Positions 1 to 64,000 of a stretch of 64,000 nucleotides of DNA are shown piece after piece. The stretch comes from Hirudinaria manillensis (lineage: Eukaryota > Annelida > Clitellata > Hirudinida > Hirudinidae). The notes beneath the pieces were generated by a model. The model searched no databases, was not told where the DNA came from, and saw only the letters and a list, made by a program, of their open reading frames with translations. Each line of letters opens with the position of its first letter. Position 1 is the first letter of the stretch. The position numbers and the translations under genes are program-made. The stretch spans positions 250,501 through 314,500 of the forward strand of contig CM067526.1 in NCBI GenBank assembly GCA_034509925.1, written 5' to 3'.

Positions 1-675
1 TTTTCAACCTTTTTCCCTTGAAAAAAAAAGTGCAACTTCTTGGCGAGCAATTCGTCTTTCCAAGGTGAGGAAATGGCTTCCGACATTTGTTCGATAATAT
101 TGATGGAAAAACACTGGTATATTTCCATTTCGAAGGATGCGCAAAATTTGTCATTTATTTAAGTGGCCATTTGTCGATTGGTTAGCCACGTAAGAACGTT
201 TTTGGACAGACATCGAAGTGACTCATTCGGAACATTCGAATAGTAGGAGAGTCTATGAAGAAGATCTGTTGTGTCATCAAATTCGCACACTTTCTCTCCG
301 TCCAGGCTAAAAAATTACTTTCGTCCAACTTTCGGGCAACTTTCGCTTTATTTGCTCGAAATGCATTTGGGATCGTCGTAAGATAATAGAAACATTTAGC
401 CAACTGTTTTCGTCCATTTTTTGTTTCACAAACGATTCAAGCGAGAACGTGTTTGACGACGACCTGATGAATTTGCACATCCAATCGCACAACACTATGA
501 CAAACAAACGACAGATTAATCATCTTTACACTCTCTCCAAGTCGCCTCTGCATGAGTCACCGAATGTTTTTCTTATCCTTTCTTCTGAGTTCATTCGTTT
601 AAAAGTTAACAATTAACAATGACAACAACTTTCAAGCCCCTGCAATCCTTCCTTGCGAAAAGCACATTTACAAAC
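1..675. other. No supportable gene; possible downstream part of the MXD-like gene
   Basis: This stretch lies 3' of the bHLH exons at 676-976 on the minus strand and should hold, or lead to, the leucine-zipper exon of that gene. I tried phase-0 acceptors across 300-670 and found no sequence resembling an MXD zipper. Two overlapping minus-strand reading frames at about 180-320 stay open after a plausible acceptor but resemble nothing known, and they contradict each other. Nothing else is supportable here. Confidence 0.4.
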
Positions 676-976
676 CTTGATGAGAGATCTGGCATCGATG
701 AGAAGTCCAAGAGTGGTGTGTTTGCTGCAATCGGGTCCCAACGGAACGGCTTCTTTTAGTTTCTCCAGGCAACGCCTCATGTGAGCCCGGCTAAGAGTTC
801 CAAAGAAAGATTTATAGTAGAGAAGAATTGTCCTAGTCGTACGTGACACTAAATATTATTTTTCGGTATTTGCAACCGATTATAATTTAATCGTATAAAA
901 ATCTAAAAATATTTAACTTTAAACGAAATTCATTTCAGAACGTTACCGATTTTTTTCCAGTTCGTTGTGCGTTGAC
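676..976 (-). CDS. MXD/MAD-family bHLH transcription factor (partial, two exons)
   Basis: Two minus-strand exons encode most of a bHLH domain. Exon 947-976 (30 nt) encodes STHNELEKNR, the basic region, with acceptor TTTCAATTTAG and donor GTAACG. Exon 676-790 (115 nt) encodes 38 residues starting RAHMRRCLEKLKEA and containing PLGPDCSKHTTLGLL, the hallmark of MXD1/MXI1/MXD3/MXD4, and ends at donor GTTTGT. The exon cuts match those I recall for vertebrate MXI1 and MXD genes. Family members dimerise with MAX, bind E-boxes and repress MYC targets through SIN3. The zipper exon and the SIN3-interacting N-terminus were not found, so the gene is incomplete here. An Asp-rich open stretch on the same strand at about 1383-1485 might be an upstream exon, but its donor is weak. 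Family assignment is strong; completeness is unknown. Confidence 0.85.
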
Positions 977-3900
977 CTAAATTGAAAAAAAGGAACATTA
1001 TTCCTACGCTGGTACTTAGAATTTGAAGCGTAACAATTAACCTAATTAATTAATTATTCATTTTATTTACTTATACTTATACAAGTGGTTTCGTCTTGTT
1101 TACGCCTTACGAGTTAGAATGAAGACGAAGATAACGATTAACTTCCAATGGCCAATTAGCGTTGACTCTCAGTGACTCACAGAAAGTCAAAACAAAAATG
1201 TAATAAAGTTCAGGTGCTAAGTTCAGGTGGTAAAATCCATTCTTCACCGTGCAGCTCAGTTTTTTCCTAAAAACAGAATCCACATTTTGGCCCCTGGAAT
1301 ATCACGCGAGCCAGAAAATTGCATCTCCAGTGATATCCTATAAATTACTAGCAACGATAAAGCTACTGTTCCCAGCACGACATTAAGCCCTCGTCGTTAT
1401 CATCGCTATCGTCATCATCATCATCATCATCATCATCATCGTCAGAGCAGTTGGAGGATCTCTTTTTTCTGCTTCCTGGCAATAAAAAGGTCGACCACCT
1501 GCCTTGCGTTGATGAACATAACTTTGGAAAGTGAAATTAGAAGATAACCGGACTGGATTCCCCACGTCTCCGTGACGACTTTCGCTTTCCCTATCAACGG
1601 ATGTTTGAAGAGGGACTATCCAATCATCACGTAGAAAAGAATACCCGAGTGTGAGAACCATTTCTAGGACTATACGATGATGGATGCACAAATGAAGAAG
1701 ATTCATCGCTAAACCCTAACCCTTGATCTTTCACGGCTGATCTTTAATAACGATTCGTTTTGTGTTTCTTTTCTTTTTTTTTTTTTTTTTTGCAACAAAA
1801 AAGTTCGTCTGCGAAATATTAGCTGATAATAATTTCCTTATTTCAAATGAAATCAAAATTTAAAAGAAAGAGGTGCTAAGTCTTTGGATAAACAAATGGC
1901 AGGATATCCATTCATAACAGGAGATTATAGCATTTGTAACAGACTTTTTTTTTATAGACTCAAGAGCTCCTTTGACCTTTTGCCCTTAGATATCGGTTGT
2001 TGAGCAAACAGAGCAACGATTATTAACTGAATCCAACACCGGCTGTTTGTTGAGCCGATGTTTGTTTACAAGCCAATATTGAATCCATACTTCTGGAATA
2101 CGATACCACAGGACCGCTTACAATCCCAGAGGGAATTTTGATTCCCCGTTTGGACCATTAATTAACTTTTAATGTTGCATCTCAAATTAAGACTGAAATG
2201 AAAGCTATTTAATGCTTCTGCAAACGCTTTTCGTTGATTTAAGAAACAAGAAATTGAAAAGAAACCTCAAACTCTGAGACTTTTTGTGCCTCGTTTGTCG
2301 TTTGGCAGAGGATGAGGAGGAACTCTTCTTATGGATCCTGGTTGCTTGAAGTGGATGCAAGGTCGATGCGTAACCGTGTTCTGGAAAGACACGCTTGCAA
2401 CTAGACTCGATTGTTGTTTACAAAGACTCAAACATCACTAGGAGGAGGAGGCATGAACATGTCCTCTGCACCACCAGCCTTTCTACGAAAAGCGATTCTA
2501 AAGCCATTGCAGCCATTTAGCATGGAGTCGAATTCATTAACCCTTGCTTTGTAAATGAAGTGATGATTATGATGATGATGATGACGGTGATGATGACGAT
2601 GACAATTGGGATGATAATGATGGCTAGTCAATCCCCCCTCTCCATCCCGCTAAAAATGCCAGCAAAATGACACAAAGAGGTGGCAACAAAATCAGCGGAA
2701 AACTTGAAATCATCTCTTAACATCTGAAATACGAGAAAACCTGCGAATAAAGCCGTTAAAATAACGTATAATTTTTAAATTAATTTAATTATAAATAAAT
2801 TATTATTTTTAAATTAATTTAATTACAAATCAATTAATGTTTAAAAATTAAAGCCAATTTAATGACATTTAATCCCATTCCGTGTCTTTATCATCGATTC
2901 GAAAGGACAAAATAACGTGCGACAAGTGCACCTCAGCAAGCAAAGGCTTGATGCATCATTATCATCACCACCATCGTCGTCGTCGTCATCATCATCATCA
3001 CATTCTAATATTCCTTCACATTCAATGCAATGGATTGAGGACCAGGATTATAATTAGGATATAATTATTTTAATTAATTTATTTATTTTAATTTATTATG
3101 CTTATAATCTTAATAATTATAAATAATTAATTACTCAATCATTTCGACTAATTACGGGTCTCAGTACTTGGAAATAATTTTTAATTCCACGCTGCGAAAA
3201 GTTGTTCGACGTTTCCTTTGGAAAACATTTTTTCGTCCGAAAAGAAGGAAACTTGCCGAATGCTCGGAGCTAATTTTTCCAAAAACACGTGAAATTATTC
3301 ATCGACGATCTTCAAGCGTTGATCCTCGTTCATCAATTGTTCGATGCTTCGATTGCAACATCTTTGAAACACAAAGTAGCACGAAGGAAGCAGTTTCGCT
3401 GTCCTCCAAAGTTTCAGTCAAAAAGTTTTGAAATCGTGAAGTCAAGCGAAGCGTGACCAACGCATCATCGATCGACAGGAAAACGTCGACCGGAAGTGGA
3501 TGGAAAAAAAAGTTGGCGAAGACGATGTTTGTGAAATCGAAGTTCGGTCGTTGTTGCTAGGCAACGCTCGACAACGACCATCGAAAAGTTTCGACGAATG
3601 TTTATTTCTCAACCTTCAATTACTTTTCCATTAATTTTACGATCCTCGTAAATTGGCAGACGCTTGCTTCGAAGAGAGAAACTCGATTAGCAACGGCTCT
3701 TTTACTGCAAAGATTAGCAAAAAATGCGAGAAGATTCTTCAAGAAAACATAAAATCACATTGAAAGCACAATTCCTGCCAAACGCAACCCTTCATTTTTT
3801 GTAGGAAAAAGTCTGCTTGCGTTTTCTGCATTCTGTCGAATGGAGCATTTCAAACAACATCATCGTCGTCGTCATCGTCATCATCAACAACAACAACAAC

Positions 3901-4371
3901 ATAGACCAACGACCCGCACACCACAACATCGCTCGGCAATGAAATCCAATCTACCCAACCTCGGAATGTCACTGATTAATAAAACGAAGCAACTCACAAA
4001 GAAACCACTGTTTCTGCCCATCGAAGATTCTTAGAAAAGCTTCCTTCTAACATTTTCCCCTTTCGTTCGAAATCCGATTATGGACGACTCCAATGAAAAT
4101 TCACAATCAACGACTATCACAACCACAAAACAATTACAGGGGAAAGCCAAACTCGACGCTTCTTAACCAGGGGACGGTCCAACATCATGAAATGCTATAA
4201 TTGATCGATTTATTATAATATATTTATTATTCACTTATTCAGTACGATATATTATTTATTTACTTATAAACCCTAAGAAATTTAAAAGCCACTCAAAGTT
4301 TTCAAAAACAAAAAGACCATTTGCTTCTTGAATTTACTTCTTATTTGTCACGATGACCTCCTAAACAGGAA

Positions 4372-4797
4372 ATGAAATTCCAACGCGCTAATCGTGGTTC
4401 GACGGCAAAAGGTTGTCATTTGAAGACCTTCAAAAGGGCAAAACAACTCCCAAGGTTGAGTCAAAAGAAGGAAATATTTGACCGAAGAATGCGTGAATCA
4501 GCCATCTTTGAAACTTTTGAGAGACTGGGGAACCAGTTTTCGAGCGGATTTCCTTTCTATTTCGTAGCACCAGGTGGAGAACCGATGTGGATTTATTTCA
4601 TGGACGTCGATGGAGAGATTGCAATCATTAGCAGAAAGAAAGGAAATATGGAGGACATAAAATGCGAACTCGCATCGTTTCTCTTAGCCCGACCTCTCAG
4701 ACCCGTTGTCATAAATCTAAAGCTTACGATTTCCTTACGGCTAAAGTGTTATAACATTACATCGTCTGCGTACGTTTATTCGGTCAGAATGTATTAA
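4372..4797 (+). CDS. Hypothetical 141-aa open reading frame
   Basis: This is the longest plus-strand ATG frame in the first 9 kb. The N-terminal half is basic (K/R-rich) and the middle has a short hydrophobic, acidic segment (WIYFMDVDGEIAIISRK). AATAAA-like sequence follows directly after the stop. I recognise no domain, signal peptide or membrane helix, and no adjoining exon is clear. It may be a chance frame in AT-rich DNA or one exon of an unrecognised gene. Confidence 0.15.
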   Translation: MKFQRANRGSTAKGCHLKTFKRAKQLPRLSQKKEIFDRRMRESAIFETFERLGNQFSSGFPFYFVAPGGEPMWIYFMDVDGEIAIISRKKGNMEDIKCELASFLLARPLRPVVINLKLTISLRLKCYNITSSAYVYSVRMY

Positions 4798-5240
4798 AAA
4801 CAATCTAAAATAAAATAAACTCCGTTTCTCGACTCTGCCTGCGCTCGGTCGGTCCTGCCAGAAACATGGCTTGTTAAGAGCGCATAGAATTTTGTGAATT
4901 GTTCCTATAAACATGGAAAGGTCTGCGCGATTCTCTTGCGATGGTCATTACTATTCAAATTGAGTTTATGCAAGGTGAACAGGGTAAGCGTTAAAAGACG
5001 TAGAATATGAACGCGAGCAGAATCAATCCCTAAACAGCGCCCCGTCTCCAAAGGTATCGAAAGCCTTTTCCTCCTCGAGGATTCAGAGGTAATAATTGCT
5101 CAAGTAAAAGTGCAGAACACGCTCAGACAGATAAACACACGTACGGCCAGATAAAAAAAAAAGTCGAAAACACTGGCAAATCATTCGAACAGCGGAGTTA
5201 ATAAGCGACAACAGCAGTCATAAAGGAATCCAGGCCGAAT

Positions 5241-5353
5241 ATAATGAAAATAATAATAATAATGAAAATAATAATAATAATGAAAATAATAATAATAACG
5301 AAAATAATAATAATAATGAAAATAATAATAATAACGAAAATAATAATAATAAC
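5241..5353. repeat. 18-bp tandem repeat (GAAAATAATAATAATAAT-like)
   Basis: About six copies of an 18-bp unit made of AAT triplets with a phased GAA or CGA interruption. Because the unit is a multiple of three it is open in several frames on both strands (Met-Lys-Ile or Phe-Val-Ile repeats). These reading frames are repeat artefacts. Confidence 0.9.
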
Positions 5354-8300
5354 GCCTGCCACATTTTCATCCAAAAAAAAATCCAATCCGCTTTTATCGG
5401 TTCGTGAAATAACTAGCGAGAGCTTAAAACTTTAATTCTAATTAATAATAATATTAATTCAAATTATATAAAATAATTCAATTATTACAACTTGGCAGCA
5501 AGCATTGATTCCATACTTAATCCGGTTTAAAAGTGTGGTGAAAGGACGGAATAAGGTCCTCGCAAATTTTGGTCGCTGTTTGTCCAAATATCACTTAAGA
5601 AAGAATCATCGAGCCAGTAATATTAATCTTAAGGGATAAACAAATCAAAATCTTTTGATTTTTATTAAACAATTTTCAACCTAATTTGCATTAAATAATG
5701 TGAATAAAAATAGAAATTCGAACGAATGAAACCTTAGAACGAAGCGAGCGATTAAGCATTCGTTCCTACGACACCCTGGACGTAGAATTGGTTGGGTATA
5801 AAATAAAGTTTAATGCTTTTCGAGTCTGCTTCTTTCTCAATCGAACCTCAAAAACAAAAACAAGGGTTTTCAATCACCTCTACGGTGAACCTCAGAGCAA
5901 GAAGTTCAGGTGTTTTTGTTGTCTAAAAATGATAATGCAATTTATTCCTTCTGCTGAATTTCATCCAATTATTTCTTGATTTCATACATAATTGAAAAAG
6001 CGAGGAAATTCACAAAGAGCGTCTATCGAAAATATCAATCATTACGACTGGAATTTCAAAAGAATTAATAATAATTCACTAGAAAAAAGATGTTTTGTTG
6101 CAGCTTTTAATAATAATAATAATCGACACGAACAGGGGTACCTCGAGCGAAACCGAGAATAACCGGCTTAGTAGCGTGAGAAAATAATAAGAGTCTCATT
6201 AGCATAATTTATTACCGTCATTCCCTCAACATGGACCGGTGGTCAACGCGCCGACGCAAACGTGTTGTTGTTTTTATTGTTGTTACCACAGTTACCGGTT
6301 GTTTACTTTAAAAGTGGATTCTACTAGATTTGCAAGAGTCCGAAGAGGCTGCGGAAAGCCGATCGAAGAGATTGGAAAACGTAGACGAATTAATTGAAAG
6401 GAAGCAATTTATTTATCTGTTCGTTTAAGAATGGTCGTGACAAGAACCTAGGTCGTCAAGTTTGTGACGATGAGCACGCGAGGAGGTGATAAATATGCGG
6501 CTTTCTTTACAGGAAAACTCATTAATACAACAACATTGTACGTTCAATGATAACTGACGAATGGAATTTGAAAAGAAACAACAACAACAACAACAACATG
6601 TCCTTATCGTCGATAGATGAATTGACCCGGAAATCTAGTGGACCGGGGTTAAGGCTAAAAAAAAACATAAACGCTTACAAAATTTACCGGGATCAATTTT
6701 TAAAATAAGACATTTATTATTCCGTTAAAATATTTAACTTCTGATTAGGTTTTGAGCTTGTTGCATATTCATACAACCCTGGATGCTTTCTTTGTTTTCA
6801 TTAATTTATAGGAATATGAAACAATTTCCTCTCTCCTTTGTCGGTTCGTATTTATCTCGTCTCCAATCGCAACGTAATTGGCCTTTTTAATGACTGCTTT
6901 TCAAATTAACCCCAAAGTTATTTAAGCTTCCTGATTCTTCATCAGTCAAAGTCCATTCATCTCATTGTGAGTAATGCCCTTTTCTTAGTGGAATTAACAT
7001 TAAAAATATGTAAAAAAAAACACAATCTAGAAACAACCCCGTCAATGTTGTCGGTTCGTTTACAAAAATTAATTCACGAAGCCATTTATTTTTAACTACC
7101 ATCTAAAAATGCAAGAAGCGCTCGGAACACATAATAACGAGTATTTTTTAATAAATTATTAAGTTTCTTTACTAACGTTTTTAGACCCCAACTACCAAAT
7201 AACTTTTAACAAATTTTCCGCCGACAATTTATTGCAGTTTTAATATGATTAGGTCAGTAACCCTTGCTCGTTCTGTGGATGCAACAGTCTTAGTTGTTAA
7301 AATCTAGGCCAATCCGAACTTCCAACATTAACGCCATCACATCTAGGTCATCAAGGTAGCGTTATTTTTTAAACAATGAATTCATATGGCTAGGTTCTTC
7401 TGATTCACAATCGGCTAATTGTGTTAAAGGTGTGATACCTGGAGCAAAATATATGCAATAGCGTAAAAATAAATGCAATCGCAATTCTATGGAGCCACTT
7501 TTTGAAATTAAGGAATTCAACATCTAATCTAAGTTTTCTTGGTTTCTTATGAAATTTCATGTCGTTTTAGAAAACTTTAAACCAAGAGCAATTATGTCAA
7601 CTTTCAAAAATGTTATTTTACAATTTGCTCAAAATTGGCTCGCATTGCCTGAGAAGGAAAAGCACAAGTCTATCACACATGATGACGAATTGCAAGTTGG
7701 AAGAAAGCAAAATAACCAGCATGCAGCCAACCTTTGTCTCTTCTTTCGACATACTCTGCTGCCATCAAAAGAATTTTCAGATCCATTTAACTGCCAACAA
7801 AGTACAAAATTGTGGAATTTCAGCGAGGATCCGTTTAGACGCGACCAACTTTAACAGCTGAGCAAGATTATCATTTTTATTGGGTCAGAGAAATTTTCAA
7901 TCAACCCTAATCGTCTCGAGCTCATTGGTCGCACGGAATATAAATATTCTAAATTATGCAACTAGGTCTCCTTGGACCAATCAGAAATAGAACTTCTAGC
8001 GTTTGGCAGCCTAGTTTTTCAATGTGGCATCGACATTACGGAAAGAATTAAGAATTATATTAATTTTGACCTCTCGTTAAAATATTTGCATTTTATTTAA
8101 GTTATAATGTCGTTTTTGTCAAATTTTAACTTATCAGATTCACCGCTTTATTACAAGCAAAGGCAATCGATTTCTAGTCTACCTGAATTTAGCAGATTCC
8201 GATTAGATCATCAACCCGCAGTAGTCTCAAATATTTTTTATGAATGTTAACAATAGCTTAAATTACTTTTATTTGAGTGATCACAATACGTTCGCAAATT

Positions 8301-9294
8301 TGCAGTCGTCCGAAAAATATTGTATAAAATCAGAATATAAATACAGGTAAAAATAAACTATTAATTTTGAAATTTTTTTTGTCCATTTAAATTTTACATG
8401 GCTATGATTATTTTTAAAAATAAATTTTCATGTTACAAAAATGACAGGATTTATTCTAAGACTACTGTCAAGATAAAACAATTAAGCATTTTATGTTCTA
8501 TGTAAATAATCTGCTACTAAAAGAGGCCGTTCGCTTTGATGGCCGCTCGAGCTGGGCGCTACCACTCGAAGCGTATTATAATTTTCTCTTTTGATAATGC
8601 GTTCCGGATCGTGCGCCTAAGATCTAAAGCATTCGACATTGTCCCTGATTCCACTGACTAGGGCTATTTCATTGGTTATTACTTTGTTAAAGTAGTGCAT
8701 AGATGACTCAACTTTTATTATTTACAACAAGTATAAAGAGTTCTCCACTTGGAGAATAATCAAATTCAGTCAGAATTAAGGCACACAATAAGTAATCCAA
8801 CAAGATCAAACCTAAAGCTCCTTTGCAAGTTGTATACAATATTCACACAACCCAACTGTCATATCACATTTGGACTTTTAGGATGAAGAGGAGTTCAAAT
8901 CCTCTTTGAGCTTTTAAAATCATAATATTCTTTGAGGTAAACTGTTACAAGAGCCAAGTGAAGCAAGTGGCAAAGCATCTAAAAGTATCTTCAAATATAT
9001 CATCACAGAAAATAAATCAATGGAATTTTGGGACCTATTTGTATTAAACATAGGACAGTTTAACTTAATAAAAATCAATCGAGCAAACCGATTACAGAAT
9101 AATGCCAATGAATCTCAATCGGTTGAAATAGTAAAGGTCAACAAAATCAAACCAGGCATCACATTTTATGAGAAAACAATGCAAAGGAGGATTTTATACA
9201 GGAAGCATTTCCAATTTGCAGAAGATGCAGGGAAGTGCCTGATGAACAAATTCATCGTAACATCACTTCTGAGACTCTGAAAGCATTTTTTGTA

Positions 9295-12200
9295 TTAATC
9301 TTCAATGCCATTCATAATAAGCAAGTTCTTCATTCTGTCCTCCAATTCCTCACTGCTATCCAGCTTTGCCAAATTAGGGTCAGAGATGCCCAGTTTGGCT
9401 TCAAACTCCAAAAGTTGGCCAAGAAAATTGAAATTTGGGGCAATGATGGACCTGCACTTCTTGATCCTCTTGAAGGCCTCCATCATGGAAATGGAAAACC
9501 TGGACATGACGTACGCCATGGCAATGGTTGCCGACCTCGAAACTCCTGCCTGGCAGTGGATGAGAACCTTTCCGTCGCATTGTTTCGCAGCATCTTCAAA
9601 AATTGAAAGACTTTAGAAATTTCAGTCTTCAGTAAGAAAGATTAATTAAAGACTTTTATAATGATAACTACTTTTCATGTCTCAGATTTTTAAGGATTCC
9701 AAAATATACCTCATACAGCTAAGTAACACAAGAATCTCAATTTGTACACCCATCACATATCATACTAATTATATTTAACCCACCAATAAAATCTATGGCA
9801 TCATTAAAATACTGTTTGAGATTCTGACAGCTGCTATCGCTGGCAGGCAGCCTCTTGTACGTGATGTCTGGTAAGGGCATCGGCAAATGGGAAGTCACGT
9901 TGATCACGTGAGTTATGCCGCACTTCTTCAGCAATTCGCCATTTATGGAGTCCCTCTCGTTGCCTGCAGGACGAGTCAAATGAAAGTTAAATGCTAAGAA
10001 ACTTAGGGTTTTAGTGAACAAGAAGTAAATTAAAATCATTTATTGGGTTATAGCCACCCTTTAACAGTAACAATTTGGATGAAATGAAAGTTTTTCAAGA
10101 GCCTAACCGATGTATAGGAATGGAAGCACTTCAGAGATGGTGGCCATATCTATGTTCTCTTCAACAATCTGAGTTGTTGGACTGTAAATAATTGACTGGA
10201 ATTGAGGAAAATTTGTCAACTGCATGCAAAGGGAGCTGTAAAGTCTATGAAATTCTTTGATTCCTCCTGCAAATAACATTTATCTTATTGTTACTTCTAT
10301 TGATAGAAATTTCAACCAATATGATTGTAACACACTTCTAAGGGTTCCTAAGGGGAGAATGAGTGACTGAGAGAATGGCTGTATCTAAGCGTGTTCAATG
10401 TTGTCTAATTGAATAAACCACTATTATGATATATACAGTCCATAGCAGGACATTTCTAAACCAAAGAATATGAATATAATTATAAAGTCAATAAAATGTT
10501 AATATTGAAATCTAGCAATATAATTTATGTCGATATTTATAATTTAACTTGAATTATTATGTTACAACTTCCTAAATGTATGTTGGTAATAAATGAACCA
10601 TCAATTGTCCCAAAACTATCAGATACACCCAGAATATGTGCAAATTATTAACATTTAACTATAAGTGCCCACAGTGCAATGCTGTTGTCCCAAAGTACAT
10701 AAACAAATCTAAAAGCAGGATAAGCGGCAGATCTGGGATGCCTCGTTAAATCTACGATTGAGACTTAAGATTACTTTATGCAATAATTGGCGCTTTCCAC
10801 TGTTAGGGTTAGGGTAAGATACCTGCAAAATAAACAAATCGTTCCATGTATTCCATCCCATAAATAAAACAGAAATGAATTAGAACCTTCTTCTTCCTAC
10901 GGTTTAACTCATAAAAGGCTCATATCCTGCTACCAAAGTAATTTTCACACAACAGCACCCACTTATCCCCTAGATCCAATTATATCGAAAGATATAATTT
11001 GTCGATTCATAAATGTTTGTAATTATGGGGAATCAAAATGTCAAGACATTTTTTTGTAGTGCAGTAAAAAAATTTCACCAACAAGTTTCACCCTTTCTTC
11101 GGTCTGTAGGACGTGTTCTTTCGAAAACCTATTCTTGCATAAATAGTATCATCATCATCGTCATTCAATCGATTGAGTTTAAGCCTCGTGAATACTTTGA
11201 CTCAGATTCAATGGCAATAGAAATGCATTGCAGCACAACGAAATCAATAACAATGTTACTTTGTTATTACTTCGATGCTGAAACAGCAAGACAGCAAAAC
11301 ATCACCTTTGACTTTTCAAACCGTTCAGCACTTATCACATCCTATCAGTAAGAAAAGTCCTTTTTGATGTTTATCAAAAATATACATTTCCATTAATATA
11401 CATTTCCATGTCTTATGAAATTTAATATCACTGATAAACAACATGCATGATGCACAATTTCTGTGTTTCAAGATTTGTAATGAATTAATAAGCACTTTCA
11501 TCAGAGATGTAAACACGTAGATCATAACTCTTGGATCTTAGTCCAAATTACTGTGGAATTTCAGAGTAAATGGCAAGCAAAATATCTAAGATATCAGAAT
11601 GATGTAGGAGGAAGCAATGAAATATTCAAAGAGATTTGAATCGGTTTTTGTTAAACAGCCATCGAGAGCAAGAGGCATTGCAAGCTTTGAAAATTATAAT
11701 ACAAAAATTCTTTTAAGCCCTTCGACGGCTTCAGCCAACTGCATTAACAATATGAGTCAGCCCAGATTGCACGTAACAGTGAAGGCAACTTTATTGGACA
11801 AAATAAATCAAAAAAATAGAAATCATATTTTTTACTTTGATTAAAAATTACATAATTCTTGTAAAATACATTCAGCTTTATAAAAGTAGTTCCCATAAAT
11901 TGGTCATTCCAGTGATATATGTTAAAGTTTAAATAAACAGTGTTTAATTGTAAAATGCAGCATCCAAATTCAAATGATATCCCTTTCCTTAAAAATAGAA
12001 CTTTAGTTCTGCCCTACTAAGTTAACTTAGTAAAGCCATTGAGAATGTCTTGAAAAATGTTCCCTCTGTGAGTTAAAATCTAACTCCAGAAACCATAAAA
12101 TGAAGTGTATCCAACATGGAAAATGGCAATTAAAAGCAATAAAACATGAATAAACTGACAAATAAATTAATTGGAAATAAAACTGTGAAAAACTATAATA

Positions 12201-13819
12201 ATAATAATAATAATAATAGTAATAAATATAATGCATTAATTAAACAATAATTAACAATGCAGAGCATCTGTGGATATTTGTTGAACGTTCTCATGAGATT
12301 AATCAAAACAAACGTGTATTTCTTGTGGAGCTCTTGAGCAAGCATCCGAGGAATCTTCATCCTCTTCTGAGCCACCCATGACTAATCCACGATTTGTTAT
12401 TACCATTTTTACGCTTATTTCCTATGTAACCTCAAAATACTTTGGCTTATTAGAAGACTCCATCAGTTATCTCTAGTCAAACTTCATGACATCACATTGC
12501 CTAATAATTCCACCGACCGATAAAAGAGTTTATTTTTAAAAATATATTTAGCTTGATTTGGATTTTTCCATATATATCCCAGTATTTTTCCAATATGATG
12601 TTTTTAATGATGAAGATAAATTTTAAAAAATATGATTAATGACCTACATCATTGAAATCCTTATCACATCATAATGATTATTAATATAACATAAAGACAA
12701 TATTTCAATGTGAAGGTCACCAGATAAAAACATAACTTTGAATAATAATTTTGATTAGTCACCTCTTAAGTAGCAAATCCTTTTCTTGACTTTGGATATA
12801 CTGGCCGAAATGACTTTGAGAGGGTGCGTCTTAGGTAGACTCGAAGCATCTTTGGTGTCCTCGTCGTAGAGAACGAGTTTAACGTTTTCGTCTCGAAGGG
12901 ATTGCTCGAACCTCGATTTGGCATCTTCGGTGCCGGAGACCAGATCGGCGATGTGGATCCTGCCGCACAGGAGTCGTTTTCTAGTGATGCAGTCGCTGCA
13001 GGAGATATTCAAGGCACCTATGATGTGGTTGTTGTTATAAATGACGAACGTTCGACAATCCACGAGTACCATCGACTCGGCATCGTCCGAGCGAACGGCT
13101 TCTGCGACGGCATCGCAGAAGATGGGCTTCAGAACCTGCTCGGTATTGACGGGAGATCTTTTGGTAGGTTCGACCGGTTTGGCACTCCGAGCATCTTCGA
13201 CAGCACCGACTTTGACTTCAGCATCTCGAGACGAAGCATTCTTCGGAGATCTCTTGACGGTTTGATTCGGAGGAAGACTTTTCCTCGGATAAAAACCATT
13301 AAAAGTTTTGCAAAGGTTGGATTCTGACTTTATTGATGACAAATTTAGATCAGAACCCTTTGGATAGGTCTTGTCATCCCTGATGACATCCTTTACCTTC
13401 AGCTTACTTTTGTCCTTCAAATAAACTTGGTGATCAATTTTGTCACCCTTATAATATGTTAAAAAGGTGCTTCTCTCGTTGATCTTCTCGGAAACATCCA
13501 AACTTTGTAGTTCGATGGATGAATTAGTTTTGCTGCTATTTGGTCTTCCTTTCTCCTCAGTCCTGCGGATCTTTGGAGAACATCCCGTGCGAGATAAGAA
13601 AATTTGGGACGACATATTCAGAGGAGTAGCATAGTCCACTTTGTTTGGAGCCTTTAGGCAATTGGATGTGAGTTTTCTGAAAAATGAGGTTTTACCATGG
13701 TGAAGACTTTCGTCAGAAATTGGAATGGTTGGATTATTTTCTCTATCTTTGTTAGATCTGATACTCGAAGATTTGAAACATGAAGCTGTTGTTATCCAAG
13801 ATCTTTGAGAAAAAGCCAT
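9295..13819 (-). CDS. DUSP10: Dual-specificity MAP kinase phosphatase, DUSP10/MKP5-like
   Basis: Coding exons on the minus strand: 12763-13819, 10108-10266, 9784-9963 and 9295-9593 (564 aa). Exon 1 encodes a low-complexity N-terminus of about 225 residues and a rhodanese/CH2 domain with VLVDCRTFVIYNNNHI and a basic ITRKRLLCGR stretch that matches the MAPK-docking position of DUSP10. Exons 2-4 encode the catalytic domain: VLPFLYIGN, RLPASDSSCQNLKQYF with the general-acid Asp, and the HCX5R loop HCQAGVSRSAT, followed by PNFNFLGQLLEFE, a DUSP10 signature. The family dephosphorylates p38 and JNK. All splice phases agree (1, 1, 1). The first ATG of exon 1 is used as the start because an in-frame stop lies upstream. 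The N-terminus shows no similarity I recognise to vertebrate DUSP10. The first intron is about 2.5 kb and contains a short TTAGGG tract and an AAT microsatellite. Confidence 0.92.
12195..12219. repeat. (TAA)n microsatellite in DUSP10-like intron 1
   Basis: A run of TAA/ATA triplets inside the large first intron of the DUSP10-like gene. No coding role. Confidence 0.9.
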
Positions 13820-14883
13820 CAATCCGAAAAGTTCTGAAGTCAATGCCCATCAGATTAATAGAACTTTACAAATAATAATAAACATACAACAAACAAACTG
13901 ACCTTCTGCAACTTTCTCGGCAACACTCAACTGTCATCAGTGTTTTTGTATTTGTCCATGATCTGGTACGTATTCAACAGTATTAAATGATATACTAACT
14001 GTTAATCGGTTCTTATTAAACTTATTTCTTTATGACTATGGCAAACAATCCCAAGTTAACGGGCGAAAAATATTAGCAATGGCATTTAGCGGTTACTAAT
14101 TTCGAAATGCGAAATAATATTAGGAGGATTAAACCGAACGCACCACCGGCCCTCACCTAAAGCACACGCAGTTGCAGTGTTGCATGCGAATGAGATTTAG
14201 GCCCGTCTTACCGGTTTACCACACCGTTTTGTACTTTATAATAACAATAATAAGGCACATTTGAAATGAAGCGTATGTTCACATCCCAACAAATTTTTAT
14301 ACCCCAAAAGAATTTATGCACTTCGAGAGAATCTGTCCGAGAGAAAGTCGCCTCGGAAACAGCTGTTGCTCTCTGATACTCACACATTAAGTAACCGCTT
14401 TCTTTTTGTATCCTTATGTCGTATGTCGCAAGCTGACTACTTTATTCTTTGCCACCTCCTACTAAACAAACGTAATCGGACAACTAAGTGACGTTTAATA
14501 ACAGCCAATACCGTATTATGCAAGGAGAGGTGATGCGACCATTGCTTCTACCACAGGCTACTTATGTCAACTGCTAGAAATATTAACCCACAAAATGTAC
14601 TGTGCATCACTAACCTCTTAAACCAAACACCTCAAAAAGGATTTATGCAAATTCAAGAAGTTTGAAACATGAACATTACAAAAACTTCTCATAAACCTTT
14701 ATTTGTAAACTTCAATGTGACGTAAGCACAGAGCATATTCGAAAAATCCGACCATTTCATAACATTAAGACATCATAATACTTACAATATAGCTATGTCT
14801 TTAAGCCACTATCTTACATTGCAATAAATTGACTCAAATAAACAAAGTCAAGAGCAATTGGAAAGCAACAATTGGACTCGACT
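13820..14883. other. Intergenic: DUSP10-like 5' side and SEC23 3'UTR
   Basis: Both neighbouring genes are on the minus strand. The left part should carry the promoter and 5'UTR of the DUSP10-like gene. TTTATT at 14699-14704 reads AATAAA on the minus strand about 180 nt past the SEC23 stop and is a likely polyadenylation signal. No further gene is seen. Confidence 0.5.
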
Positions 14884-22976
<8,093 letters not shown>

Positions 22977-24066
22977 TCAATACCAACAGCAAATCACAAA
23001 AGTGATGGCCATGAGAACAATGACGATGCCCATTGTTGAGGTGATGATGATGAATAGGAACGATGTAGTTGTGACTGGACTTCCGGTAGTTTCGGTTTCA
23101 ATTTTTAGAGGCACGAGAATCATTGATTCCATAGTTGTCAACTGAAGATCATACAGGTTACTTGAGAAAATGGGAATCTTTGAGTTTTCACAGCCGTAGA
23201 AACATTTTTCAATATAGGAGCTTAAGGTGTAGTTGACATTTGTGATATTCAATTTATCGTCAGAAGATGTTGTTTTACTGAGATTAATGGGTACTCCGTC
23301 GCATTCCATGCGATCGCAATTCTCAACTTTGGGGGAATTGACGTTTTTGAATTGGCAGCTTATTATGAATTCAACATTCTTTACCTTTATTTCATCATTC
23401 AAAATGATTCTTGAGCAGTGACTTTCTAAAAAAATAAACGTGTCACGCCCAAAATTAAACCAACAATTAAAAACATGCGAACATAAGTGAAAGAAAAACA
23501 ATAATAAAATCTACCAATAACGAGAACCTTTCTCGAATACTTTAGGAAGCCATTTTCAAATGTATGGAAACATTCATAGGTTGTAGAATGACCGTGATTG
23601 GCCGAGGTAAAATGAAGAACCCGGTCATCAGAGATTTTCTTTGGACTTCTATCTTTTCCAAGAATCCACCAGGAAACATTTTTTGTCCTCTCTGTGACGT
23701 TACAATCCAGATCCATCGACTTCCCAAATTCAACGATTTGTGGTTGAAACCACAAGTTTTGGCTTCCTCTAATTCCTGCTGGAAATGCTGCAACAATTTT
23801 CAACCGAATACGAACATTTAAAAACTGCTACTGAATTAATTTTTATTTAGATCGTCGTCGGCGCCTTCGATCAAAAGATTGTCTAAATTATTTTAATATA
23901 ATGGAGATGTTTCAAAACACTGTGGTCAAAGGATATTCAAATAATATGCAATTTAAGCTTGCTTTGGCTCATGTCATTGAGATATTACAAATAACAGTCG
24001 GTAATGAGAGATATACTCACCGATGAAGAACATCACACGCAACAAGAGTTTTAACATGTTGTTCAT
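22977..24066 (-). CDS. Single-Ig, single-pass membrane protein, family copy 1
   Basis: Three minus-strand exons, all junctions phase 1: 24021-24066 (signal peptide starting MNNMLKLLLRVMFFI), 23515-23787 (Ig-like domain) and 22977-23425 (membrane-proximal domain, transmembrane helix, stop); 255 aa. The Ig exon has LDCNV, SWWILGKDRSPKKIS and SANHGHSTTYEC, that is, the two Cys and core Trp of an Ig fold with an unusual HGHS motif before YxC. The third exon has CDGV and CFYGCENSK, shared with the three sister genes, then a TTTS stalk and the helix FLFIIITSTMGIVIVLMAI with a tail of a few residues. It should be a cell-surface protein; ligand and function are unknown. It faces family copy 2 head to head across 551 bp. 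The tail could extend by an unseen splice at TG/GTATTG. Confidence 0.8.
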
Positions 24067-24617
24067 TCGAAGCTATAACTCTGAGACATCTTACAATTCG
24101 CTTGTAACATTATTTTAAATATTCGCATAAAATAAACCATAAAAAATCCTGAATGAGAATGGTAAAACCTTTAGTTTCTCTTTGTAAGGCTTGCCTATTA
24201 CATTTGTTTATAGCTTGACTTGTTAATTGCATCTTATTTATAGTTATATTAGTGGCAATTATACGTGCCAATTGGTAACACTCTTCATAATCTTCTCTTC
24301 ATCTCTTGACTCTAACTTTTTAGTTGTACTTTTTGTAAATTGGTAACCACATCATTACATCAATTACACAATTACATAAATTAAATTGCTAAATTGTCTA
24401 AAGATTCACTTTTAATTTCTACTTTCTTGTTCTGCTTTGCATATTTCATGATTAATAGAACCTTTGATTATTTCTTATCGTGCACATATAATTAGGGTCA
24501 AATATGTCAAGCTAAAAGAGAAATATATTTTAAAAATAATGTTCATTTGCGTGGCGTGCATGAAAACTACCACTGCTGTGACTGAAGGACTATCATTTGC
24601 CACATACATTCGTCACC
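24067..24617. promoter_or_regulatory. Putative shared promoter of two divergent Ig-membrane genes
   Basis: This 551-bp gap separates the start codons of two divergently transcribed paralogues, so both promoters must lie in it or overlap it unless unseen 5'UTR exons exist. No TATA box or specific motif can be asserted. The position is the only evidence. Confidence 0.45.
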
Positions 24618-25751
24618 ATGTTAGGAATTTTATTATTTTTCACCACCGGTGAGTATTAATTTGGATATTATATTTATTTATTTCGAATCATGAATTTGTT
24701 AGCTTAATTGTTTTGCAAAATCTTGTTAAATTATAGCATAAATCCAAATAATGATCAAAATGTGAGCAGACTCCTGAGTCAGACGTTAACGATGTATTTC
24801 TTTAACTAATTTAATTAATAAACAAATAATTGCCTTGAAAGTAATTTATGGCTGGTTGTATCCACAAAGCGTTTTCAACGGAAGGAGGCAAAACCGAAGG
24901 TACTGCCTTAAAGGACGGAACACTTGAAACGAAAATCTTCTTGTTCGGGGAACCGCTGATTTTGAATTGCGAAATAACGAAGAGGACAAAAACAGTTTCT
25001 TGGTGGTTAGTCAATAATCAGTCTCGCATATCCGAGGAGTTCACGCTTAGTTTCGGAGCGGTTAACCATGGCCACTCTGGTAATTACGAATGTGTTGCTC
25101 ACGAAAATGAAGGGTTCCAGGTGTATTCCAGAAAAGTCCTCGTTGTTGGTTGGTAAAATTTAAGTTAGTCAAGTTGCTGAATATTACGAATTGTGAAAAA
25201 AATGAATTTTTACTGAATTTCAGAGCCTCAATATTCCATAGTCACCAATGAAAGACAGAGCGATTCAATTATTCATTGTCAATTCAAATACGTCGGCCAT
25301 CTGAGAGTAGATGTTTATTTGGTATGCAGCGGTGTAAGAATTGAGTTCAATGAGACCAAAGACATCGAGGTCGGAATGGTAATGATAAAAGCAAGTTTTA
25401 TCACGACTGATGATACACCAAAATGTTATCTTGGGTTCGACAATTCGACACTTTCAATTGAATTTGATCATCTTTTTAATGAAGCCTCAAGAGAAAGTCT
25501 TGGAAAATCCCTCAAAGCATACATAATTTCAATCATCTGCGTTGCCGTCCTGGTCATTTTTATTATTGTTGCCGCGATGTGTTAGTATTGTTACAACTTT
25601 ATCCAGAAGTTTCATTTTAGTTTTTTACCTTCTAAATGCTTAATTTTTAAATGTCATCAATCTTTCTTCAGATTATAAAATGGGAAAACACTTCAAATCA
25701 CCAAGACGCGAAAATATGGACGACGTCCCGAAATATGGTGGGTTTCGTTAG
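24618..25751 (+). CDS. Single-Ig, single-pass membrane protein, family copy 2
   Basis: Plus-strand exons 24618-24648 (signal peptide MLGILLFFTT), 24870-25148 (Ig domain: LNCEI, VSWWLVNN, VNHGHSGNYEC, SRKVLVVG) and 25224-25580 (membrane-proximal domain with VCSGV and CYLGFDNS, then the helix IISIICVAVLVIFIIVAA), all phase 1. The third exon reaches a stop at 25583-25585, but GTTAGT just before it is a usable donor in phase 1. It joins an acceptor after a pyrimidine tract (TCTTTCTTCAG) to exon 25672-25751, adding a 25-residue basic, Tyr-containing cytoplasmic tail. Length is 223 aa unspliced or 248 aa spliced. Copy 2 is the most divergent member: its second domain has lost the ExxC start seen in the others. 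Function is unknown; surface recognition is an inference from architecture. Confidence 0.75.
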
Positions 25752-27712
25752 TCGATGTTTTCGAAAAAATCCTCCTCAAATCGATTCAATTACAATACTA
25801 ATTTATTAGCATTAAAATGTAACCACCTACCTCTAAACTTAATTCCTTTTGGAAGAAAATTACAGCCACGTCGAAAGAAACATTCCGTCGGTATCGGGGC
25901 ATGGCAACGAACAAATGGAGCATGCTTATTCCAGTCTTAACATGCATTGACACAAGCTTTGAATCTATTGTCCTCTGACTTGCAACCTGGTGTCTGGAAA
26001 TTCGAATCCTCAAAGTACAAATTGCGAATAACTTTTGGTTATTGCCGCTCTGAAAACCTTCCAAAAACAAAATCCCCGAACTTAACTTATTGTCTTGCAA
26101 GACATCCAGACACTTTCAATTAAATAATTTCCAGAAAAACATTTTATTAATGATAATGATTTAACCAAAGCAGGTACTACTCATACTATTACATATTACC
26201 TTTATTATAATGTGGTTGCATTTCAAATAACAGGCACTGATGTTCACCAAATCTGTTAAGTAATTCAACTAAGGAAAACCAATTCGGCAAAAGCAGGAGA
26301 GCATAATTGCACATTAAAATATTTAAAATTAATTGTTAAAAAGAATTTCTTGAGTAATCAAAAGAATTTACAAGTTCTTATGATTTACAGGTTTAAATAA
26401 ACTAACCAATATTAAGACACTTAAAATAAACTTAATTAAAAATTAAAAGTTTGAACTGAAAAAAAGAAAGTGAAAAAGAAATCTGATACTTCTTGCAAAA
26501 TAGAGTCTCGATTACTTGTATATGTGCAATATAGCAATCATGTGGAAGCATAGATGCACAGTAAGTGAAGTAAAAGCTGCCATAATTGATCACAACTATG
26601 CTCAGAACCAATTTTATAGTTTATGTGGTTTATAGTTGATGCATTGTTATTAACATTCCTTGGTAAAAAAAATTCAACAAATGAATTGAACTATTCCTGC
26701 TGAAGTTTAAGTTGGATCCTTTTTGCATTTTCAGTTTTCATGCATTGCGTTTGAAAACCCCAGTAGCAAAAAGTACCCCCTCTGGTGCATATTGTGTAAA
26801 AAATTATAATATGATTATGATTCCCACGACACTACATGATCAAGTTTGTTATTGTTAATAAATCAGCTAGCTAAGCGAGATATCGCTTTTCATTCCATCT
26901 AATTCTACTTTCATTTCTTGCAAGTAAAGTAATTAGATAATTAATAAATTCCAAACAACTATTCCTTGTTGTCTTCATTTCAGTTTGTAATCCAATTGAT
27001 GCATGTTGATGTTCTGCATTACATCTGTCCTTCACTTGTGGATCTATTGCAAGGAAAATTCAATTTTATTATTTTATTTGGAGACTTCTGTTTGGCATTA
27101 ATAATAGTAATAATGAAAACATTAATAATAGTAATAATAAAACAATAATAGTAATAATAAAATATTAATAATAAAAACAGCAGCAACAACAACAACACCA
27201 ATGCAGTATGATAATAAGTCAAACCAAACAAGAACATCTGACCATGATTCGAACTTGATTCATCCACATCTTCGTCTTCTCTGAAATCGTACACCTCCTT
27301 GCAATGTCTTTTTTTACAATCTGAACATTATTTTACTTGCACTTTTAAGTTTTACAAATTATTAAAAAATTAAAAACAAAATATTAAAAAATTAAAATAA
27401 ATACATCCACTGTCACGTGACGTTTTGTGATACTTGGGATAATAATGATAAATAACTTTTATTTTTAACTCCGTACTAAATATATTTTTGATTTATTAAC
27501 TTTTATATAAATATAAGAGATAATTAGTATTTATTAAATAATTTATAAAAATAGGTGCATCAGAAACCAAGGTAACAGGAACTTCAATTGCAAAACGCAA
27601 CAAAAAATGCTGATTTATCCTTGATTCTTCATTTCTTAATTTTCCCATAAATTTAATCTATTATTATTTTTTTGAATTATAAAATATCTGAAATTACAAA
27701 TGAATTTTAATC
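25752..27712. other. Intergenic, AT-rich, nothing supportable
   Basis: This gap lies between two convergent Ig-membrane genes. It contains AT-rich sequence and an AAT/AAC triplet tract at about 27100-27200 that produces artefactual open frames. Their 3'UTRs probably occupy the edges. I see no exon of a known family. Confidence 0.5.
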
Positions 27713-29245
27713 TTAAAAATATTTGAAAATGATATCAAAATAATGGATCCAACTTCTTTTTATGGTGACTGTAAGGATAATCATTAGGAACATCGAAGAG
27801 GTTCCGAGGATGGCCATGATGAGGATGAGATTGCTGATGATGATGATGTCCTTAGCTGGAGAAGTGGTTGTGATGATTTCATATTCATCACCAAAGTCGT
27901 TTGCATCCTGAAACTTCTTCTTGCTTTCAGATTCATCTATTAGGAAGCGTCTTTGTTTACATTCCTGATCGTCGATAATTTCATTTGTTGGACAAATGGC
28001 CGGATACGACTCGGAGTTTTCGATGCCGTACGAACAATTTGTAAAATCAGGAGACACAAAGTTCATGACTTTTAAAAGCATTCCAATGTTAGAAATCGTT
28101 CTATCTTTTCTTGGTCCATTACATCCAAAGTGAATGTTGTCAACAGGATAAGTATTGAATCTCAATGACCATTTCGTGAATAAGTTGGTTGAATTATTAT
28201 CTGATGTGCAAACATGTTTCGAGCAATTCATCTCTGATAAGAATTAATTTTTTAAATTTAAGAATTAAATTATTAGCAGCATTATTGATCATATATTATG
28301 AATATCAATTTATGTGCTAAAATTAAGAAAAGACAGCATTCATTGTCAGCATATTCTAACCAACGACAAGTACTTTTCTTGACTGCTTGAGGAACCGATT
28401 GTTTTCAAATGTCTGGAAACATTCATAGATTCCAGAGTGACTGTGACTGGCCGATGTTATATTCAATATAACGTCCGTGGAGATTTTCCTTGGACTTCTA
28501 TCTTGTCCAACAATCCACCAAGAAATGGCACTTGGATTCTTTGTAACATCACAAGGCAGAGACATTGGCTTCCCAAATTCAAAGATTAGTGGTTCTAACC
28601 ATTCATTAGAACTTCCTTCAGTAATAGCTATAAAAAATATATCCATTCAAACAAATCCCCAACAAACATTAGTTTGTTGACATAGTTTTAAAATTTTTTA
28701 AATTGATTTAAACTCAACAAATGCAACTCGAGTTTGCCTTGTCCCTTGGATAAGTGTCTTTTAATGTATGATTGGGCACAAAATAATTAACCAATATTAC
28801 AAACATTTGATATTCATTAAATTTGTTATGAGATCAATGAGATCCCTTAGGATGTATTTTGTCATTCAAATTCTAATCTAGAAAGATTTCAATCAAATTT
28901 TGAAACATTTCCCAACCCAATTTGGATCTTATAAATAAAAGAAAAGAAAGTAAAACAAACCCTTAACATATGTTTAGGTTCTGAATAGAATTATTATTTA
29001 ACTAAGCCACGAAGCTTCTAAACTATTGACACTTTTCAACCCAAGTGAAACTTGATACTTTAGCTTAGACATTCTAAATGTCTAATGTCTAATTCACAAT
29101 GCATTCTAAACTGCAATGAATAATTCTAGATATTTCTATAATTTGGCCACCATGACATATTTAGAACATACTAACGGATTATCGACATCACTTGGAGTTT
29201 AATCATTATAAACAATTTGATTAACTTAAAAGATACTTGAAACAT
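27713..29245 (-). CDS. Single-Ig, single-pass membrane protein, family copy 3
   Basis: Minus-strand exons 29176-29245 (probable signal peptide exon, KLIKLFIMIKL core, phase 1, donor GTTAGT), 28361-28627 (Ig domain: LPCDV, SWWIVGQDRSPRKIS, SASHSHSGIYEC, SRKVLVVG) and 27713-28233 (second domain starting EMNCSK, with GCNG and CSYGIENSE, then the helix region IIIISNLILIMAILG...MFLMIIL and a basic tail); 285 aa. Exons 2 and 3 are strongly supported by their close match to copies 1 and 4. Exon 1 is chosen because it starts with ATG, is hydrophobic and has the right phase. The stalk is longer and more charged than in copy 1 (ESESKKKF...GDEYE). No signalling motif is visible in the tail. Confidence 0.75.
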
Positions 29246-30129
29246 CGTCTTCTGACTCTAAATAACGCCGCAAAAAACTAATTCATCGATTATTTATTCA
29301 TCCTTATGTTGAAAACGAAGGCTAGTTATGTCAACATCCTCATAAAATGGGAATTCCAATTCGTGATGATAATTCGAGTGATCGGTCAAAAACGGAATTA
29401 GTATTTTCCTTCAATCCTTAAGTTTATGTCCCTTATAATTTCCCGATTGCTTACTTATTATTATGTGGCTCCCTCCATTTTCTTTGTGTGAAGTACTTAG
29501 TTGAGTATTGACTTATTCCACTAGTTTGTTTATAAAAACTCCAATAATTCCTAGATAACTGGATTTAAACAATTCATTAATTATGCTGTGTACATTGAAA
29601 TTCGATAAATTATTTTCACATCTGCGTACTTTGTCAAAATTTCAATTTGTGACAATAATCCCTAAAACTCTTCTCCAAAAGCCCCAGATAGCTCATTTAT
29701 CTAGCACTATATATCACATTCGGTCAATTAATTGCATTTGCAAGATTTATCTTCAACAACTACAAAAAATATTTTTTATTTTTTTCAATAATCACTCAGA
29801 AAAGATGAATTCTTACTCATGAAAAAATAAGTGTACTTAAAATAAGTCCTCTTTCACATACATAAGGAGGTCTTGCCATCATCGAAATATTTTTTTTTGT
29901 AAATGAGAGATCATAAATTCATTTGTGAATGAATCGTCGTCCTTGCCTTCTTTCAAATCCAAAAATGATTTTCTTGGCCTTAAGTAATGCTTTGCTAAAT
30001 CAAGTTTAAAAATTAATGGATAATTTGTATAATTTAATATTGCATAATTATGCAAACTTATTACAAAACGACTTGATTGTACTTACAATTATTATTGAAT
30101 CATGATATTCCTAGAATGGTCAACATAAT
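29246..30129. other. Intergenic between Ig-membrane copies 3 and 4
   Basis: Both flanking genes are on the minus strand, so this holds the copy 3 promoter and the copy 4 3'UTR. The only open frame of note (29583-29822, plus) lacks splice context and similarity. Confidence 0.5.
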
Positions 30130-30982
30130 TCAATAAAATATTATTTTTCTGTCACAACAATGAGCTGACAAACACTCACTTAAAATTGAGATATGAATGA
30201 GGATGGCAACTAAGAAAAATCCCATGGCTAAGCATATCATTATCTGCTTAACATTTGCAGAACAGTCTTGATGGTGGTCTTCAGGAACTAAATTACTTGA
30301 GATCAAATTGACTGGAAGGTTCTCTTGGTAGAAGTTCAACTTTGAATTTTCATAAAAGAGGGTGCAAAAACTATCAGAGAACTCATAGATGACACTCATT
30401 TGCACCATTCCATCAATGACAGTTCTTTTGCTGAAGTCCTTGCTCTTTCCATTACATTCCAAGTGAAGATTGAGTTGGAGGAAGTCGACATGTTTGTACA
30501 GGCATTCAGTTTTTTCAAAACTCTGTCCAGTTTCTGATTCTTCAATTTTAACTTTTGAACACTTGGATTCTTAAGTTAATCAATGCATTGATTATTACCA
30601 ATCACCATAAAATTCTGTCAAGTATATTAATGAGAACAAGAATAATACATATGTATATGGAATATATATAACACATTTAAAAAAAAAAAAGAGCTGACCA
30701 ACAACAAGGACCTCCCTTGAATATTTTGTAAATCCATTACCTTCATATACATCAAAGCATTCACAAATACCAGAATGGCTATGATTGGCTCTTTTATAAA
30801 CAAGTTCAAATTGATTAGAAATTTTTTTTGGTGCCCCATCTCTTGCCACCATCCACCAGGCAACTGCTGATGTCTTGTCTGTGACTTTACAATTCAACGC
30901 CATTTCCTTTCCAAATTCAAATATCTGCGGACTTAACCATACGTTTTCTCCCCCATGGATGGATGATAAAAAGAGTGTTTCA
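30130..30982 (-). CDS. Single-Ig, single-pass membrane protein, family copy 4 (5' end not found)
   Basis: Two minus-strand exons are clear. Exon 30699-30982 is the Ig domain: LNCKV, VAWWMVARDGAPKKIS, RANHSHSGICEC, SREVLVVG. Exon 30130-30569 is the second domain starting ESKCSK, with ECNG and CTLFYENSK, then the helix IMICLAMGFFLVAILIHI and a Cys-containing tail. The acceptor of the Ig exon is uncertain. The frame is open back to an AG at 30983-30984, which needs incoming phase 2, unlike phase 1 in the sister genes. The hydrophobic ETLFLSSIHGG start could be the end of a signal peptide. No start codon is assigned. The YxC position of the Ig domain has changed to CEC. At least 240 aa; surface location inferred. 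Confidence 0.7.
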
Positions 30983-31713
30983 CTAATAATAAGTTCAATA
31001 ATAATAAATTTGGTTCGAATATAAAAAAAACTTCATTAGAATTATTGACGCGTACAGACAAGAACGAAAGCTGGATTCCCCACAAGCAATACATTTTAAA
31101 ACCTTTCAGTTTTTCCTCAATGAGAATTCGTTATAGTAATATTAATATAATAATAAAATAATTACAAATAAATTTTTTTTACCCAATTTTGTGTACCGAT
31201 CGTTTGTGAAATGGCATGGTTTTTGATAATATCAAAATTTATGTTGAAAAAGAAACATTTTTTAAAATATAATCGTATTATTGCAATTCTTTTAATAAAT
31301 AATTTTTCAGGGTATTTAGATTTTTTTTAACGCGGCGTCGTTACTATAGCACTTTTTTTTTATTTTGATCGGCAGCTGACGACTGCAACTTCGCGAATCG
31401 AACAATTTCTAGATTAACTCTAAACTCTCTTTGGAAAGGAGACATTTTTTCATCGGGTAGAATTTCAATTCTTTTAACTTTTACTTTTTTAGTCCGATTT
31501 TAAGCTGTAAACGAAGGAATGGCTGAATTGGGGAAGAAAGTTTGTTTATTATTGTGTTTTATTTTGCACATTCTAATAACTTTTGAAATGCGTGTCTGAT
31601 CTGATTGGTCTTTAAGATTTTAATCTTAGATTAGATCTTTAAGATATAAATGTAAGTTTTTTGAACTAGTGTCAATGTTTAATAAGAAATTATTTCTACA
31701 ATAGGAATGAAAC
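30983..31713. other. Intergenic: copy 4 upstream and PLAC8 copy 1 promoter
   Basis: This likely holds the missing signal-peptide exon of Ig-membrane copy 4 (minus) and the promoter of the first PLAC8-family gene (plus). Homopolymer T and A runs are frequent. No exon could be fixed. Confidence 0.45.
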
Positions 31714-32022
31714 ATGTCCACATTTAAGCAAGGTCTTTTCGATTGCTTCGGTGACATGAAGGTATGTTTTACAACTTGCTTTATACCTTGTTACACTGAA
31801 GTTATGATTGCCGAAAAAGTTGGAAACAACCGTTACCTTCACTCTGTGGCCATGTTGATTCCGGTCGTGAACATAATCAGCATGATTTTTATCAGGAGGA
31901 AAGTCAGAAAACAAGTAGAAGTTAGTGGTTCCTGTCTGGGAGATACCCTGACGATGATGTGTTGCACTGGTTGTGCCCTTTGCCAAGAGGCTGTTGAAGT
32001 TGAAGCGTTGAATGTGACTTGA
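31714..32022 (+). CDS. PLAC8/cornifelin-family cysteine-rich protein, copy 1
   Basis: Intronless frame of 102 aa. The PLAC8 pattern is visible: FKQGLFDCFGDMKVC at the start, CFIPCYTEVMIAEKV (the CxxxC...IAEKV block), a hydrophobic centre (SVAMLIPVVNIISMIFI), a basic KVRKQ stretch, then GDTLTMMCCTGCALCQEAVEVEAL, the CCxxCxLCQ signature. Animal members include PLAC8 and cornifelin; plant members control cell number or metal transport. The biochemical role is not settled. The Met at 31714 matches the start in the other three copies. This copy is the most divergent and lacks the C-terminal DAFD block. AATAAA-type sequence follows the stop (about 32093). Confidence 0.9.
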   Translation: MSTFKQGLFDCFGDMKVCFTTCFIPCYTEVMIAEKVGNNRYLHSVAMLIPVVNIISMIFIRRKVRKQVEVSGSCLGDTLTMMCCTGCALCQEAVEVEALNVT

Positions 32023-33242
32023 GGACTTTATTTGCAGCTTTTTCAAAACTCGATGTTCTTGTAACGTTTAATTTTATCGGTTACGATTGATTAATAAAAG
32101 TGCGTTAGTTTTGGAGAAAAACGTTTCATTTTTTCCGGAAAATGATTCGACCAAGTGATGAAGATGAGATCTGGTGACAGTGAAACTATCCGAATCCACT
32201 ATTTTTTAAAATCCGTCCCTGTAAGTTATTTAATTCAAATTTGAGGTTGTGTAATTCAGGAAGGACGTCGGAAGTAATATTTGCTATTTGGCGAGATGGT
32301 CCGTAAATGTTGGTTGAATTTATTTCGAGAGATATTAATCACGTATTTCTAGAAAATCAGTGCAATGAACATACGACATACTACAAAATAATCTTGAGTA
32401 TTGAAACCGATTCGGAAGTTGAGATGAACGTCTACTTTAACGTCTATCGCGTGGTTCAATTGGCCTTTTCTTTTGCATTTCTCATTTTCAACTTTGATAT
32501 AATTCAAGTTGAAGGACGTAGGGCTATTACCGTCAAATTTGAATGTGTGAAAGTCACGAAACACTTCACTTTGCGAATAGTTTTCAAAAAAATATCAAAT
32601 ACTTGATAAAGTTTGTAAAATAAAATTTTCCTACACGTCTGACACAAGTCACTAGAAACATTTTTGTCTCATTCTGTTTTCAAGTTCAAGATTTAGTACT
32701 ACATGTTTTATTACATGTTTTTCAGAAATTAGAACAGTCGATATATTTTGGAATAGAGCAATAACAACAGACTAGGCACAAACTAAGCCTAGCTTGAGTC
32801 GAGCTTAGGAGCTGATGAGCCTTTGACATTTTATTTGGAACTGAACGAGTTTGGAATAATTCCATTTGTCATGAGAAGCAGCCAATCCAAATGATGTTCA
32901 TCTCGAAGATACAAGATTTTTCTTTAGAAAATCAAGAACACATGAAATATAAAATTAACATTAACTGGAGCAGGGTCCTCAATTTTTGTGATTACTCACA
33001 GGAATTACTCGCAAGCACGCACACACAACGTACACTAGACTGTCAGATCACTTGAGAACACATTCTGCCATCAAACAAACTGCAATATTACTGCGTTCCC
33101 AGCTTTTATTTTTACATAATTTATGAGTTTAATTTATTTAAAATAAAAAAGTTTACGTTTAAACTCATATTCAATTCATATCCAAGACGCAAGCTAGGCT
33201 TCGACGTTGAGAAATAAAATGACTTTTTAACCATAACCCCGG

Positions 33243-33289
33243 CCCTAACCTCTAACCTTAACCCTAACCCTAACCGTAACCTTAACCCT
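33243..33289 (-). repeat. Interstitial telomere-like (CCCTAA)n tract
   Basis: Degenerate CCCTAA/TAACC units, several perfect (CCCTAACCCTAACC) and others altered to CTTAACC or CCGTAACC. The strand shown is that reading TTAGGG. Confidence 0.85.
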
Positions 33290-33560
33290 GATTCCTAATC
33301 AAAATAATAAAAAAAAACAGAATCCGATAAAACATTCAAGTAATCACTCGGAAACTGAGATAAGGCCTTGTTTGGCAACATAAACATAAACATAAGCATA
33401 AACATAAGCATAAACATGTCCGAATCGTGATAATCGAAAAGCAATTAAATTCCGAGAAAGTTTAAAAAATCCAAATCAATCGGTTGAATCTGTAAATACG
33501 GATAGAATGAATGATTAACAGTGAAAAGATATAAAGTGCTGAAGTGGATGTTGCTGCCGG

Positions 33561-33561
<1 letters not shown>

Positions 33562-33616
<55 letters not shown>
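33562..33616. repeat. (ATT)n microsatellite
   Basis: About 18 uninterrupted TTA/ATT triplets. Confidence 0.95.
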
Positions 33617-33619
<3 letters not shown>

Positions 33620-34087
33620 ACCTATAAAATGCTACATATCACGTATAGACAACATAATTTCCCAGTCGTTATCACGTGATTGTTTCAGGGAATTCCAAAG
33701 AAGGGATTCATAATTAAGGCATTGAATCAGGAAGTGACCTATTTGCATTTCCCGAGTTCACGTGACCAATACATCTTAACAAGTTAGCCATTTCTTAACG
33801 AATTATTAAATGATAAATTAATAAATGAAATAAATTATTTTAAATAAATATTAAAATAAATATTAAATAAATATTTCAATAAATATTAAAATAATTTATG
33901 TAATTTATATTTATAAATAAATATATAATATATTATCTGGTTGGAACATGACAGAAATAACGGTGACAAATTGTCCCACGCACGTTTGATCACGTGGGTG
34001 GTTCTCTTTAGAAATTGGCTCACTCGATGATAAGTGAATAATTGAAAAGAATTATCATGAGTTGTTGTTAAATTATAATATTTATTG

Positions 34088-34391
34088 GTCATAATAAATA
34101 TAAATATTATAATAGATATTATAATAATATAAATAATATAATAATAAATATAATAATAATAATATAATAAATATTATAATAATATAATAATAAATATAAT
34201 AATAATATAATAATAAATATAATAATATAATAATAAATATTATAATAATATAATAATAAATATTATAATAATATAATAATAAATATTATAATAATATAAT
34301 AATAAATATTATAATAATATAATAATAAATATTATAATAATATAATAATAAATATTATAATAATATAATAATAAATATTACAATAAATATG
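34088..34391. repeat. AT-only 23-bp minisatellite
   Basis: A 300-bp block composed almost only of A and T. Its later part repeats a 23-bp unit (AATATTATAATAATATAATA plus three bases) about six or seven times with few changes; the earlier part is degenerate. It has strong potential for duplex unpairing and replication slippage. Confidence 0.85.
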
Positions 34392-34466
34392 AAATATCTT
34401 TTTCAACAGACTTTGGCACATGTTCGACTAAAATGATGCTGATGGGGAATTTGGTGACGAAGGATC

Positions 34467-34497
<31 letters not shown>

Positions 34498-34629
34498 ATT
34501 GGTTGTTTTCATCTTTCGTTCTGTCAATCACGTTATAGTCCAGTGGTATCGTGACTTAAACACGAATGTCTTAGAAATTCGACTTGTTGGGTTTTTACAA
34601 TTTATGACAAAATGGAGGAAAAAAAAAAG

Positions 34630-34700
34630 AACATAACACAACTTTACAAAACGCAACACAACATAACACAACATAACACAGCATAACATGCATAACAAGT
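34630..34700. repeat. AACATAACAC pentamer/decamer repeat
   Basis: Short tandem ACATAACACA units with point changes. The antisense frame is a Cys/Tyr/Met repeat artefact. Confidence 0.8.
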
Positions 34701-35564
34701 AACATGACACTCTTCAAAGGCTCTTCAAGTCTTGTTTTGTGCCGAGCATTTGTTGAATGGCATTTAACGAATTATTACTAAACGAAATTGACACCAACTT
34801 TGGAACCAACTTTGGAACATTGTTGAACAGTTTGTCATCAATTTTACAGACGTGAACGAACAAGAGGGTAATTTCCGTTCACATTTAACCCTACGATCCA
34901 CATATTATTCTTTTTAATATTTTAAAATATTTTTAATATTTTTGGAAATAAAAATCGACAAATTGAATGTCAAAACTAAACTAAATGAGCCACCAAGTTA
35001 TTCTGAACTGTTGTGAAATTATCGAAGATGAATTAATCAATAATGAATTAAGGTCATCAATTCTTAATTTACAACAAAGATTTGATAAAAGATGTTAAGA
35101 ATTATTTTAAATTTATATTAAAACAAACATTTAATGTTATAAAATCCTGTCCGATTTTGCCATTTCCTTGTCTTGTTTTTTTTATCAACAAACGCACCAA
35201 AATCCAACAATTCATGAAACATCCACAAATGTGTTCTGAATGCACAACAAACGATCAGAAATGAAAGTCTATTTTTGAATTAAGTTCCAAACTGAAAAAT
35301 AATAAATATCTTTTAAATTCAAATCATCATAAATTATTATTTCCATTCAATGTGATTAAATTATTGTTAAATTATTATTATTATTATTATATTATTAATT
35401 GATTATTTTTCCTGAATTATTCTTCCTGAATTATAAAGCAGTCTATTTTTAGCTTTGCCCTTTCCTCATTAACGGAGGGAATTCTCTTGGTAACCTGGAA
35501 ACAAAGCAGAAAATCGAAAATCTTTTCCCAAGGACTTTGCACTGCGCAAAACACAGGCGCTCGC

Positions 35565-35688
35565 AGACAAGGAAACAATCACAGGTGAAAACAGGAAAAC
35601 ATTACAGGTACAAAGAGCAGAACAATCACAGGTACAAACAAGAAAACATTCACAGGTACAAACAGGAAAACAATCACAGGTACAAACG
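35565..35688. repeat. 24-bp minisatellite (CACAGGTACAAACAGGAAAA...)
   Basis: About five copies of a 24-bp unit alternating ACATT and ACAATC endings. The unit is a multiple of three and stays open as a basic Tyr-Lys-Gln repeat at 35537-35743. I treat the frame as an artefact because no start, acceptor or similarity supports it. Confidence 0.85.
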
Positions 35689-36648
35689 GCAATCTGAGTC
35701 CAGCCCTTCTTCTTTATTACGAATGCACTCTCTAACTCAGTAAAGGACTAAGACTTACTCAGACCCACTCACACGTACACGAACCCATTCCTGTATAGTC
35801 ACAGACGTGCTTGTTATCACGCTGGCTCCATTATAGGTTAGCAAGGCTGCTGAGCTGCTGTATAAAACGATAGAAGATTTTCATTAAGCATTTGTGCTGC
35901 TTGGATACCAGTAGATACAAACAAACATCACTTGTATCCAACAAACCTTATTTGGTAGACTTTGAAGTCCAGGTGAGTTCTGTCATTAAATATGGAATAC
36001 ATATTATCTTATTTTTCAATGAAATATTTTATACATTTCTTGTTAATCGTTAATCTACGATTAAACAGCGATTAATCTGCGATTAAACAGCGATTACATT
36101 GTCAAATATGCGTATTTAACGCTAAAAATATTTCTTAATCGATTCACCAATTTACAAATTTTCACAGAAAAGTCAAATTTTTTATCTTAAAGCATCTTAA
36201 ATATCCAGGTGTGTCGATGGAAAATCACTTAAATTAAAATTAATTAATTCGGAATTAATTAATTAATCGATTAATGTCAAATAAATAGTTAAAATAATTA
36301 AGTAAAATGTTATTTCAAATAATAATAGTAAAATTAAAAACATAATTTAATCGCCAGGAAATATTAAATTAATAATATAAATGTTATTTTATTAATTTAT
36401 AAATTTAACAAAATTCTGAAGCGCCCTCTTTCTTTAAATCGACGTGGAACAATTTAAGATGAATTGAAATTAAAATCAATTAAACTTTTGTCGAAATCAT
36501 AAAAAACAATTAATTATTTTAATAAATAAATAAATAAATTAATTAATTAATTGAAGTTTGATTAATTTTCATCCTAAAATGTTTGGTATCCACGAGAATA
36601 AGGACACGAGTGTTTCTGACAAAATGGCGTCAATAGGGATGCAGAGTG

Positions 36649-36650
<2 letters not shown>

Positions 36651-36679
<29 letters not shown>

Positions 36680-36850
36680 CCATATGTTATATCCCTTATG
36701 TTATATCCCATATGTTATATCCCTTATGTTATATCCCTTATGTTATATCCCATATGTTATATCCCTTATGTTATATCCCATATGTTATACCCCATATGTT
36801 ATACCCCTTATGTTATATCCCTTATGTTATACCCCTTATGTTATATCCCA
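36651..36850. repeat. (TA)n followed by a 14-bp minisatellite (ATATCCCTTATGTT)
   Basis: A 28-bp TA run leads directly into about 12 copies of a 14-bp unit whose only common variation is CTTATG versus CATATG, plus ATACC for ATATCC. It is open in two overlapping frames, giving a Tyr-Pro-Leu-Cys-type repeat. CATATG within the unit is palindromic. Confidence 0.92.
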
Positions 36851-38988
36851 TAACACAGTGTATTTCTGTCTGTCAACGATTAAATTAAGCTATTCATTAA
36901 AACTGCTTTTTATTGAAAAACTATTATAAATAAAATAATATTAATATGGACGTAAATCATGATAAATAATTAATTAATATTCAGATTAATGATTCAATAA
37001 TTGATAATTCAGGTTGAATGATTCATAATTTTTGGTCCAAAGAGTCTCTACAAAAACTCTTGAAAATCGGTTTTGAAAGCGTTAGGCGTTCATAACTTTA
37101 AGAGGAATTATTTTCTAATTTTGAACAATTAAAGGTAAAATGAAATTTAATCCGAGAACAGCCAGTATTTAATCCACACACAACTTGACACGAAAACATC
37201 AGAAATATCATAAGTTAAGCAGCTAGCAAATCTTCTCTTAGAGCTTTGACCAAAAAAAAAATTGCACGAGCGATATTTAAACAAAGGATGGATTATTATT
37301 AAAAATCCAGGTGCAACTTGTTTTTATGATTTCTTGAGTAGTGATACATCAATGTTACTTTGCAAACCACGGGTGTTTCTTGCAAAACAGCAGTCGTCTG
37401 AGGCAATACGCGCTAAGATTGTGAACAGCTTTGAACAAATTTTATCAGTTTGTCACTAATTTAAGTGCTTCTTGTACTTCAGAGATGATGATAGCGACGA
37501 CCCAATTTATTAAGTGTACTTCTACCTAATTATTCATGAAGCAGACTCAATGGAAATACTCTAAGAGTATCCGCTCTTGAGTTGATTTTTAGTTTTATGG
37601 ATAAAAAACAGGATTCGCATTTCAAGTCCTTAAATTCCTCTCGAAACTCTGAGCCGATTCGAGTTAGCTGATTGATGGAATTCTGCTGAATTTATCTCCT
37701 GATAAATATTTTTTTATAGTCGTTCAGTGGCTCGGATTGGTTTCGGAAGTAAATTTTAGCATTCGTTAATCGTCCAATTAGAACCAACAACAGAAATTTT
37801 TATTTCTCGAATCACAAATTCAAATAGCAAAATGGTCGCATAAGGCGGCCCTTTAGCTGTGAAAAAGATTCCTTTCTCCGTAACAGGATGTGTAAAACAA
37901 ACATCCTAAATTCATAATGATCTGCCAACAAGGACTTATATCATTAACAAACTCTGGCTGAGGCAAACCATCTTCTCAGCAGATATCCTTGAGTTAATTA
38001 CATCATGACGAGGAATCTATCGGTCTCCCTGCGCATGTTTGAATTATTCGCGAATGGATTTAAATTATTTGATAGCTAATTTTGTTTAAATAAATAATTT
38101 TTTAATGGCATTATTGCTTAAACAACTCCTGGTGAATAATATTTACTTTGGACTTCAAGTCGTTCAAGAGCTTAACCACTCGAAAAACAGGAAAGTCATT
38201 GAAAATTCCGCCATCATATGATGAGAATGTTTCCAATGAAATAATTAAACTAATAATATAATTAAATAATTTAATTAAATAATAATTAAATACAGAAAGC
38301 AAAATACATGTTTTCAACAAACAGTCATCTACGTACAGAAAGTACAATCCTTTTTCTTTTTCTTCTTCTGAGAAACTGATAAACAAGAGTCACTCGAGCA
38401 TGCAATCTTGATTCGCCCTCAATTCGCTCATCGGCATTTTTTCGAATGACTAATTCCAATGATTTTCGACCATTTGGATTAAAATAATTTCAACTTTTTA
38501 TAGCAATTTACTTTTGCCTCAAATTAATTGAAATGATTTGTCATAAAATTCCGTTGAAGTAATAATTGGTTGTCTGCTGTTCCCATCTGTTGCTTCATTC
38601 GTGGTCCTCGGAGAAATTAATTCAAACATTTTAAGTGCTTTCTGAACAAAAAAAAACGGCACAATTAAATCAATTAAAGCATTAAATTATGGAAGATTAT
38701 CACATCGGGATGCCACTTTTGTGTATTATTATCTCATTCAGAACTCGCATTTAAAATTTGTAAAACTTAAATCCGGAAATTAATGCAAATCAATTCTTAT
38801 TTCACCGTCAGCAGGCAATTATCGTCCTTTCCTACAATTAAATATCAATTTAATACACGAATTTAAGAACGAAATGTGAAAAAAAATCACAAAATCTTGG
38901 AATTTTTTTTTTCGAAACGCTTGATGAAAGTAATAGAAACTCTTTCCACTTTTTACAGTTAGAAAGTCCATCAGAACAATCCGTCAAC

Positions 38989-39312
38989 ATGTCTGGGGAA
39001 TTCAAGCAGGGACTTTTTGGTTGCTTCGGCGATTTTAAGGTTTGCATCATTACCTACTTCGTGCCCTGCTACACCGAAGGAAAGATCGCAGAGAAGGTCG
39101 GAGAGGACTGCCTGCTCCAGGGTCTCGTCATGTTGGTGCCGATAGCCAATTTAGTCTGCATGATCTTGATTAGGCAAAAGGTCAGGCAGCAGAGGAATTT
39201 GGCGGGTTCAACAGTTGGCGACGTGTTTTCCATACTCTGTTGTGCCGAGTGCGCCCTCTGCCAAGAGGCCGTCGAAGTGAATGCATTCGACGATGCTATG
39301 GCCAGAAGTTAA
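38989..39312 (+). CDS. PLAC8/cornifelin-family cysteine-rich protein, copy 2
   Basis: Intronless, 107 aa. Blocks: MSGEFKQGLFGCFGDFKVC, YFVPCYTEGKIAEKVGED, hydrophobic LVMLVPIANLVCMILI, basic RQKVRQQ, and GDVFSILCCAECALCQEAVEV with the C-terminal NAFDDAMAR block. The sequence just before the ATG (ATCCGTCAAC) is also found before copy 4, marking a shared promoter-proximal or 5'UTR segment. Codons here are more GC-rich than in copies 3 and 4. Family function is uncertain; membrane-associated Cys-rich proteins are typical. Confidence 0.92.
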   Translation: MSGEFKQGLFGCFGDFKVCIITYFVPCYTEGKIAEKVGEDCLLQGLVMLVPIANLVCMILIRQKVRQQRNLAGSTVGDVFSILCCAECALCQEAVEVNAFDDAMARS

Positions 39313-40619
39313 AGGGGAAATTACCAGGATCAAAGGGATGACGACGATGAAAACGATGAGGAGGAGGAGGAGGAGGAAGTGGATGACAATTGGATTCCTA
39401 TTTTGTTGTTATGGCGATACTTCGATAAAGGCAATTATGGCGTAATGTTTGTAGAATGATTACTAGCGTTTATTATTATCATTGCTATCGCTACTATTAT
39501 TATTATTTATTTATTATTATTTTTTTATTATTATTACAGTCAGACAATAAGGAGAATATCGGATAAGAGTGAAACAACTTCTAAATTAGAAAATTAGGAA
39601 ACCCTGCTAAACTCTCGTTTACGCATACGAAAAGCGTTTAAAAGTGCACTTTTTTTTTATGCCGCCTTTGATCCTCTCCCTCTCTCTCCATGTTTATCCA
39701 TTTCATTCAAGTTATTTTTGCAGACATATTCTCGAGCCTGTAACCGCCTGATATTAATTTTGAGTCACGCTATTGAATGACTGATGGAGAGCGTCAATAC
39801 GAATGTTATTGTCCTCAGTGCTATAAATAATTTAACCTTTACTTACAAGCAAAATGAAATAAATTCTAAAGATAATTCCAACCAATCATCAGTGAAGTTC
39901 AACGAGGACAGTTTGACAATTCCCAACACTCAATATACCTTGCCAATCTTAGAGGTTTCATATCGTGTCGATAGAAATCTAATTTTAAACCAATATTAAT
40001 TATAAATATTTACTTATTTTCATTTAAATATAAATTATTTTATCAAACCTATTGTTTCAATCGTATGGTTTATCATCGGTTTGTGAATGGTTTTGCCATG
40101 CTTTGTTTTTGGGACTTTAAGTAAATTTTGGCGCAACTTTCTCTGCTTAGAAATAAAATTATCTGCTTTTTCATCAAAGGTTTTTTGCTGAAAGATTTTG
40201 ACGTTGGAGGCGCTTGCTCTTGTTTTCAATAAATTTCAATAAATCCGTTGTCTGGAAATGAACTTGTTGTGCTGGTTTCATCACTGGGAAGTTGGTATCG
40301 TTGGTTGGTAAAGCGGGATTTACGTAATTAAATCATATTTTCAGTTATTTTCAAATACTTTAACAGCCTTAAACAGGGTGAGGCACTGGCAGATAATGAC
40401 TGACCAGCTGCCATTTTGATTGACCATGTTTATTTAGCCATGGTTTGATGAAACTTGTCGTCACAGTAATTAAATTGGTACAATAGGAATGGAAACAACA
40501 TTATATTATAAATGTAATTATAAATGTAAATATTATAAATAATATATAAAATCAACAGGATGTGACTTATGTCATAAAACGATAACATTTATCATTCTTA
40601 TTATTGAGTCAAAAATATT

Positions 40620-40620
<1 letters not shown>

Positions 40621-40688
<68 letters not shown>
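40621..40688. repeat. (AAT)n microsatellite
   Basis: About 22 uninterrupted TAA triplets. Confidence 0.95.
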
Positions 40689-41918
40689 TTAATGTCATGT
40701 AAACGAAATCAACATGTTTTCAGACGACTGTTAATGTTCATTCATTATTCACAGCTACTTGCAGGATTAATTGTTAAAACAAATTGATTAAATAATTGAT
40801 AAGCAGATTTGCATAGAAGCTGAATATACTTCTCCATTCGATGGGGGTTTTTTTTTATTTCAAAATATTTATCGTTTTTGGTCAAATTTTTAAAGTTTAT
40901 TTTTAGAGGCGGTCAATGACAGATGAATTTTTTGAACCTTAAATCGTGTCGCTGAATGTTTACTGCGTTAACTTTGATTGTCTTTGATTAATGCTAGTGC
41001 AAAAGGACTCGAATTTCCAAACATTTTAAAATAAATCAAAGATTTTCCTAACTAAATTCACATCCCAAGAGGAAAAAGGAGATCATGAAAATGAAAATCT
41101 TAAAACGATGCTAAAGAATTTATGACTTGTCGCTATCATCGACCTTTGATCATCGCTCACTGACATTGTTCATTAAATGTCTTTGAATCCTTTTAAATAT
41201 TAAAGATTAAATATTAACGATTAATGGTATCCAAAACTAAACTCAGTCACGTCATATGTTTACTTTCACAAATTTCAAAAGACCAACGTTGAGAATTTCT
41301 TTTAAGTTTGGACTTAAAAGTTCTGAATTTGGTCTAAAACTTGCAATGTATTGTCTATAATTTGCATATGATTTAGTACTGCGTTAACTATTTGCAATAT
41401 ATTTGTCACTTACATTAGCCTAATTATCATCTTGGTTCATAAATTCACATGAACGTCACAAGACGATTGGTTTAAGATTCAGTTGAATGAATTTTGCAGA
41501 TACAGATTTATATTCGGTTAGACTTGAAGAGTTTTTACGTTTTGGATTTGTAAAGATTGATAGCCGTCTGTTTCTGTCTTTAAAACTTTAAAATATCTTT
41601 AAAAAATAGGAAATCTTGTCCTTATGTAAGGTTAAAAGGTTAAAGGTTAAAAAATAATTAAGATGTAAGGAATTTCAACATTAAATTACAGAATGTAAAC
41701 CATTTTTATTAAAATCAATTTTAGTCGGTTTACTATTCGAATCTACTTTTAAACATTGACGATTTCGATATCATTTCATTAAGGCATTTACTGATAGAAA
41801 TTCATTTTTAATTGGAATTCTATGAAACAGAAAATTAAACTCACGATTTTTCAAAATAAAAAGATTAAAATTTTCAAAATAATTTCTAAATATGTTCGAG
41901 TGTATGCACAACTGTTTA

Positions 41919-41942
41919 TATATATATATATATATATATATA
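41919..41942. repeat. (TA)n microsatellite just upstream of PLAC8 copy 3
   Basis: Twelve TA dinucleotides about 45 bp before the start codon of PLAC8 copy 3. It could affect promoter or 5'UTR function, but there is no direct evidence. Confidence 0.9.
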
Positions 41943-41987
41943 CATACATTTTTTTAAATCATCATCATCAACAGGTAACACGTTAAT

Positions 41988-42311
41988 ATGTCTAGACAAT
42001 ACAAACAAGGACTGCTTGGATGTTTCGGTGATTTGAAAGTCTGCATCATCACATATTTTCTGCCCTGCTACACCGAAGGAAAGATTGCAGAGAAAGTTGG
42101 AGAGGATTGCTTCACACAAGGATGTCTGACGTTGGTGCCATTCGCTAACTTTTACTTCATGTTCAAGATAAGACAAAAGGTCAGGCAGAAGAAAGAGTTG
42201 GAAGGATCCTCTTTGGGTGACTTCTCTGCCATATTTTGTTGCAATGCCTGTGCTCTCTGTCAAGAAGCAGTCGAAGTCGATGCTTTCGACAATGAAATCA
42301 TCAGGATCTGA
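41988..42311 (+). CDS. PLAC8/cornifelin-family cysteine-rich protein, copy 3
   Basis: Intronless, 107 aa, with the same blocks as copy 2: FGDLKVC, YFLPCYTEGKIAEKVGEDC, hydrophobic centre, GDFSAIFCCNACALCQEAVEVDAFD. It differs from copy 4 at about 15 of 107 residues, almost all in the second half; the first 70 nt of the two reading frames are identical. It ends in NEIIRI where the other copies have a basic -AR end. Immediately upstream is a CAG/GTAACACG-like junction, so the 5'UTR could be spliced. Confidence 0.92.
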   Translation: MSRQYKQGLLGCFGDLKVCIITYFLPCYTEGKIAEKVGEDCFTQGCLTLVPFANFYFMFKIRQKVRQKKELEGSSLGDFSAIFCCNACALCQEAVEVDAFDNEIIRI

Positions 42312-42552
42312 GGAGGACTAATTTGATAATGCGATGATGGCAATGACTATTTGATTCCTAAAAAAATTTTCAATCATTTTTTGTCATCCATTTTATAATC
42401 ATTGTTTTCGTCAATAACTTGAATTTTTTTTTTCTTATCACCTCTTAATAATTCCCACAAAAATATTAACATTTCCTTGTCGAAGAAATCAAAGCACATT
42501 TGAAAGTCCTTTTTATAATCTTTAATCCGTCATCAACACATAATCCGTCAAC

Positions 42553-42876
42553 ATGTCTAGACAATACAAACAAGGACTGCTTGGATGTTTCGGTGATTTG
42601 AAAGTCTGCATCATCACATATTTGCTGCCCTGCTACACCGAAGGAAAGATTGCAGAGAAAGTTGGAGAGGATTGCTTCACACAAGGATGTCTGTCATTGG
42701 TGCCATTCGTCAACATTTACTGCATGTTCAAGATAAGAGGGAAGGTCAGACAGCAGAAAGAGTTGGCAGGGTCCCCATTGGGTGACTTCTTTGCCATATT
42801 TTGTTGCGATGCCTGTGCTCTCTGTCAAGAAGCAGTCGAAGTCGATGCTTTCGACACTGAGATGGCCAGGAAATAG
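42553..42876 (+). CDS. PLAC8/cornifelin-family cysteine-rich protein, copy 4
   Basis: Intronless, 107 aa, 565 bp downstream of copy 3 and clearly its tandem duplicate. Carries the CxxxC, IAEKV and CCDACALCQEAVEV signatures. Two CCGTCA-like repeats precede the ATG (AATCCGTCATCAACACATAA then AATCCGTCAAC). The short gap before the gene leaves little room for an independent promoter. Confidence 0.92.
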   Translation: MSRQYKQGLLGCFGDLKVCIITYLLPCYTEGKIAEKVGEDCFTQGCLSLVPFVNIYCMFKIRGKVRQQKELAGSPLGDFFAIFCCDACALCQEAVEVDAFDTEMARK

Positions 42877-43895
42877 TGGATTCCACGAACATGGCGATGA
42901 TGATAATGATGGCGACGATAACTAAATTCTGTTATTGTTAAGTTAATGTTAGCAAACCCCTTTTCAATTCTTGTGGTTAGATAATATTAGATAAGATGAC
43001 TTCCATTCATTGGTTCGCTTTCTGGTTTATGTACATTTTTCCATCTTAGTTACAATATAATCACCAATTAATGTAATGAATATAATTGATATAATGCGAG
43101 TTTTTTTTTCTGATATCGATATGGTCCTACTTTTTGTTTTTCTGTCTAAAAACTCACGCAGACGATTTTTAAGGGGATTTTGTTATCGAGTAACAGTTAA
43201 TTACGTGTTAATGTAAATTAATTTACATTTCAGAAAGTGGCCTGTACCCCTCCTGTGCCGTTCAAACTACGAATCGAGTTTAAAAATAAGTTTTGGTGGA
43301 CTGTAACTAAAATAGAGAGTTGGAGTTGCTGTTTGTTGCTCCAGAAATTTCGACCTCATTATTGCTTCAAAATTAGAATATTTTAAGATAATTTTCGAAT
43401 AATTTTCGTTCTCACGACAAACAAAATTGCATATTAGTTAACTTTGGTAATTGTCTTCAAAGCAACGCTTTCAAATAGGTTATAATTAGCCCTCTGTCGT
43501 GACCTTTGAACCCCGATGAAGTGGTTGACAAAAGCCTCTCCTCCAATAGGATGTTAGAATTAGTGACTTCCTCACATGAGAGCTGTAAACAACTACAAAC
43601 CTCGACCAGATTTTCAATCATCCTGAGATTGTTATCAGGACTGCATAAACACAAATGTAATTAAAAATTGTAATTATGCTATCGTGATTCAATCTTGAGT
43701 GTCAGTATGTGACATTTGTGACTGAAACGAATAAGCCGTGAATGAACTGCCCCTCGATGTTTCTGTTAATTTCTGATCAGTATTGGGCATTAAATATTTA
43801 CTTTTTCGGTTAATATTTAAAATAGTTTCACTTAAAAATTTTATATCATATTAATGTTTATAAAGTATCACTTGGAGCAATGAAATCCAAACTCT
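42877..43895. other. Intergenic between PLAC8 copy 4 and the mini-exon gene
   Basis: This is convergent 3' sequence: the 3'UTR of PLAC8 copy 4 (plus) and of the mini-exon gene (minus). The minus-strand frame at 43457-43654 has no splice or protein support. Confidence 0.5.
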
Positions 43896-46800
43896 TCACG
43901 GAGAATTCGGGTTCTCATAGCTGGCCATTTCTTCCTTGTCCGAATCACTTTTTACTGAAAACATTTAAAATTACTTTTATATTATTTTATAATATTTTAG
44001 TCATGCAAGGTATATAAGACAATTTATATGAATATTAGTCATTGGTAATAATATTAAAGTTATAAAAAGTTAATATTACTAATTTGTTGATTAGTCGTTG
44101 GTGGTAAGAAGTAATTGCAATGTGATTTAACGTGGCTTAAATAACATAAAGAAATTCTCCAATTGAGGATAATTTGAACAAGATTTAACATTTCTTTAAA
44201 TGGCTCTTAATGATCCTATAAACAAAAATTAAAAAAACTTGAATGAATTAAATAATAAATCAATTTATTAATTTCAGCCTTTCTTACAAGTGTCTGTAGG
44301 TTGGCTCGGATTAAGAGACTTTATTAAGGAATCACGGATTTCCTTTTCCAGGATATCAGGAGATGGAGCGCTCTCTGTGACATTGTTGACATGTTTATTA
44401 AACATAATATTTAAATTATTTCTCATTATATAATAATTATGCGCCATATTTGAATATTTATTTTTAGATCATATTTTGAAATACCCGGAGATGCTGCTGC
44501 AATGTCTTGCTTTGAGGCGTCGTTTTTAACCGATTCCGATCTTATTCTGGCTTCTAAAAATGAAATTTTTAACGAATTACTGACAAATTTACCCTTCCAA
44601 AAATAACCCAAAATGGCACAAAAATGTTATTTTTAATTCATCACTTCCACCTGAAATTTTGCTGGGCCGTCTTGACTCTCTCTTCTCTTGTTTCTGGCTT
44701 TGTTTATCTTGTTCTTCATCGGGTTCTGAAAGTTGTTCGCAAATAGATAATGAATTTCCTTTCCAAATAAATTTAGTGTTTTATTTTTATGACCTTCCGA
44801 AGGAAGGAGGCCCTCTTCTTGTAAGTTTTGTGTCTTTTTGCGCTCAAAGTGGATCTTCTCGATTTTTGCTTCCGTGACACTCTCTTCTCGAGAAACTGGT
44901 GCCAGGGAAAATGGTGCACAAAAAAAGTAATACCAAATAAAATGTTAAAATTAAAAATATTTCTCATATAATTACAATTATATTTTCATTTATAACAATT
45001 GAAATTAAGACTTGTTTAAGCAGCAGTTTTTCTGCAGAAAATGTGGACTTTTTCGGTCTTTTATTTAAGTTAATTGAGAAATAAGACATTTAAATCTTTT
45101 CTATTCGCAGAATTATCGGCATTTCGATAATCAATTGGACGATGTAATTGAATCGCGTTGAAACCAATCTCTCACTCATTTTCGATGATTTTCCAGAAAT
45201 TAATCTCTCCACGACAGACTCAGCTTTCCTGTTTTCTGAATCTGTTCGACAATAAATAATCATTTACAGTAAAAGGCAAACAACAAGAATTTAAAGGAAT
45301 AGTTTACATTACAAATGTAATGGGTTATTAACATGAATAATCATTATCGAACAAGTGCTTCTAACGCATGCGTGAAGATTTAGCGGACAAAAGCTTTCCA
45401 TGAATTGATTCTTTAACAGACTTTTTATGATCTGGAAAATTTATGAAATTTAATTAAAAAAAAAAATGGAGGAATGTGGGAGTCTCAGAACCTCGACATT
45501 CAGGTTGCTTGTCAAAGCTATTCACTGCTTTAATTTCGTGCTTTATTTATTTATGTTAATTATGCTTACTTCATTGCTTATGCTAATTAGCTTACTTCCT
45601 TGTTTGGATGACTTACCTTCATCTTTTGACTTTTCGTCATCACCTTAAAATTTGGTTATTAATTTAAGAAGAAATCATATAATAATCATATAACAATAGG
45701 GTATAATATTATGTCAGTGTTTAATAATAATAATAATAATAATAAATAGTATTATTAAATAGTATTATTAAATATTAATTAATATTATTATTAAATTATA
45801 ATCATTGTAACTAAAGAGTTGATCGTCTTGTTGCTTTATGCTGTCAGCTTCTTTGGTCGAGGCTAGAACTCCTAGAAATTCAATGAATTGTTTCTTAATC
45901 CGATTAAATATATTTTAAATTTAAAATATTTGTTTGCACTATATTTAATGAACCTCACCTCAATGTCTAACACGTTAAATTTATATTAGTAACTATATCA
46001 TATTTTTTATATTTTATATTTTATATTATATTATATTAGTAACTATATCATATTTTAATTTATATTAGTAGTTATTATTATTATTATTATTATTATCGTT
46101 ATTGTGTTAATTAAGTTTTTTTAATCTGGTCATTCGAACCTTCGCCAGCCTCCATCTGCGTTTTGGGACTGATGCCAATGCTTAGAGAATTTGTTTCTAT
46201 AGAAATAAATGGAATTTGCATATTAATGGAGACGGATTTCTTTTAAGCAAATGACATGATTTGAATAAATTAATTAATTATTGTAATGTATTCATTAATT
46301 AATATTCATTATAAATGAATAAATTAACTATTTTAATATTATACATTACAACCTCTGGCACGTTCTTCTTGCTGTTTAATGCTTAATTCTTTTTGTGGTG
46401 AAGCACCTTCAATAAACAAATCAACGAGAGTTGATTAATAACAATTTATAATAACTGTTTTTATTAACAATTAGTAATAATTTATAATAAGTTTTTATTA
46501 AAAGACTACTGTAGATTAAGTTACTGTAAGCCGCTGACTGAGATAATTATGACATCTTTAATAGTTATCAATTGATAATATTGATATTAATTTATCACTT
46601 GCGACTTATAATAACTGATGGTCACCAGCACATTATGTTGTTATGAATAAAATTGCAGTGAGGTATTACCTCCTGAGACAGGTTTTGAAGATTTCTTTGC
46701 ATGCATGGAAGAGGTCTTGGATTCTATCGAAACAATTATTTGTTTCATGCACGAAGTTAATTAAGAATGCTTTGATTGTAATGAATGACTTAACATGGCA

Positions 46801-49641
46801 ATTAGGTTATTGGTAACATTATTAATTATATTAGTTTATTCAAATAAACCTCTACCAGATTCCTCTTGGCGTTTACTGGCATTTAGTTCTGGTTGTGGGG
46901 AAGAACCTTCAATTACAATTGAGGAGGAAAATGATCGATAATTCGTGATAATTAGTCTTTAATTTGAGAATAGAATCAGTTACTTGGACTTACTGTTAAA
47001 TAAACATAAGTTATTAATTTAAACATTTATTAATCAGTAATAAAATAATAATAATAATATTAATGATGATAAGTGACGATAATAACTGGCACGTGATGTT
47101 GTCTTGTTGAAAAAAAAGAAAGTCTTACCGTCCAAAGCAGGTTTTGACGATTTCTTTGCTTCCTTTGTGAGGAATTCTGTTGAAATAATTGTTTTCTTCA
47201 TGCATATTAATGAAGAATAATTTAAATTTAATGAATCCTTAACATGGTAATTATATTAATTTATTCCAATAAACCTTTGACACATTCTTCTCGGGGCTTG
47301 GCTTTTACATCTTCTTCTTTCAGTGGAATAGCTTAACATTTAACATCCACGTTTTATAATTAATTTGCAAAATTGGTTAACGTTGTTGTCGATACTAGTT
47401 TATGCATTTAATAGCAATCTATTTTTAATAAATATTTAAATATTTTTCAACAATTTATTTTTCTTCTCATGAACATGAGAATATACTTGCTTTTGAAGAA
47501 AATGGAAGATGGCGATTTCATGGAGGTCTTGACTAAAACCAACACTCAATTAATTATTCCATTAAAAATAAATATTTAAAAAAAAATAATACAATATATT
47601 TATTATTTGGTTCTGATTTTCATAGACGATCGAGTCAGACTTGACACGATTTGTAAGTTCTGAATTGAAAGGGATTCTCTTCAACAATTTCTAACTACCA
47701 GGAGGACGTTTGGTCTTCTTTGCTTCCTCTGCCTCAATTCTTCTGATCAATATCGGTGGAACTATTAGTTGTAAAGAATTTCATTATTTAATAATTTGAA
47801 CTTTTAATAATAATTTTTTTTGTGTAAATAACAAAATTAAATATGAAAGATAGAATATGGCGTAAACAGTTGTTAAGATGACTAGATGTTAATAAATAGG
47901 CATTAAATCGATTACAAAAATCATTACCGTCTTCTGAGTGCTTCCAAAAATCTTCGCTGGACGCTATCAAGCAAATTAACACACATAGCTGTGGTTAAAT
48001 ACTGAATTAATTAATATAAAATTTATTATTAAAAATTAATTCCAACTCGAATATTTTGTGGTCCATCCAGCAATGACAGGAAGGTCAACGGGAACCTCCC
48101 ATAACCGAGTATTGGGAAAATCCAGAAAGAAAATAAAGCAAGGCTCCAAAGCGAAATTAAATGTTTAAATTAACTTTTAATAAATTATTATTCAATCCCA
48201 TCAGTGATGGGCCATCACACAGGATGAAGTTGCAAAATTTAACAATTACTTTTATTTTCACCTTTGCTTGTTGCAGGGATATCCTCTCTTATTACTGTAA
48301 ATGAAATTTTATTAATAAGAGTTAGACATAAAAGTGCGTACGCAATTATTTCGTGACATATTTTTTTTCTATAATTTCATGAAAATGTCGTAATATTTAG
48401 TTTGGAAATTTAAAATTTAAGTTGTGAAAAGTCAGACCAACCATCCCTTCTTCTCAGTTGTTCGCACAGACACTGGAAGTTCTTCTCCAGGTTTTTAACG
48501 ATGTTTAGGATCTCGAACAGAACACTTTCCTGGATTTTCTTTTGTGTGTCCATCTTTGAGAAGTTTTTAACAAAATGAAATATAAAATTTATAAAAAATA
48601 CATTAAATATAAAATATGCAAAAAAAGATGAAATGTAAAACTGAATCATAATTTTTTTTTGTTTTGAAATTATGTCACTTTGAAACAGAGAGTTTCTACG
48701 TACCCCGTAATATGCTTGGATCGAACAATGATTGAAGTGTTATGGTTCAAAAATGTTGTTGTTGTTGTTAGGCCTTTGGGTTAAGAACGCGGTACACTCA
48801 AACCAATTCAAGTTGGAATGACTTAGAAATGCTAAATCTCATTCCAAGGCTTTGAAAATTTAATTCTAATTGATTAATATTCTATCTGATGTTTATTCTG
48901 CTAGTGACTGATGAGGAAATTAAGTTCATGTCATCACAACCTCTGTTAAATTATCGTGTGGCATGGCATTACGCTTTGTCGAATCTTTTAGAAAATAAGT
49001 AAATCACATTAATCAAATAAATTAATTAAAATATTAATGAAATAAAAAAAATGCAAGCTTGTAACTAACCTCTCTGCTTTGCCGACTCTTTGAAAGCAAA
49101 TATAGAAAGCGAGAATGAATTTAAACAAAAAAAGATTAAAAGTGAACTTCCATTTTAACAGTAACATTATTTTTAAATGAAACTCTACAAGTCTTTTCAA
49201 ATCATTTAAAAAACTTCTATGCTCGACCTTTCTGAAAGTCATCCCATTCGGTTCTCTGCCTTTCGATTGTTTTACAGAGATCCTTCAAACACCTGTTGTA
49301 CACTGCGAGAATAAACTGCTTGCGAATATGCATAAATGGATTCTACTTGCAATAATAAATACATTACTCATGACTTTTATGATACTTATGGTCACTTTTT
49401 CTCCAAAGAATCATGTATCATTCTAAAGTCTATCTTAATGTCCGACTTTAACTCTATTATTCAATAAAATTAATAATTTATTATAATGAGAGTTCATGAA
49501 CCTATATAGTAACGTACATAAATATATTCATTTATTAACATGTAATGTCTCCCTCTTACATTCCATGTTGAACTTTTGCTTGGCCTTGAGGCACTCTCCG
49601 TACTCGCCTCTTGATCCTGAAATATTTTCTCTGGCTGACAT
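43896..49641 (-). CDS. Unrecognised gene built of 23 mostly symmetric mini-exons
   Basis: Minus-strand model, 451 aa: 49560-49641, 49228-49302, 49070-49087, 48941-48984, 48442-48553, 48262-48294, 47928-47963, 47699-47761, 47491-47532, 47275-47331, 47129-47176, 46856-46906, 46670-46723, 46353-46406, 46140-46196, 45812-45862, 45617-45643, 45176-45235, 44794-44895, 44651-44725, 44485-44553, 44288-44374, 43896-43954. Every junction is phase 1 except the 48941/48553 join (phase 0), and the frame stays open throughout. The N-terminus (MSARENISGSRGEYGE, then NRCLKDLCKTIERQRTEWDDF) is helical-looking; exon 5 is also helical (LFEILNIVKNLEKNF). The rest is disordered and rich in Lys, Glu, Ser and Gln, with related exons (KKSSKPV/KKSSKPA; GASPQKELS/GSSPQPELN). 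No signal peptide. Exon 47491-47532 appears to use a GC donor (GCAAGT). If the last intron is not spliced, a stop at 44274-44276 ends the protein earlier. I do not recognise the family. Individual exons are less certain than the overall pattern. Confidence 0.7.
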
Positions 49642-50218
49642 ATTTACGGTTCTTATTTAAAATTTATGTGATTTAAAAAGTATTCATTTTTTAAATGTAT
49701 TTCTGTAAAACGGTTCTTCTCTCAAAACATTTTATGTTTTTCGATTCGTTGACGTCTGCTCGTCGGCGCGTCCAAATTAATTCTTTCAAAAAATAAAAAT
49801 ACGGATTAAATATTTTTAATTAAACGATGTGAATTTTTAAATCTAACAAAAGGTCAATCCAGGTCAAACAAAATAACAAAATAATGTTAGGGTTGTGGTA
49901 AGACCTAGTATTGGGGTTAGGATCCTACTAATGGTATGAAATTAGGGTTAGGGTTAGTGTTAGGGTTAGGGGTAAGATTTAGGTGAGTGGTAGAGATAGA
50001 TTTTAAGGCACGATTGTATTTCCACTTTTTCAAGAATTATATATTTTATATATGTGCCTTTAATAATATTTCATTATTATTTATTCGTTTTCAAATAATT
50101 GCAAGTAACAATTTAATTTATAATCCTTTTAATTAAAATATAATTTATTAGAATGTGAAATATTTCAACAATAGTAGGAACGAAAAACGAAATTCTAAAA
50201 ACCTATATCTAGAAAAAC
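49642..50218. promoter_or_regulatory. Divergent intergenic region with telomere-like tract
   Basis: This 577-bp gap separates the start of the mini-exon gene (minus) from the start of the first Ig/ephrin-like gene (plus), so it should contain both promoters. It holds a degenerate TTAGGG tract at 49942-49974, with further GTTAGGGTTGTGG and GGGGTTAGG units just upstream. No specific promoter element can be asserted. Confidence 0.4.
49942..49974 (+). repeat. Interstitial telomere-like TTAGGG tract
   Basis: Units TTAGGG, TTAGGG, TTAGTG, TTAGGG, TTAGGGG in tandem. Opposite orientation to the tract at 33243-33289. Confidence 0.85.
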
Positions 50219-52407
50219 ATGAAAACAACAACAGAGACGTTTCAAATCAAATCATTTTGGGACTCATTTGCGTGCCATTTTAAGAAATCTTTAGAATTTC
50301 CTGTAATGTCTTTTCCATGCATCAGTTCGAATCTGATTCATTTCATTATCCAATCTCGTCTCTGCTCTTGGATTTTGGCAGCGAACATCATTGAACCCGA
50401 TTCTAGGACTTTCCTCAATTTTGAAAAAGCCTATGAATTCACTGGAAAGAAAATACCTCATGTGGTTTACGTTCAAGTAGTTGAAGTAACACATGTTTAA
50501 AAGTACAATTTTGCGATTACCTTTTGAAATTTAAAATCAGCAAAAATTTGCCATTATCGTCTCAATTTTTCTTAATAAATCAGAATTTAAAATCCATTTT
50601 GAAATTGGCAACTTAAATTTATTTTCGAAGAGAATTTGTTTTTAATCTCCATTCCAAAAATGTGGCTGACAATTTTTCAAGGATATCGTTGATGAGTCCA
50701 TAGAATTGAAAATTAATTTCTATAAGTCATATTTAATTTCCAGCACAACGTGACAACAGCCCGTGTGTCGTGTAGCACCAATCCAGGTGTGATTTTCAAC
50801 ATGGAGGGGGGTGATGATTGCGATTGGAGAAAGCCAGATGGTCTTCCGGTCAGCGAGAAAAGAATGCTAGTTAGTAGGTCACTAATAACTACAATCTCAA
50901 TACTGAAATTATCATCGACACTTTACGAGCTAATTTATTTTATAATTTGTCCCCTTACTTCAAAGTTAATCATCTCCGGAAATTCAGGTCGATAAAAATT
51001 CGTGCAACCTGGTGATGATGAATCCCAAAACTAGTCAGTCGGGTATCTACTCTTGCATATTGACGGCCAACAATGGACTCAATAGACACACCTTTAAGAG
51101 ACACATAATCGTCTACAATGTACCGGAATATTTTCTCCGGTATGTGGTGAGGTTTCTGACATTTTCTTGCAGCGCTGGTCTACTTGAGAAACTCTTGCTC
51201 GAGTTGAAGATTATATTCTGTCCAGCAAAGCCTTTTGGATGTAAATTCCAGGTCCAAATAACGGCTTGTTCATCCCGGGAGCAGGATTTCTGGAAGACCC
51301 TAAATTTCAATGAAAACTCAAAGGTTTGATGTAGCAGTGGCTTGTTTATTAGTTTATTACCAATTTTTAAGACTTAATTTGATGTAAAAGTAATTCATGA
51401 TTTCAACTTGTCCATTTCTGTACAATGTAGAATTTACATTTAAACTTCTCAGTCAATTGCAACCTACGAAGTGACAAGACGTAACGATCCAAAGATTCAG
51501 TTGCCGATGTGCGAAGTGGAATGCATTAGGAAGGAATCCATAATGATTCTCATGGATCAGGATTATATCGATTCAGTTCTTCAAGTTAAAGCCAACAGGG
51601 AAATTTTCAGAGAGCTCACAGGTCTACTTCGATTAGATGTCTTAAAAGAATTTGAAGTTAAAGAAACCTAAGTTAAAGGAGTTGAAATCATAAATAAGAG
51701 AATTTTAAGCTTACGATTTGTGCAAGTGCCACAAGTTTTATATTTGAATTTTAAAACATGTTGAAGGGCTCATTCTATTGACCGACCTGACAGAAGAAAA
51801 GGTTGAAGGCATCTGCAAAGAAGGATTTTTCATCTTCCAAGCTAAAGTTTGTTTACCTTGTCCTCAGGGCTACTACCGCAGCAAAAACATGTCCAAATGC
51901 GAGCCTTGTGGCTACTTTTACTACCAGCCACAAATCTCTTCCACATTCTGCTACAGATGTCCGAAACTTGGTTTTTCCACTTTTGTGGATAAAAAAAGCG
52001 CTCTAGAATGTGTCCCTTTGTACATGTCATGGCAAGGAGTGGTGGCCATTTCATCGGTGGTCATTCTCTTGATAGCTGGCCTCGTGAATGGATGGTGCAC
52101 TTGGTTCTACGTTGCGTTGATGGATTGCTTCGCACTAAAATATTGCTTAGGCAGAGAACCGAGGCTAACCAAAGAAATGGCTTTCGCCCCCTTAACAACC
52201 GAAGAACCCTCCACAGAAAATGATGGTTCAACAACAGAAGTATCCCAAGGATCTCTGAAGGAGATCAAGAAGTTACTTTCAAAAGTCCCAAAAGAATTAA
52301 GAAAAATGGATGCATTCACAAAGGAAGATATGGAGTTTCTCAAAAACGACCTGGAAAATATCAAGAAAACAAATGACGCAGAAATGATAAAATCATCAGA
52401 ATCTTAA
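50219..52407 (+). CDS. Ig-like plus ephrin-receptor-like Cys-rich membrane protein, copy 1
   Basis: Plus-strand exons 50219-50476, 50744-50869, 50988-51323, 51453-51621 and 51767-52407 (509 aa if the first ATG is right). Exons 2-3 complete an Ig-like domain (VSCST, CDWRKPDG, SQSGIYSCIL, KRHIIVYN). Next comes a region shared with copy 2 (VPEYFLRYVVRF; CEVECIRKES). The last exon has a Cys-rich module (GICKEGFFIF, VCLPCPQGYY, CEPCGYFYYQP, CYRCPKLGFS, ECVPL) of the ephrin-receptor-like/GCC2-GCC3 type, a transmembrane helix (VVAISSVVILLIAGLV) and a charged cytoplasmic tail of about 110 residues with KEIKKLL and KEDMEFLKND helices. No kinase domain. A type I surface receptor is inferred. The start is uncertain: exon 1 has only a weak signal-peptide-like segment (FIIQSRLCSWILAAN). 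Neighbouring copy 2 lies 386 bp downstream. Confidence 0.75.
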
Positions 52408-52793
52408 AGAATAAAGCCACGGAGGCATCGATTGGACTACAAAGAACTTCTGAGATCCATCCAAATTCCACAGTATTCCGCTCTTGATTGGATATTCCTC
52501 GACAGTCAAAACTTTCCCAACCCAAGTTTTGCTGACCTGAAAAATCTTGATGTAGACGATATTTAAATAAGTAAATAATAAAAATCTTTAATTAAAATTT
52601 TTTTAGTTTTTATATTTTATGTCGACAAAAAAACTTCAACGCTTATATTCGAATTGTTTGCAAACAATTTCTGCTCTCAACCGTTAATTCAGTCGAGATG
52701 CCCTGATATTTTACAATTTTCTCAAATTCGGCACATACGTTCGAGCAATAATATGTACAATTAATTACCTTATCGAAATAAAAATAAAAACTG
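52408..52793. other. Short gap between the two Ig/ephrin-like genes
   Basis: This 386-bp interval holds the 3'UTR of copy 1 (AATAAA-type sequence near 52575) and the promoter of copy 2. No further exon was found. Confidence 0.5.
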
Positions 52794-54545
52794 ATGATAC
52801 TAATGGCTGTCCTTCACTTTGCTATCGAAGTTTCCTGCTACTTGAGGGAAGACAAAGATACCAACAAGTTTAAAGCAGTTGACATTCACGTCAAACAACA
52901 TAGCGTGGATTTCTTTAGGGGCGCCTATGCGACCCATGTGGCCAATCCGACCTATATCCAGTACGAAATGAGGGCAAAAGAAGTCATACCCTGTTTTGAT
53001 GAAAGGGATGTCACAAGTATGCCCCTAGGTTCGATTTACAATTGGGTGACGAGTACAATGCATGCCGTTCGACAAAGGAGCATGAGACCACAGACTACAG
53101 GAGAGTAAGCTAATTCCTATATTTATTCTCTGTATTTATATTCTTAAACTTAAAGTTTATAATCTGACCAATTCAATTTTTTGTTTTAAGATTAGAAGTT
53201 ATCAATGCTACGTTGGAAGATAGCGGCTTCTACAGATGCATAGTCACCTCTTCAGAGGCCAATATCAGACTTGTCTTTAACCGACCTATAATCGTATACG
53301 GGGTGATTCAATTGATCGGCCATTTAGATCTTTAGATCTTACTTATATTACTCAAAAATATAATAAATCCAGTGGTAATACTTTATTCATTACTGTAACA
53401 AGTGGAAGGGTCGATTGGTTACAATCAAGAACCTACTCCCTGCACATAAAAATGACATCAACCTTCTAAAATTCAAACAAAACTGTTTTGTATTTAATAA
53501 ACAACTCAATTTAATCATTGTAGATTCCAGAATATTACCTAGTGAGGGATATGACATTTCGAAGCAATAGGAAAGATAAGAAGCTGGCAGAGCAGATTTA
53601 TGCCATGGTTCGACAGAGTTTTTGCAGAGGAAGTCACATTGGCTGCTTATTCGTGTTCAGAGATAAAGGCTTCGAGACTAAGTTAGGATTTCATTTTGTA
53701 AGTCAAAATTATTTCATTTTTACTCATTTGGCTACATAACCAATACTTTAGTAGGATTTTTTTATATCACTGCTAAGATGTAATGTTTATTATTGGGTAA
53801 TTAATGACATTTATTCATTATTAATCATTTATTACTTAATCACAACCAGTACACCATGGAGATGAAGCAAATCTTAGATCCTCACTTTCGTCAGCCTAAA
53901 TGCGATCCCGCCTGCATCAAACAAAGTGCCCTGAACTACATGGCGTTCGGCGAGATAAGGACGCAAACCTTTCAACACTTCAGATGGAAAACTGTAGAGA
54001 AAATCAAAAGCACAACCAAGTTCATCTTCGAGGGCGGAGAAGATACCTTTCAAATTTATGGATGGTGTAGGGATGGATTCTTTCTGTGGAGGGAACGGAT
54101 TTGCCTTCCGTGCCTACCGGGCACCTACGGACGGAAAAGGTCGTGCCGGAAGTGCGGGCTCATGTCTTATCAACCCCATTTCGCTTCTAAATCCTGCAGG
54201 AAATGTCCAAGACTAGGTTTTTCCCTTGACTTTGGTAAATCTGATCCAGATGAGTGCATCCCTTTCAGTAACAACAGACTGGGCAAAACATTCTTTATTT
54301 CACTTGCCTTCTTAGTTTTTCTCATCCTCTGGATCTTTTCCCTTCACTGTGGTCTTATGCCATGCATTTACAGGCCAGATAGAAATAAGGGCAGGCTGAC
54401 TTACAAGGATCAACAATATTTGAAAACCCTAGAGGCCCACGTACGTAAAACTCTGCAAATAAAGCAGCTTCTCAAGAAAGCAAAAACCGTCAAAAAGAAA
54501 CTCATAAAAAATTACGGAACACAGAAAATACACACAAACGATTGA
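52794..54545 (+). CDS. Ig-like plus ephrin-receptor-like Cys-rich membrane protein, copy 2
   Basis: Plus-strand exons 52794-53104, 53191-53302, 53524-53697 and 53850-54545 (430 aa; phases 2, 0, 0). The start has a plausible signal peptide (MILMAVLHFAIEVSC). The Ig-like domain ends with INATLEDSGFYRCIV and RPIIVYG. The middle region (IPEYYLVRDMTF; CDPACIKQSA) aligns with copy 1. The Cys-rich module (GWCRDGFFLW, ICLPCLPGTYG, CRKCGLMSYQP, CRKCPRLGFS, ECIPF) precedes the helix FFISLAFLVFLILWIF and a strongly basic, Lys-rich tail. Intron positions differ from copy 1: copy 2 has an intron after VYG that copy 1 lacks and lacks the intron that splits copy 1 before its Cys-rich module. Convergent with NKAP, 178 bp away. 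Ligand and partners are unknown. Confidence 0.8.
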
Positions 54546-54723
54546 AACAGAAAGCTATTGAATCTAAAAGCAGCTGAGAAATTCTCCAGCATTGAATACA
54601 TTAACAGAAACAGATAATTCTTAATTTATGTAATAAAAATATGTTTTTTAAATATGTTACAAAAGATATTTATTGGGAAACAATTAAAGTTTAAATATCC
54701 ACAAATGGAAGTCAAATGCAAGA

Positions 54724-55536
54724 CTATTTGCTCTTGGTCTTTTCTTTGATCATGTTCTTAAAGCAGGCTATCAAGTGCGTCTCTCTCTTGTTCCTTTCTG
54801 CCTGGTTGAATTGTGCGAGAGCTTTCTTCTCGTCTGCCGTGTAAATCTGGTTCTCCTTTCTCAAACGAACTGCCTCCATCTTCCTGTGCCGACTTCCGCT
54901 CATCACGAATCCGACGTTTTCGTAGGCCTGAATCTCTTCCGGCATCAGACCGATCTCACCCCTCCTCGGAATCCTCTTTCCATCCGCAATGTAGGCAGCC
55001 ATGGCAGCACCTTCTCCGGGCAAAAGGGCTTTTCCGTAGTCCTTGTAGGTCAACTCGTTTGCAACGACGACTTCCGGCATCGGTCCGATGTCGTGGCTGG
55101 CATTGGGTTCGATGACCCTCTCGACCCACTCGACTTCATCACTCTCTGAGGAGTTCTTTCGCTTTTTCTTTTTGACGATATCCTCGTCAGAAGTGTCACT
55201 GGAGTCTGTGGAGTGCTTCCGCTTCTTCTTCTTGTGGTGTTTCTTCTTTTTCTTTTTGAATTTCTTGTCTTCGGGGTGAGACGGGCCAACGCGATTCTCT
55301 TCGTCACTTGGAGAGTCGCTCTCGTCTCTTTTACAACGCTTTTTATGTTTCTTTTCTTTTGAGCCATTCTTCTTTTCGCTAACATACCGATCTTCTTCAT
55401 CGGTTTCGACATTCTCTACAGATCTAACTGGACTTCGCTCGAAAATGTCACGCATGTAATAAGTTATATCTTCTCTTTTACGCCTACGTGAGAGCATAAA
55501 CCGATCATCATCATCCCTGTCATATTGCGGCCGCAT
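54724..55536 (-). CDS. NKAP: NKAP, NF-kappa-B-activating protein/spliceosome-associated factor
   Basis: Single-exon minus-strand gene of 270 aa; an in-frame stop just upstream of the ATG supports the start. The first half is disordered with Lys-rich and Ser/Asp/Glu-rich tracts (KKKKKKHHKKKKRK). The second half is the conserved NKAP C-terminal domain: IGPMPEVVVANELTYKDYGK, LLPGEGAAMAAYI, GKRIPRRGEIGL, YENVGFVMSGSRHRKMEA, QFNQAERNKRE. NKAP is a nuclear protein that binds RNA and splicing factors and, in vertebrates, HDAC3 and Notch corepressors. At 270 aa it is shorter than human NKAP (415 aa), the difference being in the RS-rich N-terminus. Confidence 0.95.
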   Translation of the reverse strand: MRPQYDRDDDDRFMLSRRRKREDITYYMRDIFERSPVRSVENVETDEEDRYVSEKKNGSKEKKHKKRCKRDESDSPSDEENRVGPSHPEDKKFKKKKKKHHKKKKRKHSTDSSDTSDEDIVKKKKRKNSSESDEVEWVERVIEPNASHDIGPMPEVVVANELTYKDYGKALLPGEGAAMAAYIADGKRIPRRGEIGLMPEEIQAYENVGFVMSGSRHRKMEAVRLRKENQIYTADEKKALAQFNQAERNKRETHLIACFKNMIKEKTKSK

Positions 55537-56077
55537 GTCGGGTCACACCTAGGTTTGTTTTTATTTTGATTGTGAGCGAAAATCGGAGTCGCTATAGTTT
55601 GAATTTTCTTTTTCGGAATTAAAATTTCTTAATTTAATTAGCACCAGTATTTTAGCATGTTATTAAAAACAAACATTAATTTACCTCTTCCGTTACGAAA
55701 GATTATCAAAACCTATTAATTAAAAGTAATTAAATTTTTTAAAATTAATTACTTAAATACTCGCCGACAATGCGATACTAAAAAACAGCCATTGTTCCAA
55801 TCTCTAAAATCAGACCCCAAAATTCAATTTCGTCAACGACGTAAACACACAAGCGTTTGGCCTTACTAGCTCACTCCCCTTCCCTAAATTTTTAAGTTAC
55901 TCTCACAATTAAATTAAATGCCATCGTTAGTCAATATGTTCAAACTTTCCAAAAAATATGCACAGAAATAATTTTAATGATATATTGAATATTTACACGA
56001 AAACCAGGGTGAATGTCCCCCTAAGGAACACTTATCACAGAAGCCTGCAACTGTCAGCTCTTTGCAAAAAACTTATA
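55537..56077. other. Intergenic between GPN3 and NKAP
   Basis: Both genes are on the minus strand, so this holds the GPN3 3'UTR and the NKAP promoter and 5'UTR. No other gene is seen. Confidence 0.6.
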
Positions 56078-58152
56078 TCAACCTTGCTTATAATCTGTCG
56101 CTCCATTATCATCCATGTATTCAATTTCCTGCAAACAAAAAGAATAGAAAATAGCACCATCAAAAAGTGACTTAAAATGGTAATTTATAATGGTGTGTTA
56201 CCCTTTCATCGATGTGTTCTCTCTCTTCATCGTACTGCATGATCCTATCAAGTTCCATCACTATGGCATCCATTGAGCTTGGTTTCTGGAGGTTCAGAGG
56301 CATGATCTCAGACTTTGGATAATTCTCCATCTGCTCGAAACATTACTAGGTCTTTAGAAAAGCAATCATCTCAGGATCCAAAGATTCATCTTCAGAAGCG
56401 AATTGTACTCACCACAGAGATCCACTTCTTGAAGAGATGAATGCGACCCTTGTTGGCTGGATTTTCCTCCACCTCTTCCATCATTTCGTCGAGAGAGTCC
56501 GGGTCTATGTACTTGTAGAGTTTCTTTCTTGCCTCTTTGCTCAGTAGATCGATCTTCATCATCACCATCATGAAAGGAGTCTGCCAAGAGTAACTCAACT
56601 TTATCAATTTTATCTGTTTGTTATCAGTTGCAATAAAGTCATTTAACAAGAAGGCATCTCTTATGACTTGGTTGTGTTACCAGGCAAATTAAATGTATTA
56701 CTTATAATTCTCAAATATATACAAATATTGATACTTTTACTTCACCAAAATAATCAAGATATAAAACCATCAACCACCTCGAGCTTCACCATGGCATCCT
56801 GGGAACTCATAACAACGCCGCAGAAGTTGAACGGATCGAGAGCAAAGCGACAGTCGACGACGTAAACCGAGCAGACGCCGTAACCCCACGAAGTCAAGGC
56901 TTGAACCAACTGCTGCATGACGTTGCTGCTCAAGTAGAGTTCTATTTGGCCTGTAGCAAGAACATGTTTGAAATGTAAACAAGCATCGAAGTCACATTGT
57001 ACGTTATTATGACACCTACCCGGGCAGTCAACGACGATATTTTCGGCGTCTGCTTCTTCCAGGGCGTCCCGAAGCCACTCCAACTCTTGGACCAAGTAGC
57101 TGAGAAACATTTCAGAAGTTTAAGAATTCTTTCAAAAGAATATAAATGAAAATATAAACATTATGTCTGTTTAAATTTATTCTGCAATGCAATGAATTGA
57201 TCATAAATAATTGCAATGAAAAATTTAATTTCAGTCATTTCAAAATAAAGGCTCATAAAATGTTTTATTGTTATAATTAACTCTGTCAGTTCTGACCATT
57301 GCTTTACTAGTGGGAGAGAAAAATGTTGTTCCTAGCTATTGGTTTAATGATGTGTAAACACGTATTAAAGTCCATTTATTTGCAAATTTCAGCTTAAGAG
57401 AACAGAAAGGTCTAAATCGCTCTGGAGCTCACAATTCAAAGGGTTAACAAAGTATTGTTTCATTGGGATGAATTACAGAATCTGAGTTTATAAATGAATT
57501 CTGAGAAACAAATAGAACAAATCCTCATCTTACTCCATGCAATACATGAGACCACCGTTTGGACCAAGTCTCAATTCACTCTCCATGACGTCATCCAGAG
57601 AAATGAGATCTTTTATGTCTGAGAAGGAGACATTTCTTGTTGTCAACAGATGAACATTTAAAATTAAAAGTACATGAAGGTAAAAGAGATCCCTTGCTTA
57701 AAAATTATTGCTAATTAGGCATATCTGCAATGCAGCTGGAATGTCATTTAGATAACTGAATGCTGACCAAAATAATTCACCTATTAATGGATTGTAGTTG
57801 AACACTTCAGCAGCTGGATCAAGATTGATGACGTGGACAGTTCTTTTGGTCACTGCATAATGTTTTTGGATCACTTCGCAGTAGGTTGACTGCAAAGGTA
57901 ATTAGACACAACGCATTAGCAAACATTTACATGGTGTCGGTATTTGAAGTACGGCAAATTTCCAAAAAAGTAAAATATTGAGTGGATAATTTCATTGAAA
58001 TACATGTTTTGTTAATAACAACTAACATTAATGTCCATTATTAATGTGATAAAATCTATGCGATTCTGCAGAGCATAGATACGTTCTATTAACTGAATCT
58101 TTACCTTTCCACATCCTGCAGGACCCAAAACAAATTGACAATATTTTGACAT
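56078..58152 (-). CDS. GPN3: GPN-loop GTPase 3
   Basis: Eight minus-strand exons: 58105-58152, 57781-57889, 57534-57618, 57020-57099, 56778-56950, 56413-56580, 56202-56330 and 56078-56128; 280 aa (human GPN3 is 284). Motifs in order: P-loop GPAGCGKST split by intron 1, [34 protein letters not shown] with the diagnostic Gly-Pro-Asn loop, VVDCPGQIELY (G3), and [12 protein letters not shown] at the G4 position (family TKxDL; here MKIDL). The C-terminal exons end in [14 protein letters not shown] and a short acidic tail. GPN3 acts with GPN1 in assembly and nuclear import of RNA polymerase II. All phases agree. Confidence 0.95.
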
Positions 58153-59564
58153 ATTATAGGAATTTATTGGAAAACGCCAAGAAGTACAAAGAATTTAACA
58201 ATGGTTGCAAAAGTTCAATACCGATACGACAAAACCCGTAAGACAAAAATAGTGAAACCAAAGAATGTTCACTTGACATTAAAGTAGTAATTCCACTATA
58301 TAACACTAGTTATAATTGTTGAGCAATGGAATTGAAATTTTGAAAATTAAATATTTTCTTGTAGGGTTTTTGCAAATTTATTTCTATCAAACAGCTAGCA
58401 AGAATTACGAATAACTCGCATTCCTGCATCTGCTTGTGACTGATTTCACAGTCATAAATATTGTTATCTATCTTCTAATTTTAGATTATAAAAAATGAGA
58501 CTTCTTCGAGGTAAGATGAAAAAATGACTTAAATCAGTTATGCAAATCTTTAAGATTCCAAGACTTAATATACTGGTACTCTTAGGGAAATTTCTATTTT
58601 TTTAAATTAGATTGACTTTTATATAGCAGGAGACGCTTCTAAAAATGATTTAGGTGATTTTAGGTTTCGATGCTTCTAAAGTCATTTTAAAATGTTAATT
58701 TGAATTCTTGGCATGACAGATCACTTCATTTGTTGAGCGCATTCTTCAACGGTCTTAATTCAAAAACAAATATGGCCATTAATCCTTCCTCGGTTTAATC
58801 AATTTTAAGCACGTACAATTCTTAAACAAATTTTATCATCCACGTACTTCATGTAGCCTTTAATGCCTTTCTAAAGTCAATTTTAATAATATCCACATGT
58901 CCAGGAAACTACTATACATAACACTATCACTTGACACTAATCTATAGGCTGGCTCTCCCTAATACCTTGTACAAACACTTGAATTAAGGGGTACCTTCAA
59001 TTTCATTACTCTACTGTTTAAATTTTTACTTGGCTTTATTTCTCAAACTTGTCAAATTAAATTAGCCTTTTATATTAGCTAACCTAGATGGACACTCACA
59101 AATTAGTGAAAATTCAATTTCACGATTTATTTGAAAATTACAAATTTCGCTCCAAACAAATTTTGTACGTTATTCAACAAAATGTTATCCAGAAATATGT
59201 ACATTAGAAACATCGCAAATGAGCGGAAGAATAAGGCTGAAATATATGACTTTAGACGTTTTATTAGCCGGAGGTTAGACTGAAAAATGTGTATTGAAAG
59301 GCACTCAGTTAATATGAAATTATTTACGAGAATTCATCAGCATCAACTTTTATGTACCAAATCTACAGGATACTTTGAAAGGGAATCTGTATCTGCACAA
59401 AAGGTTTCACAATCCAAACAAGGTCATGCCAACTCTTATACATGATACAAACAAATAAAATACAATAACAAATAAAAATCCATTTCAGGAGCGGAAGACA
59501 ACTTTAGTCCAGGTTAGTTAACATTTACCACTGCGAGGCTTCTAAGCTGAAAAAGGAGTTGTCA
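58153..59564. other. Intergenic: GPN3 promoter side and Cas-gene 3'UTR
   Basis: 1.4 kb of AT-rich sequence without a supportable exon. The right part is probably the 3'UTR of the Cas-family gene; the left part holds the GPN3 promoter. Confidence 0.5.
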
Positions 59565-62546
59565 CTAGACACTGTCACTGTTAAAGCTATTGAACCCGCC
59601 ATAAATGTTGTTGTTGAGAGATGGAGAATCCCTTGGAGAAAACCTAGCAAAGTTTGCTGGTTGCATTTGGATATTTGTAATAGGTATTTGATTCAAGAGA
59701 GCCTGTTGTTGAGGGATGTAAGATATTTGACCAACAACCGAGGAATAGCTTGGAGGAGCCAGAGGTAGTGGTCGACTCTGCAAAAGCTGACTAGGAAGCG
59801 TTGAGTAAGATTGGCCTGGTTTTATGCTACTATTTGCCAAGTTACGAGTTGTAAGGTTGTAAGGAATACCTTCATAGTACATGGCTTCCTTTGATAGGTT
59901 GTTGCCATTGTAGGAAGGCACAGATTCTATTTTAGGAATCGGGCTAGGAACTCTTGCAATAGGCACATTCATGGGTAGGTTCAAGTTTTGGGCAACTCCA
60001 AGGTCAGAGTAACCGGAACTGTCTGGGATTTTTCCTTTGAGTTGGTTCCTCGTCATTGTGTTGTAACTGGAAGGATTGATGTTGAAGGTCGGTGATGGTG
60101 CAAGACGTCCAATGTCATTAAAGCTAATTGGAAACAGAAATTTAAACTTGGGCAGGATATAAGCCACGAACTGATGCACGGGGTAGCAAATGTTCCGCGC
60201 AGACAGGGCACAGGAGGAGCAGATTGTCTCGAAAGTCTGACAGTACTGAACGTTGTTTTTGTCTCTTGATAGTTCTAGAATCTGTTTGTTCAGGAGTGCC
60301 AAAGTTCCTTGGATGGTTCGCAGATCCTCCAAGTGCTGGAGCAAGGATTCGATCAAATCCTCGCTCCAAGTTTCGATAGATTTCTTGAGACCCTTTTCGC
60401 CGATGCCCACGAGAAACTGAAGTTCAACGTCGATAGACTTCAGGATGACGGTCGCAATTTCGGCATCTTCCGAGTTTTTACGATTCAGTATGCCGTCCAT
60501 GCTGTTTGCCAAAATTTGAATTTTCTCCCTGCTTTTGTTTAATAACTCGGGATTGAGTTTGAGAGATCCATCCTCTGATTTTTGGATTTTGTCTTGGTCT
60601 TTTTTTGGCAAATCAACAAACTGAAGCTGAAATTCGGGCTCATTTTCAACCACATTACCATAATCTGGGGGTGAAATGTAGACTCCCTCCAACTTCTTGG
60701 ACAAGGTTGGGGGATTAATTTGTCTCGGACTGATTTGTTTTTTGTAATAAGTTGAAGAATTGTTGCTATTTTCACCTTGAGGATTATTTCCTGCATCTCT
60801 TGTGTTTAAAACAGTTGTGAACTCAGAGGTGTAACACTTTCCTTTATTTCCATTCTCATTGTCGACATTCAGTTTGGAACTTGTCGATATGTAGGCTAGC
60901 GGGGGTTTTTCGTAAATCGGTTGATCAAGAATTTCAGAATATGGATTTTCATAATCTGGAACATCTGCTTGATAAATGATTTGACTGCTCTGCTTGTTTG
61001 CAAAGTCACTAGTAGAACTGTTTTCATTGTTATTGTTTTGATTGTTGATGTTGTTTCTGTGAGCAACACTTTGGCCATTATTAGAATTACAGTAGGAGCC
61101 GGACTTGCCTAGAGAAGAGGACAGAATGGGTTTGAGAGGAACGGCATTGTGATTCGGAACGGGATCGACGTTCTTCGTCCATTCCTCGGTGTCCGAGCTG
61201 GTGACTTGATCGGCAAACCTCACCCTTCTGAGACTTCGATCTCTCTTTCCTTTGGCCTCGTTTTTGTATTTCATCTGGAGGTCCGTATCGTCTCTGGCCA
61301 CGACTCTGCATTCTTCCGATCTTCGTGGTCTGTGCTGGAGAGTTTGGCTCCCGCCGTTCAGAAACCTGTTCGGATCGTGTGAATCATAATATTGGATGTC
61401 GACGGTGCCGTTCGGTTTACCGAACCCGTTGGAACTTTTGTTGATGTTGTTGCTGGTCGTGGCGAGTATCGTGCCATTTTCTTTCGTCTGCCTTTGCTGT
61501 CCGTCGCCGAGCGAGGTGGACAGAGAATAGAGGTTGTCATAATTGTCGGAATCGGAGTAAACGATCCGATTGCCGACCGGGGATCGTCGGATCGGTCGCG
61601 ACCGATTTGACTCGGCACTTCCGATCTGCCGAGAAAGAGTCGAGGGCTGCTGTAGATTAGAATAAGTCGAGATGCTCATCGAAGGAGAAACCTTTTGATT
61701 GCCGCTTGTCCGGGTTGCGTTTTTGTTGTTTTCGACGGAGCTTTTATCGGTCGATAGGTTCCCGTTATTGACCGAAGAGTTGTAGGAAAGTTTCTTTCCA
61801 TTTGGTATTGCACTCAAATCATCTGGCCAAATATAGGCATCGGGACTGTTGTAAATATAATCTTTTTGAATTGCTATTTCTTCCAGAGGTGAGCTCCTAG
61901 AGAGGCCAGTGTACGGAATCTGGTCGGAGATGGTTTTGTTTTGAACGTTCACGGTTTGGTCTTTGAGAATGTCTGGAATTTCGTGTTGTTTTTCCGCTTC
62001 CAGTTGCTGCTTCGGTTGCAGGTCGTAAACTATTTTTGGAACATCATACAATCCATAAGCCAATTTAGAGATATCTTCGTCCATCTGCAGATGAAAAACG
62101 AGTTATTATACCGTCATTTAAAATAAAAAGGGTAATTAATAAAATAAAAATATAGAAGCTTAAGAACCTTGAATAGTTGTAAATTACAAATTAATTCTAG
62201 CAATTGGCAAATGGGTGAATCTGACAACCTTTCCTGTTGTCAACTCGGTAGTTCTGACGCGGTTGTTGTCCAATGTTCGAAAGTTTTGTGGTTTCTCGGG
62301 CGTGCCGCCGATGATCTCGAGTCTGTTACCAGGGGCGAGCCCTATTTTGTCCCTCAGGGCACAAAGCCACCAGCCCGTCAATCCGTGAAAATCTCTCTCT
62401 AAAATCTTCAAAACCTCCCCTTTCTTGAATTGAAGTTCGTCCGGACTTTCGGATTGGTTGTCATACAGTGCCACTGCCTCGAACTCTCCCAGCGATTTGT
62501 TAACAGAGATGGGTATGGAATTATACACCACTTGTGATTGGCTCAT
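59565..62546 (-). CDS. BCAR1: p130Cas/BCAR1-family SH3 adaptor protein
   Basis: Two minus-strand exons, 62229-62546 and 59565-62084, joined in phase 0 (945 aa). Exon 1 encodes the SH3 domain: EAVALYDNQSESPDELQFKK, WWLCALRDKIGLAPGNRLEI, typical of the Cas family. Exon 2 is one 2.5-kb exon: a disordered Ser/Asn-rich substrate region with YxxP motifs (YDVP, YNSP, YIWP, YENP, YEKP, YISP), then a helical stretch at about residues 615-765 of the joined protein (LNPELLNKSREKIQI; LKSIDVELQFLVGIG; ESLLQHLEDLRTIQ) in the place of the Cas four-helix bundle, and a Pro/Tyr/Asn-rich tail. The family couples FAK and Src to Crk at focal adhesions. The usual C-terminal FAT-like domain is not obvious. Only about six YxxP sites are seen, against about 15 in human p130Cas. 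Vertebrates have four paralogues; which one matches cannot be said. Confidence 0.9.
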
Positions 62547-64000
62547 TCTGTAATTGGTAGGTTAATTATTGATCGTCATTCACCTTAGTTCTTACAGAAA
62601 ACGATAAAATGAGGTCGACATGTCGTGTTTGGTTAATTAATAATAATTATCATCATTATTTTAAATGACTTCAGCACCATTGCCTTAGACTTACTCATTT
62701 TACAAAGATCCATTAAGTCGTTACAGCAGCGTTACGGTTCTTCTAGTCGAACGAAAGACTCGAAATTTTTTTGTGGAATTAATTAAATAATTAAATTAAA
62801 TAAATCCGGGTGAAAATATTCCGTCGGCAAAAAGGCTCAGCAATCCTTGAAATGCAGGAATTTTTGAAAATGTACTTTGCTTCTGTCAAAGGAATGCCAC
62901 AACTGCCTCACTTAAAAGCCCTGACAATGGCTTTGACGTGATTGACGCAGAAGCTTCGAGGTTCGTTGTGTGCACGGTTGCCATAGAAACATTTGTTTAT
63001 AAAGAGGGCTGTGCTTACTAAAAGCATTTGTAGTTGTATTATTGTTACGATCTTCTTCTTATTATTATTATTATTATTACTTTTATTATTATTATTATTA
63101 TTAGTAGTAGTAGCTTTGATTGCAGACATTTCGATGTTTACATCACCAACAGAAATTTTCTGAGCTTCTTATCAGAAGGCTCGTTATAGGTATGCAATTG
63201 CTGATGTTGTATCTGCTAATACATCTGACATCATCTGATGTCAACCAACTCTCAATGGACGAAGTGCGAATGTTTTCTTACGACAAAAGCCGTGGATGTC
63301 AAGATTGAATGTGTCCTTTGGACAGCAACACACGCCTACAATTATCAAATACCAGGTCTCTGTCCCACGATAATTCGTCTGTTATGAGTAACAAGCACAG
63401 TTGTGACTGCCTTCTTGGAGCCTGAAAGCCATTTGAGAGTCCAAGAACTTTTTTGAAACAATGAACATTCCAAATTGATCGAACGTTCCACAATATTGTG
63501 CTTTCCAAATAAAATATAAAAATTTAAAGAGTTTAAAATTGAAACTTAATTGAATAATCATTGACTTGGAACGAAGATTTATTTAAATACATTTTTAGAT
63601 CCTCATTGACTTAGAAAGTTTAGATTCGTGATGCCAAACAGCACGACAATGTATTATTACATTGTGAAACACTTCCGCTAAAAAATCATTCTAAAACCTT
63701 TCTCCAAATTCTGTTTTTAAATGGCTATTTCCGGTATTTTAGAAGAATTATTACGTTATTGTTCATCAAAATCTTAGCCTCTCTTCTATGACTCTTCTGT
63801 GACATTTCTATTCGGCGCAAAACATTCATCGATCTTCCCACGCAGCGAACTCGTTAAGAATTTTTAGAAATCACAAACTTTTCTCCTCAAAGGGCTTTCC
63901 AGAAATAGATTTTTCAATTTGCTTCGCCAATTTATGTTAATAGAAATTCTTGTTATTATCGTTATTACACTGATCAATGTAATATCATTAATACCAACGC
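62547..64000. other. Upstream of the Cas-family gene; no gene seen
   Basis: The promoter and any 5'UTR exon of the Cas-family gene should lie at the left. A (TTA)n microsatellite lies at 63060-63102. The plus-strand frame at 63120-63308 has a hydrophobic stretch (LLMLYLLIHL) and could be a signal peptide, but it has no splice partner or similarity. Confidence 0.5.

What the first reader, a model, noticed from the sequence alone, without database searches (positions are those of the whole stretch)
43896..49641. Unrecognised gene made of symmetric phase-1 mini-exons
I could chain 23 small exons on the minus strand, of which 19 are phase 1-1 and multiples of three (18, 27, 33, 36 nt up to 102 nt), with no stop in the chain. 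Any of the 19 could be skipped or duplicated without breaking the frame. Such a layout recalls schistosome micro-exon genes and other variant-generating genes, but this protein has no signal peptide and no similarity I recognise. It may be a combinatorial-splicing system for a disordered, charged protein. The chain is seen in the sequence; isoform diversity is inference.
Basis: partly seen in the sequence, partly recalled or inferred. Interest (0 to 1): 0.88.

Follow-up and report, generated by a model that had tools for sequence, protein, structure and literature searches.

The report
Annelid gene of uniform-phase mini-exons
A worm gene with no recognised relatives appears to be chopped into about two dozen tiny exons that nearly all share one reading phase, partly built by copying neighbouring exon pairs, so pieces could be lost, copied or skipped without wrecking the protein; whether the animal uses this to make many protein versions is not known.

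Summary
I rebuilt the chain on the minus strand (49641..43896): 24 exons, 475 aa, no internal stop; 22 of 23 introns are phase 1 and 20 exons symmetric 1-1. A free-phase exon finder not told the phase returned 19 of the 24 exactly and 3 with another end, missing 2. Score 65.9 against at most 12.6 in 100 dinucleotide shuffles; a run of 16 same-phase symmetric exons against at most 5 in 25 other chains of 251.5 kb. Codon usage supports the frame. E10-E11 is a tandem copy of E12-E13, introns included. The host is an annelid, probably a leech. No paralog was detected, and no Pfam or PDB relative. No signal peptide was seen and only 4 of 24 exons are micro-exons, so it is not a schistosome-type MEG. 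Best reading: a fast-evolving intracellular coiled-coil/disordered protein whose linker grew by duplication of phase-1 exons. Splice sites are weaker than in SMC3/SEC23, which permits regulated skipping but does not show it. Several boundaries and the 3' end are uncertain.

The parts
49560..49641 (-). E1, 82 nt, first coding exon with ATG (MSARENISG...); ends in phase 1. The DP used a shorter form from an in-frame phase-1 acceptor (49616-49560)
49228..49302 (-). E2, 75 nt, phase 1-1
49070..49087 (-). E3, 18 nt, phase 1-1
48941..48984 (-). E4, 44 nt, phase 1-0 (weak donor; among the least certain internal exons)
48442..48553 (-). E5, 112 nt, phase 0-1, helical-looking segment; begins with ATG, so could also be an alternative start. 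E4+E5 together are symmetric
48262..48294 (-). E6, 33 nt, phase 1-1
   Evidence: dropped in the wide fit at the highest penalty
47928..47963 (-). E7, 36 nt, phase 1-1
47699..47761 (-). E8, 63 nt, phase 1-1
47491..47532 (-). E9, 42 nt, phase 1-1, needs a GC-AG intron (gcaagt)
   Evidence: not found by the GT-only DP
47275..47316 (-). E10, 42 nt, phase 1-1; first exon of duplicated unit A
47129..47176 (-). E11, 48 nt, phase 1-1; second exon of unit A
46850..46906 (-). E12, 57 nt, phase 1-1; unit B. A donor 6 nt upstream (exon end 46856) is also in frame; the DP used a shorter form, 46888-46856
46670..46723 (-). E13, 54 nt, phase 1-1; unit B
46353..46406 (-). E14, 54 nt, phase 1-1; unit C
   Evidence: dropped in the wide fit
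46140..46196 (-). E15, 57 nt, phase 1-1
45812..45871 (-). E16, 60 nt, phase 1-1; poor donor, but at the position homologous to E14's
   Evidence: dropped in the wide fit
45617..45643 (-). E17, 27 nt, phase 1-1
45366..45431 (-). E18, 66 nt, phase 1-1; similar to E19
   Evidence: not found by the DP
45176..45241 (-). E19, 66 nt, phase 1-1; similar to E18
44794..44895 (-). E20, 102 nt, phase 1-1
44651..44725 (-). E21, 75 nt, phase 1-1
44485..44553 (-). E22, 69 nt, phase 1-1
44288..44374 (-). E23, 87 nt, phase 1-1
43896..43954 (-).
43504..43640 (-). possible further exon E25, 137 nt, phase 2-1, open for 45 codons; the DP took only 43640-43601
   Evidence: tentative
43267..43364 (-). possible alternative last exon E26, 98 nt, ends in TAG
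   Evidence: tentative, read by eye
46425..47336 (-). tandem duplication: units A (47336-46925, E10-E11) and B (46924-46425, E12-E13), introns included

Best explanation
A fast-evolving protein-coding gene of an annelid (probably a leech), with no paralog detected. It encodes an intracellular protein of about 475 aa: helical, coiled-coil-like N-terminal segments (E1-E5) followed by a long charged, Ser-rich disordered linker. Because nearly all its introns are phase 1, an exon or exon pair can be copied, lost or skipped in frame. The linker grew by tandem duplication of such units (E10-E11 and E12-E13; older E12/E14, perhaps E16; probably E18/E19), after which copies drifted about as fast as their introns while the frame was kept. 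Supported by computation: coding frame, uniform phase, the A/B duplication, no signal-peptide exon seen. Inferred: helices, disorder, intracellular tether or scaffold role. Not shown: transcription, alternative splicing.
For: Free-phase DP recovers the chain and its phase; score 65.9 against at most 12.6 in 100 shuffles; a run of 16 same-phase exons, E6 to E23, against at most 5 in the 25 other chains. Codon model trained on other ORFs favours the frame, 141 against 33 and 57. Units A and B align over exons and introns (local score 110; maximum of 200 shuffles 33); identity 53 of 90 in exons, 205 of 307 in introns; homologous exons differ in length by multiples of 3 (48/54; 42/57/54/60), the two intron pairs compared do not. 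No paralog detected in the 148.4-Mb assembly; no Pfam or PDB relative. Charge-hydropathy on the disordered side, 38% charged residues. Intron phases differ from two conserved genes: 22 of 23 phase 1 against 3 of 30.
Against: No transcript, second individual or second species could be examined. Donors (median 1.5 against 3.3, P 0.0009) and acceptors (-0.1 against 2.9, P 7e-5) are weaker than at 30 SMC3/SEC23 junctions (those were picked by a scanner that rewards strong sites), so some boundaries may be wrong. With stricter settings the locus was not among the ten chains printed for any mode. In the wide fit E14 and E16 were skipped too. That exon lengths are multiples of 3 is partly built into how I chose exons. 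The shuffles destroy the GC contrast, so they overstate significance. The paralog search works exon by exon and would miss a diverged relative with such short exons.
Confidence: 0.66

Rival explanations
1. Combinatorial-splicing gene: the symmetric mini-exons are regularly skipped in different combinations to give many isoforms of one disordered protein.
For: 19 of 20 symmetric exons skip cleanly and only 9 of 231 possible forward joins create a stop; splice sites are weaker than in SMC3 and SEC23; exons are short and 60% purine.
Against: Uniform phase also follows simply from exon duplication. Weak sites may partly reflect low local GC (introns 24% here, 35% in SMC3 and SEC23). No isoform data.
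Confidence: 0.15
2. Secreted effector gene like schistosome MEGs or aphid bicycle genes, used against a host.
For: Layout of many small symmetric exons; probable leech with at least 63 antistasin-domain matches; fast exon drift.
Against: No hydrophobic start in E1 and no signal-peptide-like phase-1 first exon in 3.9 kb upstream (0 found, about 1.2 expected by chance); only 4 of 24 exons at most 36 nt; no paralog detected; phase 1, not the phase 2 of bicycle genes.
Confidence: 0.05
3. Partly wrong model: a real gene, but several of the 24 exons are mis-bounded, or the locus holds two genes (one starting at the E5 ATG), or it runs on to E25/E26.
For: Phase-0 junction and an ATG at the start of E5; open 45-codon E25 beyond a weak donor that removes the stop; E9 and E18 missed in all fits, E14 and E16 in the wide fits.
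Against: The local DP joins E1 to E24 in one chain at all three penalties tried and adds only part of E25.
Confidence: 0.12
4. Chance or pseudogene: open segments picked from AT-rich DNA, or a dead gene.
For: AG and GT are frequent; some splice sites are poor; stricter scan did not rank it.
Against: frame kept across drifting copies.
Confidence: 0.02

Closest known systems
Schistosome micro-exon genes (MEGs)
   Same: Many symmetric exons that can be skipped in frame; fast divergence
   Different: MEGs: about 80% of the coding region in 6-36 bp symmetric exons, and nearly all encode secreted or anchored proteins (PMC5825161, passages read); here 8% (114 of 1428 nt) and no signal peptide seen
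Aphid/scale-insect bicycle genes
   Same: Many small internal exons all of one phase (average about 17 exons), extreme sequence divergence (PMC9168663, passages read)
   Different: Bicycle exons are mostly phase 2, many with signal sequence and CYC motif, in gene families; here phase 1, no signal peptide seen, no paralog detected
Elastin, titin PEVK region, triadin (recalled, not tested)
   Same: Disordered, elastic or charged segments encoded by many small symmetric exons of one phase
   Different: No sequence similarity to a solved protein; no transmembrane-like segment in the hydropathy profile

Membership tests
Schistosome MEG | Most of the coding region in symmetric exons of 6-36 bp | tested here: not met
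   4 of 24 exons, 114 of 1428 nt
Schistosome MEG | Signal peptide or membrane anchor | tested here: not met
   no hydrophobic segment in the profile; 0 candidate signal-peptide exons in 3.9 kb upstream, about 1.2 expected by chance (a crude hydropathy test, no SignalP)
Schistosome MEG | Symmetric exons | tested here: met
   20 of 24 exons phase 1-1
Schistosome MEG | Protein variants by alternative splicing | not testable with these tools
   no RNA data
Bicycle genes | Internal exons in phase 2 | tested here: not met
   22 of 23 introns phase 1
Bicycle genes | N-terminal signal sequence | tested here: not met
   as above (crude test)
Bicycle genes | CYC motif | not tested
   no model of the motif at hand
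Genes grown by duplication of uniform-phase exons | Neighbouring exons homologous and of one phase | tested here: met
   A/B units and E12/E14 above all 200 shuffles

The most novel reading that the evidence does not exclude
An annelid, intracellular counterpart of micro-exon genes: a single locus whose weak-site phase-1 mini-exons are combined in many ways by regulated splicing, tuning length and phosphorylation of a disordered linker attached to helical ends.
Probability: 0.12. Interest if true: 0.78.

Novelty: new variant of a known kind. Interest (0 to 1): 0.45.

Why it matters
[quoted passage not shown] This one is in an annelid, shows no secretion signal, and catches tandem exon-pair duplication at a stage where introns can still be aligned. 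It could show how orphan disordered proteins lengthen exon by exon, and whether such a layout is used for splice diversity.

Tried and rejected
Paralog search in the own assembly with the whole protein (18 matches, all its own exons) and with the 3' extension (5 matches: 4 its own, one at E = 2.3). Pfam and PDB: nothing above chance (best Pfam E = 0.014, 15.7 bits against a cut-off of 36.1; PDB 0.75 and 2.2). A strict splice matrix did not rank the locus; I therefore looked at SMC3 and SEC23 junctions, where donors are also lax. Extension of the chain below 43.2 kb runs antisense to PLAC8-like frames, and above 51 kb largely antisense to plus-strand frames; both rejected. Paper searches: 'micro-exon genes' with 'leech' gave 0 papers; a five-term search with 'annelid' gave 22, of which the 20 listed titles and abstract starts name no such gene. 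Searches on bicycle genes, elastin, triadin and exon phase were seen as listings only; a leech-genome search was seen as a listing and not used. Structure prediction was not used: the spliced protein is not a contiguous translation of the window.
Full report
Setting. The window is C1:250501-314500 of a 148.4-Mb assembly in 23 contigs. Its mitochondrial contig carries COX1 (Pfam) followed by frames that I read by eye as COX2, COX3, ND6 and CYTB, with TGA read as Trp, and an ATP8-like frame between COX2 and COX3 (by eye); I recall this order as the annelid one. At least 63 antistasin-domain matches, 50 of them on C2, point to a leech (recalled association).

Observation. On the minus strand I rebuilt the chain from 49641 to 43896: 24 exons of 18-112 nt, median 58, introns 68-387 nt, 475 aa, one terminal stop. 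22 of 23 introns are phase 1; the exception is E4/E5. In one search E12 was 51 nt; alignment with its copies E10 and E14 puts the donor 6 nt further on, which I adopted. Both donors keep the frame.

Is it more than chance? Three tests that did not use the phase pattern agree. (1) A dynamic-programming exon chainer, free in phase, with codon usage from seven other ORFs of the window and a generic splice matrix, gave 23 exons over 43300-50300 at penalties 2, 3 and 4. 19 are identical to mine, E1, E12 and E24 differ at one or both ends, E9 and E18 are missed, and one exon at 43640-43601 is extra. 19 of the 23 are phase 1-1. (2) 100 dinucleotide shuffles of the region scored 4.2 on average and 12.6 at most, against 65.9. 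The shuffle removes the GC contrast, so it is a lenient null. (3) Over 251.5 kb (window plus 20 stretches of 10 kb, N excluded) 26 chains of at least 8 exons and score 20 were found; the longest run of same-phase symmetric exons was 16, and it is E6 to E23 of this locus without E9 and E18, with E12 in another form; the other 25 chains reach at most 5. Further, 24 of 24 exons are open in the modelled frame and 9 of 24 in each other frame; codon log-likelihood is 141 against 33 and 57 (with the 51-nt E12).

Results against. In a wider fit (36000-54000, introns to 500) the DP kept 17 of 24 exons exactly at penalties 2-4 and 16 at penalty 5; E14 and E16 were skipped each time and E6 at penalty 5. 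With a stricter matrix and penalty the locus was not among the ten chains printed for any mode. In a lenient scan with imposed symmetry it ranked 11th of 504 by score with 12 exons, behind chains in L041 (SMC3), the window's SEC23, and L025, L026, L029 and L030.

Splice sites. The chainer recovers much of SMC3 and SEC23. I kept 30 junctions of these two genes that lie outside gapped parts of the alignments to solved proteins, judged by eye; five of them (SMC3 from residue 824 on) lie where the printed alignment was cut off. Their phases are 19, 3 and 8 for 0, 1 and 2; in the mini-exon gene 22 of 23 are phase 1 (Fisher P 1e-10). Two old housekeeping genes are a narrow yardstick, and the scanner rewards strong sites. 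Donors and acceptors of the mini-exon gene are weaker (P 0.0009 and 7e-5; G at +5 in 10 of 23 against 22 of 30, P 0.047; G at -1 in 17 of 23 against 26 of 30, P 0.30), perhaps partly because this locus is AT-richer. Exons have 43% GC and 60% purine, introns 24% GC and 49% purine.

Origin. E10-E11 with flanking introns aligns with E12-E13 (local score 110; maximum of 200 shuffles 33); exon identity 53 of 90, intron identity 205 of 307. Unit B against C exceeds all 200 shuffles (61 against 40), mostly over E12/E14 (51 of 81 against 174 of 357 in introns). C against D also exceeds its shuffles (53 against 44), but that match is AT-rich and largely in introns; A against C does not (36 against 43), and A against D (45 against 37) and B against D (42 against 40) do so only slightly. 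E18 and E19 match at 28 of 66 positions, reached by 14 of 2000 shuffles (shuffles there are of two-base blocks). Copies therefore drift about as fast as introns, yet exon lengths stay multiples of three (42, 57, 54, 60; 48, 54), whereas the two pairs of homologous introns of A and B differ by 28 and 41 nt (from the coordinates). The first part of this is partly built into how exons were chosen.

Protein. 38% charged residues, 13.7% Ser, mean hydropathy 0.367 against a disorder boundary of 0.415 (on the 473-aa version). E2 and E5 look helical by eye (inference). No Pfam or PDB relative, no paralog detected. No upstream exon with a signal-peptide-like start and phase-1 donor in 3.9 kb; the chance rate of 0.30 per kb and strand would give about 1.2, so this is only a weak test.

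Uncertain ends. E24's stop can be spliced out by a weak donor at 43900 (score -3.7), leading to an open 45-codon segment at 43640-43504 and perhaps 43364-43267. This would lengthen the protein and break the phase-1 rule at one junction. E5 could be an alternative start.

How it works. Best reading: a rapidly changing intracellular protein whose disordered part lengthens by duplication of phase-1 exon units. Skipping is possible: 19 of 20 symmetric exons can be left out singly without a stop, and 9 of 231 forward joins make one. That it happens is not shown.

Comparison. Schistosome MEGs have about 80% of their coding region in 6-36 bp symmetric exons and almost without exception encode secreted or anchored proteins (PMC5825161, passages); neither was found here. 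Bicycle genes share many small one-phase exons but in phase 2, many with signal sequences and CYC motifs (PMC9168663, passages). I found no paper on such genes in leeches or annelids with the two searches made. It works like these in layout; by the features tested it is a member of neither.

Noticed in passing
window 38854-39312, 41979-42311, 42544-42876 (+): Tandem PLAC8-family genes on the plus strand: the first by Pfam, the other two (110-aa frames) by likeness to it, seen by eye.
   Followed up: partly
window 51748-52407 and 53808-54545 (+): Two related proteins with ephrin-receptor-like cysteine motifs (Pfam match over cut-off in the first only; 38 of 110 identical) next to the gene.
   Followed up: partly
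window 12763-19412 (-): SEC23 gene, multi-exon; a rhodanese-domain frame lies at 12755-13849.
   Followed up: partly
window 49942-49971 and 33228-33289: Short interstitial TTAGGG/TAACCC arrays; the first lies 300 bp upstream of E1. The locus is about 300 kb from the start of contig C1.
   Followed up: partly
G000:C9:3026446-3027786: A nuclear COX1 copy scoring the same as the mitochondrial one: a recent NUMT or an assembly matter.
   Followed up: no
G000:C2:1723601-1778857: Cluster of 19 antistasin-domain matches.
   Followed up: no
L025-L027 (C1:314501-344500): A chain resembling HSP70 in L026, apparently two copies, by eye; similar exon lengths in L025 and L027.
   Followed up: no
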